From contig NZ_OU015584.1 in assembly GCF_907165195.1 (NCBI RefSeq), positions 2,046,001-2,110,000 on the forward strand: a stretch of 64,000 nt of DNA, in the 5' to 3' direction. The position numbers and the translations under genes are program-made. This stretch comes from Parvicella tangerina (GTDB taxonomy: Bacteria > Bacteroidota > Bacteroidia > Flavobacteriales_D > Parvicellaceae). Position 1 is the first letter of the stretch, and each line of letters opens with the position of its first letter. This document shows, in pieces, positions 1 through 64,000 of the stretch. The notes beneath the pieces are model-generated. The model ran no database searches. It saw nothing but the letters and a program-made list of their open reading frames with translations, and was not told where the DNA came from.

Positions 1-1615
1 CTTTATCATACCTCCAAATCTGTTCAGCTTTAGGGGCAAAAATCATTCGGTCCTGAATGGAGAATGGCAACACATAACCAGCTTGTCCTGTCAGTTCTTG
101 ATCATAATGCTTGTAAACAATGGTGTTTTGCGTAGTGTCTATTTTGATCCTTGCTATTCCAGCTGAATAAAAACCACCCCAAAACACATTTGAACTGGTA
201 GGATCTTTTTCTAAATGAAGAAATTCGTCTGGAAAATCCTGACTTTTTTTGAGTTGCCAGAGGCCATTTACCTTTTTCCATAAGAACAACTCTTTTCGTC
301 CACCGACCAGCAGATAATTAGGCCCTACTTCAACAAGCGCTCGAGCATATTTAGGAGATAGTTGATCAAAGTCTTTTCCGTTATAGCGATGAAGTCCACT
401 AGTGGTTGCACAGAACAACTCTCCATCAACCTCCAAAAGGTCAAAGGATTGTTCATTGAACCCTGGAATCGAGGAAGTAGTTAAAAAACCTTCTTTATTC
501 TTTATGAAGAAGACATGCTCATTCGTTGCTATTACTAATTGATCATGGTATTCGACTATGGCATTAGAAACACCAGAAACCTGCTCAAATTGTTCAGAAA
601 GCAAGGTGTAGTTTTTATTGAACAAGATTTTGTATATGCCAACATCTGATGTCAACCACAGTAACCCTTCTCGATCATAATACATGTTTCTCACTGCATT
701 TGAGCTGAGCCCGTTCTCTTCATTATATGCAGAGACAATATTTCCGTACTTATTCAAAATGAATATACCGTGCGTGGTAGTACTCACGCCAATACGCTGA
801 TCGGGAAAGATTTCAAGATCATTCAGATAGAAACCAGGTTCAACAATATCATCCAACTGCGAGTCAAAATGTTCTACAGTATTTGTGTTTTCGTCATAGA
901 TCACCAACTTAATTCCTTGTCCGGTCATCATGATCTTATCTTCTTCATACTGTGCTAATCCTTGAACAGAAACTCCGTTTAATTGATTACTTAACGACTC
1001 AACAATGTAGTCTTCTGAAAAGTATTTCAAGGAGTCGTGATGAATTTTATATATACTGCTGTACTTATCCTGCACCCAAATGTATTCACCTATTTGATAA
1101 CTACTTTTAATCGCATGTTCCTCCACTGGAAAAACTTCGGTTTCCCCATTCTCGTAAACTAACCATAAATGCTCTGAGCGAAATACGACCTTATCATCAA
1201 AAAGATGTACCCCCCAATAAAATTCTGTTGAAAGGGTTGTTGCATACTCCTCATTGGTGATTTGCACCGGGGTCAATTCTCCTCTTTCGTTCTTTTCAAA
1301 ATACCCCACTTCGCCAATCGCCCCATAGTAAATTCTTTCATCCTGATCTATTGCGATGGAGAGCATATTGGTCTCTTTGGCCGTGTTCACCAAATCCCAC
1401 TCTACCCCATCGAAGAATAACAAGCCATTACCGTTGGCAAAATACATGACACCATTTTCCGTTTGAGCCGCTTGCCAGGTCTGATTATGTCCTTTATAGG
1501 TTTTCGCAGCATAATAGATCACCTTATGGTTAGACACCAACTGACCAAAAGTCTCGTGAAGGGACGAAAATTCAATAATTAGGAGTAATATGACAAGGGT
1601 TAGCGATCGAATCAC
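1..1615 (-). CDS. Two-component-regulator-propeller-like secreted protein (partial, C-terminus outside window)
   Basis: An uninterrupted frame runs on the minus strand from a GTG at 1615 to the window edge, giving about 538 residues. An in-frame stop at 1625-1627 lies just upstream, so GTG 1615 is the only reasonable start. Residues 1-25 form a signal peptide or signal anchor (VIRSLTLVILLLIIEF). After this come repeated blade-like motifs such as NGVMYFANGNGLLFFDG and REGLLWLTSDVGIYKI, the pattern of the ligand-binding propellers that precede Y_Y_Y domains and histidine kinases or HTH regulators in Bacteroidota. The output domain would lie beyond base 1 and cannot be seen, so it may be a sensor kinase, a SpoIIE-type protein or a LuxR-type regulator. 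The gene is certain; the class is fairly sure; the output is unknown. Confidence 0.7.
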   Translation of the reverse strand, partial: MIRSLTLVILLLIIEFSSLHETFGQLVSNHKVIYYAAKTYKGHNQTWQAAQTENGVMYFANGNGLLFFDGVEWDLVNTAKETNMLSIAIDQDERIYYGAIGEVGYFEKNERGELTPVQITNEEYATTLSTEFYWGVHLFDDKVVFRSEHLWLVYENGETEVFPVEEHAIKSSYQIGEYIWVQDKYSSIYKIHHDSLKYFSEDYIVESLSNQLNGVSVQGLAQYEEDKIMMTGQGIKLVIYDENTNTVEHFDSQLDDIVEPGFYLNDLEIFPDQRIGVSTTTHGIFILNKYGNIVSAYNEENGLSSNAVRNMYYDREGLLWLTSDVGIYKILFNKNYTLLSEQFEQVSGVSNAIVEYHDQLVIATNEHVFFIKNKEGFLTTSSIPGFNEQSFDLLEVDGELFCATTSGLHRYNGKDFDQLSPKYARALVEVGPNYLLVGGRKELFLWKKVNGLWQLKKSQDFPDEFLHLEKDPTSSNVFWGGFYSAGIARIKIDTTQNTIVYKHYDQELTGQAGYVLPFSIQDRMIFAPKAEQIWRYDK

Positions 1616-1703
1616 AAACGTAAAACTAAAGAATCCATTCGATATACCTACAATTGCACGATGATTTAAGACTTTTCTGCCAAGTTAGAAACAGTTAAAG
1701 ACC

Positions 1704-2330
1704 CTAAAAACGGTCTTTCCATTCTTTCATGGATAAGATGTCTGATAAGCGTAAGTGATATACTTGATCTCCTTCTTCCAATTCAATACCTACGAGTCCC
1801 ATTCCCTCTGCATAGTATTTCCTTTCTGTAAAAGAGATGGAAGAAGTCGTGTAGCTGATCACATCTTTAAAGCCCAACACCTCATACTTCTCTCCCATAA
1901 TGTCCATGTGTGCACGGGTAAAGTAATTTCTCGTATTGGTCATTTGCATTCCATCTGCAGACGTTACCGAATAGGAAAATGGTTCGTCTGTAACCGCCCA
2001 TTTAAAAACGTCATTCTCTATCACCTTAAACGACTCTACAGCTTCACCGTTCAATAGCGAAAAAGCAACAAGTTCGCTACCCTCCTCTTTATACTTTTCA
2101 ACAAATTCAGCAGTAGGTGTACCTGCAAATCCATAAGTAGTGGTACTCAATAATTGTTTTTCTGGTTCACTCTTAATTTTCAGATAAACATCATAAAGAC
2201 TATCTTCCTCACAGGAGAAATAATAGACTTTTCCTTCGCTAAAGTCTTCCAGTTCAAAGTAATGTTCTCTGGTATCTAGTCCGCAACTAATCAGCAGCAA
2301 CGGCAGCAGTATGATGAGTAAAATTTTCAT
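1704..2330 (-). CDS. Hypothetical lipoprotein
   Basis: This encodes about 208 residues. I start it at the ATG at 2330 rather than the in-frame TTG nine bases upstream, because the signal peptide begins there. The N-terminus MKILLIILLPLLLISCG has a lipobox (LISC), so the product should be an outer-membrane or periplasmic lipoprotein. The rest is mixed alpha/beta with many Tyr, Glu and Phe and resembles no family I recognise. It lies 89 bp upstream of the start of the minus-strand propeller gene, in the same direction, and is divergent from the secreted protein at 2412. Function unknown. Confidence 0.7.
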   Translation of the reverse strand: MKILLIILLPLLLISCGLDTREHYFELEDFSEGKVYYFSCEEDSLYDVYLKIKSEPEKQLLSTTTYGFAGTPTAEFVEKYKEEGSELVAFSLLNGEAVESFKVIENDVFKWAVTDEPFSYSVTSADGMQMTNTRNYFTRAHMDIMGEKYEVLGFKDVISYTTSSISFTERKYYAEGMGLVGIELEEGDQVYHLRLSDILSMKEWKDRF

Positions 2331-2395
2331 GGTAGACAAAGATAGAAAATGTGATCAACCCATCTATAACAGCGAGTTCATTTCGATAGAATATT

Positions 2396-2403
2396 TATAT
2401 TTG
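2396..2403 (+). promoter_or_regulatory. Flavobacterial -7 promoter element (TATATTTG)
   Basis: An exact TAnnTTTG match lies nine bases before the ATG at 2412, so the mRNA leader would be nearly absent. This is a consensus match only. Confidence 0.45.
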
Positions 2404-2411
2404 AAAGGTAA

Positions 2412-3185
2412 ATGCTAAGATTATTGCTCATACTTGGTTTACTCTTTACATGGAGTTATTCATTAAACGCGCAAACCACGCTTAAGGGCTACATTACCCA
2501 GTACGAACACGGAGATACCATTATTGATTGCAAGGTGTATAACAAGACACTGGTCTTTGATAAAGGCGGAAGGGAAGTCCACTCTGAATGGCTGCCACCA
2601 TCACACCAAAGGTCAGAAAAGGTAATGGTTAAAAAGCATTTCATGACCGTTCTTGATGGCTCTCACAATTACACCACTGGCTGGACAAGAGGAGATGAAG
2701 AATCAACTTACACGTACATTCACGACACCTTGAATAAGCGATACCATGTCATTGAAGGCACTGATACAGCGGAAACATTTATCACAACTTACGATAAGAA
2801 TAAAAGATTGATTAGCAAGAAATGTCTGGATGGCTGTCATTTTACCATAGAGGTCAGTTACGCCAACCCATTGGCAGATACCATAATTACAACGCTTAGT
2901 GATGGTGAAAAACAATACACGATCACAGAGTTTGACGAAGATCACAGACGTATTTACTCCAAGTATCACTTAGACGGACCAGACGACAAGACTTATCTGT
3001 ATACCAAGTTCAAGTATAAAGATCAAGTGAATATGGTAGAGATAGAACATGGAGAAACAGGTACAGACCACAAGGAGGTGAACACCATCTTCTCTAACAA
3101 AAAAGGATTTCCAGTCTACGAGACGTTAGAAATCTACGAAGGTGAAGACAAAGTGAGATGGGTGATACAGTATGAGGAAGAGTGA
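2412..3185 (+). CDS. Secreted hypothetical protein, WD/MORN-like Tyr-rich repeats
   Basis: This encodes 257 residues. A classical signal peptide (MLRLLLILGLLFTWSYSLNA, cut before QTT) points to the periplasm or outer membrane. The body is hydrophilic and beta-rich, with repeated short units such as KYHLDGPDDKTYLYTKFKYKD that recall the antitoxin/YD-like strands of secreted Bacteroidota proteins. No catalytic motif is visible. It is transcribed alone from a promoter at 2396, divergent from the lipoprotein gene, and is followed by the terminator at 3272. Function not recognised. Confidence 0.7.
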   Translation: MLRLLLILGLLFTWSYSLNAQTTLKGYITQYEHGDTIIDCKVYNKTLVFDKGGREVHSEWLPPSHQRSEKVMVKKHFMTVLDGSHNYTTGWTRGDEESTYTYIHDTLNKRYHVIEGTDTAETFITTYDKNKRLISKKCLDGCHFTIEVSYANPLADTIITTLSDGEKQYTITEFDEDHRRIYSKYHLDGPDDKTYLYTKFKYKDQVNMVEIEHGETGTDHKEVNTIFSNKKGFPVYETLEIYEGEDKVRWVIQYEEE

Positions 3186-3271
3186 TTGAGAATCTAATTA
3201 ACTCATAGTTTACTGATCAGTTCACTGCGAAGGTAAATGATCCATACTTTTCATTAAAAAAATGAATAAAA

Positions 3272-3295
3272 AAAAGCGTGATCTCTCACGCTTTT
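3272..3295. terminator. Bidirectional terminator between convergent genes
   Basis: A 10-bp perfect stem (AAAAGCGTGA/TCACGCTTTT) with a 4-nt loop has T tracts on both strands. It serves the gene ending at 3185 and the FKBP gene ending at 3319. Confidence 0.8.
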
Positions 3296-3318
3296 CAATT
3301 TTGTTATGTTGTAATCGT

Positions 3319-3744
3319 TTAGTTAATACTAACAATAGATACTTCAAAGATCAGATCTTTACCAGCTAATGGATGGTTAGCATCAACTGTAATGCTACTA
3401 TCTTTAACTTCTGTTACAACCAACGGAATCTGTTGTCCGTTTGGTGTTTGAGACATCAATTGCATCCCTACTTCTGGAGTAATCTCTGGTGGCAACTGTG
3501 TTTTTGGCACTTCCTGTACAAGGTCTTCTTTACGCTCACCGTAAGCCTCATTTGCAGGGATGTCTAAGGTCTTTGACTCTTCCACTTTCATTCCAAGAAT
3601 ACCGTTCTCAAAACCAGGAATAATCTGACCTGCGCCTATTGTAAATTCTAAAGGTTCTTTTCCTTCAGACGAATCAAATACTTCACCGTTCTTTAAGGTC
3701 CCAGTGTAGTGGACTCTAACTTTGTCATTTGCTTTTACTAGCAT
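3319..3744 (-). CDS. FKBP-type peptidyl-prolyl isomerase, SlyD-like
   Basis: This 141-residue protein should be a cytosolic prolyl isomerase and chaperone. The FKBP core shows VRVHYTGTLKNGEVFDSS at residues 9-26 and GAGQIIPGFENGILGMKVEE at about 37-56. An insert-in-flap (IF) region, VQEVPKTQLPPEI, lies at about 76-88, and the C-terminal strand is HPLAGKDLIFEVSIVSI. The HPLAGK motif and flap insert are diagnostic of the SlyD class. It lacks the His-rich metal-binding tail of the E. coli protein. It has no signal peptide and is monocistronic. The family assignment is firm. Confidence 0.92.
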   Translation of the reverse strand: MLVKANDKVRVHYTGTLKNGEVFDSSEGKEPLEFTIGAGQIIPGFENGILGMKVEESKTLDIPANEAYGERKEDLVQEVPKTQLPPEITPEVGMQLMSQTPNGQQIPLVVTEVKDSSITVDANHPLAGKDLIFEVSIVSIN

Positions 3745-3905
3745 AAACTTTTATTTTATTTTAATAATTGTAAAGTACAAAGGTACAGAATGTTATTGCA
3801 AAACAAACTTATTAGCAGTAAACTTCAAAATTTGACTTTCCTTCTTAGTCTTTAATCCATTAATAAAAATAGGCTATATTTATCCTCAACATCCTTTTAG
3901 TACTT

Positions 3906-4304
3906 ATGAAGGTCGGAGAGAAATTAGCCTTTACACTTCCTAGCGGAAACAATTGCATTTACTATTTAAGAGAACAAGATATTCTGGAAATATTCATTTC
4001 GGGGCCCAATACCTTTGACGTGGAGGATACAATAAAAATGGTAGAAACAACTGGTTCATTCGCAAATGGAAAAAAATTCAGAATGCTGATTAAATCGGAT
4101 CCGAATATTCAACCTACCCCAGCTGCGCAGAAGTACTCAAGCGGTGCAGAAGGAAGTAAATATAAAATTGCAGATGCGTTCATAGTGAATAACATAGCGC
4201 AAAAATTGATCGCTAACTTTATCATTAAGTTTCACCGTCCTGTTGTACCCACCAAGGTTTTTCACCACGAGGAGAAAGCTATTTCATGGCTTCTGGAGCA
4301 ATAG
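3906..4304 (+). CDS. STAS/SpoIIAA-like domain protein (DUF7793-like)
   Basis: This 132-residue cytosolic protein has an alternating beta/alpha pattern (ILEIFISGP, KKFRMLIKSD, KIADAFIVNNIAQKLIANFIIKFHRPVVPTKVF). It matches a small Bacteroidota family with a SpoIIAA/STAS fold that usually sits near cyclases or signalling phosphatases. Here it is convergent with, and only 3 bp from, the cyclase-HD gene on the other strand. The catalytic or binding role is unknown. The fold assignment is from memory of the family pattern and is moderately sure. Confidence 0.65.
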   Translation: MKVGEKLAFTLPSGNNCIYYLREQDILEIFISGPNTFDVEDTIKMVETTGSFANGKKFRMLIKSDPNIQPTPAAQKYSSGAEGSKYKIADAFIVNNIAQKLIANFIIKFHRPVVPTKVFHHEEKAISWLLEQ

Positions 4305-4307
4305 TAA

Positions 4308-5684
4308 CTAGTCTTCAATCAACTTTTCGATGCGTTCGATCTGACTTTGTTTATTCACCTCTCTCAAACGTTGAGAAGTTGCCGTAAAGAATTGATGTCC
4401 GCTGAGAAATTTTACTTGCATCTTATTCCAATCATTAATGTTATCAATCACTCCCATGGCTTTCAGTTCTTTGAATAACAAATTAGAGCCAGGAACGAAG
4501 TCTACGCGACCTAAGTAATCCAGATCTGAATCACAAATGATTTCTTCCAATAAATTCTTTGGCTCAGGAGGTAACTGTGTAGCCATGATAATCTCACAAA
4601 TTCTGTCGATCTGATCAGGCAAATAACCATACTTCGGCAACCAATCTCTAGCAATTTCTGTACTATAATGTTCATGGTTCGGACTCTGAATAACATGTCC
4701 AGTATCATGAAAGAGAGCAGCCGTTTTCACTATCAAAAGGTCTTCGTCTGATATCCCCTCACCTATTCCGATCAACTCTGCCTGATTGGTCACATCAATC
4801 GTGTGTGCATAATTGTGATAATATAAGTGTTCTGGCAGATTCTCCTGTAAGTAGTCTAATACTTTTCGCTGAATGTCTTCGAATTGTCTGAATAGATACT
4901 TTAACGTAAACTGTCGATTAGGAACCACTCCTATCTTTCGATCAGCTGAATAGATTTTCTTAATCCGTTTTAGCTTGTACAAACCAAGACTACCTCGGTA
5001 CTTGGCAGGTAGATCTGCAACGTAATCACAGCTAAAATAGCTTTTGATCAATTCATACGTATAATCTGATATATAGATCTCACCTGGCTCACTCATCGAA
5101 GCTATACGCGGAACGGTGTTGATCACCTCCCCAGTGAGTGAATAAGACTTATTCTTGTTACCTTTTACAGTTACCATACCATTACCAGAATGAATACCTA
5201 CGCGCAGGTTCCAAAATGCTTTTCCTTCTTTTTGATATTCCTCATAAATCGAATGCAAGTAATCATTGATTTCAAGAGCCACTAAGGCAATATCAATTGG
5301 ATTGGTTGTATTTTTCTCGGCTATTCCCCCAGCACACACATAATAATCTCCAAGCACCTTAACCGTATCTGCTTTATGTTTGTTGGCAATCTCGTCAAAC
5401 TTTAAATAAATCTCGTCTAATTTGTCGTAAAGTCGTTTTGATGAGCTATCGTCCTCGATAATGTCCTTATGTCCTTGCACCTCAATAAAAAGAACCGTTA
5501 TTCCCTTCGCTTTAAAGGTGTCATCTCCTTTCTTCTTTTTCTTTTTGGCTTCTTTTTCAAGTTCCATGATGGCCGCTGTGAGCTCATCATTTTTATGAAT
5601 AAGCGATTTTAACTGCTCATTAAGTCGCTGGTTCGTCTTTATGAGTTCTTCATTCCTGGTTAAGAGATCTTCTTTGGTAGCCAT
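4308..5684 (-). CDS. Class III adenylate/guanylate cyclase fused to HD phosphohydrolase domain
   Basis: This encodes 458 residues. I chose the ATG at 5684 over a TTG two codons upstream. Residues 5-55 form a coiled coil ending in a Lys cluster. A class III cyclase domain covers about 60-240: FIEVQGH replaces the usual metal-binding FxDIxGF (Asp to Glu), KVLGDYYVCAGG carries the Lys and second Asp, and GEVINTVPRIAS carries the transition-state Asn and Arg. An HD domain covers about 285-430, with HNYAHTIDV, FHDTGH and CDSDLDYLG as metal ligands. The first half could make a cyclic nucleotide and the second could hydrolyse a phosphodiester or nucleotide. It has no membrane segment. Active synthesis is likely but not proven because of the Asp-to-Glu change. 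Confidence 0.85.
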   Translation of the reverse strand: MATKEDLLTRNEELIKTNQRLNEQLKSLIHKNDELTAAIMELEKEAKKKKKKGDDTFKAKGITVLFIEVQGHKDIIEDDSSSKRLYDKLDEIYLKFDEIANKHKADTVKVLGDYYVCAGGIAEKNTTNPIDIALVALEINDYLHSIYEEYQKEGKAFWNLRVGIHSGNGMVTVKGNKNKSYSLTGEVINTVPRIASMSEPGEIYISDYTYELIKSYFSCDYVADLPAKYRGSLGLYKLKRIKKIYSADRKIGVVPNRQFTLKYLFRQFEDIQRKVLDYLQENLPEHLYYHNYAHTIDVTNQAELIGIGEGISDEDLLIVKTAALFHDTGHVIQSPNHEHYSTEIARDWLPKYGYLPDQIDRICEIIMATQLPPEPKNLLEEIICDSDLDYLGRVDFVPGSNLLFKELKAMGVIDNINDWNKMQVKFLSGHQFFTATSQRLREVNKQSQIERIEKLIED

Positions 5685-5716
5685 ATTCAAATATAAGCAT
5701 TCCTGATAAGACGGTT

Positions 5717-6568
5717 TTGAGAAACGCGCAAATTTTGCAAACTTTACCCCAAACGAAGGAGATGTCTCAGTATTTTACAAAGGACTACATGGAAGGCTTC
5801 ATGAGCACGCAGTCTTTGCGAATTGAAGATCATCTGCAAGTATTCAACATTCCCAAAATTACAGACTTAGCAGCGATCAATGCTAGTCATAAACAACGTT
5901 TGGGACATTTTGCTGAACAACTCTTCTTCCAGGTCCTTCAAAATAGTCTTGACGATTCTCAGTACCTTTTTACCAACCTACAGATTATAGACAACAATAG
6001 GACACGAGGGGAGTTAGACGCCTTGATTCAATCTGATCATGAACTGCATCACATTGAATTTTGTTACAAAATATACCTTTATGATCCTGATATAGCCTCT
6101 AATGAATTCGCTTGTTGGATTGGCCCAAATAGACGTGACGCTCTACATGAGAAAGTTAAAAAACTGCGTACGAAACAACTTCCGCTGTTCTTTGATCAGG
6201 CTGTTTCACCCCTTCTTCATCAAGTAGTCAAAAATGTTGATCACCTTACTAAAAGACAATCTGTGTGTTTTTTAGGACAACTTTACGTCCCCTACAACAT
6301 GTTTATTGTAGCAAAGACTTTTCACTATGGACAAGCTGACGGATTCTATATCCACTTCAAGGATCTCCTTAATTTTGAAAATTGGGAATGGTATGTTCCT
6401 AAAACTAAGCTAGACTGGTTGCTCAAACCAAATGAAACGGTCAGTTGGATGACTACAGTTGAGCTAAAGAGTTTGTTAGAGACCTATTATCATAGAGACT
6501 CAAATCCACTGTGTTGGGCTAAACAAGCAAATGGTAAATTAGTAAAATGCTTTGTCGTTAACTGGTGA
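5717..6568 (+). CDS. DUF1853 family protein, PD-(D/E)XK-like
   Basis: This encodes 283 residues from a TTG at 5717. An in-frame ATG at 5762 would give 268 residues and is preceded at once by AAGGAG, so the start is uncertain. Nuclease-like residues are visible in the order expected for PD-(D/E)XK proteins: GHFAEQLFF (Glu), RGELDALI (Asp) and HHIEFCYKIYLY (Glu-x-Lys pattern). The family is DUF1853, whose role is not established. The protein is cytosolic. It is divergent from the cyclase gene and is followed 4 bp later by the pseudouridine synthase, so the two form an operon. Confidence 0.72.
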   Translation: MRNAQILQTLPQTKEMSQYFTKDYMEGFMSTQSLRIEDHLQVFNIPKITDLAAINASHKQRLGHFAEQLFFQVLQNSLDDSQYLFTNLQIIDNNRTRGELDALIQSDHELHHIEFCYKIYLYDPDIASNEFACWIGPNRRDALHEKVKKLRTKQLPLFFDQAVSPLLHQVVKNVDHLTKRQSVCFLGQLYVPYNMFIVAKTFHYGQADGFYIHFKDLLNFENWEWYVPKTKLDWLLKPNETVSWMTTVELKSLLETYYHRDSNPLCWAKQANGKLVKCFVVNW

Positions 6569-6572
6569 ACTA

Positions 6573-7442
6573 ATGAAAGAGATCAAGCCAGCAGAAACCC
6601 ATATCGTTCCGCATCTTAAGGATAGTATTCGTCTTTCTGATTATGCTAAAGGCATCTTTGAACTCATTCCTACCAGAAAAGGAATGAAGAAAGCCATCGA
6701 TAAAGGTTATGTGTTTGTCAATGGTGAAAAATCATCGACCGCTCGATACATTTCTACTGGTGATAAGATAGAGTTGATGCTACCCGAAACCTTCAAAAAG
6801 GGGTATGAACGAACCATTGACGTAGTATATGAAGATGATGATTTCGCGGTGGTTAATAAACCTGCAGGACTCTTGTCTAACGGGAATTCCTTTAAAACCT
6901 TAGAAAACACATTGGCCTTTAATCTTAAGAAATCAAAGCAGAAAGATGCGTTGTTTTATCCTCAAGTAGCTCATCGGTTAGATTATCCGACTTCAGGGTT
7001 GATCATAGTATCGAAAACGAGGGCTATGAATGTTGCCCTGAAACAATTGTTTAAAACAACGTTGATCAAAAAAACATATCATGCCATTACCGTTGGTGAG
7101 ATGAAAATCACGAGTGGAAAAATTGATAAGGAGATTGACGGGAAACCATCAACAAGCCATTTTAAGGTGATCACTGCTGTTCCTTCTAACAAGTATCAGT
7201 TCATTAACCTGGTTAAACTCGAACCTGTAACAGGCAGAAGACATCAGTTGAGAATTCATCTTGCTAGCCTTGGGTTTCCTATTCTTGGAGACCGAAACTA
7301 TGGTTCACCCGAACATTGGGACATGAAAAGAGGACTCTATCTGGCGGCAACTTCCATTTCCTTTAAACACCCGTTCACTCAAGAAGACATGCAATTCACA
7401 ATTGAGATCCCCAAAAAGTTCAAAAAGCTAATCAAGGTCTAG
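6573..7442 (+). CDS. RluA-family pseudouridine synthase
   Basis: I start at the ATG at 6573, just after the upstream stop codon, giving 289 residues. An in-frame TTG at 6552 would overlap the previous gene. An S4 RNA-binding domain lies at about 25-75 (GMKKAIDKGYVFVNGEKS). The catalytic domain follows, with NKPAGLLSNG, the active-site Asp in HRLDYPTSGL and the late motif GRRHQLRIHLASLGFPILGD. It should isomerise uridine in rRNA or tRNA. The target base cannot be told from sequence. It is co-transcribed with the DUF1853 gene. Confidence 0.92.
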   Translation: MKEIKPAETHIVPHLKDSIRLSDYAKGIFELIPTRKGMKKAIDKGYVFVNGEKSSTARYISTGDKIELMLPETFKKGYERTIDVVYEDDDFAVVNKPAGLLSNGNSFKTLENTLAFNLKKSKQKDALFYPQVAHRLDYPTSGLIIVSKTRAMNVALKQLFKTTLIKKTYHAITVGEMKITSGKIDKEIDGKPSTSHFKVITAVPSNKYQFINLVKLEPVTGRRHQLRIHLASLGFPILGDRNYGSPEHWDMKRGLYLAATSISFKHPFTQEDMQFTIEIPKKFKKLIKV

Positions 7443-7544
7443 AACCCACTGTTCTGAGAAATTATTGTTAAAGCTAGCACTCAATTATTTTTATAAAATA
7501 GTCCATAACTAATTTCAATTACTTTTAAGGTCTGAAAAAAAGCG

Positions 7545-7997
7545 ATGACAATGTTCAATAAGAAAGAGCTGAAAGAAGCCTGCATGGCAGTTCTTGATCA
7601 AAAAATTAGTGTTCTCAAGTCGAGCATTAAGGAAACCCAAGATAGCTCAAATAACGAGACAAAGAGCACAGCTGGCGACAAACATGAAACCAGTAGAGCT
7701 ATGGCACAACTTGAGGTAGAACGACTTTCGGCACAACTCCATCAGCAAGAAAGACTTCGGTCTCTCCTAAGTGCAATCAATACCTCCGAATCGCAAAAGG
7801 TGGAAAGTGGAGCTATTGTAAAAACTGACAAAGGACTTTTCTATATGAGCATTGCGTTAGGAACAGTCAGACAAAGCGGAGAAGTAATTATGACTGTTGG
7901 CATGGGTGCACCGATTAGCCAACTCATGCTCGGACTTAAGGATGGTGATTCATTCTCCTTTAACGGTAACAAATATTACATTGAAGAAATATTTTAA
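7545..7997 (+). CDS. GreA/GreB C-terminal-like protein
   Basis: This 150-residue protein has an N-terminal helical hairpin at about 5-75 (KKELKEACMAVLDQKI and DKHETSRAMAQLEVERLSAQL). It is followed by a small beta domain ending in GAPISQLMLGLKDGDSFSFNG, the FKBP-like fold of transcript-cleavage factors. It is shorter in the coiled coil than true GreA and lacks the clear acidic pair at its tip, so it may bind RNA polymerase without restoring cleavage. Bacteroidota homologues are often mislabelled as 3-oxoacyl-ACP synthase. It is monocistronic. Confidence 0.7.
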   Translation: MTMFNKKELKEACMAVLDQKISVLKSSIKETQDSSNNETKSTAGDKHETSRAMAQLEVERLSAQLHQQERLRSLLSAINTSESQKVESGAIVKTDKGLFYMSIALGTVRQSGEVIMTVGMGAPISQLMLGLKDGDSFSFNGNKYYIEEIF

Positions 7998-8029
7998 TTC
8001 CGTGAGTTAGCTTACTTTATTCTAAACAT

Positions 8030-8037
8030 TAACTTTG
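8030..8037 (+). promoter_or_regulatory. -7 promoter element (TAACTTTG) of pruA
   Basis: An exact TAnnTTTG match lies 38 bases before the ATG at 8075. Consensus match only. Confidence 0.5.
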
Positions 8038-8074
8038 TGTACATCGAAAATAATCAATAAAAAAAGAAGAAATT

Positions 8075-9703
8075 ATGCCAAAAGCAGTTTACAACGTACC
8101 ATTTCCTTTGAATGAACCTGTTAATCCTTACATTCCTGGAGATAGTGCTACTGAAAGTCTATTAGCAAAGTATAAAGAAATGTATAACCAAGCTCCTATC
8201 GATGTACCTATGTACATTGGCGGGAAGGAAGTTAGAACAGAAGATAAGCGACCAATGTCTCCTCCTCATGACCATCAAAAGGTACTGGGGCATTTCAATT
8301 ATGGAGGTGCTGAACACGTTCATGCGGCAATAGATGCTGCTTTGGCTGCAAAGGCAGAATGGTCTGCGCTACCTTGGGAACACCGGGCTTCTATCTTTTT
8401 GAAGGCTGCAGATCTTTTAGCGGGTCCATTTAGAGATAAAATGAATGCTGCAACAATGCTGGGACAATCCAAGAATGTGATGCAAGCAGAGATTGATGCC
8501 GCATGTGAAATGATTGATTTCTTGAAGTTCAACGTAGCTTACATGCAACAAATTTACGCTGAACAACCAGAAAGTAGTGATGGCGTATGGAATCGATTAG
8601 AGTACAGACCTCTTGAAGGTTTTACTTTTGCGATCACACCGTTTAACTTCACAGCAATTGCGGCAAACCTACCAGCAAGTATGGCGATGATGGGAAATAC
8701 GGTAGTTTGGAAACCAGCAGAGAGTCAAGTCTATAGTGCTCAAGTAATCATGGAGTTATTTAAAGAAGCTGGAGTACCAGACGGGGTGATCAATATGATC
8801 ACTGTTGACGGTCCTGTTGCCGGAGATATTGTTTTCAAGCATAGAGATTTTGCAGGGCTTCATTTCACAGGATCAACCGGAGTGTTCAAGCATTTATGGA
8901 AAGAAATCGGAGCAAACCTTGAAGTATACAGAACTTACCCGAGAATTGTTGGTGAGACTGGAGGAAAGGATTTTGTTGTTGCTCATCGATCGGCACATCC
9001 AAAACAAGTAGCTACCGCAATCTCAAGAGGAGCTTTTGAATTTCAGGGACAAAAGTGTTCTGCGGCTTCCAGAGCTTATTTGCCTTCTAACATTGCACAA
9101 GAAGTACTTGATTATGTTGTAGAAGATGTGAACTCTTTCAAAATGGGATCAACTGAAGACCCATCTAATTTCATCAATGCAGTAATCGATGAAAAAGCAT
9201 TTGATAAAATAGCCGGATACATTGACTTCATCAACAATGCTGACGATGCAAAAGTTCTTGCCGGAGGAAAATACGATAAATCTAAGGGGTACTTTATTGA
9301 ACCAACTGTTGTAGTTACAGAGAATCCAAAGTTTAAGACGATGTGCGAGGAAATCTTTGGTCCGGTAATTACTATCTATGTTTATGATGAGAATAAGTTT
9401 GAAGAAACATGTCACTTGGTAGATGAAACTTCCGATTACGCGCTAACAGGGTGTATCTTCTCTCAGGATAGATATGCGATTAATACAGGAATGAAAATTC
9501 TTGAGAATGCGGCAGGAAACTTCTACATCAACGACAAGCCCACTGGAGCCGTGGTTGGGCAGCAGCCTTTCGGAGGAGCTAGAGGTAGCGGAACCAATGA
9601 TAAGGCAGGTTCTTACTTAAACTTATTGAGATGGGTTTCACCAAGAACGATTAAAGAGACATTTGTGTCTCCAACAGATTATAGATACCCATTCCTAGGT
9701 TAA
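8075..9703 (+). CDS. pruA: L-glutamate gamma-semialdehyde (delta-1-pyrroline-5-carboxylate) dehydrogenase
   Basis: This is a 542-residue NAD-dependent aldehyde dehydrogenase that performs the second step of proline degradation to glutamate. Visible motifs are ITPFNFTAIAANLPASMAMMGNTVVWKPA (cofactor and structural core, about 190-218), HFTGSTGVFK (Rossmann loop), GETGGKDFVV with the general base Glu, FQGQKCSAASRAY with the nucleophile Cys at about residue 329, and CEEIFGPVITIYVY. Length and C-terminus (GTNDKAGSYLNLLRWVSPRTIKETF) fit the group that includes mitochondrial ALDH4A1. It is monocistronic, with a good promoter and terminator. Confidence 0.95.
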   Translation: MPKAVYNVPFPLNEPVNPYIPGDSATESLLAKYKEMYNQAPIDVPMYIGGKEVRTEDKRPMSPPHDHQKVLGHFNYGGAEHVHAAIDAALAAKAEWSALPWEHRASIFLKAADLLAGPFRDKMNAATMLGQSKNVMQAEIDAACEMIDFLKFNVAYMQQIYAEQPESSDGVWNRLEYRPLEGFTFAITPFNFTAIAANLPASMAMMGNTVVWKPAESQVYSAQVIMELFKEAGVPDGVINMITVDGPVAGDIVFKHRDFAGLHFTGSTGVFKHLWKEIGANLEVYRTYPRIVGETGGKDFVVAHRSAHPKQVATAISRGAFEFQGQKCSAASRAYLPSNIAQEVLDYVVEDVNSFKMGSTEDPSNFINAVIDEKAFDKIAGYIDFINNADDAKVLAGGKYDKSKGYFIEPTVVVTENPKFKTMCEEIFGPVITIYVYDENKFEETCHLVDETSDYALTGCIFSQDRYAINTGMKILENAAGNFYINDKPTGAVVGQQPFGGARGSGTNDKAGSYLNLLRWVSPRTIKETFVSPTDYRYPFLG

Positions 9704-9723
9704 TTGGGTTAAACCATTCTAAG

Positions 9724-9749
9724 AAAGTCTCAACTTCAGTTGGGACTTT
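9724..9749 (+). terminator. Rho-independent terminator after pruA
   Basis: An 11-bp stem with one G-T pair (AAAGTCTCAAC/GTTGGGACTTT) and a TTCA loop is followed by a run of T residues. Confidence 0.85.
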
Positions 9750-9781
9750 TCTTTTTTTTACACAATAAGTTGCACATTTTG

Positions 9782-9789
9782 TAAGTTTG
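9782..9789 (+). promoter_or_regulatory. -7 promoter element (TAAGTTTG) of porZ
   Basis: An exact TAnnTTTG match lies 14 bases before the ATG at 9803. Confidence 0.45.
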
Positions 9790-9802
9790 TAACGCTGATT
9801 AC

Positions 9803-12133
9803 ATGAAGAGTTCGATCTCATCCATATTACTCATCATTCTTACTTTCAACCTATACTCACAGGCAGAGTTTGGAGTTGAAATGTGGCGTGATCACCTTCC
9901 CTACTTTGACGTTAAACAGGTAGCTAAAGTCGATCAAATTGCTTACGGAGCAACAGACTATGGGTTATATCGTGTGGATGAAAATGAAGGAACCATCGAG
10001 CAGTTGAATACCGTATTTGGTTTATCTGATTTTGCGGTGAGTACCATCGCTGCGAATGATTATGCTAAAACCCTGATCATTGGATATACCAACGGCAATA
10101 TTGATTTGATCAAGGATAATAAGGTGCAAAACATCAATGCAATTTTGGAAAGTAACGTTGTTGGAGATCGGACCATCTATAGCATTCATTGTAAAGATCA
10201 GTTTGCTTACCTTGCTTGCGGTTTTGGGATTGTGGTAATGGATGTCTCCAGACAAGAGATCAAAGACACCTATTATATCGGCAATAATGGATCAGCTTTG
10301 AAAGTCAACGATTTAACCATTTCGTCAGATAAAATTTATGCTGTCACAGCTGAAGGCCTCTATTATGCAAATCTCTCCGCTCCATTTCTTTCTGACTTCA
10401 GTGTGTGGAGTCGCGAAGAGAGCTTCAATAACTATTCTGATGAATTTGAACTTATTCATTTTCAAAATAATCGAATCTATCTGGTGAACCAATACGATGA
10501 TTTTTCTGATGACACCCTATTTGTTTATGACGAAGGATTTCAGCTATTACACCAGCAATTTGATGATGATTTTACAGGAATAGAAGCAAAGAATGAACAA
10601 GAAGTAATCATTGCACTGAATTACAATATGATTGTTCAAGATGAGAACTATGCTACTCTCGAAACTATTTACACCTATAATGGAGAGCAAAACGTAGCGA
10701 GTAATCATGCTATTTGGGATGGAAACAACTATTGGATTGGAGACGCGCAGTACGGTTTAAACCGTTGCTCATCAAACTGGGATAATGAACATTTTTTTAT
10801 TTCTGGCCCCATCAACAACAGGTGTTTCCAGATCGCTACGTCAAAAGACCGAGCCTATGTAGCATCAGGATTAGTTACTGGATCAGCTTGGAACAATGAG
10901 TATGTATCTGATGGCGTTTATGTTTTTGATCAGTACGATTGGTTCGCTCACAACAGTAACACCGAGGATCTAATTCCTTCTGACTCTTCTTTCGATTTTA
11001 TCTATGCAGCCGTTGATCCTCACGATGAGAAACATGCATTATTTTGTTCTTTTCAAGGAGGCCTCTATGAATACCAAGACGGTGAAGTGGTGGCAAGATA
11101 CGGTTCTAATAACAGTCCGTTGAGTCCAAGTTTGGTTCATACCAATCAGATCAAAGTGGGAGCAGCTCAATTTGATGACGAAGGTAATATTTGGGCTGCC
11201 AACTCTTTTGTAAATAATCCGCTTGTATTGATAGACAACGCTGGCGACACCATGGCCTTTAACATTGGTTCTGCTGGAATCAATGCGGTTATTACGGACT
11301 TGCTCGTTGACAATACCAATCATCATATTTGGTTGGCGGTCCGTAGCAAGGGGGTCGTGGTTTACGATTATAACGATACCCCTCTCGACCCTTCTGATGA
11401 TCAGAAAATCTTACTGACAGACACTGAAGGAGCTGGGAACTTGCCCTCTACCAATATCAATTGTTTAACGATGGATAAGGATGGAGAAATATGGGTAGGT
11501 ACTGAAAAAGGTCCTGCCGTGTTCTTTAATCCTGGAAGTATTTTTCAAACGGGCGCAGATCTTGATGCGAGTCAGGTATTATTACTTCAAGACGGTTCGT
11601 ATCAGTACTTACTGGAAACACAAGTGATTAGCGAAATCGCCATAGATGGAGCGAACCGAAAGTGGTTTGGAACTGCTGCCGGAGGAGTATTCCTAATGAG
11701 CGAAGATGGAACAGAGCAAGTCTATGCCTTTAACACAGAGAATAGTCCAATGTTCTCTAATAATGTCGTGTCGTTGGGAGTAGTAGAATCAACTGGAGAA
11801 GTTCTTATTGGTACCAATCAGGGGATTATTGGTTTTAGAAGCACAGCTACAGAGCCAGCATCAAGTTATGCAGATATTTACTGCTACCCCAACCCTGTTC
11901 GACCTGGCTATAATGGTCCAATCGCCATAAAGGGCTTAACAGAAAATAGTGATGTGAAAATCACCGATGCCGCTGGTAATATGGTCAATGAAAGCACCTC
12001 ATTTGGAGGGCAAGCTGTTTGGTATGGAGATGATGTATATGGTAATCCCGTTTCATCGGGAGTCTATTATGTATTCTTAGTCAGTGAAGGCGGACAATTA
12101 AAAGCTAAAACTAAGGTTCTCATTATTCGATAG
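9803..12133 (+). CDS. porZ: PorZ-like T9SS attachment-complex protein
   Basis: This encodes 776 residues, the length expected of PorZ. A signal peptide (MKSSISSILLIILTFNLYSQA) is followed by two regulator-type beta-propellers with blade motifs such as YGATDYGLYRVDE, NIWAANSFVNNPLVL, EIWVGTEKGPAVFF and RKWFGTAAGGVF. The last 80 residues are a type A T9SS sorting domain (DIYCYPNPVRPGYNGPI to SSGVYYVFLV). In Porphyromonas PorZ is a cell-surface part of the T9SS attachment complex that binds A-LPS. Domain layout, length and CTD all fit; the name is by analogy. The other T9SS-type proteins in this window would depend on this machinery. Confidence 0.82.
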   Translation: MKSSISSILLIILTFNLYSQAEFGVEMWRDHLPYFDVKQVAKVDQIAYGATDYGLYRVDENEGTIEQLNTVFGLSDFAVSTIAANDYAKTLIIGYTNGNIDLIKDNKVQNINAILESNVVGDRTIYSIHCKDQFAYLACGFGIVVMDVSRQEIKDTYYIGNNGSALKVNDLTISSDKIYAVTAEGLYYANLSAPFLSDFSVWSREESFNNYSDEFELIHFQNNRIYLVNQYDDFSDDTLFVYDEGFQLLHQQFDDDFTGIEAKNEQEVIIALNYNMIVQDENYATLETIYTYNGEQNVASNHAIWDGNNYWIGDAQYGLNRCSSNWDNEHFFISGPINNRCFQIATSKDRAYVASGLVTGSAWNNEYVSDGVYVFDQYDWFAHNSNTEDLIPSDSSFDFIYAAVDPHDEKHALFCSFQGGLYEYQDGEVVARYGSNNSPLSPSLVHTNQIKVGAAQFDDEGNIWAANSFVNNPLVLIDNAGDTMAFNIGSAGINAVITDLLVDNTNHHIWLAVRSKGVVVYDYNDTPLDPSDDQKILLTDTEGAGNLPSTNINCLTMDKDGEIWVGTEKGPAVFFNPGSIFQTGADLDASQVLLLQDGSYQYLLETQVISEIAIDGANRKWFGTAAGGVFLMSEDGTEQVYAFNTENSPMFSNNVVSLGVVESTGEVLIGTNQGIIGFRSTATEPASSYADIYCYPNPVRPGYNGPIAIKGLTENSDVKITDAAGNMVNESTSFGGQAVWYGDDVYGNPVSSGVYYVFLVSEGGQLKAKTKVLIIR

Positions 12134-12157
12134 GTTTCAAAGTACATTTTAAAACAA

Positions 12158-12186
12158 AAAAGGTAGCTCAATATGAACTACCTTTT
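12158..12186. terminator. Bidirectional terminator between convergent genes
   Basis: A 9-bp stem (AAAAGGTAG/CTACCTTTT) with an 11-nt loop has A and T tracts on both sides. It lies between porZ and the coiled-coil gene. Confidence 0.75.
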
Positions 12187-12208
12187 GATTAGAACCGATT
12201 CAATCAAC

Positions 12209-13477
12209 TTATTGCTTTAAGTATTTCTTATACTTTTTATTCAACTTTTCAATCTTTTCATTCACTTTAGATACATCTAGATCCAACTCCGAATATTCAG
12301 CGTTTATCTTATCCTGTTCCGCTTTTGCTTCTTCAGGTGATAATTTACCCTTCTTCATTTTCTTGTCCAGCTTTTCCTGTTTCTTATCCACCTTCTCACG
12401 TTTATCAGCTATTTTCTCCAGATCACCCTCGTAGCCTTCTAACTTTTTATTGTACTTCTCAAGTTTTGATTTAAGCTTCTCCGCCTCTTCTGCTTCTTTC
12501 TCCGCCTCTTTAGCAGCTTTCTCTTCTTCCTTAGCTAATTTCTCTGCTTCCTTGGCAGCCTTTTCCTCTTCCTTTGCTTCTTCCTTCGCTTTTTCTTCCG
12601 CCTCTTTTGCTTTTCCTGCTTCTTTCTCAGCTTCCTTCTCCTCTTTCTTCATTTCTTCTTTAGCTTCCTTTTCAGCTTTCTTAGCTTCTTTTTCTGCTTC
12701 TTTCTTCATCTCCTCGGCTTCTTCTTCAGCTTTCTCCTTTGCCATTTGCTCTTCATAAGCCTTTAGCTTTTCAGCTTGCTCTTTTTTATGTTGCTCCGTT
12801 TCATTTTGAGCCTCCTCTGCATTCAATTTGGCCTGTTCAGCTTTCTTAGCAGCTTCTTCTTGAAGCTTTTCTGCTTCCGATTTGTGCTGTTCAGCCTCAT
12901 TCATTGCATCTTCCTTTTTAGCTTCTGCATCTGCTTTGGCTTTTTCGGCCTCTTCTTTAGATAGCTTTGCATTTTCAGCATCACTCTTAAACTCTTCTGT
13001 CTTCTCCGTAGCATCTTCTTTTTTATCCTCAAGTTTCTGAAGCTTCTGCTCAGATTTTTCTACCACCTTAGACATGTTATTGTCAATTTGGATAGTTGTA
13101 CTTGCAGACATTCCATCTACAAGCTTTTGCATCTTCACGTCATAGGAAGAGCTATTCTTAAGAATGGCACCTTGAAGGATAACTGTTTGAAGTTCCTTCA
13201 TTTCTGTTTTAATATCTACAGGACTACCGTCATAATTGTCAATCTTGATTGTAGCTTGTCCTTTTAGATTGGAAACCCCTGATCCTATCGTTTTACCACC
13301 AGCAGTAATCGTTACTGTTGCTCCACCAACCGGAGCTTCATCTCGGGTTACATGTACTTTGACTGTGATGGACTCCACCCCTACTTCAAGGGTATTCAGG
13401 ACAGGTGAATCTGTCAATGCAAAAGAATTCAACCCTCCTGCTATAATAATTGCGACTAAAAGTATTTTTTTCTTCAT
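12209..13477 (-). CDS. Secreted Lys/Glu/Ala coiled-coil protein with N-terminal Ig-like domain
   Basis: I chose the ATG at 13477 (422 residues) because it directly precedes a signal peptide, MKKKILLVAIIIAGGLNSFAL; a longer frame upstream lacks one. Residues 30-120 look like a carboxypeptidase-regulatory/Ig-type beta-sandwich (VTRDEAPVGGATVTITAGGKTIG). Residues 150-350 are almost pure KEAEK-type heptads, predicted as one long charged coiled coil. The C-terminal 70 residues hold further helices. It is likely a periplasmic or surface fibrous protein, although no T9SS domain is seen. It lies 46 bp downstream of the SPOR-domain gene, on the same strand. Function unknown. Confidence 0.75.
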   Translation of the reverse strand: MKKKILLVAIIIAGGLNSFALTDSPVLNTLEVGVESITVKVHVTRDEAPVGGATVTITAGGKTIGSGVSNLKGQATIKIDNYDGSPVDIKTEMKELQTVILQGAILKNSSSYDVKMQKLVDGMSASTTIQIDNNMSKVVEKSEQKLQKLEDKKEDATEKTEEFKSDAENAKLSKEEAEKAKADAEAKKEDAMNEAEQHKSEAEKLQEEAAKKAEQAKLNAEEAQNETEQHKKEQAEKLKAYEEQMAKEKAEEEAEEMKKEAEKEAKKAEKEAKEEMKKEEKEAEKEAGKAKEAEEKAKEEAKEEEKAAKEAEKLAKEEEKAAKEAEKEAEEAEKLKSKLEKYNKKLEGYEGDLEKIADKREKVDKKQEKLDKKMKKGKLSPEEAKAEQDKINAEYSELDLDVSKVNEKIEKLNKKYKKYLKQ

Positions 13478-13522
13478 ATTCTTTTGGTTTGGTTGTAAAT
13501 GTATCGAAAACTTTGCCAAAGT

Positions 13523-15139
13523 CTACAGTTTTTTGACGAAGCCATCATTTCCAGCATTCTTAAAACTCTCTAAGGCAGACTTAGCAGCATCTTTAGAAGA
13601 GTGAGACGAAACACGAACAGTGTACAGCCCGTTGTACTTTCCAAGGACTTTTGCACTGGAATATCCCATTGATTTTAGTTTTTCTACTTTGTTTTCTGCG
13701 TTTGCTTTTGACGAATACGACCCTGCAACAATATGCCAATCGCCTTCACTGGATGAGTTCACTACAGGAGTCTCTACCTTTTCAGGTTCGATCTCCTCTA
13801 CGGGTTCCTCAATAGTTTCTTCAACCTGTGTATTAGCAATTTCCTCCTCATTTGTTGGATTTTCTTCTGAATCTTCTGGTTGTTCCTGATGGTCAACAGG
13901 AGTAATGCTCTCCTCCTCTGTTTCTGTATTATCCTCAGCTGTAGCAGTAGACGAGTTCTCTTGCTCACCCTGTTTTTCATCATCATGTCCCTCAGCAAGG
14001 TCCTTGGGCTCGTGCTTCTTTTCAAACCACCCCATGATCATGTCTTTCTTTAAGTAACCAAATGTTCCGCCCCCAAGTAAAATAAGTAATAAAGCTACCC
14101 AAAGGATCCAACGCTTTTTTCGTTTACCATTTTCCTTTTCCGTTTTCTCAACTCCATTCACAATAGCTGCAATAGCTTCTTCCTCTTCTTTATCATTTTT
14201 AGCTGGCTGCTCTATAGCTGCAGCTTTCTCTTTTATTGTCTTCTCTTCCTCGGACTTTGGCTGAGGAGTCTGCTCTGTTTTTTTATTCTCTTGTACAGGT
14301 TTTTCAACTTCCGCTTTCTTTTCAGGTACTTCAGGAGGAGTTGGTTCCTTCTTCTCTTCGGATTGAGGTGCTGATTTATCTTCTGTTGGTGGTAAAGGCT
14401 TATCTTCTTCTTTCTTAGGTTCAGAAGTATCCACTTTGTTCGTTTTTTCTTCTTTAGTTACATTAACTTCTGTAACTGCATTTTTAGGAGCTTTCACCTC
14501 TGAAGAAGTAGATTTTTCTATGTTCTCTTCTGTTTCCTTTTCCTTTTTCTTTCCGTTAAGTTCATCGAGCTTAGTATTCAATGCAGCAACTACGGTCTTT
14601 CTTGAATCACCTCTAGTAAAATCGATTAACTCATTCTTGTCCATGTAGCTAGCGACCATCTCAACCACCTCCTTCGCCTTATAGTCCAGCGATTGCTTAG
14701 CTTTTGGTTTTTCTTCTTTTTTCTCCTCTTTAGCAGGAGGGACAACGTCAGGAGATTTGGTTTCTTCCACTTCTTCAGGCTGCTCTTTCTTATCCTCGGC
14801 TTCATTGCTAGCTGGGGCGGCAGCAGGCGATGCTCCAGAAGGTTTTGCTGTAAATTTGATCTTCCCATCAACTCTCGTAAGCTCTCCTACACCATCGAAG
14901 AGAACCGACTTCCCATTTTCTAAATCAGCTTGTAAACGATTTACCCACTCCGTAATCTCTGATTTTGCCGTAGCTTCATCAACGCCTTTCTCTTCGGCAA
15001 TAAACTTGGTCAGTTTACCATCATCATACTTTAGGAATTCATTAAACATGAAGGTTTTCCCCATTTTCATCACAGCTCCGAAATTTGGGATGATACTGGT
15101 GCTATTTACTTCTGTTGATTTGAGAATTAAGTTATTCAT
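13523..15139 (-). CDS. HU-CCDC81-type and SPOR domain transmembrane protein
   Basis: This encodes 538 residues. The N-terminal 100 residues match the HU-like CCDC81 domain of Bacteroidota (FMFNEFLKYDDGKLTKFIAEEKGVD, SVLFDGVGELTRVDGKIKF). A second short helical module lies at about 155-195. A long low-complexity Glu/Lys/Pro linker leads to one membrane segment (RWILWVALLLILLGGGTFGYL, about 347-367), an acidic periplasmic linker, and a C-terminal SPOR domain (WHIVAGSYSSKANAENKVEKL) that binds denuded peptidoglycan at division sites. It may link a cytoplasmic HU-like domain to the septal wall. The neighbouring genes are envelope-related. Confidence 0.85.
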   Translation of the reverse strand: MNNLILKSTEVNSTSIIPNFGAVMKMGKTFMFNEFLKYDDGKLTKFIAEEKGVDEATAKSEITEWVNRLQADLENGKSVLFDGVGELTRVDGKIKFTAKPSGASPAAAPASNEAEDKKEQPEEVEETKSPDVVPPAKEEKKEEKPKAKQSLDYKAKEVVEMVASYMDKNELIDFTRGDSRKTVVAALNTKLDELNGKKKEKETEENIEKSTSSEVKAPKNAVTEVNVTKEEKTNKVDTSEPKKEEDKPLPPTEDKSAPQSEEKKEPTPPEVPEKKAEVEKPVQENKKTEQTPQPKSEEEKTIKEKAAAIEQPAKNDKEEEEAIAAIVNGVEKTEKENGKRKKRWILWVALLLILLGGGTFGYLKKDMIMGWFEKKHEPKDLAEGHDDEKQGEQENSSTATAEDNTETEEESITPVDHQEQPEDSEENPTNEEEIANTQVEETIEEPVEEIEPEKVETPVVNSSSEGDWHIVAGSYSSKANAENKVEKLKSMGYSSAKVLGKYNGLYTVRVSSHSSKDAAKSALESFKNAGNDGFVKKL

Positions 15140-15149
15140 TATTAGCGTT

Positions 15150-15968
15150 TTATTTTACTACACTTAAACCAATTTTAACCTCGTCTAAAGGCATATCTGT
15201 CTTATCGGTTTCTAATTTAGCAATTTTATCTACAACAGACATTCCCTCCACAACCTTTCCAAAAACCGTGTAATCGCCATCCAGGTGGGGTGTTCCACCA
15301 TATTTCAGGTACATTGACTTCTCTTTCTCTGTTAATTCTAAGTCGTATTTTTTGATAACTCCTTCCAAATACTTCTTCGTCATTGGCTTGCGTTGTACAA
15401 TGTAAAAATTATAGCAACTGCTATTTTTGTTGCGATCTTCTTCAGGAATCTCCCATTGTTCATTAACGGCCATTGCTACATTACCCCTTATGTGATAATG
15501 GTGGGGGTGAATCTCATCAGGAATGGTATAGACTCCATGCTCCTTCATTTTTGTGTTTACTTCAGCTCGATCTGAAGATCCACCCTGCACAACAAAATCC
15601 TCCACTACCCTATAGAATATGGTGGAATCTATCACCCCTTTTTTAGCCAACATTAAAAAATTTGCCCGATGTAATGGAGTGTCGTCAAACAACTCAATAA
15701 CGATATCACCAAATTTGGTAGAAATCTTAACCTTGTTCTCCTTGTTAAGATGACCAAATACGGTCAGTTTTTGTACGACATTCTCGTTCGTGATTTTATT
15801 GGTATCTGGTTTGGGAAGATTAGCTAAATAAATAGAGTCCTGTTTCTTTTTCTCAGCCATATCCTGTTCAAACTCTTCAGTATATTTAGAATAATCCTCT
15901 TCCTCACTTGAACAACCAATTAATAAGGCAGTTAATACGATAATTCCAAAAAAACAAATCTGTCTCAT
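15150..15968 (-). CDS. Cyclophilin-type peptidyl-prolyl isomerase, lipoprotein
   Basis: This encodes 272 residues with a lipoprotein signal ([21 protein letters not shown]). The cyclophilin domain covers about 80-272, with [33 protein letters not shown] (catalytic Arg-Val and QGG) and [21 protein letters not shown]. It carries an insertion between strands, as in several periplasmic Bacteroidota cyclophilins. It should fold proteins in the periplasm. The start overlaps the stop of the J-domain gene by 4 bp, so the two are translationally coupled. Confidence 0.9.
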
Positions 15969-16858
15969 CCTTCTAGTTTATAAAAAACAAATTGCAATAT
16001 GTAAATGATACTCGTTAATAATCCCAGGTAGGTTGTCAAATATACAAATACAATGTAGAAAGAATTTGCTCCGCGAAAAAACCGGACAATAAAGGGTGCT
16101 AAAAAGATTACAAAATACAACCAAAAAAGAAAATGCATTCTTCCTCGGTGATACACAATGCGTTGGTCTCCATCTACAGCCCTAAAACCAAGGTAGTCAT
16201 TAAAAAGTGGAGTCTGTAGCACCTCTATTGCAGTATTTTCTCCTACAGCATGCCAATCGTCTTCATTCATCCTGGCATGTAATTCAATAAAAACATCATG
16301 ATTTGAAATATCTGGGTGATCAATTCGGTGCTGCTGACTAGCTTCCACATCATAAATGAGGTAGTCAATCCGCAATCCCGACTGTGAATAATTCATCAGT
16401 ACACCACTTATTTTTTTTGGTGCCAAGACTAAATAATCCAGGGATATTAAAGATAAGAAGATCGTGCAGATCAATAAAGTGAATGGAACCAAATAACGCA
16501 TGTGTGAACGTTGCATTTGGGAAAGCGAGATTTGATGAATATGCTCCTCTTCAAACGCTTTTCTTTCTGCGTATTCCCTGGCCCATTGCATCCTCTTTTC
16601 GAGTTCCTCTGGAGTAAGATCTTTGTGATATTTCCTCCTGCTATCATGCCCTCCTTTAAAGGGTGGCTCCTCCTGAACTTGATCACCTTCCAACAGCCCT
16701 TCATAAGCTTCACAAATCCGAACAAACATTTTATTTGCATCAGCTGAAGGATTTTTATCGGGATGGTACTTTAACGCTAGTTTTCTAAAAGCCTTTTTAA
16801 TCTCCGTTTCTGTAGCGTTCTGACCTACTCCCAGTATTTTTGCGTATTCTCGTTTCAA
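15965..16858 (-). CDS. Membrane-anchored J-domain (DnaJ-like) protein
   Basis: This encodes 297 residues from a TTG start; no ATG fits upstream of the J-domain. Residues 1-60 form a J-domain ([34 protein letters not shown]) with the essential HPD. A charged helix follows ([20 protein letters not shown]), then a membrane segment at about 120-140 ([21 protein letters not shown]), a soluble loop of about 80 residues and two or three further membrane segments near the C-terminus. It probably recruits DnaK to the inner membrane. It is the first gene of a rightward-to-leftward operon with the cyclophilin. Confidence 0.85.
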
Positions 16859-16933
16859 GCAATCGTGATTAATTCACATCTAAACCTTAATAAAGGTAAC
16901 GCAAAATTAAAAAATCGATACATGGATAATTCA

Positions 16934-16941
16934 TATATTTG
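16934..16941 (+). promoter_or_regulatory. -7 promoter element (TATATTTG) of fabI
   Basis: An exact TAnnTTTG match lies 28 bases before the ATG at 16969. Confidence 0.5.
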
Positions 16942-16968
16942 ACCAATTAATCATAAATTCAAAAGCAA

Positions 16969-17775
16969 ATGTCTACAGATATACTGAAAGGTAAGAAAGG
17001 AATTATTTTTGGTGCACTCAACGAAATGTCAATTGCATGGAAAGTTGCTCAGAAGGCACATGAACAAGGTGCTCAATTTGTACTTACCAATGCTCCTATT
17101 GCAATGCGAATGGGAGAAATTAACAAATTGGCTGAAGAAACAAATTCTGAGATCATTCCAGCGGATGCGACTTCTGTTGAAGATCTCGAGAATCTGATTA
17201 CGAAAGCGCAGGAGATTCTTGGCGGCAAACTTGACTTCATACTTCATTCAATTGGTATGTCACCGAATGTCCGTAAGAAAAAGCACTATACAGACATCAA
17301 TTATGAATGGTATAAAACCACGCTTGATGTTTCTGCTACCTCACTTCACAAGACATTGGCGATTGCGAAAAAACAAGATGCGATCAATGATTGGGGTTCT
17401 GTAGTTGCCTTGACCTATATTGCAGCTCAGCGAATATTTCCTGACTATGGAGATATGGCAGATGCAAAATCATTGTTGGAATCCATCACAAGAAGCTTCG
17501 GGTATCATTACGGTGTAGACAAAAAAGTAAGAATAAATACTATTTCTCAATCTCCTACTGTAACAACTGCTGGAAGTGGTGTTGGAGGGTTTGATAAGTT
17601 CATCTCCTATGCTGAAAAAATGAGTCCGCTTGGAAATGCTTCTGCCGAAGCTTGCGCTGATTACTGTATTGCGATGTTTAGTGATCTTACCAAGTATGTA
17701 ACCATGCAAAACCTCTATCATGACGGAGGTTTCTCTGCAACTGGTGTGACGAACGACATAATGGACATGATGTAA
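16969..17775 (+). CDS. fabI: Enoyl-[acyl-carrier-protein] reductase (NADH)
   Basis: This 268-residue short-chain dehydrogenase-like enzyme performs the last reduction of fatty-acid elongation. The N-terminal nucleotide-binding stretch is GKKGIIFGALNEMSIAWKVA, the FabI version of the glycine motif. DFILHSIGMSP is the conserved mid-strand. The catalytic Tyr-x6-Lys is YGDMADAKS at about 159-167. The C-terminal substrate loop is TTAGSGVGGFDKFISYAEKMSPLGNA. All key residues are present. It is monocistronic. Confidence 0.95.
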   Translation: MSTDILKGKKGIIFGALNEMSIAWKVAQKAHEQGAQFVLTNAPIAMRMGEINKLAEETNSEIIPADATSVEDLENLITKAQEILGGKLDFILHSIGMSPNVRKKKHYTDINYEWYKTTLDVSATSLHKTLAIAKKQDAINDWGSVVALTYIAAQRIFPDYGDMADAKSLLESITRSFGYHYGVDKKVRINTISQSPTVTTAGSGVGGFDKFISYAEKMSPLGNASAEACADYCIAMFSDLTKYVTMQNLYHDGGFSATGVTNDIMDMM

Positions 17776-17776
17776 T

Positions 17777-17794
17777 CCGTCTGAGTGAGGACGG
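17777..17794 (+). terminator. Weak terminator after fabI
   Basis: A 5-bp stem (CCGTC/GACGG) with an 8-nt loop is followed by TAGTTTTT. It is short, so moderately supported. Confidence 0.45.
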
Positions 17795-17822
17795 TAGTTT
17801 TTAATATCAAATTAATATTTAC

Positions 17823-17830
17823 TACTTTTG
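17823..17830 (+). promoter_or_regulatory. -7 promoter element (TACTTTTG)
   Basis: An exact TAnnTTTG match lies 34 bases before the ATG at 17864. Confidence 0.45.
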
Positions 17831-17863
17831 CTAAGCTATTAACTTAATTAAATTAAGATTTTA

Positions 17864-18784
17864 ATGAAAACAAAACTTTGGAAACCTATGTTATTAGGTG
17901 TTATGGCTACCAGTGTTGCCTTGACAAGTTGTAATGAAGAGCCACAGGAGCAACCTAATACTCCAAATACGCCAAATAATAATGTGCAGGATACGAATAC
18001 TACAGTAGAAAACGACTACGATCCAAACATGTATTATTCTGTACCTACTCCAAACGAACTCTTCAATGTTTTGAAGATCATGGATATGCCGTTCAATTCA
18101 GAGTTAATGAATGACCCTGAGAGCGTAATGATGTATACAGATCCGATGAGTCAGGCGCTTAACTTTGGGGTGTATTCTGCAGATCTTGCCATGGCATCAA
18201 GCTACAATGAAGGGACGAAAACACTAGCCTTGTTCAAGACCATCAGAACGTTGAGTGAATCTCTGGACATTAGCAATGCATTTGATGAAACGGTTTTCAA
18301 AAGAATTGAAGAAAACATTAATTCTGGTCAAACGGATTCATTAACCATCCTTTCTAACGAGACTTATTACGATGCTTACTCTTATTTGGAAGAGAACCAA
18401 AGAGGAGCTACACTTGCTCAAATGGTAGTTGGTGGATGGGTAGAGTCTTTGTATATCATGTCTAATTCTGGTGAGTTTGTAGAAGGAAGTGAGTTTGCTA
18501 AGCGACTAGCTGACCAAAAGTTAACGATGGAAAACCTGATGAACTTCCTAATGGAGTATCAGGATGATGAAGATGTTATGATTATCATGGAAGAATTAAT
18601 TCCATTAGACGAATTTTTCCTGAATTTAGAGATGAACGAAGGAGATGCTATTAACACTACAGAAGAAGATGGGGTTTATGTATTGACAGGCGGTTCAGAG
18701 CCTATGATCAGCAAAAAAGATTTTGAGACTTTAAAAACTTTGGTATCAGATTTGCGTGCGAGTATAATCAATGCAGAAATTTAA
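17864..18784 (+). CDS. Hypothetical lipoprotein
   Basis: This encodes 306 residues. The signal MKTKLWKPMLLGVMATSVALTSC ends in a lipobox, followed by an Asn/Pro/Thr-rich linker and a mostly helical domain of about 250 residues with many Met (MDMPFNSELMNDPESVMMY). I recognise no family. It is followed 13 bp later by another secreted protein, with which it forms an operon. Both appear to be envelope proteins. Confidence 0.75.
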   Translation: MKTKLWKPMLLGVMATSVALTSCNEEPQEQPNTPNTPNNNVQDTNTTVENDYDPNMYYSVPTPNELFNVLKIMDMPFNSELMNDPESVMMYTDPMSQALNFGVYSADLAMASSYNEGTKTLALFKTIRTLSESLDISNAFDETVFKRIEENINSGQTDSLTILSNETYYDAYSYLEENQRGATLAQMVVGGWVESLYIMSNSGEFVEGSEFAKRLADQKLTMENLMNFLMEYQDDEDVMIIMEELIPLDEFFLNLEMNEGDAINTTEEDGVYVLTGGSEPMISKKDFETLKTLVSDLRASIINAEI

Positions 18785-18797
18785 TAACTCCAAAACA

Positions 18798-19421
18798 ATG
18801 CTCAACATGAAGAAATTATTATTATTTACGCTCGGACTATTTTTCGCATCAGCTGCAAGTGAAGCACTGGCGCAACACTCTCAATACTTATGTAATGGTG
18901 CTGTAAAGCACTGTATCTTCAATAAGAAAGATGGATACGTTTTTAATCAGCAGTCTAAAAGTGGCTCCTTTATTCAGGGAGATACTGCAGAAGTAACCAT
19001 CGTTGTATACAAAAACATGGATTATAGAATTTCCGCTTGTGCGCCTGAAGTTGAAGAACTTCAAGGACAAATGAAATTTAAGATCGTTGAAGAGATTAAA
19101 GAAGCTGAATGGCAAACGAATACCGTTACGCAAACGGTAACTGAATATGATGATAACGGTAATGCCGTTGACAAAGAAGTTACTAAAGAAGTAAAAAAAC
19201 GTGTTTACGTTAAAAAGAAAGTCGTGAGATATGATGGCTACAAAGATGAAGAAGAGAACATTTTTGAGTTCATCTCTGATAAGACGAGAAAACTTACCAT
19301 CCAGGTGTATATTCCTGAAGTAGGTGGAGAAGGCGGAGAACTTGCTGCCGATGACGTAGTTTGTATCGGGTTACTGATTGAGCATCGTCCTGCACCAAAG
19401 AACTTTGGTAAGTTTAAATAA
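18798..19421 (+). CDS. Secreted hypothetical protein
   Basis: I start at the ATG at 18798 (207 residues); ATG 18807 is equally possible. Both give a signal peptide (MKKLLLFTLGLFFASAASEALA). The body is beta-rich, with strongly alternating Lys/Glu/Val strands (NAVDKEVTKEVKKRVYVKKKVV) and an early Cys pair (YLCNGAVKHC). No family recognised. It is the second gene of an operon with the lipoprotein at 17864 and is followed by a strong terminator. Confidence 0.7.
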   Translation: MLNMKKLLLFTLGLFFASAASEALAQHSQYLCNGAVKHCIFNKKDGYVFNQQSKSGSFIQGDTAEVTIVVYKNMDYRISACAPEVEELQGQMKFKIVEEIKEAEWQTNTVTQTVTEYDDNGNAVDKEVTKEVKKRVYVKKKVVRYDGYKDEEENIFEFISDKTRKLTIQVYIPEVGGEGGELAADDVVCIGLLIEHRPAPKNFGKFK

Positions 19422-19446
19422 AACGAAGAAGCATTTATTTGGAGAT

Positions 19447-19470
19447 AAGGGAAAGTCGAAACTTTCCCTT
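19447..19470 (+). terminator. Rho-independent terminator
   Basis: A 10-bp perfect stem (AAGGGAAAGT/ACTTTCCCTT) with a CGAA loop is followed by a T tract. Confidence 0.85.
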
Positions 19471-19706
19471 TTTTTGTGGCCATATTTTGGGTTCGAAGTG
19501 CTCAAATAAATACAGAGTACACTAATGGAAAATAGGTAAATCAAATATCAACTACCTTGGTCCTAAGAAAATGATCTATTTTCTTTTTGTAAAGTCTGAA
19601 AAAAAGTTCTATAAAACTTCCGAAATCGGGTTTTGATTGTTATTTTTACACGGCTCGAACATATCGGGCTATCGGGTAAATTATTAATTAAATTATTTAA
19701 GAAAGC

Positions 19707-20993
19707 ATGAGCGAGACAGCTAAATTAACTCTTGATGGACAGACCTATGAGTTTCCAATAATTGTTGGTACAGAAAATGAGAAGGCGATTGATATTTCTA
19801 AGCTTAGAAGTCAAACGGGCTACATTACTTTAGACTATGGTTTTAAAAACACAGGGTCTACGAGTAGTGCAATCACTTTTTTGGATGGGGAAAAAGGAAT
19901 CTTAAGATATAGAGGGTATCCCATCGAGCAATTAGCTGAAAAAGCTGAATTTCTTGAAGTAGCGTTTCTAATCATTTATGGTGAATTACCTACTAAAGAA
20001 GAATACGAAGAGTTTAAAGATGCTATTGTTCACCACACCTTGGTTCATGAAGACATGAAGCATTTCTTGGAAGCATACCCCAGAGGAGCTCACCCAATGG
20101 GAGTTGCTGCATCTATGGTTTGTTCATTGTCTACTTTTTACCCTGAATCACAAGATCCAAACAGACCAAAGAAAGCAATTGACTTGACCATTCATAGATT
20201 ATTGGCAAAATTACCAACCATTGCCGCATGGTCTCACAAATTCTCGAAAAGACATCCTGTTGTTTATCCTAACAACAAATACGACTATACTGAGAACTTC
20301 CTTTATATGATGTTCTCAATGCCTACAGAAGAATATGAACCAGACCCAGTTGTGGCAAAAGCACTGAATAAGTTATTAATTCTTCATGCAGACCATGAGC
20401 AAAACTGTTCTGCGTCTACCGTAAGAATTGTTGGATCATCTCAAGCTAACCTTTATGCTTCAGTTGCTGCAGGTGTAACAGCATTGTGGGGTCCTCTTCA
20501 CGGAGGAGCTAACCAAGCCGTTATTGAAATGCTCGAAAATATTAGAAAGGATGGTGGTGACACAGACAAATGGATTGCTAAAGCAAAAGACAAAGAAGAT
20601 CCATTCCGTTTGATGGGATTCGGACATAGAGTATATAAAAACTTTGATCCCAGAGCAACAATCATTAAGAAAGCTGCTGATGATGTTCTTGACAAGTTAG
20701 GCGTGGTTGATCCAGTTCTTGATATTGCCAAAAAACTAGAAAAGGTAGCGTTAGAAGATGAATACTTTGTAAAAAGAGGTCTCTACCCTAATGTAGATTT
20801 CTACTCTGGCATTATTTACAGAGCACTAGGAATTCCAACAGAAATGTTTACTGTGATGTTTGCACTAGGTAGACTTCCTGGTTGGATTGGTCAATGGAAA
20901 GAGATGATTGAGAATGGTGAGCCTATTGGAAGACCTAGACAGGTATATAAAGGAGCTAACAAAAGAGATTACGTTCCGATTGAGAATAGATAA
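19707..20993 (+). CDS. gltA: Citrate synthase (type II)
   Basis: This 428-residue protein condenses acetyl-CoA and oxaloacetate. Visible signatures are GFKNTGSTSSAITFLDGEKGILRYRGYPI near the N-terminus, the catalytic His in LHADHEQNCSASTVR (about 230-244), the second His in GPLHGGANQAV, and the catalytic Asp in NVDFYSGIIYRALGIP. The length and N-terminal beta domain fit the hexameric Gram-negative type. It is monocistronic; a strong terminator lies at 21004. Confidence 0.96.
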   Translation: MSETAKLTLDGQTYEFPIIVGTENEKAIDISKLRSQTGYITLDYGFKNTGSTSSAITFLDGEKGILRYRGYPIEQLAEKAEFLEVAFLIIYGELPTKEEYEEFKDAIVHHTLVHEDMKHFLEAYPRGAHPMGVAASMVCSLSTFYPESQDPNRPKKAIDLTIHRLLAKLPTIAAWSHKFSKRHPVVYPNNKYDYTENFLYMMFSMPTEEYEPDPVVAKALNKLLILHADHEQNCSASTVRIVGSSQANLYASVAAGVTALWGPLHGGANQAVIEMLENIRKDGGDTDKWIAKAKDKEDPFRLMGFGHRVYKNFDPRATIIKKAADDVLDKLGVVDPVLDIAKKLEKVALEDEYFVKRGLYPNVDFYSGIIYRALGIPTEMFTVMFALGRLPGWIGQWKEMIENGEPIGRPRQVYKGANKRDYVPIENR

Positions 20994-21003
20994 TTTGAAT
21001 CTA

Positions 21004-21030
21004 AAAACCCAGACCAATCGTCTGGGTTTT
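21004..21030 (+). terminator. Rho-independent terminator after gltA
   Basis: An 11-bp stem (AAAACCCAGAC/GTCTGGGTTTT) with a 5-nt loop is followed by a T tract. Confidence 0.88.
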
Positions 21031-21044
21031 TTATTTTTACCTCT

Positions 21045-21398
21045 ATGAAGTCAAACGCAGTTGATCAATACATTCTTAGACAAAAAGGTGCGATCAGAAT
21101 AATGATGGAGATCTTAAACGATTTCTTGACATCCCCTGAACTCGAGCTCTCCTCTACCCTCAAATATGGGCTTCCGTTTTACGCATCAGACAAACAGGCG
21201 ATTTGCTACCTGCATAAATGCAAAGATGGAACGTTAGATATAACTTTTTGGAATGGGAAGTCGCTGTTCCATCAGTTTAAACAACTTCAGTTGAGAGATC
21301 GGAAACGAATGGCTTCTTTGAACTATGCCAAACCAGAAGAGATGAACTTAGAACTGATCAGAGACATTGCAAATGAGACCAAATCAAGCAGAACCTAG
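21045..21398 (+). CDS. DUF1801 family (YdhG-like) small protein
   Basis: This 117-residue cytosolic protein shows the typical pattern of DUF1801: an N-terminal helix (VDQYILRQKGAIRIMMEILNDFL), then KYGLPFYASDKQAICYLHKCKDGTLDITFWNG, then a C-terminal helix. The biochemical role is not established. Its 3' end overlaps the acetyltransferase gene by 26 bp, so the two are likely co-translated. Confidence 0.7.
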   Translation: MKSNAVDQYILRQKGAIRIMMEILNDFLTSPELELSSTLKYGLPFYASDKQAICYLHKCKDGTLDITFWNGKSLFHQFKQLQLRDRKRMASLNYAKPEEMNLELIRDIANETKSSRT

Positions 21399-21894
21399 AT
21401 TATCTATTCAACTTATTGAAACAGAAAATGACAATCGTTTGCGTAAAATAGAGCAATTAGCGCAGGAGATCTGGACAGAACATTATACACCAATCATTGG
21501 AGAAGCTCAAGTAAAGTACATGCTAGATCAGTTTCAGCGCTACCAAAAAATAAAAGAACAGCTACTTGAAGGCTATATCTATGGAGTTGTTTATTTACAA
21601 GATCACCTGATAGGCTACTTTTCTGTTCAACCGAGAGATCATCACCTTTTTTTGAGCAAAATATACCTTAAAAGTAACCAACGAGGAAAAGGGTTTTTCT
21701 CTGTTGTTTTAAAGTTTATTGAACAGGTCGCAAAGGAATACCAGAAGAAAGTCATTGAACTTACGGTTAACAAACACAATACTGACACGATCAATATTTA
21801 CAAAACAAAAGGCTTTGAGATTGTTAAACCAGCCGTATTTGATATCGGAAATGGCTATGTAATGGATGATTATATTATGAGAAAACATATTTAA
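21373..21894 (+). CDS. GNAT-family N-acetyltransferase
   Basis: I chose ATG 21373 (173 residues); a TTG two codons upstream is also in frame. The acetyl-CoA site is visible as LSKIYLKSNQRGKGFFSVVL (Q/R-x-x-G-x-G/A type) at about 95-114. Motif B, VIELTVNKHNTDTINIYKTKGFEIV, is well conserved, and the tail NGYVMDDYIMRKHI is typical. The substrate is unknown. It overlaps the DUF1801 gene. Confidence 0.85.
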   Translation: MRPNQAEPRLSIQLIETENDNRLRKIEQLAQEIWTEHYTPIIGEAQVKYMLDQFQRYQKIKEQLLEGYIYGVVYLQDHLIGYFSVQPRDHHLFLSKIYLKSNQRGKGFFSVVLKFIEQVAKEYQKKVIELTVNKHNTDTINIYKTKGFEIVKPAVFDIGNGYVMDDYIMRKHI

Positions 21895-21949
21895 CGATTA
21901 ATTAACACTACCGACTGATTTTCAAGATGTAACTCATTACTTTTTAACC

Positions 21950-21957
21950 TAACTTTG
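21950..21957 (+). promoter_or_regulatory. -7 promoter element (TAACTTTG)
   Basis: An exact TAnnTTTG match lies 20 bases before the ATG at 21977. Confidence 0.45.
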
Positions 21958-21976
21958 CAAAAAATTAGTTACTCCT

Positions 21977-22828
21977 ATGAAAAGAACGGTTGATCTCCTT
22001 GTGTTATCTGATGTACATCTAGGTACATACGGATCTAATGCCAAAGAATTACTGACTTATTTAGAATCAATTGAGCCAAGAGAAGTTATTCTTAATGGTG
22101 ACATTATCGATATCTGGCATTTTAGCAAACGTTCCTGGCCAAAGTATCATACTAAGGTGGTTCAACATGTGATTAAGTGGATCAGTGAAGGTAAGAAAGT
22201 TACCTACATTACAGGTAATCATGATGAAACGATGAGAAGGTTTGCTGGATTCTCTGTCAACAACTTCTCGATTACCAATAAACTGGTTCTTACTTTGTCA
22301 GATGGGAAAAAAGCTTGGTTCTTTCACGGAGATGTTTTTGATGTTTCAATGAAGCACACACGTTGGATCGCTAAACTTGGAGGTTTTGGTTATAACATTC
22401 TCATATTTCTGAACAAAGTGATCAACTGGTTTTCGTTGAAATTGAGTGGTAAGCGTGTTTCATTTTCAAAGAGCATTAAAGATGGTGTGAAGAGTGCCGT
22501 TAAAAAAGCAAATAACTTTGAAGATACTGCAGCAAAGATTGCCGCAGACAATGACTATGACTTTGTTGTCTGTGGTCATATTCACCAGCCAGTGATTAGA
22601 GATATTGAAACTACCAAGAAAACCGTTACCTACCTGAACTCTGGTGACTGGATAGAAAATCTTACTGCGCTAGAGTACAACAATAATAATTGGTCTATCT
22701 TTGAATTTAGAAAAAGTGAGTTGGCAGATATCAAAGTAGATTATCAATTGGATGACTTGAATAGCAGTATTCTTTTCAAAAAGATGATCAAAGAATTTGA
22801 AGACGATCATTTGATCCATTCAAATTAA
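21977..22828 (+). CDS. UDP-2,3-diacylglucosamine diphosphatase-like metallophosphoesterase (LpxH family)
   Basis: This 283-residue calcineurin-like phosphoesterase shows all five metal-binding blocks: LSDVHLG (D-x-H), LNGDIIDIW (GD), ITGNHDETM (GNHD), FFHGDVFD (GD-like) and VVCGHIHQPV (GHxH). The layout with a helical insert at about 140-195 fits the LpxH/YbbF group, which makes lipid X in lipid A synthesis. Bacteroidota often carry several paralogues, so the exact substrate is not certain. Confidence 0.85.
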   Translation: MKRTVDLLVLSDVHLGTYGSNAKELLTYLESIEPREVILNGDIIDIWHFSKRSWPKYHTKVVQHVIKWISEGKKVTYITGNHDETMRRFAGFSVNNFSITNKLVLTLSDGKKAWFFHGDVFDVSMKHTRWIAKLGGFGYNILIFLNKVINWFSLKLSGKRVSFSKSIKDGVKSAVKKANNFEDTAAKIAADNDYDFVVCGHIHQPVIRDIETTKKTVTYLNSGDWIENLTALEYNNNNWSIFEFRKSELADIKVDYQLDDLNSSILFKKMIKEFEDDHLIHSN

Positions 22829-22873
22829 CATTTTGGTATAGTGTTTGTCAAAACACTCAGAAAAACATACATT

Positions 22874-23161
22874 ATGAAAAAGTTATTCTTTACAATCGCA
22901 GCAATAAGTCTTATGTCTGTTGGAGTTGCTCAAAAAGAGAAGCCAACAGCTAACGAACCTGATCCTGATTCTCTAAATCAGAAGGCAAATTATAACACGA
23001 CAAGAACCAACAAAACGATTAAAGGTCCTAAGGGGAAGGTGGTAAAGGAACAGACCAAAGAAGAAAAGAAAAAGACTGAGAATGGTGGAGGTAATCAACC
23101 TGGTGATTCACGATTTACACTGATTCATGAAGATCGAAAAGTTGCTATCGACTTAAAATAA
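22874..23161 (+). CDS. Small secreted hypothetical protein
   Basis: I chose ATG 22874 (95 residues) because the signal peptide MKKLFFTIAAISLMSVGVA begins there; a longer frame starts at 22841. The mature part is polar and low in complexity (Lys, Asn, Pro, Thr) with no Cys and no recognised domain. It is probably co-transcribed with the phosphoesterase 45 bp upstream. Confidence 0.55.
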   Translation: MKKLFFTIAAISLMSVGVAQKEKPTANEPDPDSLNQKANYNTTRTNKTIKGPKGKVVKEQTKEEKKKTENGGGNQPGDSRFTLIHEDRKVAIDLK

Positions 23162-23216
23162 AATCATCTATTTGAAGATTATTCGCTGCACGTCTTTGTA
23201 TTTTCAAAACTTGTAT

Positions 23217-23224
23217 TATTTTTG
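23217..23224 (+). promoter_or_regulatory. -7 promoter element (TATTTTTG) before the tRNA genes
   Basis: A TAnnTTTG match lies 40 bp before tRNA-Ser, with a TTTG about 19 bases upstream as a possible -33 element. Confidence 0.5.
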
Positions 23225-23263
23225 CAGTCCAATTAAAGGAAAAGACCTTTAACTAAGATTATA

Positions 23264-23349
23264 CGGAGAGGTGGCAGAGTGGTAATGCAGCAGCCTGCTA
23301 AGCTGTCAACGAGCAATCGTTGCACGGGTTCAAATCCCGTTCTCTCCGC
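23264..23349 (+). tRNA. tRNA-Ser (GCU)
   Basis: This is an 86-nt cloverleaf. The acceptor stem is CGGAGAG/CTCTCCG, and a 5-bp anticodon stem carries a CTGCTAA loop with anticodon GCU. A long type II variable arm (CAACGAGCAATCGTTG) and a T arm with GGTTCAAATCC follow. The CCA tail is not encoded. Confidence 0.95.
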
Positions 23350-23418
23350 AAAAGATTAAGTTCTTTTTTTGCAGATGTGAAATTTTTTATTTCCTTTGCA
23401 GACCCAAAATTAACCGTT

Positions 23419-23493
23419 CGGGGTGTAGCGTAGCCCGGTTATCGCGCCTGCTTTGGGAGCAGGAGGTCGCAAGTTCGAATCTTGCCACCCCGA
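23419..23493 (+). tRNA. tRNA-Pro (UGG), integration target
   Basis: This is a 75-nt cloverleaf. The acceptor stem is CGGGGTG/CACCCCG with discriminator A. The anticodon stem CCTGC/GCAGG has loop TTTGGGA (anticodon UGG), and the T loop is GTTCGAATC. Its 3' part from the anticodon arm onward is duplicated at 33996, marking the end of an integrated element that keeps the tRNA intact. Confidence 0.96.
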
Positions 23494-23494
23494 C
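23449..23494 (+). repeat. Left attachment repeat (in tRNA-Pro 3' part)
   Basis: A 46-bp segment running from the anticodon stem to one base past the tRNA 3' end is repeated without mismatch at 33996-34041, in the same orientation. It is the core of attL for element 1. Confidence 0.93.
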
Positions 23495-23500
23495 AAAAGA

Positions 23501-23530
23501 CGAAACCCTCAGTATTTACTGAGGGTTTCG
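23501..23530 (+). terminator. Terminator after tRNA-Pro (supplied by element 1)
   Basis: A perfect 14-bp stem (CGAAACCCTCAGTA/TACTGAGGGTTTCG) has a 2-nt loop, followed by TTGTTTTT. It lies inside element 1, just past attL, so the island provides the present tRNA terminator. Confidence 0.85.
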
Positions 23531-23570
23531 TTGTTTTTAAACGTTCGCTTTTTACTGCTTAAAATTGTAC

Positions 23571-23589
23571 TTGCACGTTTTTTGCACGT
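23571..23589. promoter_or_regulatory. Putative integrase arm-type sites, left end
   Basis: Two direct copies of TTGCACGT start 11 bp apart, about 80 bp inside attL. A matching pair lies near attR at 33862. This arrangement suits the arm-binding sites of tyrosine integrases. Confidence 0.5.
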
Positions 23590-23658
23590 ATTGAACTATT
23601 CCTTTTTACTTCTGTTTTACTTTAGAAAATCACTGTTAATAACTTTTGCGTGTACAAT

Positions 23659-23937
23659 CTAAATTTTATCTAATCCTACACGATTTCTTTCTAAAAACTG
23701 CAAAATACTTGATCTGCTGTATCTGATAATTTTACCAAATCTGCTGAACTCAATTTTTACCCCATCTCGAAGCTGTTGCAATTTTGCTTTGCTTTTTATT
23801 CCAAGCAGTTTTTTTGCTTCCGTTTCTCCAATCCATTCATCCTCTTTATACCTACGTTCCACATTCTCGATAATCCGAATTGTTAATTCGTCAATCATTT
23901 TGTAGAAGCTCTCCTTTTCAAAAACTATGATTTCCAT
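23659..23937 (-). CDS. Excisionase-like helix-turn-helix protein
   Basis: This 92-residue protein has a MerR/HTH_17-type DNA-binding domain in its second half (WIGETEAKKLLGIKSKAKLQQLRDGVKIEFSRFGKIIRYSRSSILQFLE), the shape typical of Bacteroidota mobile-element excisionases. The N-terminal 35 residues are one helix. It sits 170 bp inside attL and reads toward it, as Xis genes often do. It may instead regulate the island. Confidence 0.72.
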   Translation of the reverse strand: MEIIVFEKESFYKMIDELTIRIIENVERRYKEDEWIGETEAKKLLGIKSKAKLQQLRDGVKIEFSRFGKIIRYSRSSILQFLERNRVGLDKI

Positions 23938-23973
23938 CTTGTTTATTAATTCATTGTTCCCGATCTCATTGTA

Positions 23974-24180
23974 CTATGAGCCGTTTGGAATTGCCTGAGT
24001 TTTGATCTTATGCTCAGGTACTTTTTTCTGTTCAGTCTCTTTAGCTTTATTCTCTTGCTGAACGAAATGAGCAATTAATAACCCTAATGCGGTTAATGCA
24101 AGTAGCACCGCTACTACTTTTCCTGCGTTAGTTTCATTCTGAATGGGTAACGCCTCTTGTGAAATAATTATCCTTTTCAT
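23974..24180 (-). CDS. Small single-pass membrane protein
   Basis: This 68-residue protein has a polar N-terminus, one membrane segment (AGKVVAVLLALTALGLLIAHFV, about 19-40) and a Lys/Glu/Gln-rich tail. It lies between the HTH gene and the coiled-coil gene, all on the minus strand. Function unknown. Confidence 0.55.
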   Translation of the reverse strand: MKRIIISQEALPIQNETNAGKVVAVLLALTALGLLIAHFVQQENKAKETEQKKVPEHKIKTQAIPNGS

Positions 24181-24192
24181 TTTACTAGGTTT

Positions 24193-24402
24193 TTAGCTGT
24201 TCTTAACTTTTATAATATGAGCAAGGTATCTGAAGAAACCTATTTCAGTTTCAATCACCTGTTTTTGTCCATGATAAATAACTTCTTCTCCCATCATTTC
24301 ATCTAAAACAGGTTTCATAATTTCAATGATCTGATCATATCTTTCGTTTGAATTGTCGAGCTGTTCTTCTAAGTCCTCTATCTCTTCTTCCAGATCATCA
24401 AT
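24193..24402 (-). other. -1 frame extension of the coiled-coil gene after an A10 tract
   Basis: In the frame entered by a -1 shift at the A10 run (24402-24411), 69 further codons run without a stop to TAA at 24193-24195. They begin IDDLEEEIEDLEEQLDNSNE and end with FFRYLAHIIKVKNS. They have no start codon of their own and continue the heptads of the upstream protein exactly, so they are almost certainly the true C-terminus. Confidence 0.75.
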
Positions 24403-25322
24403 TTTTTTTTTAACTCCTTATTAATTTGTTGTTCTTCCATGTAGAATTTTTCAACGTCTTCAAGTCCGTCTTTGTAAAACTGCAACGAGCCGATGTAATT
24501 TTCTCTTTGCTCTTCTATACTTTCAATTTTATGCGCTTGCGTTTTAAATCCAATTAACCAGTTAGTCAAACTCTGGTTAAGCTGCTGCTTGATAGAATAG
24601 TTCGTATGTAACTGTCCATTAATCGAACTATATACTTTGTGGATATTTCCATTATGGTCAGTATATTCCATAACCTCCATCATTTTACGAATTGGATCAA
24701 CTTTTAGTAGAACCAACAAGTCAAGCCTTTTGTCTTCATCCTCTCCGTCTGGTTGAATCATATTGATCAAATGTGTCCCGTCTTCATTTTGACAGACATA
24801 GTGAAATTCTAAATCAAGAATATCGGCATCCTGTTTTTTGGAAACTACGTCTAAATCTTGTTCTTTTAGTCTTTGTTCTAAGTCTTCAATAATATCCAGT
24901 AGATGAAAATAATTAGAGGTATAAGGCTCTAATACATCTTGTTCTTCATTTTTTAGTTTGATACCTTGAATTTTTACAGGCAATCCGGAAGTGCTTTCAG
25001 CTTGTCTCTCTTCATTTGAGGGTAATGATTCAGAAACAGGTTGATTCAAATCAACAGGTGCAATTTGATTGATCGAATTTTGTTGTCCATTTTGCGCTTT
25101 GATTTTTTGTATCAAACGCAAACCTTCGTCTGTGTCCACCAATGGGCGTGCTTTTTTCATTGCATCCGAATAATCCATGTTTAAGTTATTCTTAAAAAAA
25201 GATGCCATCTTCATTAAGTTGCTTACAATGACTTTATCAGGTAGATCATTTATTTGTTCTTTAGTGTAAGCCTTTTTTCGTTTGTTGGGACTACCACCCA
25301 ACGAATTACTATCTATATTCAT
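24378..25322 (-). CDS. Coiled-coil hypothetical protein, frame broken at a poly-A tract
   Basis: In frame this gives 314 residues. A basic N-terminal region of about 75 residues (KRKKAYTKEQINDLPDKVIV) is followed by a coiled coil (YFHLLDIIEDLEQRLKEQ), a beta-rich middle domain and a second coiled coil near the end. After ELKKK the frame runs out as LMIWKKR and a stop. A one-base (-1) slip in the A10 run restores a 69-codon coiled-coil extension, giving about 376 residues in all. This could be a phase-variable tract, slippage-dependent expression or a sequencing error. No family recognised. Confidence 0.75.
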   Translation of the reverse strand: MNIDSNSLGGSPNKRKKAYTKEQINDLPDKVIVSNLMKMASFFKNNLNMDYSDAMKKARPLVDTDEGLRLIQKIKAQNGQQNSINQIAPVDLNQPVSESLPSNEERQAESTSGLPVKIQGIKLKNEEQDVLEPYTSNYFHLLDIIEDLEQRLKEQDLDVVSKKQDADILDLEFHYVCQNEDGTHLINMIQPDGEDEDKRLDLLVLLKVDPIRKMMEVMEYTDHNGNIHKVYSSINGQLHTNYSIKQQLNQSLTNWLIGFKTQAHKIESIEEQRENYIGSLQFYKDGLEDVEKFYMEEQQINKELKKKLMIWKKR

Positions 25323-25701
25323 TTGAAAATAATTTTAATTAGTTAATAAACCCATTTGAATTTTCAAACAGGAGTTTTGGTAGGTCAAGGCATAGCCTGA
25401 CCACCGTCAAGAAAATTTGTGTTATTTTTTTGCCTTTGTTTATAGATTAATCAGTTAGGCGACTGATGATTAAAAACTTGAACTAAACTAAGTCATTCAG
25501 TTTAGCCGCCTGAGCCTTTAATATTGAAAGTGGCTCTATGGCTCATACGCATTTCCTGCGCGCTTTGCTTTGATATGTATAATTTGACAACGCATGCCAT
25601 TACAAAAAGGTTACGTGAAATAATATTTTTTTTCGTGCGTCATTTCGCGCACACTTATTGAAAAAACTATCTATGGCAATGGATCATGTCATTCAGTCCA
25701 T

Positions 25702-26023
25702 GCAACAACCAATGCCGTGTGGCAATGTAACATGCCATGCACTCCATACATCAACCAATGCCGCGTGACAATGTAACATACCATGCAATCCATGCAACAA
25801 CCAATGCCGTGTGATAATGTAACATACCATGCAATCCATGCAACAACCAATGCCGCGTGACAATGTAACATGCCATGCACTCCATGCAACAACCAATGCC
25901 GTGTGACAATCTAACATGCCATGCAATCCATGCAACAACCAATGCCGTGTGACAATGTAACATGCCATGCACTCCATGCAACAACCAATGCCGTGTGACA
26001 ATGTAACATGCCATGCAATCCAT
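25702..26023. repeat. Seven tandem copies of a 46-bp repeat
   Basis: The unit begins GCAACAACCAATGCCGTGTG and ends in CCATGC(A/C)(A/C)TCCAT, with a few substitutions per copy; copy 2 is the most divergent. Seven units of exactly 46 bp fill 322 bp. Just outside lie ATGTCATTC (25686) and GAATGACAT (26030), an inverted pair bracketing the array. There are no unique spacers, so it is not CRISPR. Because 46 is not a multiple of three, all three minus-strand frames stay open, but these are not credible genes. Confidence 0.92.
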
Positions 26024-26259
26024 GTCAGAGAATGACATATATAGCTTTATTTAAGTATGAGTACGCATAAAAATCAGGTATTTATACGTATTGACTGGTT
26101 TTATTTTTTAGGCTAATATTATGGCAGTTTTAAACATTGACAAAAACGAGATAAGAAATTTGATATTACACGTTAGTGGCATATCTTTACAGAAAATGTA
26201 ATTTATTAACTATTGAGGTAGACATTTAGTAAAATATTGACATAGCGTTACATAGTAAT

Positions 26260-26378
26260 TTTGTACGATAAAACCGCCAATTTTAAAAGACAACCAGAAT
26301 TATTAGAGGAACGCTCACCTGATGGGGTGGGCTTCTCTTATTTGGTTGTCGGGTGCTTGGCGGTACCTTTCGTACGAA
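26260..26378. ncRNA. 118-nt long imperfect hairpin, possible structured RNA or DNA fold
   Basis: Nested pairings run in perfect register: GTACG/CGTAC (outer), ACCGCCAA/TTGGCGGT, GACAACCA/TGGTTGTC, AGAGGA/TTCTCT, and GCTCACC/GGTGGGC around a 6-nt loop. They are separated by small internal loops. It lies 37 bp before the ATG at 26415, so it would form in that gene's 5' leader if transcribed from the left. It could be a cis-regulatory RNA, a small RNA or a single-strand origin. I could not match it to a known class. Confidence 0.6.
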
Positions 26379-26414
26379 TATGTAGAATGTCCGCCCCACC
26401 TATTTTTATAGCGA

Positions 26415-28130
26415 ATGAAAATATTACGAAAAAATGTATTTAATACAACCTTAAAATACTTTAGCCTTTATTACAAAACCAAGTTTTTAATTTTGATTTC
26501 CACCCCAATAATAACTACTCCTAAAATGCCAGTTCAACACCCAGTCTATTATAGTCAAATATTTAGAGAAGGGAATTTAATAGCCTTCTGGTCGGATCTA
26601 ACTTTAGCTTTTACCCTTTTGATAGGGTTAATTGGTAATACCCTGCTATTGCGCAACCCCATAGAAACTATCCAACTACTGTTTGTGGTAAGGGCACTCG
26701 TTATGGGTGAAATAAGTGTCTATGAAATTGAACTGTATTTGGATACGATTGGTGAAAGAGGTAGCAGTGGTAAAACAATACTAATTCAGGCGAGAAAAGT
26801 AGCTGTATTAATTACTTTTTTATCAGTTAGTAGCTGTGGTATTTGTCAATATGATTACGGAGGACAGTACAATTCTCCTGTTTCTCCTCAAATTCAACAA
26901 CAGAACTACCAGATTATGCGGAACATGGGTTACACGCCTCCACCAACCCAAGCCGAAATCCAGCAGGATTTGCAACGCAAAGCCTATGAAGCATATCAAC
27001 AACAGCAACGTCTTACACAGCAACAAAAGTCAGTTCTCATGGTCAAAACCCTTTTGGCAGAACACGAAAAAGAAATGAAGTACGATACGATAGCAAAGGC
27101 AAGTGTTAAACCTTATCATGGTAGGTTTAGGTTTTCCGACCAAAACAGTCTTGAATATTCATCAACGAAGTCTTATTATAATACAGCCTTCAAGGAGATT
27201 TCGGATATGTTAGATGGTAAGACACCCATTAATCTAAAAAGGGCTATTTATTTGGTTGAAAATGTAGTAATAAAAGATCAGGTTTCTTATGATGATTATT
27301 TAAGCAAAATCGAAGAATTAAAGACCTATACCAAAGGAGTTGCTAAAAAACAAGGTATTGACTTTAACACTTATATCGGGAAACATTTTGCCATTCAAAG
27401 GTTATATTCTGACACCACAGATCAAGCCTTTAACTACGATTTTAATGACATTTATGGGAATCAGAGTTACGCCCAACAATTTGTTACCAAACTGTTGTTT
27501 TCTGGAACAGGGCAATGTAGATCAATGCCTTTAGGTTACTTGTTACTGGCAGAAGAATTTGAAATTGACGCTTACCTTGCCTTTTCTCCGAAACATTCTT
27601 ATATCATGTTTCAGCATAAGGGGATTTGGTTTAACTTTGAGACTACTAACGGATGCCTGACAACGAACCAATGGATCGCAGGTTCAGGGTATGTAAAAGC
27701 CGAAAGTGTTCAAAGTAAAACCTATCTTGATCCAAAGGACAAAAAAGAGGTCTTAGCTCACTTACTCAATGATCTGGCGACAACCTACCGATTACAATTA
27801 GGCTATGACGATTTTTTAGGTGAAATGATAGACAAATCATTGGCTCATTTTTACTACATGCACGGAGTTATGGAAAAGGCTAATTTGGAGTCGGCAAGAT
27901 TGGATAAAGAAATCTGGGAAAATGGTATTCAAACCGAACAGGATTTACTAAATCATCCTGAACTTTCAAAACAACTACAAGACTTGTTAAACCTGTATGC
28001 CGAAATAGATAATATGGGATACTCAGAAATGACGGATGAAGCCTATGAGGAATGGTTGAAATCGTTAGAAGAAGAAAAGCAAAAACAAGACAGTAAGCAA
28101 TTAAAAATTAAACTTGAAATCAATGATTAA
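26415..28130 (+). CDS. Transglutaminase-like cysteine peptidase-fold protein, membrane-associated (paralogue 1)
   Basis: This encodes 571 residues from ATG 26415; ATGs at 26526 and 26703 are alternatives. There is a hydrophobic segment at about 57-80 and a lipobox-like stretch at about 128-141 (VAVLITFLSVSSC), which suggests the mature protein may start there. A Gln-rich linker follows, then a domain homologous to the next gene, with GTGQCRSMP (Cys), SPKHSYIMF (His) and WFNFETTNGC (Asn/Glu). That order of Cys, His and a polar residue fits transglutaminase-like hydrolases. It overlaps the next gene by 8 bp. The substrate is unknown. Confidence 0.7.
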   Translation: MKILRKNVFNTTLKYFSLYYKTKFLILISTPIITTPKMPVQHPVYYSQIFREGNLIAFWSDLTLAFTLLIGLIGNTLLLRNPIETIQLLFVVRALVMGEISVYEIELYLDTIGERGSSGKTILIQARKVAVLITFLSVSSCGICQYDYGGQYNSPVSPQIQQQNYQIMRNMGYTPPPTQAEIQQDLQRKAYEAYQQQQRLTQQQKSVLMVKTLLAEHEKEMKYDTIAKASVKPYHGRFRFSDQNSLEYSSTKSYYNTAFKEISDMLDGKTPINLKRAIYLVENVVIKDQVSYDDYLSKIEELKTYTKGVAKKQGIDFNTYIGKHFAIQRLYSDTTDQAFNYDFNDIYGNQSYAQQFVTKLLFSGTGQCRSMPLGYLLLAEEFEIDAYLAFSPKHSYIMFQHKGIWFNFETTNGCLTTNQWIAGSGYVKAESVQSKTYLDPKDKKEVLAHLLNDLATTYRLQLGYDDFLGEMIDKSLAHFYYMHGVMEKANLESARLDKEIWENGIQTEQDLLNHPELSKQLQDLLNLYAEIDNMGYSEMTDEAYEEWLKSLEEEKQKQDSKQLKIKLEIND

Positions 28131-29205
28131 TTGGGTTAAATATGGTGTTTTAGTTCTCTTATTTATAGGGTGTTCGGAAAGTATGTTTTCTCAGTCAGAA
28201 TACTACGAAAATGCTTATTTGGAAATTGAAAAGATGTTGGAAGGCAAGAAACCGTTGAGTTTCAAAAAAGCGGTTTATGAAGTAGAAAATGCCTACCATG
28301 CTGACACATTAGATGAAAAGGGGTTTAATCAAAAAATAAAAAGTTACGTTGCAATTATTAATGGCTGGATTGATCAAAATTATTTTCAAAATTATCTGTA
28401 CGAGGATAGTTCCGACTTCAAGAAAAATGCAGGGATTTTTCAGATAATGACGGATACGATTTTTATTGGTTCACAAAAGGCTCATACATTACCGTTTGAG
28501 TATGATTTCGATGATTTTTTTGGTGAGTACGATTTGACCAAACATTTTGTAAGTAAATTAATGATTACTCACACGGGAAATTGCCATTCTATGCCTTATT
28601 TGTATAGAATTTTAGCGGAAGAAATGGAAACTCCAGCTTATTTAGCATTTGCCCCAAATCACATGTATATTAAAGCCAGGTCAAAAGATCCGAAAATTGG
28701 ATTTTATAATACCGAATTAACGTCTAAATGCTTCCCTGTGGATGCGTGGGTGATGACTTCTGGCTATGTTTCTGTTAATCAAATTGTAAGCGGCATTTAT
28801 ATGGACACCTTAAGCCTCGAACAAAGTGTTGCTATTAACCTGATTGATTTAGCAGAAGGTTATAAACGAAAAGACACGCTTTATCATGACTTTGTAATTA
28901 AGTGCTGTGATCTTGCTGTTAAACACTACCCTAACTATGCGAATGGGTTGTTGCTAAAGGCAGAGACCATGAAAGAACAATTTGAGGTATGGATGAAAAA
29001 CGCAGGGGTAAAATTCCCCAGTGAAATGTTTGTATATCCTGATGCCAAAGCCTTGTTTGATGAAATGGAGGAGACATACACGAAATTGGTTGAACTGGAT
29101 TATAGAAATGTTTCCAAAAAAACTTACTTAAAATGGCTGGAAGAATTAGCCAACAACTTAGATAAATACAACAATCAAAAAATCACTAACTTTAATCACA
29201 AATAA
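28123..29205 (+). CDS. Transglutaminase-like secreted protein (paralogue 2)
   Basis: This encodes 360 residues from ATG 28123, which overlaps the stop of the preceding gene. The signal is MINWVKYGVLVLLFIGC, lipoprotein-like. The core domain aligns with paralogue 1 along its length: YYENAYLEIEKMLEGKKPLSFKKAVY against YYNTAFKEISDMLDGKTPINLKRAIY. The catalytic Cys (HTGNCHSMP), His (APNHMYIKA) and NTELTSKC are all conserved. Helical repeats follow. It sits 2 bp upstream of the RHS protein and forms one operon with it. Confidence 0.72.
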   Translation: MINWVKYGVLVLLFIGCSESMFSQSEYYENAYLEIEKMLEGKKPLSFKKAVYEVENAYHADTLDEKGFNQKIKSYVAIINGWIDQNYFQNYLYEDSSDFKKNAGIFQIMTDTIFIGSQKAHTLPFEYDFDDFFGEYDLTKHFVSKLMITHTGNCHSMPYLYRILAEEMETPAYLAFAPNHMYIKARSKDPKIGFYNTELTSKCFPVDAWVMTSGYVSVNQIVSGIYMDTLSLEQSVAINLIDLAEGYKRKDTLYHDFVIKCCDLAVKHYPNYANGLLLKAETMKEQFEVWMKNAGVKFPSEMFVYPDAKALFDEMEETYTKLVELDYRNVSKKTYLKWLEELANNLDKYNNQKITNFNHK

Positions 29206-29207
29206 CG

Positions 29208-30236
29208 ATGAGAAAATTAGCCTTAATAATTAGTTTAAGCCTTTCATATTTTGGCTTTGGACAAGATTATCCGAATCCATTCGAAGAAATTGGTAAGGAT
29301 GTTGAAATACTTTCCCTATCCAATGGAGAATATGACGAATTTTTTCCAAATGACACAATTAGACGTATAGGTACAGTCATGTTTAATACAATTGAAATGA
29401 AGATTGATTGTTTTGTTTCAGAAGAAATATTAAAATCGGAAGCAATGCCTGAAGGTTACTTAGTAAGCAGATGGTTAAGTCCTGACCCATTAGCTCATAA
29501 GTACCCCGAAATATCACCATATAATTTTGTGGGAAATATGCCCATAGCCGCCATTGATCCAACTGGAAAAATATTTGTAATGTATTTCAAAGCGGTTGAT
29601 AATAATGGAGACAAGATAAAGGTGAAAGTAACTTTTGATGGGGAGACAATAAATATGTACAATGAGAAATCAGGCGAATTTCTTGGGGTTTACGAATCTG
29701 GAACGAACGAATTTGTTGATGCCGTTGTTACTTCGTATAACTATTTTGTTGATAATGGCGCAGATGTTGATAATATGTTTCAAACAATTGCAAAAGATAA
29801 GGAAAACGAAGTGACAATAGAAGAGACTAATAAAGCAACTGGAGTTCAATTTGACCCAAGAAACAATACTATAAGTTGGAGTCCTGAGTGGGGATTAGAC
29901 ATAAAACTTGGTGCAGATAGCCCCTATAATGAATCAGGTGAATATATAGAAGGAAATCAAAGTCCTGCTATCGGTTTGTTTAATGAAGTAGCTGGGGCTT
30001 ATGTAACTCTGTACCTTGATTCAAATCCAGAAAAGAAAAAAGAATTAGGAATAGAGGATCTAATGGATGAAGAAGAATGGCACATTGACAAAGAAAATGA
30101 GGCAATTGACATCCTCAATTCTAAGGGGTATAACGAAACAAAACGTTATGATGAGTATTGTCATGGATGTTTCGATAGAAAAATGTCCGGACCGACATCT
30201 ACAACAAGTAAAAAAGAAGCTAATAAATCTGAATAA
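29208..30236 (+). CDS. Minimal RHS-core protein with degenerate metallopeptidase-like toxin domain
   Basis: This encodes 342 residues. Residues 1-18 are a signal peptide. Residues 85-120 are the RHS-associated core end (RWLSPDPLAHKYPEISPYNFVGN, then IDPTGK), after which the protein-specific C-terminus begins. That tail resembles the Zn-peptidase-like tips of Bacteroidota RHS proteins (GVQFDPRNNTISW, SPAIGLFNEVAGAY, a later NEAIDILN and a GPTST end). The usual HExxH is replaced by NEVAG, so both His ligands are missing. The long RHS shell is absent. The next gene is a candidate immunity protein. Confidence 0.72.
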   Translation: MRKLALIISLSLSYFGFGQDYPNPFEEIGKDVEILSLSNGEYDEFFPNDTIRRIGTVMFNTIEMKIDCFVSEEILKSEAMPEGYLVSRWLSPDPLAHKYPEISPYNFVGNMPIAAIDPTGKIFVMYFKAVDNNGDKIKVKVTFDGETINMYNEKSGEFLGVYESGTNEFVDAVVTSYNYFVDNGADVDNMFQTIAKDKENEVTIEETNKATGVQFDPRNNTISWSPEWGLDIKLGADSPYNESGEYIEGNQSPAIGLFNEVAGAYVTLYLDSNPEKKKELGIEDLMDEEEWHIDKENEAIDILNSKGYNETKRYDEYCHGCFDRKMSGPTSTTSKKEANKSE

Positions 30237-30237
30237 A

Positions 30238-30708
30238 ATGATGACTAAATTAGTTAAGTATATAATTACTGTCTTGGTTTTTCTAAATACCCAATCAGTA
30301 TCAGCTCAATTAAGATCAGTAAAGGAGACAGCTATCAATGAAGTAGAAATATGTCTAATCCCTTTTCAATTAAAGTTAAAGGTAGAACCTCTATTGGACA
30401 GTGTTATTCACAATTCTGAAAAATTTTGTGAAAGGAGTAATTACAAATTAATTTTTAATGAGTTTGATGATGATATAAAAACGAGAGAAGATTTTGTTTC
30501 ATACTTTACCGAAGCCTCTTTGCTAAAAAATCATGACAAATATTTAATTCGAGGAAGAGTGGTTATAAGTTACCTCGACACAGATGTTAATGATGTTTTA
30601 TTGTTAGATCAAAATGGGTATATATATTTTAGAGATAAATGGTATCAAAATGGTCAAATCTTAGATTTTTTACTTGGTAATTTTTCTAAAAAAGTAATTG
30701 AATATTAA
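30238..30708 (+). CDS. Secreted small protein, candidate immunity partner of the RHS protein
   Basis: The start is ATG 30238 (156 residues), one base after the RHS stop codon; the frame also extends upstream inside the RHS gene but that part is not coding. The N-terminus MTKLVKYIITVLVFLNTQSVSA is a signal peptide. The rest is an alpha/beta domain of about 130 residues without recognised motifs. Position directly behind a toxin-type RHS tip and periplasmic targeting suggest immunity. This is inferred from context only. Confidence 0.6.
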   Translation: MMTKLVKYIITVLVFLNTQSVSAQLRSVKETAINEVEICLIPFQLKLKVEPLLDSVIHNSEKFCERSNYKLIFNEFDDDIKTREDFVSYFTEASLLKNHDKYLIRGRVVISYLDTDVNDVLLLDQNGYIYFRDKWYQNGQILDFLLGNFSKKVIEY

Positions 30709-30773
30709 GTTTTACTCATTCTTTTTAGCAAACTGTAAAGAGAAATAATAATAATAAGTCATAACTCTAAAAA

Positions 30774-31067
30774 ATGAAAATAGACGAACTCTACCAAAAA
30801 GTGATAGAAGGATTACCAACTAAAGAACTTCATCCTTTACACAAAGCAATTATGGAAGAATGTTGTGAAAATGCACTAAACAATTCTCAAAAGATTTCTG
30901 ATCTTGACACCTTGGTTGATGTTGTACACCTAGCCTTTCTGACTTGTAACACAACTTTAAAAGGCACACTTTTAGGTTCTCTGGAAGCGGTAAATGCGGA
31001 TCAGGTTACACTTAACTATCGAGATCAAACCTTTATCATTTCCCGAAATTCTCCACTATTAGACTAA
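30774..31067 (+). CDS. Small hypothetical protein
   Basis: This 97-residue cytosolic protein is helical in the first 70 residues (MKIDELYQKVIEGLPTKELH, TLVDVVHLAFLTCNTTLKG) with a short beta end. No family recognised. It is followed after 5 bp by the next unknown gene, and the two look like a two-gene unit that could be an accessory defence or toxin-antitoxin pair. There is no direct evidence for that. Confidence 0.55.
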   Translation: MKIDELYQKVIEGLPTKELHPLHKAIMEECCENALNNSQKISDLDTLVDVVHLAFLTCNTTLKGTLLGSLEAVNADQVTLNYRDQTFIISRNSPLLD

Positions 31068-31072
31068 AAAAC

Positions 31073-31660
31073 ATGACTAACAATTTTATTTCTCCTTACA
31101 ACTTGCCGTTCTTCTCACAGTTAAAAACTCAAAGAGAAGCGATGATAAATTCTCTCGTCAATAATCTTAAAATTAACGATGTTAGAGATGATGAAAAGTT
31201 TGCCCAAACAACAACACGAATTAAGCATGCTGTTCTCATAAAAAAGGTCGTGTTCGGTGAACCAAAATGTATTGACCATGAATATGAAGAAAAACCACTT
31301 AACATACAACAACAATTAGTTGGCGGTTTTAGCAAAGATCATTACATACACCAAATTGAATTTCCATTTACTGGTGACACAGAGTTGTTTAATCATACCC
31401 CTGAAAAAGGGTTCTCATATTTAAGTTCTGATCGTGGGCTTATTCTACCTAATTATAATAAGTTAACTGTTTATGCAGACCTTCCTGAATTGAACCCCAC
31501 TAAAGCAATTGCAGAAGCACGAGGTTTTTTATCAATGACAACGCAGTTTGTAAATGCCAATAATGCTTCTATAGATAACTGGGAGGTTAGTGTAACTCAA
31601 AGGATTGACCGACAATTGCAACAAAAACGTGAAGAGTTAATTAAACTTTTTGGAGACTAA
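31073..31660 (+). CDS. Hypothetical protein
   Basis: This 195-residue cytosolic protein has no signal peptide or membrane segment. It is beta-rich in the middle (HYIHQIEFPFTGDTELF, NKLTVYADLPEL) with a C-terminal coiled helix (QRIDRQLQQKREELIKLFGD). Not recognised. It is tightly coupled to the 97-residue gene upstream. Confidence 0.55.
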   Translation: MTNNFISPYNLPFFSQLKTQREAMINSLVNNLKINDVRDDEKFAQTTTRIKHAVLIKKVVFGEPKCIDHEYEEKPLNIQQQLVGGFSKDHYIHQIEFPFTGDTELFNHTPEKGFSYLSSDRGLILPNYNKLTVYADLPELNPTKAIAEARGFLSMTTQFVNANNASIDNWEVSVTQRIDRQLQQKREELIKLFGD

Positions 31661-31801
31661 TATATCCTAAGTGAGTATTAAACAACGTTCATTTAATGGG
31701 ATAATTAGTTTTATATTTATAGAGCCCTTTTTTTACGCTAGGTGATTGTAAAATCATGCTCGTTTTCAAGAATAATTCCATAGTTTATCTGAATAATAAA
31801 A

Positions 31802-32548
31802 ATGATGACTAAAACTAATAATGCTATTGAAGCCATTAAGTTAAACGCTCATTCAATTTATACTATTGAGGATTGTTATCTTAATGCTATTATGAATTTG
31901 TTGTCTTTAGCTAAATACCAGTTTAATTCTGCATTTATTATTGAAAACATAAATTATCTTGAAGAGATTTGTTCTTTGCCTGAAGATGAAGCTAAAAAAG
32001 AAAAGCAAATCTTAAGACAACTGGCTGAAAACAGTACAATTGACGCTGTAAAAATCTCTTTATGCTTTGAGAATATTGGTAAAGCAATTTTGTTAGGATC
32101 AGGCTTTATAATACACAAAGTGGATAAAAATATTAATTCTGACCTTTTCAAAGAACAACAAAAAAGACCGATAGAAATTAGTGAGTTTGCTAACGATCAT
32201 TGGTTTGAAGATGATAAAGTTAACACAACAGATAATAATTTAAAAAAAAAAATAATGGGCGTAAGCCAAGTACACACTATCCATTATAGCACAATCATAG
32301 GTAAACCAAAATACTCAGGACTTTTAAATATTGATAATGATATGTTACAGTTCTTAAGAGAAATCAATGATCGTAGAAATCAGTTGCATTTCCTGAACAC
32401 TTTTGGAGTTACTTTAAAAAACTCTGACTATGATAGATATAAAAGTTTAAAAGAGCAGGTAGATAGTTACTATAACAAAGCCCTTTTAAAATACAAAGAT
32501 CGCACGGGAAAAACAATCAATGGATTAGATTTGATTATGAAAGAGTAG
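31802..32548 (+). CDS. Hypothetical helical protein with HEPN-like Rx4H motif
   Basis: This 248-residue protein is almost entirely helical. Near residue 195 it has LREINDRRNQLHFL, which fits the R-x4-6-H signature of HEPN ribonucleases (often with Asn after Arg). HEPN proteins are common in abortive-infection and toxin systems. Its place directly before the integrase, at the cargo end of the island, suits a defence gene. No partner nucleotidyltransferase is seen. Assignment is tentative. The genes are convergent, with 1 bp between the two stops. Confidence 0.55.
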   Translation: MMTKTNNAIEAIKLNAHSIYTIEDCYLNAIMNLLSLAKYQFNSAFIIENINYLEEICSLPEDEAKKEKQILRQLAENSTIDAVKISLCFENIGKAILLGSGFIIHKVDKNINSDLFKEQQKRPIEISEFANDHWFEDDKVNTTDNNLKKKIMGVSQVHTIHYSTIIGKPKYSGLLNIDNDMLQFLREINDRRNQLHFLNTFGVTLKNSDYDRYKSLKEQVDSYYNKALLKYKDRTGKTINGLDLIMKE

Positions 32549-32549
32549 T

Positions 32550-33839
32550 TTAATCAACTATTTGGTCATTTGCATCATCCAACACATCATCATCAAAAGA
32601 ATCTAAATAGATTTGGGTGGTTCTTAGATCAGAATGACCTAACCCCTCAGATATTACAGAAATTGGAAGCATTTTTCTTTTAGCAATCGTAGCCCATGAA
32701 TGACGAGCGTAATATGTTGTTATATCTTCATCCAGTCCAACCATTGCACCGATCTCCCGAATCCTTCGATTGATTCGCTTTCGTTTTTGCTTGTAAGTCC
32801 TGTAACCGATTTCCGTATCTGTATAACCAATAGGAAACACTTTATCGTTTTTGTCCTTCTCAAAAATATTGTAACTGTTCAGTATTGCTAAAGATTCGTC
32901 CGTTAGCTTTATCGAGAACTCTCCTTTGCTCTTACTCCGCTTATAATTCAATCGTCCCTGAACCAGTTTTCCATTTTCGTATTTCGCTCCCAAAATTTGC
33001 CATTTCTCTAACTTCGCAATATCAACGAAATTGATCCCCATATTATTAAACATGAATAGGAAGTAGTTTTTTGCATCCCATAAAGCGGAATGAGGTTTCA
33101 ATTCGAGTTTTCTAATATCCCGTATAACTTCAATTCGCAATGCTCTCTTTTTGGTCTTTTCTGCTTTGGGAATCTTATACCGTTCAAACGGGTTTAAATC
33201 ACTTGTTATAACTCCTTCCAAGATTGCTTCCTTATAAAGCGTTTGAATAGGTCGTAAATAAATGCTGATCGTACTATTTTTGTTGTTTCTGCTCTTGCAG
33301 TACGCTTCAAAGCCACGTAAGAAAGCTAAATCCACATCCGCAAATAGAATTTCATCTTTACCAAAATAACTTTGAAAGCGTTCTAAAGATGATCTAAAAA
33401 CAGCCGCATAACCGTTTCCTTTACTTTGGGTTAAGAGTTTGATTCTCTCGTTAGCGTATTTTGTCAGCGAACTGGAATTTAATTTCTTTGCTAAGATTCT
33501 GTTTTTTGTTCGTTGGGTGGTATTCTCAGATGAAAAAACAACAATTTCCAAATTGCTTTTAAGTTCCCCGATTTGCATTTCCTCTACTTCAAGAGTGTTA
33601 TTTAATACGTAAGTTTTCGCTTTTGAGAGTTGCAACTCAATCTTAGCATTTATCAAATTTGAATTGGGAACTGATTTACCGATAAAACTAACATCACTCC
33701 ATTTTTCTATTAAGCATGATTTTTTGAGATTGATAAAACGGGTTTGTCCTTTGTGGGAAATAGCGATAACTATCGGGTAAGTTCCATCCGATTTTTCCCG
33801 GTTCTTGCGAGTATCTAATTTTAGTTTAACTTTAGCCAT
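32550..33839 (-). CDS. Tyrosine recombinase/integrase of element 1 (IntDOT-like)
   Basis: This encodes 429 residues. An arm-binding beta domain lies at 1-90, a SAM-like core-binding domain at about 115-205 and the catalytic domain at 220-420. The box I position reads NNMGINFVDIAKL, with the usual Arg missing as in other Bacteroidota integrases related to IntDOT. Box II reads TYYARHSWAT (Arg present, His replaced). GLGHSDLRTTQIYL holds the His and the nucleophile Tyr. It reads away from attR, whose core begins 156 bp upstream. It should recombine the 46-bp core in tRNA-Pro. Confidence 0.92.
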   Translation of the reverse strand: MAKVKLKLDTRKNREKSDGTYPIVIAISHKGQTRFINLKKSCLIEKWSDVSFIGKSVPNSNLINAKIELQLSKAKTYVLNNTLEVEEMQIGELKSNLEIVVFSSENTTQRTKNRILAKKLNSSSLTKYANERIKLLTQSKGNGYAAVFRSSLERFQSYFGKDEILFADVDLAFLRGFEAYCKSRNNKNSTISIYLRPIQTLYKEAILEGVITSDLNPFERYKIPKAEKTKKRALRIEVIRDIRKLELKPHSALWDAKNYFLFMFNNMGINFVDIAKLEKWQILGAKYENGKLVQGRLNYKRSKSKGEFSIKLTDESLAILNSYNIFEKDKNDKVFPIGYTDTEIGYRTYKQKRKRINRRIREIGAMVGLDEDITTYYARHSWATIAKRKMLPISVISEGLGHSDLRTTQIYLDSFDDDVLDDANDQIVD

Positions 33840-33861
33840 TATGATCTGTTTTGGTTAAAAA

Positions 33862-33881
33862 TTGCACGTGTAATTGCACGT
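33862..33881. promoter_or_regulatory. Putative integrase arm-type sites, right end
   Basis: Two TTGCACGT copies start 12 bp apart, between the integrase start codon and attR. They mirror the pair at 23571. They may bind integrase during recombination and also repress its own promoter. Confidence 0.5.
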
Positions 33882-33973
33882 TTTCAATTCTAAAATAGAT
33901 CGAAATAGAATGAAATGAAATTACAATTATTAACAAACTCCTTTATTCATAACGGTTTTGAGGGTGTTATGTT

Positions 33974-35611
33974 TCATTTGAATATAGAAAGAATTTGCTT
34001 TGGGAGCAGGAGGTCGCAAGTTCGAATCTTGCCACCCCGACCTAACGGGATTAAGTTGGAGAAATCTAACTTAATCCCTTTTTTATTTTCTCCTAACTCG
34101 TTGATATTGTTAAGAATAAGATTGAATAGCACTCCTATTCTTTCGGTTCGAAATACTCCTTTTTCCTTGTTGTACTGTATTCCGTTCGGAAATAGTAGTT
34201 TTTGAAGGGTTAGTTTCCTGTTTAAACTTGCTAACCCCCACTCTTTACTGATGTTACGGGAAATTTCAACCGCTTTTTCAATCGCTTTTTGGAGGTTCGA
34301 ACTTTTTATTTCGGTCTGTTCCAATTGCTTTTCAATTTTTAGCTTTTCCGCTTGAATCTGTGTAATAAACTTTTCGTAAAGTGCATCATCTATTTTACCA
34401 AATGCGAAACGCTCTTGTAACGTTTCTATTTTCTTGTTGATCTCACTTAACTCTAATTTGATTGCGTGGTTTCCTTCTGCTTTATCCTGAATGTATTTAC
34501 TTATGGATGCGTTAAGCATTTCCTTTAAGGGTTCTTTATATTCTTCTTTGATCTCAAACCCCGTAAGAATTTCCTTATAAGCGGTATTTAGTTTTTTAGC
34601 GTTTATATTAACCTTACAACCGTTTGTTCTACACTTGTAATAATAAAGCCCTTTAGATTTAACTAAATAGCCCGTTAAGGGTGCTTTACAACAATCACAA
34701 ACAACAAAACGTTTTAATGGTAGTTCCTGCACCTCCGTGCTATGCTTCCCCTTTTCAAATTTCTCATTTAACACGTTGTTCACTTTCAGGAACAAGGATT
34801 TTGAGATTAACGGAGTATGTAAACCCTTATAGGATTTATTGGGGGTTAGCTTTGAAACGAGTACCCCACAATAAAACGGGTTTCTTAGAACCCTTGAAAA
34901 GGTTTTTTCATTGATCTTTAGCCCTCTCGCTTCCAAGCGTTCCAATATCGCTAAATTACTAATACGCTCGTTTGCTTTCCATTCAAACGCTTTTTTTAAC
35001 AATAACCCATCCTCATTGATAACCATTTCTTTTATTTTGCTCTTACTGTTATAGTTTTTGGAATATCCTAACGGGGGTTGAAAACACCAAATACCATCCT
35101 CTAACTTTTGAATCATCCCGTTAACGGATTTATCCCTGCGTAAATCGTTATCCATTTTGGAGAACAATAACAGTATGTTTTCTTGTAGTTCTCCTGATGG
35201 TGTGGAACTATCAATATTTTGTGAAACCGTAATAACAGAAACTCCGATTTTCTTTAACTGGTCTTTGATCTGCATACCACTGGAACCCGTTCGGGAAAAA
35301 CGATCTAACGAATACACAACAATATAGGATATATCTTTCTTACTCTTTACAAACTTCAACATTCGGTTAAACTCTTTTCTATCTGTATCGCTTTTTGCGG
35401 ATTCGTGCGTACCCCCGAAGTATTGCCGAATGTTCAACTTTGAGCGTTCCGCAAAAGCCAAACAATGCTTCATTTGGGTTTCCAAAGAAGCATTGTTTTC
35501 GGCTTGTTCTTTCGTTGATACACGGGTGTATATAACCGCATTATTTGTTCGTGTTCGTTTCTTCTTTTCGGGTTGCGGTGCGAACTGGTTGAATATTGAT
35601 AAATCGCTCAT
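33974..35611 (-). CDS. Large serine recombinase
   Basis: This encodes 545 residues. The resolvase domain has the nucleophile Ser in AVIYTRVSTKEQAE (about 26-39) and YSLDRFSRTGSSGMQIKDQL. The recombinase domain is at about 170-300 (PPLGYSKNYN, RVLRNPFYCGVLV), followed by a zinc ribbon (VVCDCCKAPL, YYKCRTNGCKV) and a coiled coil (LSEINKKIETLQERFAFGK). The last 22 residues include GGKIRTCDLLLPKQ, an antisense translation of the tRNA-Pro-derived repeat, so the gene runs through the attachment site of element 1. It should integrate and excise the second element. Confidence 0.92.
   Translation of the reverse strand: MSDLSIFNQFAPQPEKKKRTRTNNAVIYTRVSTKEQAENNASLETQMKHCLAFAERSKLNIRQYFGGTHESAKSDTDRKEFNRMLKFVKSKKDISYIVVYSLDRFSRTGSSGMQIKDQLKKIGVSVITVSQNIDSSTPSGELQENILLLFSKMDNDLRRDKSVNGMIQKLEDGIWCFQPPLGYSKNYNSKSKIKEMVINEDGLLLKKAFEWKANERISNLAILERLEARGLKINEKTFSRVLRNPFYCGVLVSKLTPNKSYKGLHTPLISKSLFLKVNNVLNEKFEKGKHSTEVQELPLKRFVVCDCCKAPLTGYLVKSKGLYYYKCRTNGCKVNINAKKLNTAYKEILTGFEIKEEYKEPLKEMLNASISKYIQDKAEGNHAIKLELSEINKKIETLQERFAFGKIDDALYEKFITQIQAEKLKIEKQLEQTEIKSSNLQKAIEKAVEISRNISKEWGLASLNRKLTLQKLLFPNGIQYNKEKGVFRTERIGVLFNLILNNINELGENKKGIKLDFSNLIPLGRGGKIRTCDLLLPKQILSIFK
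33996..34041 (+). repeat. Right attachment repeat (copy of tRNA-Pro 3' part)
   Basis: This is a perfect 46-bp copy of 23449-23494, lacking the 5' half of the tRNA, so it is not a functional tRNA. It is attR of element 1 and at the same time overlaps the 3' end of the serine recombinase gene on the other strand. Confidence 0.93.
34047..34078 (+). terminator. Terminator-like hairpin beyond attR
   Basis: An 11-bp stem (GGGATTAAGTT/AACTTAATCCC) is followed by six T residues. On the plus strand it would have ended tRNA-Pro transcripts before element 1 inserted. It lies inside the recombinase reading frame on the other strand. Confidence 0.7.
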
Positions 35612-35612
35612 A

Positions 35613-35807
35613 CTATTTGTTTTTTATTACAGAACTGGTTAGTATAAGGGTTAATTCAATCATGTTTTCAATGATCTGTTTTGCTTTTCGTTTGCTTACT
35701 TTTTCAAACCCTTTGAATTGCTTCAACCACTTAATAGTAAAGCGTTTTCGCAATTCATTTTCTATCAGTTCTCGTTGTATTTCTACTCTATTTCTGTTCG
35801 TTTTCAT
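35613..35807 (-). CDS. Small basic hypothetical protein
   Basis: This is 64 residues from ATG 35807; a TTG at 35885 would give 90. It is very rich in Lys and Arg and helical (NELRKRFTIKWLKQFKGFEK), which suggests nucleic-acid binding. Its stop lies 1 bp before the serine recombinase start codon, so the two are coupled and it may be a regulator or directionality factor of the recombinase. Not recognised. Confidence 0.5.
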   Translation of the reverse strand: MKTNRNRVEIQRELIENELRKRFTIKWLKQFKGFEKVSKRKAKQIIENMIELTLILTSSVIKNK

Positions 35808-35914
35808 TGGAAAACACTTCAATATAGGAAGGAAAAAACGTTGCTCCAACAGCAACGTCTTAAAACTTTTAGGAAATTTTTTCAAGTGATATAATCACTT
35901 GTTTTTCGGGATAA

Positions 35915-36064
35915 TTAGTTACCCTCCTTTTTATCCTTTTCCTTAGCTGCTTCAATCAGTTTTCTAACTGCATTAATTGTAATTCTACTGTGTCCGTCAA
36001 TTTCTACGAACTCTTCATCTGTCAATACGTCCAGTATTAACTGAAAAATTTCTGAATCTGTCAT
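35915..36064 (-). CDS. Small acidic hypothetical protein
   Basis: This is 49 residues, starting MTDSEIFQLILDVLTDEEFV and ending KEKDKKEGN, with a Bacteroidota-like start context. It is acidic and helical, and lies between the PG hydrolase gene and the basic small gene on the same strand. Short, so the coding call is tentative. Function unknown. Confidence 0.45.
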   Translation of the reverse strand: MTDSEIFQLILDVLTDEEFVEIDGHSRITINAVRKLIEAAKEKDKKEGN

Positions 36065-36109
36065 TGTATTGAATTTTAGTTATTGTGTAGTTCGGACTTT
36101 CCGAACCTA

Positions 36110-36760
36110 TTATTTAATGTTGTTCTTGATGACCATGAAAACGGGCTTTTCCTGGGTAGTTACATAGCCGTTTGCATCCGTTGAAAACCTTGAATAACCT
36201 GTTGAATCCCCAACGTTTCCCCCTGCGGTTTTTAGATACCCTTTCCCTTCTTCAACAATCAGTTCCCCATGAGCTGCGAAATGACCATCTGTATCATACC
36301 CTTTGCCTGATTCTCTGGTAAAAACAATCAGATCTCCTTTTTTAGGGGCGTATTCGTTGATCCTGTAACCGATTAAGGGTGCATTGGGATTATTCCTGTT
36401 TCGTTTTGCCTCTTGGAAATAACCGCTATGAGCTGCACTATAAGGAAACTGGTTGTTTGCTCCTGCCGTCTGAAATAAGTACGATATAAATGCACTTGAC
36501 CAGGGATATGTAGCCTGTACTGAAGGGTCTTGCATTTCCGTTTTAGAGAATAGCTTTCCGACTGCCTTCCAGTAATCAATGAGCCAATCAGAAACAAATG
36601 GGGAAAGTTCTGTATAACCCTTCCATTTTTCTACTTCTTTTTTGGCTATGGTAACTAAGCGGTCTTTAAACCCTGTCTTGCTTTTATGAACAAAGTACCA
36701 TGTGACACTACCACATAGGAGCAACAGGCACATAATCAATATGTAATGCTTTGTTTTCAA
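36110..36760 (-). CDS. DUF2272-type membrane-anchored peptidoglycan hydrolase-like protein
   Basis: This encodes 216 residues from TTG 36760; an ATG at 36733 is the alternative, but the Lys residues before the membrane segment favour the TTG. One N-terminal membrane anchor (YILIMCLLLLCGSVTWYFV) is followed by a domain with YPWSSAFISYLFQTAG, FPYSAAHSGYF, KKGDLIVFTRE and HGELIVE, the pattern of DUF2272/NlpC-P60-like wall enzymes. It is the last structural-cassette gene before the recombinase end. Probable role: entry or exit lysin of a virus-like particle. Confidence 0.72.
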   Translation of the reverse strand: MKTKHYILIMCLLLLCGSVTWYFVHKSKTGFKDRLVTIAKKEVEKWKGYTELSPFVSDWLIDYWKAVGKLFSKTEMQDPSVQATYPWSSAFISYLFQTAGANNQFPYSAAHSGYFQEAKRNRNNPNAPLIGYRINEYAPKKGDLIVFTRESGKGYDTDGHFAAHGELIVEEGKGYLKTAGGNVGDSTGYSRFSTDANGYVTTQEKPVFMVIKNNIK

Positions 36761-36945
36761 GAATTTGTCTTAGATTTGAATGGGTAAGGTGGGCAGAGTG
36801 AATCAACTCATGTGCTTGTCATTTCTTGAGGCTGACCACTCTGTTTCCCCTTACTTGTTTTTGATGAACAAGTTTTCCCATTTTAATATTACACGATCTT
36901 TTCAGTTTCGTTTATGCCAATTATTAAACGCTTGTTTTGCGCTAT

Positions 36946-37245
36946 TTATTGGTTCTTCTCAATGAGGTAATCCAACTTCTTTTCGATGCTCTCCAACCTC
37001 TTTTCTATGTTGCCTAATTTCTCTTGTTGTACAAGTTGTCCTCCGGAGAGTTCATCTAAATCCTGTTCGTTGGATTCCACCCTTTTAGTTATGACCTCTA
37101 TCTTTTCATTGGTGTAGTTCATGGATGAAGTCGTATTGTAATAAAACGGGATCAACATAAAGGTTGCCGTTATTACCACCCAAATCAGGTTTTCTGTTAT
37201 CTTTTTCGCTATGTCTGTTTTAGCTTTCATGCTATGTTTAACCAT
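36946..37245 (-). CDS. Membrane coiled-coil protein
   Basis: This is 99 residues from ATG 37245, overlapping the upstream gene by 8 bp. One membrane segment (IWVVITATFMLIPFYY, about 23-38) is followed by a coiled coil to the C-terminus (EKLGNIEKRLESIEKKLDYLIEK). The layout resembles small holin-like or virion-membrane proteins. Not recognised. Confidence 0.6.
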   Translation of the reverse strand: MVKHSMKAKTDIAKKITENLIWVVITATFMLIPFYYNTTSSMNYTNEKIEVITKRVESNEQDLDELSGGQLVQQEKLGNIEKRLESIEKKLDYLIEKNQ

Positions 37246-37672
37246 TTTGAGCCTGTGCAAGAATGTCAGCCAGTAACTTACATTCTTTCATTTGTCCCTT
37301 TATATATAATGCTATAGCTGTAGATAGTTGCATTTCATCCTTTTCAGGCTTTAAGTGAATCAACAAGAACATTTGTGTTGTGGTGGCTAATTCATACTGC
37401 GTTACGCCATAATCAAAAATGCTTTTTACTATCTTACGAATACTCATGCTAATTAGTCCACTCATTGCACCTACTCCCGAAGCCTTTGCCATTTCTTTGA
37501 TGTAAATTCTTCTTAGGAATTTTGCCTTATCAAATACCGATAATACGGGTTTTGCTTTTTGACTTTCCAAGTCTATTCTAATACCAACGTTCTGTGTTGG
37601 TACATTCTCCTGCTCTGCTATGCCTTGCATTAGGTCAGAACACGTTTCTACTATCATTTTTCCTGCGTCCAT
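37238..37672 (-). CDS. Hypothetical cassette protein (paralogue B)
   Basis: This 144-residue soluble alpha/beta protein matches the gene at 37908 in several blocks: QNVGIRIDL against KNVCIRVRF at the start of the fold, and IKGQMKECKLLADILA against IDGKLKQCMYVSDLLA at its end. The two are likely tandem-duplicated and diverged. No family recognised; they could be paired structural or chaperone subunits. Confidence 0.6.
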   Translation of the reverse strand: MDAGKMIVETCSDLMQGIAEQENVPTQNVGIRIDLESQKAKPVLSVFDKAKFLRRIYIKEMAKASGVGAMSGLISMSIRKIVKSIFDYGVTQYELATTTQMFLLIHLKPEKDEMQLSTAIALYIKGQMKECKLLADILAQAQNG

Positions 37673-37677
37673 GTCTT

Positions 37678-37908
37678 TTAAATTTTAGTTGTCCAATTAA
37701 ACCGGTTCTTTAACTTGCTCAGGTAACTGAAGAAATACCGACCAAGCGAACCGTTTGCCTTGGTGGGCTTTCTATATCCGACCTTCTTTGCCAATTCTGA
37801 CAACTCATTGCCATACGATTGGGCGTGAAAATCATTTTTAAAATCAACCCCTAATTCTAATGCCCTGATATAAGCCTGATAAATCGTTATTTCACGCTGC
37901 TCATCCAT
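37678..37908 (-). CDS. Small basic hypothetical protein
   Basis: This 76-residue helical protein (ITIYQAYIRALELGVDFKNDF, ELSELAKKVGYRKPTKANGS) ends in a basic tail (YFFSYLSKLKNRFNWTTKI). It overlaps the upstream gene by 1 bp and lies 5 bp before paralogue B. It is possibly DNA binding. Not recognised. Confidence 0.55.
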   Translation of the reverse strand: MDEQREITIYQAYIRALELGVDFKNDFHAQSYGNELSELAKKVGYRKPTKANGSLGRYFFSYLSKLKNRFNWTTKI

Positions 37909-38348
37909 CAGTTCAACAATTCATCACCTGTCCCCAGTATCGCCAAAAGGTCAGACACATACATACATTGCTTTAACTTTCCATCTATTGCGCTTACTAC
38001 AACAGGTCGATTTGTCTTAGGAGATTCATAAAGCAATACGGCTATATCTTTTTGTGCCGCCACCTTAAACCGCTTTTTGGTCATTTGATAAAATGCCTGT
38101 ATGCAACAGTAAAAATCCTCTACTCCAAACCGCAGGGCGATCAACTTCGGACTGGATAGCTCCAGATAGTGCAACCGAACAATTGACTTTAGTGTAAAAA
38201 GTCCCAATTCCATTGCCTTTTTCTCCCCAATGAATCTAACCCGGATACATACATTCTTTTTAGTCTTCCCTTTTCTTATCCCGATCAGTTCCAGAACTTC
38301 CGAAAATGCTGCATCCACTTTATTCGTTATGTCTTTTGGCTCTTTCAT
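37908..38348 (-). CDS. Hypothetical cassette protein (paralogue A)
   Basis: This 146-residue soluble protein is similar in outline to the gene at 37238 (see that entry). It has a central hydrophobic stretch, VEDFYCCIQAFYQM, and a strand-rich end, RPVVVSAIDGKLKQC. It lies 6 bp after the WHy-domain gene. Function unknown. Confidence 0.6.
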   Translation of the reverse strand: MKEPKDITNKVDAAFSEVLELIGIRKGKTKKNVCIRVRFIGEKKAMELGLFTLKSIVRLHYLELSSPKLIALRFGVEDFYCCIQAFYQMTKKRFKVAAQKDIAVLLYESPKTNRPVVVSAIDGKLKQCMYVSDLLAILGTGDELLN

Positions 38349-38354
38349 TTTTCT

Positions 38355-38831
38355 TTACAATAGATCTCCAACAGTGAAATAGGATCGAATGGGAATCGGG
38401 AAAACGGGTAACATCCCGATCTTTGCCGACAACTTCCCTGATACTGTTACCTGCAAATCATTTAACATCATTATATCAACCCCACTAAAGGCAGGTATCT
38501 TTTCTTTTATGTCGTCAAATTTGATTTGTAAGTCAACCAGTAAAGTAGATGTTCCCTTTTTCATCACCCGAAAGGTCTTTTCGGCACTTGCATTTGAAAT
38601 AAGATGCCCTGCAATGAAAATTTCATAATACTGCTTACTGACTTTCAAATTAAACTGGGTCGGGTTCTCCACCGAAAACACCACTTTAAAATTGATCGCT
38701 TCCGCACTTATGGTATAGACCTGTATCGAAATGGGTTGATAGTCGATTTGATTGGATAACCACAAACCAAATAACCCCACGCTAAAGCCTGTTCCTGCCA
38801 CTGCTGTTCCTATTTTTGCAACTGTTTTCAT
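38355..38831 (-). CDS. LEA14/WHy-like membrane-anchored protein
   Basis: This 158-residue protein has an N-terminal membrane anchor (IGTAVAGTGFSVGLFGLWL) and a beta-sandwich with FKVVFSVENPTQFNLKVSKQYYEIFIAG. The VxNPT motif followed by a strand is typical of LEA2/WHy domains, which occur in desiccation proteins and in phage or secretion contexts. Its start overlaps the muramidase stop by 4 bp. Probable membrane-linked structural protein. Confidence 0.65.
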   Translation of the reverse strand: MKTVAKIGTAVAGTGFSVGLFGLWLSNQIDYQPISIQVYTISAEAINFKVVFSVENPTQFNLKVSKQYYEIFIAGHLISNASAEKTFRVMKKGTSTLLVDLQIKFDDIKEKIPAFSGVDIMMLNDLQVTVSGKLSAKIGMLPVFPIPIRSYFTVGDLL

Positions 38832-39460
38832 GCTGTCTTTCTTTTTAGTTTATTCAGCTCTACCAGTACATTTACTGGAATCCTGTTTTGTATCGTTAAT
38901 TCCGGGCTTCTTCTTTCGCCTTTTCTTACCGTCTTCCTGTTCAACTGGATTTCTCCTAAAAGCCTTAGAAAGTTCTTGCGTTTGTTCTTGTTGCCTATGT
39001 GCGTATAACACCACTTCATTCTGGCTCTTAGCACCTTAAAAAGTGCTACATGATCCAAGCTATTTAAAAGGTCTATTCCTTTGGGTGTAAATACTTCATA
39101 GTGATTGATGTGGTGTTTTAATTTATCCGCCACACGTTCGAGGTTTAAACGCATTGCCGTTGTTCCGATACTGGTCAGCCCCAAGTAAATAAGTGCGGCA
39201 ACGTCTTTATGGTCGAGGTTGATTAATCCCATACCTAACCATAAGCGTTGATACAATAAGTTGAAGGCTTCGTTTTGGGTTAATTCCTTCATATCGTCAG
39301 CCTTTGGAGTTCGCCCCAAATACTCGGCTAACATAGGTGCGGTAATGCCCCATTTTGTACCGACAAACTGACCTCCTGTAAATGATCTTTCATTGGTTAA
39401 ACTAAGGGTGTATTTCCCTGTTAATCCTATCTTTTTCGCTATTTGCTTAAACCTTTTCAT
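38828..39460 (-). CDS. GH108-like muramidase with PG-binding-3-type domain
   Basis: This 210-residue protein has an N-terminal half showing NERSFTGG and TKWGITAPMLAEYLGRTP, then ELTQNEAFNLLYQRLWL. This is the pattern of GH108 endolysins, in which the Glu of the E-G-G motif is catalytic. The second half (VAALIYLGLTSIGTTAMRLN to FLRLLGEIQLN) fits the PG_binding_3 helical domain. It has no signal peptide. It should cut the glycan strand of peptidoglycan for release or entry of a particle. Confidence 0.75.
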   Translation of the reverse strand: MKRFKQIAKKIGLTGKYTLSLTNERSFTGGQFVGTKWGITAPMLAEYLGRTPKADDMKELTQNEAFNLLYQRLWLGMGLINLDHKDVAALIYLGLTSIGTTAMRLNLERVADKLKHHINHYEVFTPKGIDLLNSLDHVALFKVLRARMKWCYTHIGNKNKRKNFLRLLGEIQLNRKTVRKGERRSPELTIQNRIPVNVLVELNKLKRKTA

Positions 39461-39477
39461 ACGCTTTACTTTTTTAG

Positions 39478-39999
39478 TTAATAATCCTTGAAAATCACCG
39501 CATCAGAACGCACCCAACCGTAGGTGTCGCTTACGCCTAAACCGTTGTCAATTTTCACTTTGAACCATGTATAGGCGTAACCGCTTTCATCCCCTTTTTT
39601 GTAGTCCACTACTTTCCCAATCTTCTTTCCGGAGGCTGCTTTGGTAATCTTGTTACTCCAAAAATCCCAACCGCCATTATCTACCAAAGCGGAAGACCTT
39701 ACCCATGCGTACCCTAATCCTCCTAAAGAAGTTGGTTTGGGGTACATCATTTTGCCTATCAGTTCCATCGAAGGATAATCCAGTTCTCCTTCCACGTTGA
39801 ACCTATAACCTCCGTTTTCGGGGTTGCCTTCTTCGGTATCTGCATAAACTCTCTGTGCCTCTAACCGTTTTTTTCGTTCTTCTTCTTCCTTCTCTTTTTG
39901 GTTCGGTACATACACCAATTGATAGAGCAAGTATGCCGTAAGTCCAAGCCCTACGAAAATGCCCCCTCCTATGATGATATGTTTTGTTGTCTTATTCAT
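39478..39999 (-). CDS. Membrane-anchored SH3-like domain protein
   Basis: This 173-residue protein has an N-terminal membrane segment (IIIGGGIFVGLGLTAYLLYQLVYV), a Lys/Glu helix, and then a beta-rich domain with GYAWVRSSALVDNG and TYGWVRSDAVIFKD, the repeated W-V-R-S end of bacterial SH3 domains. These often bind cell wall. It lies between the muramidase and other membrane proteins in the cassette. Confidence 0.65.
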   Translation of the reverse strand: MNKTTKHIIIGGGIFVGLGLTAYLLYQLVYVPNQKEKEEEERKKRLEAQRVYADTEEGNPENGGYRFNVEGELDYPSMELIGKMMYPKPTSLGGLGYAWVRSSALVDNGGWDFWSNKITKAASGKKIGKVVDYKKGDESGYAYTWFKVKIDNGLGVSDTYGWVRSDAVIFKDY

Positions 40000-40010
40000 T
40001 TCCTTTGGTG

Positions 40011-40496
40011 TTATGATCTGGGAAGACTGTTGATTTTTCCCATGAGTAATTGTGTTTGTACCTTGTCGCCTTCAAGTGCATCCTGTAAGACCGTATATAG
40101 ATCTGTGCTATATTCCTGCTCGAAGTAGTAAGCGATCTTTGATAAATCGTCATAGTGTCCCAGACCATCAAAGGCGTTAACTATGGCAGCTTCATTGTCG
40201 GATGAATACCAGCTACCGTAATTGTCCCAAACTTTTTTAGCCCTGTCAATAGCGGTCAATCGGGATATGGTCGCCTTACCTGATGACAGGTGTCTGTTAG
40301 GGTCAAAAGCTGAACTTGCCTGTAAACTTTCTATCCCTCCGACTGCTCCCGAATTATAAGGATCGCCATACGCATCGTCTAACCGTCCACGAATTTTGTT
40401 CTTCTTAACGCCTGGCACGATCAAAGCGGCACTTAGCCCCAAGATCGCTACGGAACTAAAACCTATCACTAAATGTATTTTTGCTTCTTGTGTCAT
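40011..40496 (-). CDS. Small membrane protein with soluble helical domain
   Basis: I start at ATG 40496 (161 residues), which overlaps the upstream stop as ATGA; the frame continues upstream only in the shadow of the neighbouring gene. One membrane segment (HLVIGFSSVAILGLSAALIVPG) is followed by a Gly/Ser linker and a helical domain (AAIVNAFDGLGHYDDLSKIAYYFEQEYSTD). Not recognised; a probable virion-membrane protein by context. Confidence 0.62.
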   Translation of the reverse strand: MTQEAKIHLVIGFSSVAILGLSAALIVPGVKKNKIRGRLDDAYGDPYNSGAVGGIESLQASSAFDPNRHLSSGKATISRLTAIDRAKKVWDNYGSWYSSDNEAAIVNAFDGLGHYDDLSKIAYYFEQEYSTDLYTVLQDALEGDKVQTQLLMGKINSLPRS

Positions 40497-40948
40497 TGTC
40501 CTAATAGTTTTGGGGACGGTGTTCCACCAATCATTCCGCCCGTTCTTACCTTCATGGCTAACTCTGCGGCATCGTTTAAGGTTTTTCCTTTTTTGATCTG
40601 TGCGATCAGGTAGTAAGAGGCAATACCTATTACGATAATTGTTGTGCCGATTATTATGGCTCTTGTCCACTCCAAACCCGAAACAAACCAATCTGTTACA
40701 TCGTGGGTAACGTCTGACAGTTCCCCCGTCCAGTCCGTTGTTAGTTCCACTCCCTGCGAACTCATGTACTCCCTTAGTGAATGGGTGTCCGCCTGTGTTC
40801 CTGCTCCGGCTCGTTGGTTCCAGAACTTCACAAAATAGGCGTTGGCTTCGGTCTTGCTAAACCACTTTTTCAATTGTTTGTGCCATGAAATCCATTCTTC
40901 CGCACTACTGGTGGAATTGGGTATATATTTACTTGGATCGCTTTTCAT
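40493..40948 (-). CDS. Small membrane protein
   Basis: This 151-residue protein has a soluble N-terminus rich in Trp (SAEEWISWHKQLKKWFSKTE) and one membrane segment near residue 100 (IIIGTTIIVIGIASYYLIA). The tail is short and ends in GGTPSPKLLGQ. It is coupled by an ATGA overlap to the next gene. Not recognised. Confidence 0.6.
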   Translation of the reverse strand: MKSDPSKYIPNSTSSAEEWISWHKQLKKWFSKTEANAYFVKFWNQRAGAGTQADTHSLREYMSSQGVELTTDWTGELSDVTHDVTDWFVSGLEWTRAIIIGTTIIVIGIASYYLIAQIKKGKTLNDAAELAMKVRTGGMIGGTPSPKLLGQ

Positions 40949-40960
40949 TGTCTTATCTTT

Positions 40961-41740
40961 TTAAATGCTGCAACGCTTGTTTTCTGCCGCCTTAAATCGC
41001 TTCACAAATTCCTGAATGGCTGCCCATCTTCTTTTATTCAGTTTCGATTTTTTTCCTCCAAATACTGCTTTGAAACATCGCAGCACTTCCACCGCATCAA
41101 AACCTAAATTCAGGGCAATATTGAGCGCAATCAGATCTGCGCTCAATTCATTGTTTGCCTGTCTGCCGTATTCTGCGTTTTTATATCGGTGGGCGTATTC
41201 ATGTAAGAGCAATACAATAAGCATGGGAACAGAGTACCCGATTAGCTTTGTTTTGGAAACCTGAATAACTCCTGTTTTTTTGCCTACTCTCGCAGGGGTG
41301 GAAACTTCTTCGCCCTCCTCTTCAATTTTATCCTGTAACAAGATGGTAAATTCATCACTCTGGTAGATGACACCTTTACCCTCTACGTGTTGTTCTTTCA
41401 GGTTCAAAGCGAACCACTTGGCAAACTTTATAAACCGTTTGTCTCTTTCGGTAAGTTCAACAGGACATTTGGTATCTCTTTTAATCTCAATTCGTTCAAT
41501 CACATAATGAGCATCCCCCAGAGGCAAATCCTTACACTCAATTTCTACCCGTAGCCTATCGGAGACAATCGGAAGTTTAAAAAGCAAGCGGTTTAATCCC
41601 ATTAAGGATACTTTGCGGTAAATGAACTGTGCGCCACTTATCGGGTTGAATATGGAGATAATCAACTTTACTGGCCGCAGTGCCTTAATAGTCAGCACCA
41701 GATTAAAGGGCTTTTGATATGGCAGCAAATCAAACCGCAT
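40961..41740 (-). CDS. HExxH zinc metallopeptidase-like protein
   Basis: This encodes 259 residues. A beta-rich N-terminal half of about 90 residues (FNLVLTIKALRPVKLIISIFN) resembles a structural domain. The C-terminal half carries LIVLLLHEYAHRYKN (HExxH) and NNELSADLIALNIAL, with a Glu/Asp pair as likely third ligand. It has no signal peptide. It may process capsid proteins, or act on the host wall or an inhibitor. The peptidase call is from the motif; the substrate is unknown. Confidence 0.7.
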   Translation of the reverse strand: MRFDLLPYQKPFNLVLTIKALRPVKLIISIFNPISGAQFIYRKVSLMGLNRLLFKLPIVSDRLRVEIECKDLPLGDAHYVIERIEIKRDTKCPVELTERDKRFIKFAKWFALNLKEQHVEGKGVIYQSDEFTILLQDKIEEEGEEVSTPARVGKKTGVIQVSKTKLIGYSVPMLIVLLLHEYAHRYKNAEYGRQANNELSADLIALNIALNLGFDAVEVLRCFKAVFGGKKSKLNKRRWAAIQEFVKRFKAAENKRCSI

Positions 41741-42180
41741 TAGCTGGTCACTTTTTTAGTTACTCTACCAATGAAAAAGCACCCGATTCCAAGACCTACC
41801 AGTATTGCGGTAAGCAGTAACCAATTTTGCTTAAAGGCTTCTACAAACCCAACTTCGCAAACGTGAGGCTCTTCTACCTTATCTTCTTTACTTGCCACTA
41901 CTTCAAATTCATCCAAAAACCCCTGATCGTAGGTTTTATCTTCTTCGCCTTCTTTAGTTTTAACAGTCGTCTGCTCTTGTGAAACTTCCTTTGTTTGAAC
42001 TGGTGCAATCGTTTCAGGTTCTTTACCTGATTCGGTTTTCGATATTTCCGATTGTTCAGGTAGAATTACCTTAATTTCAGGGGAATCAATACGCGGATCA
42101 TTAACCAATTGGTCTGATACTTTCGCCTGCTGTTTTTCCCCTGATTTAAAAAGGGTCGTTAATTTATTTTCTGTTTTCAT
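41740..42180 (-). CDS. C-tail-anchored acidic protein
   Basis: This 146-residue protein is polar and rich in Glu, Lys and Thr up to residue 115, then has one membrane segment near the C-terminus (WLLLTAILVGLGIGCFFIG). This tail-anchored layout recurs in three other cassette genes. It overlaps both neighbours by a few bases. Not recognised. Confidence 0.58.
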   Translation of the reverse strand: MKTENKLTTLFKSGEKQQAKVSDQLVNDPRIDSPEIKVILPEQSEISKTESGKEPETIAPVQTKEVSQEQTTVKTKEGEEDKTYDQGFLDEFEVVASKEDKVEEPHVCEVGFVEAFKQNWLLLTAILVGLGIGCFFIGRVTKKVTS

Positions 42181-42373
42181 ACTTTCTCTTTTTTAGTTGA
42201 TAACCGATTGCCCCGAACAAACTGGCAAAGACCAGTGTAACCGATACACCTTTAAAGCCGAAAACAATGGTTACAGTTGTTCCCACCAATGAGCCAAACC
42301 CGAACCATTTGGCGTAAGCCTTTGCACAGTTTTGATATTGCTCTTTTTCCGATATGTCTTTACCTTTCTTCAT
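42164..42373 (-). CDS. Two-pass mini membrane protein
   Basis: This 69-residue protein has two hydrophobic segments (GFGSLVGTTVTIVFGF and VSVTLVFASLFGAIGYQL) and a basic tail. Short two-pass proteins in such cassettes may be holins or virion-membrane proteins. It overlaps the next gene by 17 bp. Confidence 0.58.
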   Translation of the reverse strand: MKKGKDISEKEQYQNCAKAYAKWFGFGSLVGTTVTIVFGFKGVSVTLVFASLFGAIGYQLKKRKYENRK

Positions 42374-42375
42374 GG

Positions 42376-42966
42376 TTAACCGTTTAAGGCACTTACAGAA
42401 GCTGAACCGGCTGCGGCTGCTGCTTCCAATTGATTTTTCTTACTGGCGTGAATAATTGCAATCACAATTCCCAAGATCACAAGTACACCCACCGTAATAC
42501 CAATCGCTAAATTGGTTTTGCGTTTGCGCTCTTCTTCTTCCTCTTGTCTTTTTCTTTCTGCTTCTAATTCTTTTCTTTTGGCTTCATCCATAGTTGTTGC
42601 CGAAGTAGCTGTCATTGTCTGATTCCTTCCAATGCCTGTTAGGATTCCTCCCAATGCTTGCATGGCTGCTCCTGCAATGGTCATTCCCTGACCGTTGGCG
42701 TTTAGATACTCGCTGGTTTCTTCCATAAGCATACCCGTAACGGCTGCCCGTAATTCTGAATTTAGGGCAAGGTGCTTAACCAACGTAGAATACAATACCG
42801 CTTTGGGGGCTACTATACTGGCTTTGATCTTTAGAGCCGTCAGCAAGTCCACTAACTCCTGTGAACGGTTCTTAACCAATTCCCTTAGTTTTGCCTTTAC
42901 AATCAGATGGTTGGTTTTTACCTTACCTTCTTTTTCGTTTTTTATAATGACTTCTGATAGTTTCAT
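42376..42966 (-). CDS. C-tail-anchored helical protein
   Basis: This 196-residue protein has a helical N-terminal region of about 110 residues (IKASIVAPKAVLYSTLVKHLAL), a Gly/Ala-rich stretch (GMTIAGAAMQALGGILTGIG), a charged Glu/Arg/Lys helix and a membrane segment (LAIGITVGVLVILGIVIAIIHA) near the end. Not recognised. It is coupled to the upstream gene by a 4-bp overlap. Confidence 0.6.
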   Translation of the reverse strand: MKLSEVIIKNEKEGKVKTNHLIVKAKLRELVKNRSQELVDLLTALKIKASIVAPKAVLYSTLVKHLALNSELRAAVTGMLMEETSEYLNANGQGMTIAGAAMQALGGILTGIGRNQTMTATSATTMDEAKRKELEAERKRQEEEEERKRKTNLAIGITVGVLVILGIVIAIIHASKKNQLEAAAAAGSASVSALNG

Positions 42967-43643
42967 GTCGCTACGGTTTTGAGCTTGTTAGCTTTGAATT
43001 TCTTAATGGCAACCACAATCCCGATAATCACTAAAAGGCTTACTCCTGCAATGATAACCCATTGCATTTGTGAGGATTTCTTGTCTTCTTCTTCCTTTTG
43101 TTGTTGCTGTTCCGCTTGCTTTTGTTGCGCCTGTTGCATCTGCTTTTGATACTCTAATTCCTGCTGCTGCTTGGCTACTTCAATTTCTCCGAGTTGTTTA
43201 GCGGAATCGGGATCTATTCCCTTTTCTATTCCCTTGCTTTCGGCTTCAACTAATGCCTGAATTTGTTTTTTCAGGTCGCTGATCCTTCCCGGTAATCTTT
43301 TTTGTTCGGCTTTGGCGGATTCTATCTTACCTTCATAAACATCTATGTCTTTTTCCAGTTGGTAAACGACTTCATCTGCGTTTTTGCCTCCGTTGTCTTT
43401 TTCCCACTTCTTCTTTTTTCGGTTGCTCAATCCTTTTAAATAACCTATATCGGCTTGCTTTCTGGAAATGATGTCCTGGTAGTTCTTAATTACCGAAGGC
43501 AATTCAACCAACCTCTTTTCCAGTTTGTCCAAACTGCTTCTAAGATCGGTCAGGGTACTTGCTCCATCCGCAGCGTAATACACTTCGGGTTGAGCGATTG
43601 ACTGACCAAAATTCCATCCTGATATTTTCGTGTCTATTTTCAT
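42963..43643 (-). CDS. C-tail-anchored coiled-coil protein
   Basis: This 226-residue protein has coiled coils at about 30-60 and 85-130, a Gln-rich low-complexity helix at about 150-190 (QQQELEYQKQMQQAQQKQAE) and one C-terminal membrane segment (WVIIAGVSLLVIIGIVVAI). It is the first gene after the hairpin at 43736. It could be a scaffolding or membrane-spanning assembly protein. Confidence 0.62.
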   Translation of the reverse strand: MKIDTKISGWNFGQSIAQPEVYYAADGASTLTDLRSSLDKLEKRLVELPSVIKNYQDIISRKQADIGYLKGLSNRKKKKWEKDNGGKNADEVVYQLEKDIDVYEGKIESAKAEQKRLPGRISDLKKQIQALVEAESKGIEKGIDPDSAKQLGEIEVAKQQQELEYQKQMQQAQQKQAEQQQQKEEEDKKSSQMQWVIIAGVSLLVIIGIVVAIKKFKANKLKTVAT

Positions 43644-43735
43644 TTTTCTTCTATTACTCCTAAAGTTCAGGTTGTTCGATCCCTGTTGTCCTTACCGGAC
43701 AATTTTAATTTCTTTAGGATGTAAGGTTTAATGAA

Positions 43736-43754
43736 AGCCCCCTTATCGGGGGCT
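43736..43754 (-). terminator. Hairpin between capsid candidate and downstream cassette
   Basis: A 7-bp stem (AGCCCCC/GGGGGCT) with a 5-nt loop lies in the 135-bp gap after the 236-aa gene. There is no long T tract, so it is more likely an attenuator or RNA-stabilising hairpin that sets a higher level for the two genes before it. Confidence 0.5.
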
Positions 43755-43778
43755 GTTCTTTGTTTGAAAACTCAGCTA

Positions 43779-44489
43779 TTACCCTGAGATTTTTTTAGGG
43801 CGAATGCTAATCGCTCCTGTGTTTACTTTCGCATTGGCAAACGCCTTGATTGGGTCTTTCCCTCTCAACGTATCTGCCGTATCCACTTCATAATACGGGA
43901 AGATCGAATAGAAAATCCTCGTTTTAGGTTCAATTTCTACCTCAAGATAGGTACTACCATCCACATCAATTTTATCCCTGTCAATATCTATGATGTTTTT
44001 ATCGGTTTGGTACGCTGAACGGTAAATTTGCATATTGATTAACCATTGTTCCCAACGACCTCGACCATTTTTCCAGTTTACAACCATTGGTTTAGACAAC
44101 TGCAAAGTGTTATCTGATTCTACCCTGATGTGTTGAATCTTAAATGGTAGTCTGGCTGATCTTTGCAACAACTCAACGTATTCTACGCCTGTTTGTCCTG
44201 TAGTGATCTCAATTCCACTATCCGATCCGAAGTTATTTTTTAACAGGAATTTATCATGTCCGTAAATTACTGCTTTTAACGCCTTATCGGTTGGGTTGTT
44301 CACAACGATCTGGTAAGGATCAGCTTTGTAAAGCCTTTTTTGTGGTTGAGGTTGGCTCATCCCTGCATTGTCTTCATACTCCTCATAAACCTCATAATCT
44401 TCCCCATCCATGTGGTGAAATTGTTCCCTGCCTTCAATCTCGTCAAGGATTCTTTCAAATTCCGATTTGTTTCTTTTAACCTTTTTCAT
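43779..44489 (-). CDS. Candidate jelly-roll capsid-like protein
   Basis: This 236-residue protein has an acidic N-terminal 50 residues and then is almost entirely predicted beta: YQIVVNNPTDKALKAVIYG, HIRVESDNTLQLSKPMVVNW, STYLEVEIEPKTRIFYSIF. It has no signal, membrane segment or enzymatic motif. The run of short strands and its place as the second gene of a membrane-protein cassette resemble small major capsid or coat proteins of tailless viruses. This is a reading of pattern, not a database match. A different beta-rich structural role (penton, spike base) is possible. Confidence 0.45.
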   Translation of the reverse strand: MKKVKRNKSEFERILDEIEGREQFHHMDGEDYEVYEEYEDNAGMSQPQPQKRLYKADPYQIVVNNPTDKALKAVIYGHDKFLLKNNFGSDSGIEITTGQTGVEYVELLQRSARLPFKIQHIRVESDNTLQLSKPMVVNWKNGRGRWEQWLINMQIYRSAYQTDKNIIDIDRDKIDVDGSTYLEVEIEPKTRIFYSIFPYYEVDTADTLRGKDPIKAFANAKVNTGAISIRPKKISG

Positions 44490-44490
44490 G

Positions 44491-44712
44491 TTACTGAACT
44501 GTTTGAGTTACTTCCTGTGCATTCTCTGTGGCAACGGTTGTAGCTGTCGCAGGAGCTGGAAGTTTTTCTTTTTCTTTCGGCTTGGTTGTATCAGTGCTTG
44601 TCGTGTTTCTGGATTCCCAAAACTTAATAGCTCCATAAGCTAATAGGCTTGCGAGAAACGTAACGATCAAGTTCGATACTGCCGGATGCTTTAGAATTTC
44701 TCCAATTTTCAT
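44491..44712 (-). CDS. Small membrane protein, first gene of cassette
   Basis: This 73-residue protein has an N-terminal membrane segment (AVSNLIVTFLASLLAYGAIKFW) and a Thr/Glu/Pro-rich tail. It lies 1 bp before the capsid candidate and is the first gene transcribed leftward from the 494-bp intergenic region. Confidence 0.58.
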   Translation of the reverse strand: MKIGEILKHPAVSNLIVTFLASLLAYGAIKFWESRNTTSTDTTKPKEKEKLPAPATATTVATENAQEVTQTVQ

Positions 44713-45205
44713 TTTACTAATTGTTTTGTTTTAAAAACGCGCTTTAGTAAAATCAACGGAGCTTTCCAAATTGGGTTTTGGGTTTAAATGAGCATAGAAA
44801 ATGAGGCTTTCCGACAACACTAACAAGATCAAAGGGTTACAATGCTCGTTTAGACGCTCGGAATGCTCAGATAAAGTCTAAGATGTAGAAAAACAGATAC
44901 AAATTGAGTATAAACTCATTGTTTTGTTCTTTTTTTCACAAGAAAACAAGATGAAATTCTATTTTTTAGCACGTATTTACACGTGTTTTTTACAAGTATA
45001 AATACCTGTATTTATCACTAACCACAAAATAACTAATTGAATTTCAGTGAATAAAAAAAACAAAATGATGTTTGATGGTATAGATAGTTTTAATAGTTTT
45101 TTTTAAACAAGTTTAACAATTATCCAATTTTTTAGCATAAATTAGCCAAGAAAACTAAAAAAGTTTGATTCTCAATTGATTAAACAATAACTAAATCTCT
45201 TAATT
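44713..45205. other. Divergent regulatory region
   Basis: No gene is seen in these 493 bp. They separate the leftward cassette from rightward surface-protein genes and must hold both promoters. They contain an operator-like perfect palindrome at 44998-45015, a CACGT/ACGTG pair at 44970-44985 and A+T-rich tracts. No exact TAnnTTTG box stands out. Confidence 0.5.
44998..45015. promoter_or_regulatory. 18-bp palindrome, candidate operator
   Basis: ATAAATAC-CT-GTATTTAT is a perfect 8-bp inverted repeat with a 2-bp centre, the size expected for a dimeric HTH repressor site. It lies 286 bp before the cassette's first start codon and 190 bp before the gene at 45206. No cognate repressor is evident nearby. 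Confidence 0.4.
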
Positions 45206-46354
45206 ATGAAAAAAACGTTACTATTTTTATCAGTATGTTTCGTGTCATTTACCTATGCACAAAATACCCTTCCAACATCGGGAAAAGTTGGAATTGGAAC
45301 CACTTCTCCCTCTTCAGATTTAGAAGTTAAAGGAGAGACAACAATTGAAACTCTAAAAGCCAGAGATACAGCAGTTTTTGAAAAGCCTGTCATCATTAAA
45401 GACAGTGTGAAAGTTGAAAGTAAAATGACTGTTGAACAAGATGTTAAGATTAAAGGGCAGACTGTCTTTGTAGATGATGCCAAGGCAAGAGCTGATTTTA
45501 AGATTCTGGGTAAAACAAAAATGAAAGGAGATGCTTTTGTAGAAGGGACGTTTAAGTTTAAAGGATTGGAAGATCAGAGTACGACAGAAGATAGATTCTT
45601 AATGCTTAAGCCTAATGGAAAAGCTGTTGCTATGGAAAAGGCTGGATTGAATGGGGTTATATATGGTCCCCCAGCTCTCTGTATCGTTGATACTAACGGA
45701 GAATATTTTCAGCCACACTGGACAACAGTAGGAGGTACAGAACCCAAAGCTTATATTGGAGCAGGATGCCCGATTAGTGTGGGAATAGGAACAAATTCTC
45801 CACAGGCAAAGCTTGATGTTCGGGGAACCCTCTACAATACGGGTTCCGTAGGTATCGGAACATTGCCTATGAATCAGGTTCAACTTTCAATAGAGCCGAA
45901 TAGCTCAAATGGTACAGGTGTTTGTGTTGATATGAGTAATTCCAGCGATTACACTTATGGTTTGAAGGTGAAAGTAAACAACAATAATGTAAAGGCAATT
46001 GCACTGAACAATGATTTGACAGGTGATGATGTATTCAGAGTAATGGGCAATGGTAATGTCTGGGCTACTGAGGTTCGTGTAAGAACAACGGCTGATTTCC
46101 CGGATTATGTCTTTAGTGAAGACTACGAATTAATGTCTATTGAAGAGTTGGAAGCCTATATTCTTTCAAACAACCACCTTCCAAGCTTACCTACTGCCGA
46201 AGAGGTTTCTTTAGAAGGAATGAAGTTGGGTGAATTAAACCGTTTATTAGTTGAAAAAGTAGAAGAACTAACTTTATACACCATTGAACAACAAAAACAG
46301 ATTGAAGAATTAACGCTCAAACTGCTTACCTTAGAACAAAAGTTAACGAAGTAG
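45206..46354 (+). CDS. Secreted fibre-like protein with C-terminal coiled coil
   Basis: This encodes 382 residues. A signal peptide (MKKTLLFLSVCFVSFTYA) is followed by GKVGIGTTSPSSDLEVKG, a motif of Bacteroidota fibre and adhesin proteins that recurs at about 200. The middle is a run of short repeating strands (KDSVKVESKMTVEQDVKIKG), probably a beta-helix. The end is YELMSIEELEAYILSNNHLPSLPTA, then a coiled coil, as in trimeric fibres. No T9SS domain is visible. It may be a surface adhesin. Confidence 0.75.
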   Translation: MKKTLLFLSVCFVSFTYAQNTLPTSGKVGIGTTSPSSDLEVKGETTIETLKARDTAVFEKPVIIKDSVKVESKMTVEQDVKIKGQTVFVDDAKARADFKILGKTKMKGDAFVEGTFKFKGLEDQSTTEDRFLMLKPNGKAVAMEKAGLNGVIYGPPALCIVDTNGEYFQPHWTTVGGTEPKAYIGAGCPISVGIGTNSPQAKLDVRGTLYNTGSVGIGTLPMNQVQLSIEPNSSNGTGVCVDMSNSSDYTYGLKVKVNNNNVKAIALNNDLTGDDVFRVMGNGNVWATEVRVRTTADFPDYVFSEDYELMSIEELEAYILSNNHLPSLPTAEEVSLEGMKLGELNRLLVEKVEELTLYTIEQQKQIEELTLKLLTLEQKLTK

Positions 46355-46380
46355 AATTACGAACATAAACTAATCATGTT

Positions 46381-48933
46381 ATGAAAGGAATCTACTTATT
46401 GATTGCCCTGTCATTCATAGTGTCTGTTAATAAGGTTCTGGCACAGTATCTTACTAATGGGGATTTTGAGACATTTAATTCCGCAGCAGCAGACCCTACA
46501 AGGATTCAGCACGCTTCAGGATGGACGGATGATGTTGGATATGAACAACACAGTAGCGGAACCCCGTTAACCGGTTCTGCGGATCATTATTACTCTTCGC
46601 CTGCAACTGGCGCAACTATTTTTTCATCAGACCCTCGTGGAGGACAAGGTCACGCAGGGATTGTCTTGAAGTCTGAAAATGGTAATGCAGCCTATAGGGA
46701 GTTTATCAAAAGACAAACGCTTTCGTTGACTGCGGGAACTACTTATTTGGTTGAGTTTTGGGTAAGGAAAGTTGACGGAACCTTACCAAGCCAGGTTGGG
46801 GCTTATGTTTCTGCTTCTGATGTAGAGTATGCCTCAAATGGTATTCAATCTACAATTACCCCGGTTTGTAATGCTACCTTGACCAACCCTTCTACTGAAT
46901 ATCAATTGGTTTCGGGTTGTTTTACGGCTCAGGTAACGGGTACTCACTACATCGTTTTAGGAAATTTCGGATATAACGGTGATGCCGGAAACGATCTGAA
47001 CTACGTTTTTATTGATGATGTCTCGATAACTGCTGCACCATCCGTACCAGACCCTACGGCTATTTTCTCTTTGAATGGAGGCCCCGTTTATTGTGAGGGC
47101 GACCCTATATTGGCAAGTGCAGGGGCATCTAATGGATTTGATAGCTATAAATGGATTTGTACTTCTTCCTCCGGTGCGCAGATAAGAGGCATGCAATGGG
47201 AATATACTAACTCAATTCCCGATCTGGATGTCGTTTCTTTTGTTAATCAGAATGGCTCAAATTTCCCTTTTCAACCGGGAGAATGTTATAACCTGACCTT
47301 ATTACTAAGAAATGCCTGTCAGCAAAGCAGTCAAACGATCCAATTCTGTATAGACGACCCTTCTGTTTCCATAATATTTGATGGTCAACCAGTCTGTGAG
47401 GGACAGAGTTTTGATCTGGAGGTGACAGGTGATAACGGTTGGACGTATTCTTGGAGTAACGGACAATCAGGCGTTGGGTTAAGAGAGATCACAGAAACAG
47501 CAACCCCTAACGTTACCCAATACACGGTAACAGTGACCACTCCAGCGGGTTGCCAATCAACTGAAACGGTGAATATTGTGGTGCATACGAATAATAACAC
47601 TCCACCTTTCTATTCTGGAATTGATGGAGGAATAGAATTTACTGCCTACGTTAACGCTGGTGATGACTTAACTTTTTCATATTGGGTAGCTGATTCTCCT
47701 AACGAAAATGTTTTCTTAGGTAGCAATGGTTTGCCTTCAGGTTCCACATTAACACCTATTAATGGGAATGCAGCTCAAGGTATATTTCAATGGAATAATA
47801 TCCCTGATAATGCAGAAGGTCTTTATACTTTTAATGCAACTTCAAATGACAACAATGCTTGTGGTGTTTTATCAGCCCTTCAAACGTATAAAATCAAAGT
47901 AGTCTGTGAAGATTGTCCTATTGAGGTCTATTATGAAAACCGTATGCCTAACAATTCACCACTTCCTGAAACGACTATTGCCGGATATAGAATTGTGGCA
48001 GGAGAAAGTGTTGATCCCAACCAAACAGATGGTCCGGTAGAAACAGGTAGTGATTTTGTTGAGTTCAGAGCACCTGCCATTGACCTGATGCCTGGGTTTA
48101 CGGGGGGAGCGAATTTTGATGCAATTATAGATATGGGAACCTGTTTACAAGACTGTGAATCGTTCTGTTGTGATCAATTTAGCGGATTTAGTTATGACAC
48201 CCCTTTTGGGAATGTTGTTGCACCAATTCACCCCACTAATCCTGTTATTTGGTATCTCAGAGATGAAGACAACCCCTTTTGTGCTTTTGGTGGAGCGACT
48301 AAATACAGGATAGAAGTTTTTCAGGATCAAGATCTGATCTATACACGGGAAGAAGAACCACAGGGTTGTTGTCCCTTTGAATCTCCTTCACCAAGTAACC
48401 CGATTCCATACAGTAGCATTTACTGGGATGGAACGGACAACTCTTTTTTGGGAGGTAATAACCTTGTCGCATCAGGGGATTATGTGATTTACATCAAACT
48501 CTGGTCGCCTTGTGGTGATGAATTGACTTTATCACCTATTCCGGTTTATGTCTATGGTTATAACTCCGGGATGATTTTGGCTGATGGTCAGGATGGATAT
48601 AGTGAAACATTAGCGGAAATCTACCAAGACAGACAGCAGGGAGAAGTTGAACAAGGAGGTTCGCCCCTGACATCAAAAGAAGTACAGGATTATATTCAGG
48701 TCAGAGAAATTAAGGTATTCCCAAACCCTACATCAGATAAGTTTCAGTTGTTGGGGGTTATTGTAGGCGATCAGGTAGAACTTTTGGACGTAGTAGGAAA
48801 ACAGTTATACAAAAAGGTTTGTTCTAATGGCTTGATGGAGTTTGATTTATCCTTGCAACCATCAGGAACCTATTTCGTTAAAATAACCAGTAATCAAGGT
48901 GCTGCTACTACTGTTAAAATTATTAAAGAATGA
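46381..48933 (+). CDS. T9SS-exported multidomain surface protein (intact paralogue)
   Basis: This encodes 850 residues. A signal peptide (MKGIYLLIALSFIVSVNKVLA) is followed by a carbohydrate-binding-like jelly-roll domain at about 20-225 (YLTNGDFETFNS to YVFIDDVSI), Ig/PKD-like modules with paired Cys, and a C-terminal type A sorting domain (IKVFPNPTSDKFQL to SGTYFVKITS). It should be exported by T9SS and anchored at the cell surface, perhaps as an adhesin. It shares a 481-bp identical block with the gene at 49442. It overlaps the next gene by 4 bp. Confidence 0.85.
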   Translation: MKGIYLLIALSFIVSVNKVLAQYLTNGDFETFNSAAADPTRIQHASGWTDDVGYEQHSSGTPLTGSADHYYSSPATGATIFSSDPRGGQGHAGIVLKSENGNAAYREFIKRQTLSLTAGTTYLVEFWVRKVDGTLPSQVGAYVSASDVEYASNGIQSTITPVCNATLTNPSTEYQLVSGCFTAQVTGTHYIVLGNFGYNGDAGNDLNYVFIDDVSITAAPSVPDPTAIFSLNGGPVYCEGDPILASAGASNGFDSYKWICTSSSGAQIRGMQWEYTNSIPDLDVVSFVNQNGSNFPFQPGECYNLTLLLRNACQQSSQTIQFCIDDPSVSIIFDGQPVCEGQSFDLEVTGDNGWTYSWSNGQSGVGLREITETATPNVTQYTVTVTTPAGCQSTETVNIVVHTNNNTPPFYSGIDGGIEFTAYVNAGDDLTFSYWVADSPNENVFLGSNGLPSGSTLTPINGNAAQGIFQWNNIPDNAEGLYTFNATSNDNNACGVLSALQTYKIKVVCEDCPIEVYYENRMPNNSPLPETTIAGYRIVAGESVDPNQTDGPVETGSDFVEFRAPAIDLMPGFTGGANFDAIIDMGTCLQDCESFCCDQFSGFSYDTPFGNVVAPIHPTNPVIWYLRDEDNPFCAFGGATKYRIEVFQDQDLIYTREEEPQGCCPFESPSPSNPIPYSSIYWDGTDNSFLGGNNLVASGDYVIYIKLWSPCGDELTLSPIPVYVYGYNSGMILADGQDGYSETLAEIYQDRQQGEVEQGGSPLTSKEVQDYIQVREIKVFPNPTSDKFQLLGVIVGDQVELLDVVGKQLYKKVCSNGLMEFDLSLQPSGTYFVKITSNQGAATTVKIIKE
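47367..47847 (+). repeat. 481-bp direct repeat, copy 1
   Basis: Identical, as far as I can compare by eye, to 50404-50884. It codes for an Ig-like module (IIFDGQPVCEGQSF to YTFNATSN) in two otherwise diverged paralogues. Confidence 0.9.
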
Positions 48934-49430
48934 GAGTTGTCTTTTACATATTGATATTAATTTCTTTAGGGAGTATTTGGTCTTGTGCCAAAGACAAAAC
49001 TCCCTTACCACCTCCACCGGAAGAACCGGAAGTATGGGAGAAGTTTGTAGGTAATTACAATGTCTATGATACCAATGGGAATTACTTATATCAGTTAAGA
49101 ATAAACCACTATTATCACAATGATAATTATGGAGACAGTCTCCTCTTAGAGAATTTTAATGCCAACTTCGATCTTAAAATACAATTCTTGCCTCATCCTG
49201 ACGGAAATGTTTTGAATTATGGATTTTATGATTCAATAAAAGGATATGATAACCACTCTTGGACAATTGGAAGTAATATTGATGATAGCACGACAGAAGT
49301 GATTGAGAACAAACTGATTAATGATAGTATTATTCTCTATTTCAGACAGACCAATATCCAGTATTGGATTAATGAAGGAGTACCTTACTATTATTGTGAT
49401 TGTAAGCAAGTAGCGGTAAAACAGTACTAA
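48930..49430 (+). CDS. Hypothetical lipoprotein
   Basis: This 166-residue protein has a lipoprotein signal (MRVVFYILILISLGSIWSC), then a Pro-rich linker (KTPLPPPPEEPEVW), then a beta-rich domain with many Tyr, Asn and His (YNVYDTNGNYLYQLRINHYY). Not recognised. The 4-bp overlap with the T9SS gene suggests they are expressed together, perhaps as adhesin and anchor. Confidence 0.65.
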   Translation: MRVVFYILILISLGSIWSCAKDKTPLPPPPEEPEVWEKFVGNYNVYDTNGNYLYQLRINHYYHNDNYGDSLLLENFNANFDLKIQFLPHPDGNVLNYGFYDSIKGYDNHSWTIGSNIDDSTTEVIENKLINDSIILYFRQTNIQYWINEGVPYYYCDCKQVAVKQY

Positions 49431-50403
49431 AAACTTTACAAATGAGATACTTAATACTTTTCACTTTAATCTTATCATCAAGATTAATTTTAGCTCAATA
49501 TATTAATAACGGAAGTTTTGAGCAGCTTAATTCAACAACAGTTGATGTTTATCATTTAGAAAATGCCGTAGGATGGTCTGATGACGATGTCTTTTATGGC
49601 ACCAGCCCTACCGGAACGAATTGGTGGGGATCAAGCGATTGTCTTAACCCGTATTGGACTCCATCCGTAGCACCTCCGGAAGACCCGAGAACAGGTATTG
49701 TAAATCTGGGGATGCGGTTGCAAGAACAAAAATATGGAGAATATGCTAAAACAGCTACATTGCCTCTAACTGCTGGAAATGATTATATAATAGAGTTTTG
49801 GGTAAAGCAGGTTCAGGGACCTCCTACGCTTAATCATATTCAGGCATATATTTCAACAGACAATTTAGGTCATGTTATTGACAATGATATCCCCTTAGTT
49901 GTGCCTCAAATTAGCGAGCATGTCAGTTATGGAGACTACAAAAAAGTAACAGGTTGTTTCACGCCTACAACAAGCGGAGTACATTATCTGATAATTGGGA
50001 ATTTTGAGGTGAAGGATGAAGATTCACCACGAGTTTATATTTTCATTGATGATGTAGCCATGTATGATGCAAGTCCTGTTCCTGCGCCAAATTCGGTTGA
50101 CTTTGATTTTACCAATAATCAAACCTCCTTTTGTCCCGGAGATCTATTTTTTGCAATAGACAATGGTTCGAGTGGATTTTCACATTATAATTGGACAATT
50201 GAGCAGTCTGGTGTTTTAGTTGGTGAGACAGGCTGGATTGAAAGCACTACTATTGCTGATGAATATATCCCGGGATTAATTAGTTCAGGAGGGATAGCCT
50301 CCGTTCAAGAGGGAGAATGTTTTGATCTTACCCTACATGTAAGAAATGGTTGTGAAGTTATTTCAACTACAAAGACCTTCTGTTATGATGAATTTCCAGA
50401 CCC

Positions 50404-50884
50404 TTCCATAATATTTGATGGTCAACCAGTCTGTGAGGGACAGAGTTTTGATCTGGAGGTGACAGGTGATAACGGTTGGACGTATTCTTGGAGTAACGGA
50501 CAATCAGGCGTTGGGTTAAGAGAGATCACAGAAACAGCAACCCCTAACGTTACCCAATACACGGTAACAGTGACCACTCCAGCGGGTTGCCAATCAACTG
50601 AAACGGTGAATATTGTGGTGCATACGAATAATAACACTCCACCTTTCTATTCTGGAATTGATGGAGGAATAGAATTTACTGCCTACGTTAACGCTGGTGA
50701 TGACTTAACTTTTTCATATTGGGTAGCTGATTCTCCTAACGAAAATGTTTTCTTAGGTAGCAATGGTTTGCCTTCAGGTTCCACATTAACACCTATTAAT
50801 GGGAATGCAGCTCAAGGTATATTTCAATGGAATAATATCCCTGATAATGCAGAAGGTCTTTATACTTTTAATGCAACTTCAAAT
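50404..50884 (+). repeat. 481-bp direct repeat, copy 2
   Basis: This copy ends exactly at the left end of the IS. Its left edge is sharp (GACCCTTCC here, TGTTTCC in copy 1). Confidence 0.9.
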
Positions 50885-50910
50885 TGTAAGTCTTCAAACA
50901 ATGTTTACTA
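50885..50910 (+). repeat. IS left terminal inverted repeat
   Basis: Starts with TGT. It pairs with 52367-52392 with a few mismatches and one indel. Confidence 0.75.
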
Positions 50911-50928
50911 ATTAGGTTCAAAATTAAG

Positions 50929-51906
50929 TTATAGATTTAATGATTGCAATAGATGTTCTTTTCTTCTTCTTTTCATTGTTTTGATTTTAGTTAATTTTCG
51001 TTGTTCTAAGATACTTTTTTCTCTTCCGTAATATACATCAGCAGGAGTCAGATTATTCAACGATTCATGGTATCTATGATTGTTGTAATACTCAACGAAC
51101 TCTTCTAATCTCTGAACGAGATCTTCAGGGAAAAAGTAATTTTCAAGTTTTACAACATTCTTCATAGATCTGTGATATCGCTCTATCTTTCCTTGAGTTT
51201 GCGGATGATTAGGTCTTCCTCTCACATGACTCATTCCTTTGTCTTGGATATAATCTGATAGTTCAGAACTGATATAGCAAGAGCCGTTATCACTCAAGAG
51301 TCTTGGAGCATTTTTCTTGCTTAATCCAGCCTTTTCTAAAGCATGATCTATTGATCTGGTTACATCGTCTACTTTCATGTTGGAACATAACTCCCAGTGG
51401 ACAATATAACGGCTATAATCATCTAAAACTGTGGATAGATAATACCATCCCCAACCGATAATCTTGAAGTAAGTAAAATCGGTTTGCCACATTTGATTCG
51501 GTCGGGTAGTTTTATCCTTGAACTCGCTACTTGCCTGCATTACGATATAAGCAGGAGATGTAATTAATCCACGACTTTTTAAGATGCGATACACACTGCT
51601 TTCAGAGATAAAGTAATCTTTGTGATCTGTAATGCTGTGCGCAAGCTCTCTAGGAGATAATTCTGGCCGTTCTAAGGCGTATTCTACCACCTGATTACGG
51701 ATTTTGTCAGGAATACGGTTCCACTGACTCTCAGCTGCTCTATTTTTAGGAGCAAGAGCTTCATAGCCTCCATCCTTGTATTTGCCATACCAGTTGTAAA
51801 ACGTTCGCTTGGGTATCTTCAACTCTTTCAGCGTACGATTTACCCCCAGATCAGAGTCTTCTACTAGTCGGATGATCTCGTATTTTTCTTCTTGACTAAA
51901 ACGCAT
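50929..51906 (-). CDS. IS3-family transposase OrfB (DDE integrase core)
   Basis: This encodes 325 residues. An N-terminal HTH (NRTLKELKIPKRTFYNWYGKY) is followed by HTH_21 and the rve domain, with catalytic residues in MWQTDFTYFK (Asp), LLSDNGSCY (Asp) and TQGKIERYHRSMK (Glu). All three are present, so it looks active. It is expressed as an OrfAB fusion by -1 frameshifting at 51942-51948. The plain ATG at 51906 is in that frame. Confidence 0.92.
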   Translation of the reverse strand: MRFSQEEKYEIIRLVEDSDLGVNRTLKELKIPKRTFYNWYGKYKDGGYEALAPKNRAAESQWNRIPDKIRNQVVEYALERPELSPRELAHSITDHKDYFISESSVYRILKSRGLITSPAYIVMQASSEFKDKTTRPNQMWQTDFTYFKIIGWGWYYLSTVLDDYSRYIVHWELCSNMKVDDVTRSIDHALEKAGLSKKNAPRLLSDNGSCYISSELSDYIQDKGMSHVRGRPNHPQTQGKIERYHRSMKNVVKLENYFFPEDLVQRLEEFVEYYNNHRYHESLNNLTPADVYYGREKSILEQRKLTKIKTMKRRRKEHLLQSLNL

Positions 51907-51920
51907 ATACTTCTTGAACT

Positions 51921-52283
51921 TTATGCGTGACCACTCAAGTCTTTTTTTAACACTCGGATTCTAAGCGCCTGTTCAGCTACAAGCATTTTCAGGTTGTCAG
52001 ACTCTTTACGAAGCTCATTAACCTCTGTGGTGTTTGCTTCGCGATCTGTATCCCCATTTAAACGCTTCTTTCCTGCTTCTAAGAAGTCTTTACTCCATTT
52101 GTAATATAGAGCTGGAGCAATGCCTTCTCTTCTGCATATCTCAGCAACAGATTCTTCTCCCTTGAGTCCTTCTAGAACAATACGGATCTTTTCTTCTGCA
52201 TTAAACTTTCTACGTGTTTGTCTTTTGATGTCTTTAACAACTGCTTCAGCTGTCTTTTTCTTTGGTCTTCCTGGTCTTGCCAT
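51921..52283 (-). CDS. IS3-family OrfA (HTH protein)
   Basis: This 120-residue protein has a basic N-terminus, a helix-turn-helix (IRIVLEGLKGEESVAEICRR, then GIAPALYYKWSKDF) that binds the IS ends, and a C-terminal leucine-zipper-like helix (ELRKESDNLKMLVAEQALRI). It ends just after the slippery tract. Confidence 0.9.
   Translation of the reverse strand: MARPGRPKKKTAEAVVKDIKRQTRRKFNAEEKIRIVLEGLKGEESVAEICRREGIAPALYYKWSKDFLEAGKKRLNGDTDREANTTEVNELRKESDNLKMLVAEQALRIRVLKKDLSGHA
51942..51948 (-). promoter_or_regulatory. A AAA AAA frameshift site of the IS
   Basis: The heptamer sits in the OrfA frame as (tt)A-AAA-AAA. A -1 slip reads RLEWSRIKFKKY straight into MRFSQEEK of OrfB, the standard IS3 route to OrfAB. 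Confidence 0.8.
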
Positions 52284-52366
52284 TTTGTTTACTTTTTAAG
52301 GTTTTAATAATTCCTTGAAAGTATGCTTTCAAGTTAATAAACTATCAGTTAACTTTAACCTCTAGT

Positions 52367-52392
52367 GGTAAACATTATGCTGAAGCTTTACA
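52367..52392 (-). repeat. IS right terminal inverted repeat
   Basis: Ends in ACA. It is the complement of the left end with one extra base. Confidence 0.75.
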
Positions 52393-52408
52393 AGTTCAAG
52401 TACACTCT

Positions 52409-53362
52409 ATGAGAAAAAACATGAAACCTATTTTATTGATCTCTGCCTTAGTTTTAATGACAAATGCTAAAGCACAGACTACCTTAATTCCAGATGTCAA
52501 TTTTGAGCAACGTCTAATTCAGCTGAATTTAGATTCACCACCAATTGATGGTATGATCTTTACGGATTCTATAATCAATGTAACGCAATTAGATCTTGCT
52601 AACTTCAATATTTCTGATTTAACAGGGTTAGAAGACTTCCAAAGTTTAGAACACCTTTATTGTCATGGAAATCTTATTTCCAACATCAATGTTTCTAATA
52701 ATATAGGATTAAAGAGTTTAACATGCACGAATAATTACTTATCAAGTTTAGACATATCCAATAATCCAGAACTAAATTTTTTGGATTGTGGGGTAAATCA
52801 AATAACAGAAATTGACGTATCGAACAATCCACAACTTTGGATACTATATTGTTATCAAAATGATCTTTTAGAACTTGACCTATCGAATAATGATTCTCTG
52901 GAAAAATTACGGTGTCACGATAATATAAATCTCAATTGTTTAAATATTAAAAACACTAACCTTACTGTTTTAAACACTTCTTCAACTAGTATTCAATGTA
53001 TTGAAGTTAGTGACATTCAAAATATCCCTGACACTACCTCGAATGATATTTTCATTGATGGAGCTATCTTTAGCGAAAACTGTGGTAATTCTTGTTCTAC
53101 ATCTAATATTTTAGAGACAGATCGAATAAATTTCTCAGTATTCCCAAACCCTTTAGATGATGCCGTTAATATTAGCTTCCCAGATGGGGTGCAAAATGGA
53201 AAACTGAGTCTTTTCAACATTCAGGGCATGCTGATAACTCAGCAAAACTTCTTTTGTCAAGACTTTATAAAACTAACATTAAACTTACCAAAAGGAGTTT
53301 ATTTCCTCCAGCTGGATTTGGAACAAGGATACTCCATGTCTTATAAGATTATGAAAAAGTAA
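52409..53362 (+). CDS. T9SS-exported leucine-rich-repeat protein
   Basis: This encodes 317 residues. A signal peptide (MKPILLISALVLMTNAKAQT) is followed by about six LRR units in a regular 21-residue pattern (LTCTNNYLSSLDISNNPELN, WILYCYQNDLLELDLSNND) and a type A sorting domain (INFSVFPNPLDDAVNISF to PKGVYFLQLDLEQG). It is likely surface exposed. The start lies only 17 bp after the IS, so its native upstream region has been lost and any transcription probably starts inside the IS. Confidence 0.82.
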   Translation: MRKNMKPILLISALVLMTNAKAQTTLIPDVNFEQRLIQLNLDSPPIDGMIFTDSIINVTQLDLANFNISDLTGLEDFQSLEHLYCHGNLISNINVSNNIGLKSLTCTNNYLSSLDISNNPELNFLDCGVNQITEIDVSNNPQLWILYCYQNDLLELDLSNNDSLEKLRCHDNINLNCLNIKNTNLTVLNTSSTSIQCIEVSDIQNIPDTTSNDIFIDGAIFSENCGNSCSTSNILETDRINFSVFPNPLDDAVNISFPDGVQNGKLSLFNIQGMLITQQNFFCQDFIKLTLNLPKGVYFLQLDLEQGYSMSYKIMKK

Positions 53363-53474
53363 TGCTTGCCAACAATGAGCAAAAAGAACACCAAACCTTA
53401 ACGCTTTTTACGCGGAGTTTTATACCTCATACCACCTCAATCTCTCCCTTCAAAAGTTGGAAATACTGCAAACT

Positions 53475-53484
53475 ACCCCGACAA
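53475..53484 (+). other. 10-bp match to the tRNA-Pro 3' end, candidate far attachment site
   Basis: ACCCCGACAA equals 23487-23496 (tRNA 3' end plus three bases), in the same orientation. It lies at the border between the surface-protein region and the conserved two-component genes. Serine recombinases need little identity, so this could be the right end of the second element. A chance match is possible. Confidence 0.3.
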
Positions 53485-53534
53485 GAGAATAAAACTCTGT
53501 CAAATAAGACCCCCATTACAATACGTAGGTAAAG

Positions 53535-54230
53535 TTATATTACATTTAAGATCAGTCCTACAGAAGGAATGGATTCTATCGACAAATTAGGGTCGTCTTT
53601 CAAGTACTTTCTCAGTTTACTGATGAAGACGTCCAGACTACGCCCCATGAAATAATCATCATCACCCCAGACTGACTTTAGGAGTTCAGACCGATCTACA
53701 ATTTCATTTTTATGCTCACAAAGTATCTTTAGAATCGCTGCCTCTTTCTTGGTTAATCGCCTTTCTTCAGTTGGTCCAGACAGGGTTTGATTTAGACAGC
53801 AATAAGAATAAGAACCGATGGTAAATTCAGTTGGTTCTTGCTTCTTTACCGATGCATCATTTACCCTTTGTAAAATCGCATTTATGCGACATACCAGCTC
53901 CTTTTCATCAAACGGCTTAGTCACGTAGTCGTCAATTCCCAAACTAAACCCTTTTACTTTATCCTCGCTCATAGAACGGGCTGTCAACATGATGACTGGA
54001 ACTCGCTTACCATCTTCCCTGATTTTCTCCGCCAAACGAAACCCATCCATTTTTGGGAGCATCAAATCAAGTATACAGAGATCAAACTGACCTTTTAGGT
54101 AGCCCTGTAAACCAGATTCTCCATCCCGATAAAGTTTCGTATCGAACCCTTCTTGCTCAAGGTATTCTCTCAGCATAAAACCCAGGTTCAAGTCATCCTC
54201 AACCAACAATATTCTGATTAGATCATTCAT
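53535..54230 (-). CDS. OmpR/PhoB-family response regulator
   Basis: This encodes 231 residues. The receiver domain has the acidic pair in LLVEDDLN, the phospho-acceptor Asp in DLCILDLMLPKMDG, Thr in VIMLTARS and Lys in DDYVTKPFDEKEL. The C-terminal winged helix (RLTKKEAAILKILCEHKNEIV, SLDVFISKLRKYLKDDP) binds DNA. Its start overlaps the kinase gene by 8 bp, so the pair is coupled. Confidence 0.93.
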   Translation of the reverse strand: MNDLIRILLVEDDLNLGFMLREYLEQEGFDTKLYRDGESGLQGYLKGQFDLCILDLMLPKMDGFRLAEKIREDGKRVPVIMLTARSMSEDKVKGFSLGIDDYVTKPFDEKELVCRINAILQRVNDASVKKQEPTEFTIGSYSYCCLNQTLSGPTEERRLTKKEAAILKILCEHKNEIVDRSELLKSVWGDDDYFMGRSLDVFISKLRKYLKDDPNLSIESIPSVGLILNVI

Positions 54231-55458
54231 TAAGAAGTGGTAATTTAAGTATAAAGGTACTTCCTTTTCCTAATTCGCTTTGAACAAAAACTGTTCCTCC
54301 CATTTGTTCAACAACCATTTTAACGTAAGATAGTCCCAAACCAAATCCTTTTACATCGTGCTGATCATGGTTTGATTCTCTGTAGAATTTTTCGAAGATC
54401 TGATCTTGTGCATTCTTTGCAATTCCTTTTCCATTGTCTGTTACTTCTACCAATAACCATCCATTTTTGTTTTTGGTACGAATGCGAATGATTGGATTTT
54501 CGTCACAGTACTTGATGGCATTATCCACCAAATTTGCCAGGGTGTTATCCAACATAGAAGACTTTCCCTTAACGTGAAAAGCATCTGCAAAAAGATCTAA
54601 TTTGATGTTTAACTCATCTTCCTGAATCTCCATATACCGGTCTGCAGCCTTCGTAATGACCTGATGTACATCCACATTTTCTTCAAGAGAGCTTTTGAGG
54701 TCACTCTCGGCCATACCGATGACGAGTAAGTCTTCACAATTATTCAGAAGTCGTTGATTTTCTTCCTGAATGATACGCGTGAATTGTTCAATTTTGTCAG
54801 AGTCTACACGCTCATTCTCGCGGTTGATCATGTTACTCGCAAATGAGATGTTTGCCAGTGGTGTTTTGAACTCATGCGTCATGTTATTAATAAAGTCACG
54901 TGTACGTGTAACCATTACCTGTTCTCGTTGATAATAGCGATACATCAAAATGAAAGCGATTGTGATGAACAGGATTAATAAAATGGATGAGATAAAAACG
55001 GGTCCCATCTGTTTCAGTAAGTATTTTGAACGATCAGGAAACTCCAAATACATAACCACCCCAGCCTCTGAGAAAACTTGATCCATGTTCATGGCATAGG
55101 TATTCTTATCCTCTGGGTGATTTTTAGTAAAATCAAAGTTGTAATGAAGGTTAATGTTAAACCTTGCAAGTTCATGTGAAATTATCGAATCTACTGTACC
55201 CCATTCTTTTTCACCATCCAAGTACTTGCAACACATTTGCTTTTTCTCTGTATGCAGACAGTTATTAACTGACTTACATACATTCTGGTTAGCTGAAACT
55301 TTCTCTACAATAATATCTAATGCAATCTCGACTTTCTCGTTCAATGCTTTCTTTTGATCATCTGCAGCATTTAGCGCATAGAACACTTGATTGATCAACA
55401 ATCCAATTAGGAGAATTGTCACGATGATCAACAGCATTTTGGAATTTAAGCTCTTCAT
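54223..55458 (-). CDS. Membrane sensor histidine kinase with Cys-containing periplasmic domain
   Basis: This encodes 411 residues. Membrane segments at about 7-29 and 150-170 flank a periplasmic domain with a Cys cluster (VCKSVNNCLHTEKKQMCCKY). The phospho-accepting His is in FINNMTHEFKTPLANI. The ATPase has DNTLANLVDNAIKYC (N box), VTDNGKGIA (G1) and GFGLGLSYV (G2). The four Cys suggest metal or redox sensing. Divergent from it, 141 bp away, is a secreted Cys-rich protein that may be its target. No ligand is known. Confidence 0.92.
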   Translation of the reverse strand: MKSLNSKMLLIIVTILLIGLLINQVFYALNAADDQKKALNEKVEIALDIIVEKVSANQNVCKSVNNCLHTEKKQMCCKYLDGEKEWGTVDSIISHELARFNINLHYNFDFTKNHPEDKNTYAMNMDQVFSEAGVVMYLEFPDRSKYLLKQMGPVFISSILLILFITIAFILMYRYYQREQVMVTRTRDFINNMTHEFKTPLANISFASNMINRENERVDSDKIEQFTRIIQEENQRLLNNCEDLLVIGMAESDLKSSLEENVDVHQVITKAADRYMEIQEDELNIKLDLFADAFHVKGKSSMLDNTLANLVDNAIKYCDENPIIRIRTKNKNGWLLVEVTDNGKGIAKNAQDQIFEKFYRESNHDQHDVKGFGLGLSYVKMVVEQMGGTVFVQSELGKGSTFILKLPLLNE

Positions 55459-55599
55459 TGACTCAAATGTATTGAATTACCTGTGGTTTTGGAAAATTTT
55501 AACCTTGCTATAACGTAGCTTAACCATCCGATAACTTATCCGCTTATTAAATACCTCTACGTTTGTTCCAACAAATTAAACATCTTAAAAATTAACATT

Positions 55600-55965
55600 A
55601 TGAAAAATTTAGCATTAGTATTAGTTGTGGCGTTAGGAGCTTTCTTTATGATCTTACCTGGAGTCAACGCATTCGCTGATAACGCAGCTGCAATTGAATC
55701 TCTAGAAAACAACGATGGCGATCCGGAAAAGAAATGTGACAAGTGCGGTGAGAAATGTACCGATAAGGACTGTACTGCAAAATGTAAGAAGGGTTGTACA
55801 AAAGAAGACTGCAAAAAAGAATGCACAAAAGACGCCAAGTCTTGTTCAAAAGAGAATTGCAAAAAAGGATCTTGCGACAAGTCTAAGTGTTCTCACGAAG
55901 AAGGAAAATGCAAAAAATCTTGCACACATAAATCTGAAAAAACAAGCGATGCTGAGAAGTGCTAA
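55600..55965 (+). CDS. Secreted Cys/Lys-rich metallothionein-like protein
   Basis: This encodes 121 residues. A signal peptide (MKNLALVLVVALGAFFMILPGVNAFA) is followed by a mature region with 15 Cys in about 78 residues, mainly as C-x2-C, C-x3-C and C-x4-C (KKCDKCGEKCTDKDC, GCTKEDCKKEC), with many Lys and few hydrophobics. It should bind soft metals or form many disulfides in the periplasm. It is divergent from the Cys-bearing sensor kinase. Family not recognised. Confidence 0.75.
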   Translation: MKNLALVLVVALGAFFMILPGVNAFADNAAAIESLENNDGDPEKKCDKCGEKCTDKDCTAKCKKGCTKEDCKKECTKDAKSCSKENCKKGSCDKSKCSHEEGKCKKSCTHKSEKTSDAEKC

Positions 55966-56000
55966 GTAATCGTTTATCTTGGTTTGGTTAAGTTTCGAAA

Positions 56001-56024
56001 GGCCTTCACAGCTCTGTGAGGGTC
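56001..56024. terminator. Bidirectional terminator between convergent genes
   Basis: The stem CCTTCACAG/CTGTGAGGG (one G-T pair) has a 2-nt loop and is followed by T residues. It serves the Cys-rich gene and, in the other direction, the phosphatase gene. Confidence 0.75.
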
Positions 56025-56029
56025 TTTTT

Positions 56030-58231
56030 TTATATCCTAACCCCTATCACACAGACATCATCAATCTGTTCCACTGCTCCTTTCCATTCCATAAACTTAG
56101 ACTGCAGCAGTTTCATCTGCTCATCCATAGGTAAATGCTGGTTATCTACAATAACCTCTTTCAATTGCTTGGCTTTGAACTTTTTGCCCTTTGGTCCTCC
56201 GAACTGATCTTGATAACCGTCTGTAAATACATAAACCGAATCGCCTTGATTCAAATTGATTTGATGTGCTGTGAAAGGCTGTGGATCGTGATACAAACCT
56301 ATTGGCTGCTTATTCGCTTTGATTTCCTCTATTTCTTGAGCTCCTTTTCTCAGAATCCAAATCGGATTGTTCGCTCCAGACCATTGAAGTTCCTTGGTTT
56401 TGGAATTGAGTGCACACAACGAAATATCCATTCCATCTTTCACTTCTTCCCCACTCTTCGCTAAACGATCGATCACGATTTCTCTTGTTCGATCTAACAG
56501 CTTACCTGTATCTCTGAGTCCTTCCTCCAGTAAAGCTTTATTCAAGGCATTACTACATACCACACTTACCATCGCTCCTGGAACACCATGACCTGTGCAA
56601 TCTGCAGCGGCAAAATAAACAACCTCTTCTTTGGAATCTGGAGTTTCAACGAACGATTCCATCCAAAAGAAATCTCCAGCTACAACATCCTTAGGCAGGT
56701 ACAATACAAAGCCATCTTTCAAAGCTGTATTCATTGATTCCATTGAAGGCATGATTGCTTCTTGAATGCGTTTGGCATAAAGGATACTATCAGCAATCTC
56801 TTGGTGATGTTCTTCGAGTTGTTGATGCGTCTGCTCCAGTTCCACTTTTTGACGCTCTACCGCTTCCTTTTGTTGTTCTACAAGTACTTTCTGCTCTTCA
56901 ATTATTTTTTTCTGTTGATTAGTAACTCTAAATCGGTTAAAAATAAACCCACCGAATAACAACGCCAACCCCAAGCCAGCAAAAAGGTAATACTTCTGTT
57001 GCTCTTGTTGCTTAACTTCTTTTTTCTGTTTTTCTGTTTCCGCCTTTTCAGCGGCTAATAACGCCTCTTGAACCTTGGCTGCCTCTAGGGCTTTTATTGA
57101 GTCGGCTGCTGATTTCTTTTCATACTCGTACTTAAATTGCTGCTGGATAATTGCTTTTTGGTTCTCTTCACTTAGTAAGCTATCCCTAACACTGATGTGT
57201 AATTCGTACATTTCTAGTGCTATTTTGGACTTCCCTAAGGCTTTATATGATTCATACAAAGAGCCAGCAGCATCTCTTATACCTCTATCAGCTCCCACTT
57301 CCTGAGCAAAATCAAGGGCCTGATCACAATAAAAAGCCGCTTGCTCAAAGTCTTTCTTTTTAAGGTATATATTCCCAAGGTTATTCAATGTAGTGGCCAT
57401 CTCACTCTTCATACCTAATGCTTCCTTAAGTTCGATACTCTTCTCGTAGTAAGTCATCGCTTGCTCTTCATCCCCCAAGTTAAAATAAACCAAGCCCATA
57501 TTATTGTAGGTGTTTGCAAGTCCTTTTTTATCATCGAGTTTCTTTTTTAAGACCAAGCATTCTTCGTAGAACTTTAGTGCCTTATCGTACTCTTTCTGAT
57601 CAGCATAAACTAATCCAATATTGTGAAGTGCCATAGCTTCACCATTTTCATTACCAATTTCCTTTTCAATTTCGTAGCACTTTTGATGGTAGGATAACGC
57701 TTTATCAAAGTCCTTTTGGAAATAATAGATGATCCCAATGTTTGTGTACGATGATGCCATTCCCTTCTTATCTCCCCGCTTTTCTTTTATTTTCAGGCTA
57801 TTGTGGTAGTGTTCGATTGCATTTGCATAATCTCCCTGATACTTGTAGATATTACCAATGTTGTTGTACGAGATTGCAATTCCTTCCTGATCGTTCAATT
57901 CCTTTCTGATTGACAAACTCTCATACAAGTAAGGAAGTGCCTGACTGTAATCTCCTCTTATCGCAAATGATATACCTTGCGTATTCAACGCAATCGCCAT
58001 GCTTTTTTTCCGCCCAATTTTTTCCGCAAGCTCATATTGTAGCTGGGCAAAATAAAAAGCGCTATCGGGTTGTGAGAACAGGTAACCATCCCAACTAATG
58101 GTTTCCATCGCGTTAAGCCTTATGGTGTCATGGCGCGAAGGATCCTCCCAAACCTGCCAAAGCGAATCAAGATTTATTTGAGCCGTGAAACAGCATGGGG
58201 CAAACATTATCAGCAGGAGCAGCACTTTCAT
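56030..58231 (-). CDS. TPR-membrane-SpoIIE (PP2C-type) serine phosphatase
   Basis: This encodes 733 residues. A signal peptide (MKVLLLLIMFAPCCFTA) is followed by about seven TPR units at 60-340 (GIAISYNNIGNIYKYQGDYANAIEHYHNSL and similar), a coiled coil, one membrane segment (YYLFAGLGLALLFGGFIF, about 410-428), a second coiled coil and a cytoplasmic SpoIIE domain (GDFFWMES, AAADCTGHGVPGAMVS, ADKMDIS-like and VYVFTDGYQDQFGG). Metal-binding Asp residues are present. It likely dephosphorylates an anti-sigma-antagonist type STAS protein in response to a periplasmic signal. Confidence 0.9.
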   Translation of the reverse strand: MKVLLLLIMFAPCCFTAQINLDSLWQVWEDPSRHDTIRLNAMETISWDGYLFSQPDSAFYFAQLQYELAEKIGRKKSMAIALNTQGISFAIRGDYSQALPYLYESLSIRKELNDQEGIAISYNNIGNIYKYQGDYANAIEHYHNSLKIKEKRGDKKGMASSYTNIGIIYYFQKDFDKALSYHQKCYEIEKEIGNENGEAMALHNIGLVYADQKEYDKALKFYEECLVLKKKLDDKKGLANTYNNMGLVYFNLGDEEQAMTYYEKSIELKEALGMKSEMATTLNNLGNIYLKKKDFEQAAFYCDQALDFAQEVGADRGIRDAAGSLYESYKALGKSKIALEMYELHISVRDSLLSEENQKAIIQQQFKYEYEKKSAADSIKALEAAKVQEALLAAEKAETEKQKKEVKQQEQQKYYLFAGLGLALLFGGFIFNRFRVTNQQKKIIEEQKVLVEQQKEAVERQKVELEQTHQQLEEHHQEIADSILYAKRIQEAIMPSMESMNTALKDGFVLYLPKDVVAGDFFWMESFVETPDSKEEVVYFAAADCTGHGVPGAMVSVVCSNALNKALLEEGLRDTGKLLDRTREIVIDRLAKSGEEVKDGMDISLCALNSKTKELQWSGANNPIWILRKGAQEIEEIKANKQPIGLYHDPQPFTAHQINLNQGDSVYVFTDGYQDQFGGPKGKKFKAKQLKEVIVDNQHLPMDEQMKLLQSKFMEWKGAVEQIDDVCVIGVRI

Positions 58232-58393
58232 TTCCTAAATATAAAATTAATTCATGTGATTGATGCAGTATTACCTCAGAAAGTGAAATTTCATCTTTGG
58301 CATTGTATTTGAATTTGATAACCTGACAAACAATCAACAAATTGAATCTTGTTAACGAATTGTTAAAGAACTATAACACCAAACAATTAGATT

Positions 58394-58401
58394 TATATTT
58401 G
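58394..58401 (+). promoter_or_regulatory. -7 promoter element (TATATTTG)
   Basis: An exact TAnnTTTG match lies 36 bases before the ATG at 58437. Confidence 0.55.
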
Positions 58402-58436
58402 TTTTGAGAAATTTAAACAACTTAAAATTTAAAAAA

Positions 58437-58901
58437 ATGAAAAAAGCAATTTTTACTTTTGGATTGATGTTGATGGCAGCTTTTGCTCTAAACATCTCAG
58501 CGCAAGAAGAAACTCAACCAAAAATTGGTGACGGGGCTACTATAGAGTTTGAAAAAAAGGTACATGATTATGGTAAGATTGAGCAGCACGGAAACGGAGA
58601 ATGTGAATTTGTATTCAAAAACACAGGAACTGAACCATTAGTTATCTCTAACGCTAAAGGATCTTGTGGATGTACGGTTCCAGATTGGCCAAGAGAACCG
58701 ATTGCTCCAGGTGCTTCTGCTTCTATCAAAGTAAAGTATGACACCAAGAGAATTGGATTGATCAACAAAACAGTAACGATTAACTCAAACGCTACTAACG
58801 TTAATAACGGTGTAGAAATCTTGAGAATTAAAGGTGAAGTTTTGAATCCAGCTACTGAAGCTACTCCAGAGAAAGCTCCTGCTGGTCCGGTGAATAACTA
58901 A
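58437..58901 (+). CDS. DUF1573 family periplasmic protein
   Basis: I start at ATG 58437 (154 residues), where the signal peptide begins (MKKAIFTFGLMLMAAFALNISA); a TTG at 58404 is also in frame. The mature part is an Ig-like ASPM/SPD-2/Hydin-type fold with the family signature FKNTGTEPLVISNAKGSCGC and YDTKRIGLINKTVTINSN. The function of this widespread Bacteroidota family is not settled. It is monocistronic with a strong promoter. Confidence 0.88.
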   Translation: MKKAIFTFGLMLMAAFALNISAQEETQPKIGDGATIEFEKKVHDYGKIEQHGNGECEFVFKNTGTEPLVISNAKGSCGCTVPDWPREPIAPGASASIKVKYDTKRIGLINKTVTINSNATNVNNGVEILRIKGEVLNPATEATPEKAPAGPVNN

Positions 58902-58923
58902 GACTTCGTTTAAACGATATATT

Positions 58924-58953
58924 AAAAGCCTCGGTCAATTGATCGGGGCTTTT
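58924..58953. terminator. Bidirectional terminator
   Basis: The stem AAAAGCCTCG/CGGGGCTTTT has one G-T pair and T tracts on both strands. It lies between convergent genes. Confidence 0.8.
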
Positions 58954-58964
58954 TAGTTTTAGTT

Positions 58965-59879
58965 TTATCTTTTTCTCATCCCTAGATAAGTCTGATCTTT
59001 GTATTTCAAAAACAACGGCTCATAGGAAACTTTCTTCAAGTCAAATTTGATTTTAACGACACCATTTTTCTCCTTCACCCATTTTGGAGAAGTTGAAAAC
59101 CAGTCTTTACCATTCAGATAGGTTATTCTGAACTGACCATAGTCTAATGTGTCAGATTTCGGAACAGATATCGTCAAGCTTCTTCCTATGACACCTCTAA
59201 CCTTTTCTTGATCGATCACATTTTTTCCTTTTTTAAAATAGGCTGCGTAGCATCTCGGTTCACTTTTGTATTTACATTTAGAACACTTCTTTTCTAAAAA
59301 CATCTTTTCAGGATCCTTCGCATAGTGACCAGACTTAACTGACTCTTCTGGTGTTTGTAAAAAATACTGTTCATCAAATCCATAAGTGAAATCTCCTGTG
59401 ACAATATCTGATGAACTCGTTACCCATGTTACATCAGATAAATACCATGTGCCTTTAATCTTTACTGCGTTCCAGGCATGATCATTAAAATTTAGCTTCT
59501 TCCCTACATCAGAGGGACCAGGCTTAGCATCTCCCTCTACAATACGCGACTGAATTCCAGCATGGAAACACATTTCGTGAACAAGTAGGCTATAACCGGC
59601 ACACTTAGCCACTCCTCTTTTTATGACTTCATTCCCATCTTTTGAGTTAGTTAATTTATATTCGATGTTCAAGGAAATCCATTTCACAATGGCCCGATAA
59701 ATCATCTCTTCATCTTTTAAGTCTTTGGTCAACGCATAAGTTAAATCCCTAACTTCTTTATATCTCGTTTCAGAAACTTCTGTCGCAATACTATCGGGCA
59801 CTGAATAGTCCTTTCCTTGTGTGAAATCGACAAGAACAACGAGCAAACCGATCAACAATAAAAGATACCTTAGAAGCAT
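58965..59879 (-). CDS. Secreted transglutaminase-like protein
   Basis: This encodes 304 residues. After a signal peptide (MLLRYLLLLIGLLVVLVDFTQG) a transglutaminase-like domain covers about 45-170. The triad is Cys in VAKCAGYSLLVHEMC, His in NDHAWNAVKIKGTWYLS and Asp in LSDVTWV. A Cys-rich loop (KKCSKCKYKSEPRC) and a beta-sandwich end follow. It is probably a periplasmic protease or cross-linker. It is not clearly homologous to the two transglutaminase-like proteins in element 1. Confidence 0.85.
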   Translation of the reverse strand: MLLRYLLLLIGLLVVLVDFTQGKDYSVPDSIATEVSETRYKEVRDLTYALTKDLKDEEMIYRAIVKWISLNIEYKLTNSKDGNEVIKRGVAKCAGYSLLVHEMCFHAGIQSRIVEGDAKPGPSDVGKKLNFNDHAWNAVKIKGTWYLSDVTWVTSSSDIVTGDFTYGFDEQYFLQTPEESVKSGHYAKDPEKMFLEKKCSKCKYKSEPRCYAAYFKKGKNVIDQEKVRGVIGRSLTISVPKSDTLDYGQFRITYLNGKDWFSTSPKWVKEKNGVVKIKFDLKKVSYEPLFLKYKDQTYLGMRKR

Positions 59880-59912
59880 TTAGTGAATTTACTAAAATAT
59901 GCTCAAAAAAAA

Positions 59913-59937
59913 GTCCTGCTCACGAAGTAAGCAGGAC
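59913..59937 (-). terminator. Terminator after sucC
   Basis: The stem GTCCTGCT/AGCAGGAC is followed on the minus strand by a run of T residues (59904-59912). Confidence 0.8.
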
Positions 59938-59960
59938 CTCTCAGTATCTTAATGAACCGA

Positions 59961-61175
59961 TTAATCTACGATCAACTCTTTCACTCTATCAGCAGCATCT
60001 TGCAAAGTAATTGCTGAGTAAACGTTCAATCCAGAGTTATCAATAATCTCTTTCGCTTCAACAGCATTTGTTCCCTGAAGCCTAACAATAATTGGAACAT
60101 TGATGTTTCCGATTGACTTGTAAGCTTGAACTACACCGTTCGCTACTCGATCACATCTAACGATTCCTCCGAAGATGTTCACAAGTATTCCTTTTACGTT
60201 AGGATCTTTCAATATGATGTTAAATGCTTTAGCAACACGCTCAGCATCTGCTGTACCACCAACATCCAAGAAGTTTGCAGGCTCACCTCCTGACAACTTA
60301 ATAATGTCCATTGTAGACATTGCAAGTCCCGCACCATTTACCATACAACCAACGTTTCCGTCAAGGTTAACATAGTTCAAACCTGCAGCTTTTGCTTCCA
60401 CTTCTGTTGGATCTTCTTCTGAAGTATCTCTAAGATCTTCAAATCCTGGGTGTCTGAATAATGCACTATCGTCTAATGTCACCTTACTATCTACCGCAAT
60501 GATTCTGTCATCTCCTGTTTTCAATACGGGGTTGATCTCAAACATAGATGCATCAGCCCCAACATAAGCAGCATAAAGCTTTGCTACGAATTTCGTCATA
60601 TTCTTCATAGCCGTCCCAGTAAGACCTAGGTTAAACGCAATCTTTCTACACTGGAATCCCTGTAGACCTACTTTAGGATCAATCTCTTCTTTAAAAATCA
60701 AGTGAGGTGTTTTTTCTGCAACCTCCTCAATGTTCATTCCTCCTTCTGTAGAGTACATAATGATATTTCTTCCAGTACCTCTATTCAAAAGAACAGACAT
60801 ATAGAATTCACTACACGCATCAAAATCAGGTGCGTAAGCATCCTCAGCAATTAATACCTTGTTTACTTTCTTTCCAACTCCATTTGTTTGAAGTGTTACC
60901 AAGTGTTTCCCTAAGATTCCGTCTACTGTATTTTTAACCTCTCCCAATCCTTTCGCTAAAACAACTCCTTTAGAACCCGTTTCTTCTACTGTTCCTTTTC
61001 CTCTACCTCCTGCGTGGATCTGAGCTTTAACTACATACCACTCTGTTCCTGTATCAGCAGATAGTTTCTTTGCAGCTTCTTCAGCCTTGTCTAAACTGTC
61101 CACAACAACCCCTTCCTGAATTGGAACTCCATAACTCTTTAAAATCTCTTTTCCTTGATATTCGTGTAAATTCAT
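59961..61175 (-). CDS. sucC: Succinyl-CoA synthetase beta subunit
   Basis: I start at ATG 61175 (404 residues), the universal [12 protein letters not shown] start of SucC; the frame extends 26 codons upstream but not credibly. The ATP-grasp domain shows [35 protein letters not shown] and [20 protein letters not shown]. The CoA-ligase domain carries [19 protein letters not shown] and [16 protein letters not shown]. It forms succinate and nucleotide triphosphate in the TCA cycle. sucD is not adjacent, a common arrangement in Bacteroidota. Confidence 0.95.
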
Positions 61176-61377
61176 GTCTTGTGTTATAAATGATTTGCCC
61201 AAATTTAATAATTGTAGCCATTTCAGATTGCCATTGTTGAAAAAACTTAACAATCTTTTTAAACTGTAATTTCCTGATCTGGGTTTTACATGAACCAGTT
61301 TATCTAAACGGCTTCTTTTCTTGGCTGGTTATTAAATAGTTCGGTCGAAAAGTATAGTCCCCACACTTCATTACTAT

Positions 61378-61385
61378 TACTTTTG
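61378..61385 (+). promoter_or_regulatory. -7 promoter element (TACTTTTG)
   Basis: An exact TAnnTTTG match ends nine bases before the ATG at 61394. Confidence 0.45.
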
Positions 61386-61393
61386 CAATTGAA

Positions 61394-62275
61394 ATGCAGC
61401 ACAAAGAATATGAAATAGAATTGCTCAGTGGGAGAACGACTTTGCATCGTATCCACAAAAAGGGTAATGATAAGGTTCTTTTTTTGGTTCATGGCTATTT
61501 TGAGGATAGCAAAATCTTTTATTCAACCTCTGGCAAGGGTTTAGCGCCCTTTTTAGCACATCATGGTTATGATGTTTACATGTGTGATTTACTGGGAAAA
61601 GGAAAAAGTAAACCAAGAGTTGCTGAAGGTTTAGATCAGGATCAACATGAGATTATTACCCATGATATTCCTGCATTTATTGAAGAAGTACGAAAAATAT
61701 CAGGACAACAACGCATACATGTTGGTGGGCATAGCTGGGGCGGTGTCGTAGTCTTGGCTTATCTCGCCAGATCAAAAGACGATAATATCAAAAGTTTTAT
61801 CTCTTTTGGGAGCAAACGAAGAATTGGCGTTAAAGGCTGGAGGAAACTTCTATACATTGATCTAGCATGGAATTGGTATGGTGACCGATTAGTTAAAAAG
61901 CATGGGTATCTGCCTGCTCAAAAAATGAAAATGGGAAGTGAAGACGAACCCAAAAGCTATTATTATGATGCTACAAAATGGGTTAAAGAAGAGGATTGGA
62001 TCGATCCTGAGGACAACTTTAACTATCCGAAAAATTTTAACTTTGAATTACCTCCCATGTTATTCATTACTGGAAAAGGAGATAAAATACTTGGACATCC
62101 AAGAGATGTAAAAAGGTTAATGAAAGAAGTAAACCCAGAAACTGTAACCTACAAGGTAATTGGTAAAGAAACTGGACACCTTCACGATTATGATCATATT
62201 AATCTTCTAACACACAGGGATGCGCCAAAAGATCATTTTAAATTGGTCTTGAATTTCCTAGAAAAATTCAATTAA
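61394..62275 (+). CDS. Alpha/beta hydrolase
   Basis: This 293-residue cytosolic protein shows the core fold: [17 protein letters not shown] (oxyanion region), the nucleophile elbow [10 protein letters not shown] (Ser at about residue 118), and the acid/His end [13 protein letters not shown] and [12 protein letters not shown]. The substrate is unknown; candidates are lipid or acyl esters. It is followed 11 bp later by the ABC ATPase gene, so it opens an operon of four genes. Confidence 0.85.
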
Positions 62276-62286
62276 CTTTACCCCTC

Positions 62287-62937
62287 GTGATCGAGGTAAA
62301 AAATATACGTAAAAACTTTGATGATCTTGAGGTCCTAAAAGGAGTTAACCTCATGATTCAAAAAGGTGAAATCGTTTCCATAGTAGGAGCTTCTGGCGCA
62401 GGAAAGACAACTTTACTCCAAATTTTGGGCACACTAGACAAAGCAGATAGTGGTGACATTCTTTTTGAAGGCACTTCGATCATGAAATTGAGAAAAAAAG
62501 CGCTATCTGAATTTCGAAACGATAATATTGGCTTCGTTTTTCAGTTCCATCATTTACTTCCTGAATTCACGGCACTTGAAAATGTTGTTCTTCCTGCCCT
62601 TATTGGGAACAAGAACAAAAAGGAAGCAGAAAAAAGAGCGAAGGATCTACTGGGTCAGCTTGGGCTTTCAGAACGTTTGAACCACAAACCTGCTCAATTA
62701 TCTGGAGGTGAACAGCAAAGAACCAGTGTAGCTCGGGCGCTAATTAATAATCCGAAGTTGATTCTGGCTGATGAACCGAGTGGAAACCTGGATTCTGAAA
62801 ACGCAGATGAACTACATGAGTTATTTTTTAAACTAAGAGAAGAAACTAATCAAACATTTGTCATCGTCACTCACAATGAAGATTTAGCAGATATGGCTGA
62901 TCGTAAAATTCTGATGAAGGATGGCGTAACCATTTAA
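62287..62937 (+). CDS. LolD/MacB-type ABC transporter ATP-binding protein
   Basis: This encodes 216 residues from a GTG start. Walker A is GASGAGKTT, the Q loop is [12 protein letters not shown], the signature is LSGGEQQR, Walker B is [12 protein letters not shown] and the switch His is VIVTHNED. These features and the length fit LolD, which powers lipoprotein release to the outer membrane, or the related MacB/FtsE group. No permease is adjacent, as is usual for LolD in Flavobacteriales. Confidence 0.88.
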
Positions 62938-62942
62938 CAAGC

Positions 62943-63314
62943 ATGAAAAAGATCATATTTATCGCTACTCTACTCTCCATTTCAACCTTTGCATTCGCAC
63001 AAAATTCTATCGCTGAATTATCGAAAGGAGTGGACAAGGGGACTTATTCGATTTTGGAAGTAAGACTGAACATGGAAGATGAGTTCAGAACCGTTGAGGG
63101 ACGAGACACAGAGGGGCTGGCACGAGTAGCCTTGTTTCTAGGGGATAATCAGAAAAAGGAAGTGCTCTCTAAAGGTTTTACGGGGTATAATACGGTTGTC
63201 AATTATTTGAATGAGATGAAAGACAATGGGTGGGTTTTAGACAACACATATTCTCTCAAAGGGAGTTCACTGCTCATTACACATTATGTTTTCATTAAAA
63301 AGAAAAAGAGCTAA
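62943..63314 (+). CDS. Small secreted hypothetical protein
   Basis: This 123-residue protein has a signal peptide (MKKIIFIATLLSISTFAFA) and a mature domain of mixed helices and strands (STYSILEVRLNMEDEFRTVE-like region, then GYNTVVNYLNEMKDNGWVLD). Not recognised. It is the third gene of the operon, 5 bp after the ABC ATPase. Confidence 0.6.
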   Translation: MKKIIFIATLLSISTFAFAQNSIAELSKGVDKGTYSILEVRLNMEDEFRTVEGRDTEGLARVALFLGDNQKKEVLSKGFTGYNTVVNYLNEMKDNGWVLDNTYSLKGSSLLITHYVFIKKKKS

Positions 63315-63318
63315 AATC

Positions 63319-63918
63319 ATGAAACAACCTTTAGTAAACCCCAAAGACGACCAGAACGACAAAGAGCTACAAGAATTGATTGAATTCTATGAAGAAACAT
63401 TAGGTTTCTGTCCGAATAGTGTAAGAACAATGCATCATCGCCCACGTATTGCTTACGCTTTCATTGAAATGAATAAAGCTGTGATGGAAAATAAGGGAAG
63501 AGTAACCTCTGCTTTAAAACGAATGGTGGGATACATTAGTAGTCAGGCGACTGGTTGCAGATATTGTGAGGCGCATACCATTCGAGCAGCAGAACGATAC
63601 GGTGCTTCTCAAGAACAACTAGACAATATCTGGGAATATAAAACACATTCAGCATTCAATGATGCTGAGAGAGCTGCTTTAGATCTAGCATTACATGCTT
63701 CAACAGTACCGAACTCTGTAACCGATGAAATTGCGGAAGAAGCAAGAAAACATTGGAATGAAGGAGAGATCGTTGAGATCATGGGAGTCATTGCTCTTTT
63801 TGGCTATCTCAATAGATGGAACGATAGTATGGGAACAGAAATGGAAGGTGGAGCAATCGAATCTGGGGAGGAGTTATTGAGTCAGAAGGGATGGTCTGTG
63901 GGGAAACATGCTTACTGA
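63319..63918 (+). CDS. Carboxymuconolactone decarboxylase/AhpD-like peroxidase-associated protein
   Basis: I start at ATG 63319 (199 residues), which follows the upstream stop; a frame from 63286 overlaps it. The CMD domain has the C-x-x-C motif in GCRYCEAHTIRAAERYG, with the Glu/His environment of AhpD-like disulfide reductases, preceded by the helix RVTSALKRMVGYISSQ. It may reduce peroxides or simply share the fold. It ends the operon; nothing notable is seen from 63919 to the window end. Confidence 0.82.
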   Translation: MKQPLVNPKDDQNDKELQELIEFYEETLGFCPNSVRTMHHRPRIAYAFIEMNKAVMENKGRVTSALKRMVGYISSQATGCRYCEAHTIRAAERYGASQEQLDNIWEYKTHSAFNDAERAALDLALHASTVPNSVTDEIAEEARKHWNEGEIVEIMGVIALFGYLNRWNDSMGTEMEGGAIESGEELLSQKGWSVGKHAY

Positions 63919-64000
63919 TTTAATTGAGGAATAACATTTCATTAAGTGATTAAAGTCACCGAAGTCTTTTTCTTTTAGCCATAGCTTTGTATAAAACTGG

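Follow-up and report, generated by a model that had tools for sequence, protein, structure and literature searches.

What kind of element is formed by the dense run of small genes that lies on one strand between positions 36110 and 44712 of the window, the whole 64,000-nucleotide stretch of the Parvicella tangerina genome analysed here? A sequence-only reading had proposed 16 packed genes of a virus-like prophage or satellite. Packing, strand and small overlaps were as described, but we count 17 genes (c1–c17, numbered from right to left; Table 1). The open reading frames are real at the coordinates given there, and neighbours overlap by a few nucleotides. At least 10 of the 17 encode one predicted transmembrane helix (Kyte-Doolittle), in line with the many membrane miniproteins proposed before, versus 7 of 18 nearby chromosomal genes, most of which are far longer. 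Pfam confirmed the suggested DUF2272 enzyme, GH108 muramidase, WHy protein and adjoining serine recombinase (E values in Table 1), and no Pfam SH3 match was obtained for c10. The HExxH motif of the suggested peptidase c7 is conserved across relatives, among which H180, E181 and H184 are invariant; its AlphaFold model (pLDDT 92.7) has a CBM-like beta part, and Foldseek returned CBM-like partial matches only. The family profile of c9, whose start was set at an internal ATG as in the relatives, matched annexins (ANXA6, E = 1e-41). Models for c3, c4, c10 and a peptidoglycan-binding family drifted over coiled-coil or transmembrane sequence, and their counts were not relied on. The window element, whose right end is not fixed, showed no terminase, portal or tail gene and none for an ATPase or replication.

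Table 1. Features of the window element, with positions in the window.
Feature	Position	Strand	Evidence or remark
Large serine recombinase (integrase)	33974..35611	-	Pfam Resolvase 1e-27, Recombinase 6e-10; PHROG integrase 9e-72
46-bp perfect copy of tRNA-Pro 3' end (original 23449-23494)	33996..34041	+	att-type repeat
c17, N-anchored DUF2272 wall enzyme	36110..36760	-	Pfam 3.3e-23; TM prediction
c16, N-terminal TM and coiled coil	36946..37260	-	in all intact Flavobacteriales elements
c15, soluble, paralogue of c13	37238..37672	-	conserved as far as viral contigs
c14, 76 aa	37678..37908	-	sole cassette gene missing from second copy
c13, paralogue of c15	37908..38348	-	
c12, WHy/LEA_2-like	38355..38831	-	Pfam 6.5e-6; conserved in viral contigs
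c11, GH108-like muramidase	38828..39460	-	Pfam 3.2e-5
c10, N-anchored, earlier called SH3-like	39478..39999	-	TM prediction
c9, N-terminal TM and one annexin-like repeat	40011..40496	-	family profile versus annexins
c8, single TM	40493..40948	-	TM prediction
c7, HExxH zincin-type metallopeptidase, N-terminal beta sandwich	40961..41740	-	conserved motif; AlphaFold
c6, C-anchored TM protein	41740..42180	-	TM prediction
c5, hydrophobic miniprotein	42164..42373	-	TM prediction
c4, C-anchored TM protein	42376..42966	-	TM prediction
c3, coiled coil, C-anchored TM	42963..43643	-	TM prediction
c2, single jelly-roll protein, capsid candidate	43779..44489	-	AlphaFold; structure matches
c1, N-terminal TM miniprotein	44491..44712	-	TM prediction
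Conserved leader with GAGCAT half-sites	44713..44875	-	alignment; common to window and second element

The cassette is not a chance arrangement, since 16 of its 17 genes recur, with their order kept, in a second copy elsewhere in this genome. This copy belongs to a 33.2-kb element whose att repeats, 48 bp long, lie in tRNA-Met, and it shares 75–81% DNA identity with the window copy. Every frame is open, and dN/dS between the two is ~0.06 overall (dN 0.12; dS ~2, near saturation), a measure of purifying selection over the whole branch between the copies that may predate gene loss. The leader motif ACGAGCATTGTAAC occurs at exactly two sites in the genome, one in each element. In the alignment, everything to the right of the conserved leader is gone from the window copy, which is without the genes for an ATPase, a DnaA-C-like protein and p360. 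The type of ATPase found in relatives occurs once in this genome, inside the second element.

The 3' end of the window recombinase runs antisense over the tRNA-Pro 3' fragment, and the recombinases of relatives overlap tRNA genes likewise. The 46-bp tRNA-Pro repeat lies between a neighbouring 10.5-kb element and the window element; Rfam found two tRNAs only in the region. No long att repeats were found for the serine-recombinase elements, as expected for an integrase of this class. When same-genus genomes were searched for an empty site, synteny was broken there. PADLOC matches were weak and confined to cargo genes.

The gene order was then followed in other Flavobacteriales, as had been suggested, and at least five elements (L015–L019) carry this cassette with its gene order kept, four of them adjoining a tRNA. 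In most relatives the cassette is adjoined by genes for an ATPase, the DnaA-C-like protein (Pfam, 1.4e-8), p360 and DUF6908; the ATPase is weakly HerA-like (DUF87, 1e-5) or Zot-like (3e-4). The lack of packaging genes noted earlier holds for the window copy but not for its relatives, most of which have such a HerA/Zot-type ATPase. A further element laid out like the window copy, likewise with no ATPase, comes from another family (L018/G048); no ATPase was found in its genome, which is 93% complete. Crocinitomix algicola (L014/L023) has a decaying copy, in which c2 is interrupted and only c2–c4 remain.

Viral contigs were retrieved from IMG/VR with the c7 alignment as query; scans with c2 alone gave no match. 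All 36 contigs retrieved in this way encode c2, and the order ATPase, c2, c7, with c2 downstream of the ATPase, was found in 30 of them and in every contig holding all three genes (30/30). These contigs are predictions, mostly of 45–100 kb, and many are possibly fragments. Terminase_6N and HK97-capsid models had no match in 20 of such contigs, while controls matched. For a 56-kb contig, a PHROG scan of 47 proteins gave RecT, a DarB-like protein and endolysins, and no terminase or tail, among the matches listed (25 of 32 PHROG families). VRR-NUC and fibre-like proteins are also encoded in the viral contigs, and several hold a second, longer c2-like protein that the window copy is without.

Is there a capsid protein in the cassette? 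The sequence-only reading was to be refuted if no cassette protein had a predicted jelly-roll fold; it was not refuted in this way, as one is predicted for the 236-aa c2, single and not double. AlphaFold gave a confident core at residues 55–201 (core pLDDT ~92) behind a disordered acidic tail at the N-terminus. The best structural matches include the capsid proteins of CPMV, PRD1 (P3, Z 6.3) and STMV, alongside which the cellular jelly rolls AlgX, nucleoplasmin and PHM rank, and all Z scores were at most 6.8, a range in which unrelated proteins also match. Foldseek found no PDB match at E<=1e-3. The modelled fold, taken together with these matches, makes c2 a capsid candidate.

Among known phages, SSIP-1, a membrane-containing phage of Bacteroidota, comes closest in anatomy, rather than FLiP. 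SSIP-1 infects a Bacteroidota host, is tailless with an internal membrane and has a 43.8-kb dsDNA genome; its shell is listed as a possible single jelly roll, and two types of major capsid protein (MCP) are attributed to it (PMC6260650, PMC6356626). In its record, an ATPase (gp40) precedes a giant gene that includes a methyltransferase; small proteins follow in a row, several of them hydrophobic towards the C-terminus, and a GH108-like endolysin is also encoded. This anatomy of ATPase, giant methyltransferase protein and small C-terminally anchored proteins is also present in a related viral contig, but not in the window element. When SSIP-1 was compared with all cassette and core models, c11 alone gave a clear match, to the GH108 lysin (gp31; HMM, 4.5e-7); two coiled-coil/transmembrane models matched weakly and are not trusted. 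Profile comparison (hhalign) with c2, c7, c9, c12 and the ATPase yielded at most a match of P-loop size at 11%. At the level of sequence profiles (HMM and hhalign), neither the capsid candidate nor the ATPase showed homology to SSIP-1.

Described phages in general gave sequence matches through lysins only, and no description of this phage group was found in a literature search that covered few subscription papers and no bioRxiv preprints. A packaging ATPase is also present in Sphaerolipoviridae and Matsushitaviridae. Members of these families (HHIV-2, SH1, P23-77) have single jelly-roll shells, an internal membrane and genomes of the 30-kb class (PMC6260650, PMC6356626), but differ in having two MCP types and in infecting archaea or Thermus; tblastn returned none of their records. 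Tectiviridae and Corticoviridae (PRD1, PM2) are alike in being tailless with a membrane, and PRD1 P3 ranks high for c2, but their shells are built from double jelly rolls and their genomes have 10–15 kb (PMC6260650), whereas c2 has one jelly roll only.

We consider it likely that the cassette is the virion module, for morphogenesis and lysis, of temperate dsDNA phages that infect Bacteroidota, have no tail and probably contain a membrane, and that the window copy is a reduced one. The transmembrane miniproteins may point to an internal virion membrane. In such a phage, the shell would be built of c2 with its single jelly roll; c1, c3–c6, c8–c10, c12 and c16 would be viral membrane or vertex proteins, c9 perhaps binding lipid via its annexin-like repeat; c7 would act as a virion or maturation peptidase, and cell-wall opening would fall to c11 and c17. 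We infer packaging and helper roles as well: in complete relatives the HerA/Zot-type ATPase would be the motor that fills the shell with DNA. Since the window copy has an integrase and a virion module but no ATPase, DnaA-C-like protein or p360, it could move only with help, for which the 33.2-kb relative with the common leader motif would be the obvious candidate.

Other identities were weighed against a phage of this kind. A Caudoviricetes prophage was rejected, as terminase, portal, HK97 capsid or tail genes were seen neither in the window element nor, by its ORF lists, in the 33.2-kb relative, and the two hallmark models had no match in 20 viral contigs. A relationship to FLiP or to ssDNA phages of other kinds, part of the sequence-only reading, was not supported. 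Finnlakeviridae carry lysins and small membrane proteins, a style similar to that of the cassette. FLiP and PhiCjT23 have flavobacterial hosts and an internal membrane (PMC7654751, PMC9719478), but their genomes are ssDNA of ~9 kb or less and their MCP is a double jelly roll. Searches of a phage collection with c2 and c7 (tblastn) returned no record, and the full relatives look like sizeable dsDNA viruses, of 33 kb when integrated or 45–100 kb as contigs, with a HerA/Zot-type ATPase, VRR-NUC, RecT and the DnaA-C-like protein. With the single jelly roll of c2, this makes a phage of the FLiP/PM2 type, whether ssDNA or small dsDNA, very improbable, despite the similar host phylum. What stood of the earlier proposal is the jelly-roll candidate, the miniproteins, the lysins, the integrated element and the possible satellite. 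The genes might instead serve no virus at all, but a domesticated particle or a mobile apparatus for secretion or for the cell envelope, with lysins, membrane proteins and jelly roll at the cell surface. Cells, too, have jelly rolls, annexin-like repeats, WHy, DUF2272 and patatin, and a virion is known for none of this group; yet the same block is found in contigs that IMG/VR assigns to viruses, with RecT, DarB-like, VRR-NUC, endolysin and fibre-like proteins, and integration is targeted to tRNA genes with att repeats, and we regard a non-viral machine as unlikely.

For a virion module, the state of the window copy allows two readings. It could plausibly be a partly deleted provirus that recently lost its replication and packaging arm and has no helper relation: all beyond the leader is missing on the right, and the Crocinitomix algicola copy is clearly decaying. 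Against such a loss speak the 16 shared frames, all intact and conserved, the intact integrase and the second ATPase-less element in another family. The same two ATPase-less elements in different families, the leader motif confined to window and 33.2-kb element, and the combination of own integrase and intact virion module with no replication or packaging genes would fit a satellite with its own shell genes, mobilised by the 33.2-kb element. This is conceivable but somewhat doubtful, as known satellites usually do the reverse, keeping replication and regulatory genes and borrowing the capsid, and no regulator was identified in the window element up to its unfixed right end.

Tentatively, the virion module and its relatives may represent a Bacteroidota-wide virus lineage that ranks as a family or higher, with a shell of single jelly rolls, a membrane bearing annexin-repeat proteins, a HerA/Zot-type packaging ATPase, tailless genomes of unusually large size (33 to ~100 kb) and reduced, ATPase-less integrated elements that have their own shell genes and live off a full relative. 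To our knowledge, few tailless membrane phages have been described, and SSIP-1 stands nearly alone among the dsDNA ones of Bacteroidota. Dozens of contigs from metagenomes belong to the lineage, as do integrated copies in hosts that are named and in culture (Fluviicola, Crocinitomix), which makes it testable by induction. If correct, the bacterial viruses would gain large tailless genomes, a shell of single jelly rolls and a protein of annexin type, and perhaps also a satellite with shell genes but no packaging motor.

The cassette consists of 17 same-strand genes, c1-c17, between positions 44712 and 36110 of the window, with a conserved leader ahead of c1 and a serine recombinase beyond c17. 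Its host, a Flavobacteriales-type bacterium, has a single-contig genome of 3.98 Mb, and Crocinitomix and Fluviicola are among its same-order relatives in the genome set. A single transmembrane (TM) helix is predicted for at least 10 of the 17 products. Pfam bore out the DUF2272, GH108 and LEA_2/WHy domains named in the sequence-only reading, the c9 family profile matches annexins, and c7 resembles zincins, with an HExxH motif and a beta sandwich at its N terminus. In phage-like elements, a lone annexin-type repeat accompanied by a TM helix at the N terminus was seen both in c9 (40011-40496) and in locus L027 (14507-16306), with several copies within one viral contig. In c2, c3 and many L020 and L027 proteins, the N-terminal 50 residues contain recurrent short acidic motifs that end in DG or FxG; in putative virion proteins such motifs may serve as a tag for cleavage or assembly, and c7 is a candidate for the peptidase.

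A second copy in the same genome shares 75-81% DNA identity with the window across 36112-44875. Every frame is open, and dN is 0.12 against a near-saturated dS of about 2 (ratio about 0.06): the cassette has been conserved under purifying selection. The second element carries a PIN protein, a tyrosine integrase (versus the serine type beside the window cassette), the cassette, cargo, DUF6908, DnaA-C-like, p360, a patatin and the only ATPase of its family in this genome. The leader motif ACGAGCATTGTAAC has two sites genome-wide, both upstream of c1.

The c17-c1 order was found again in five elements of other genomes (L015-L019), and a broken remnant is carried by Crocinitomix algicola (L014/L023). 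In four of the five, the serine recombinase abuts a tRNA-Phe or tRNA-Arg gene; together with the att repeats of the second element, the elements are seen to integrate at tRNA genes. The 46-bp tRNA-Pro copy under the window recombinase closes a distinct 10.5-kb element.

Integrated elements and associated features (window positions unless stated)
Feature	Position	Remarks
10.5-kb neighbouring element	23449-34041	tRNA-Pro to 46-bp copy of its 3' end
DUF6908-like protein of this element	24378-25322	related to DUF6908 protein of full phage elements
Tandem repeats in this element	25628-26070	period 46 bp
Tyrosine integrase of this element	32550-33839	
Serine recombinase	33974-35611	3' end antisense on 46-bp copy of tRNA-Pro 3' end
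33.2-kb second element	G000:C1:3630838-3664107 (L003, L070, L071)	in tRNA-Met; 48-bp att repeats are the tRNA-Met 3' end

A rightward block of DUF6908, DnaA-C-like, p360 and ATPase genes is present in the second copy, L015, L016, L017/L025 and L019/L026, and absent from the window copy and L018. In place of the window's GAGCAT half-sites, the region upstream of c1 in L015, L016, L017 and L019 has a spaced direct and inverted repeat that is particular to each element (for example AACTGCCCAC / GTGGGCAGTT). These are probably regulator or origin sites whose specificity differs between elements. A patatin-like phospholipase, a candidate for lysis, membrane remodelling or defence, adjoins the integrase or ATPase in most relatives (L015-L019, L070), with none in the window. 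L026 (CP034120.1), titled Glaciecola amylolytica, and G134 appear to be one genome; G134 is assigned by the genome set to the genus of Fluviicola chungangensis, and the Glaciecola label may be wrong.

The ATPase, whose likeness to HerA (DUF87) and Zot is weak, was found in 9 of 395 genomes of a Bacteroidia sample. It lay beside c2 in two of the five loci examined, some of the others being cut by contig or examined-stretch ends. A divergent second ATPase of the family (L082:4889-5572; G098:C1:4958-5530) shares a contig with the large G098 element. Scanning IMG/VR with the c7 family returned 39 contigs, mostly of 45-100 kb, of which 36 were examined after duplicate removal. All 36 had c2 and c7 (the latter by selection), and in all 30 with the ATPase the order was ATPase, c2, c7 on one strand. 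A 56-kb example encodes VRR-NUC-like, RecT, DarB-like giant and fibre-like proteins, an exonuclease and endolysins. Terminase_6N and HK97 capsid models matched none of 20 viral records, while both gave hits in positive controls. The cassette is associated with viral contigs and with an ATPase that the window element lacks.

The AlphaFold model of c2, the 236-aa protein, from an alignment of 33 sequences, has a nine-stranded core (about 57-204, pLDDT near 92) between disordered ends. Foldseek alone gave no PDB match with E<=1e-3. Jelly rolls made up the top structural matches: those of viruses (cowpea mosaic virus at Z 6.8, PRD1 P3 at Z 6.3, and satellite and bromovirus capsids) were interspersed with cellular ones. 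A single jelly roll is the simplest reading of the predicted fold. We base the proposed capsid function on fold, ATPase synteny and viral context jointly, rather than on the fold by itself.

By anatomy, the nearest described virus is SSIP-1, which infects a Bacteroidota host; it is a tailless membrane phage with a 43.8-kb genome, listed as possibly of the single jelly-roll type (PMC6260650; sequence record). However, the GH108 lysin is the only clear sequence match and profile comparison of five families recovered no relationship, so we keep the group apart. Phages of the FLiP type are set apart by their capsid fold and by the type and size of their genomes, and the affinity to them proposed earlier is not supported. 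Our literature search, of limited coverage, found no description of this group.

The window copy may be a satellite mobilised by the 33-kb relative, the sole positive sign being the leader motif common to both elements; that it is a deletion product using no helper is about equally likely. Deleted provirus and satellite are alternatives inside the best explanation, a virion module of tailless, probably membrane-containing temperate phages, and confidence in either does not add to confidence in it. In such phages c2 would form the shell, other cassette products would be membrane or vertex proteins, c7 would act as virion peptidase, c11 and c17 would open the wall, and the ATPase would pack the DNA.
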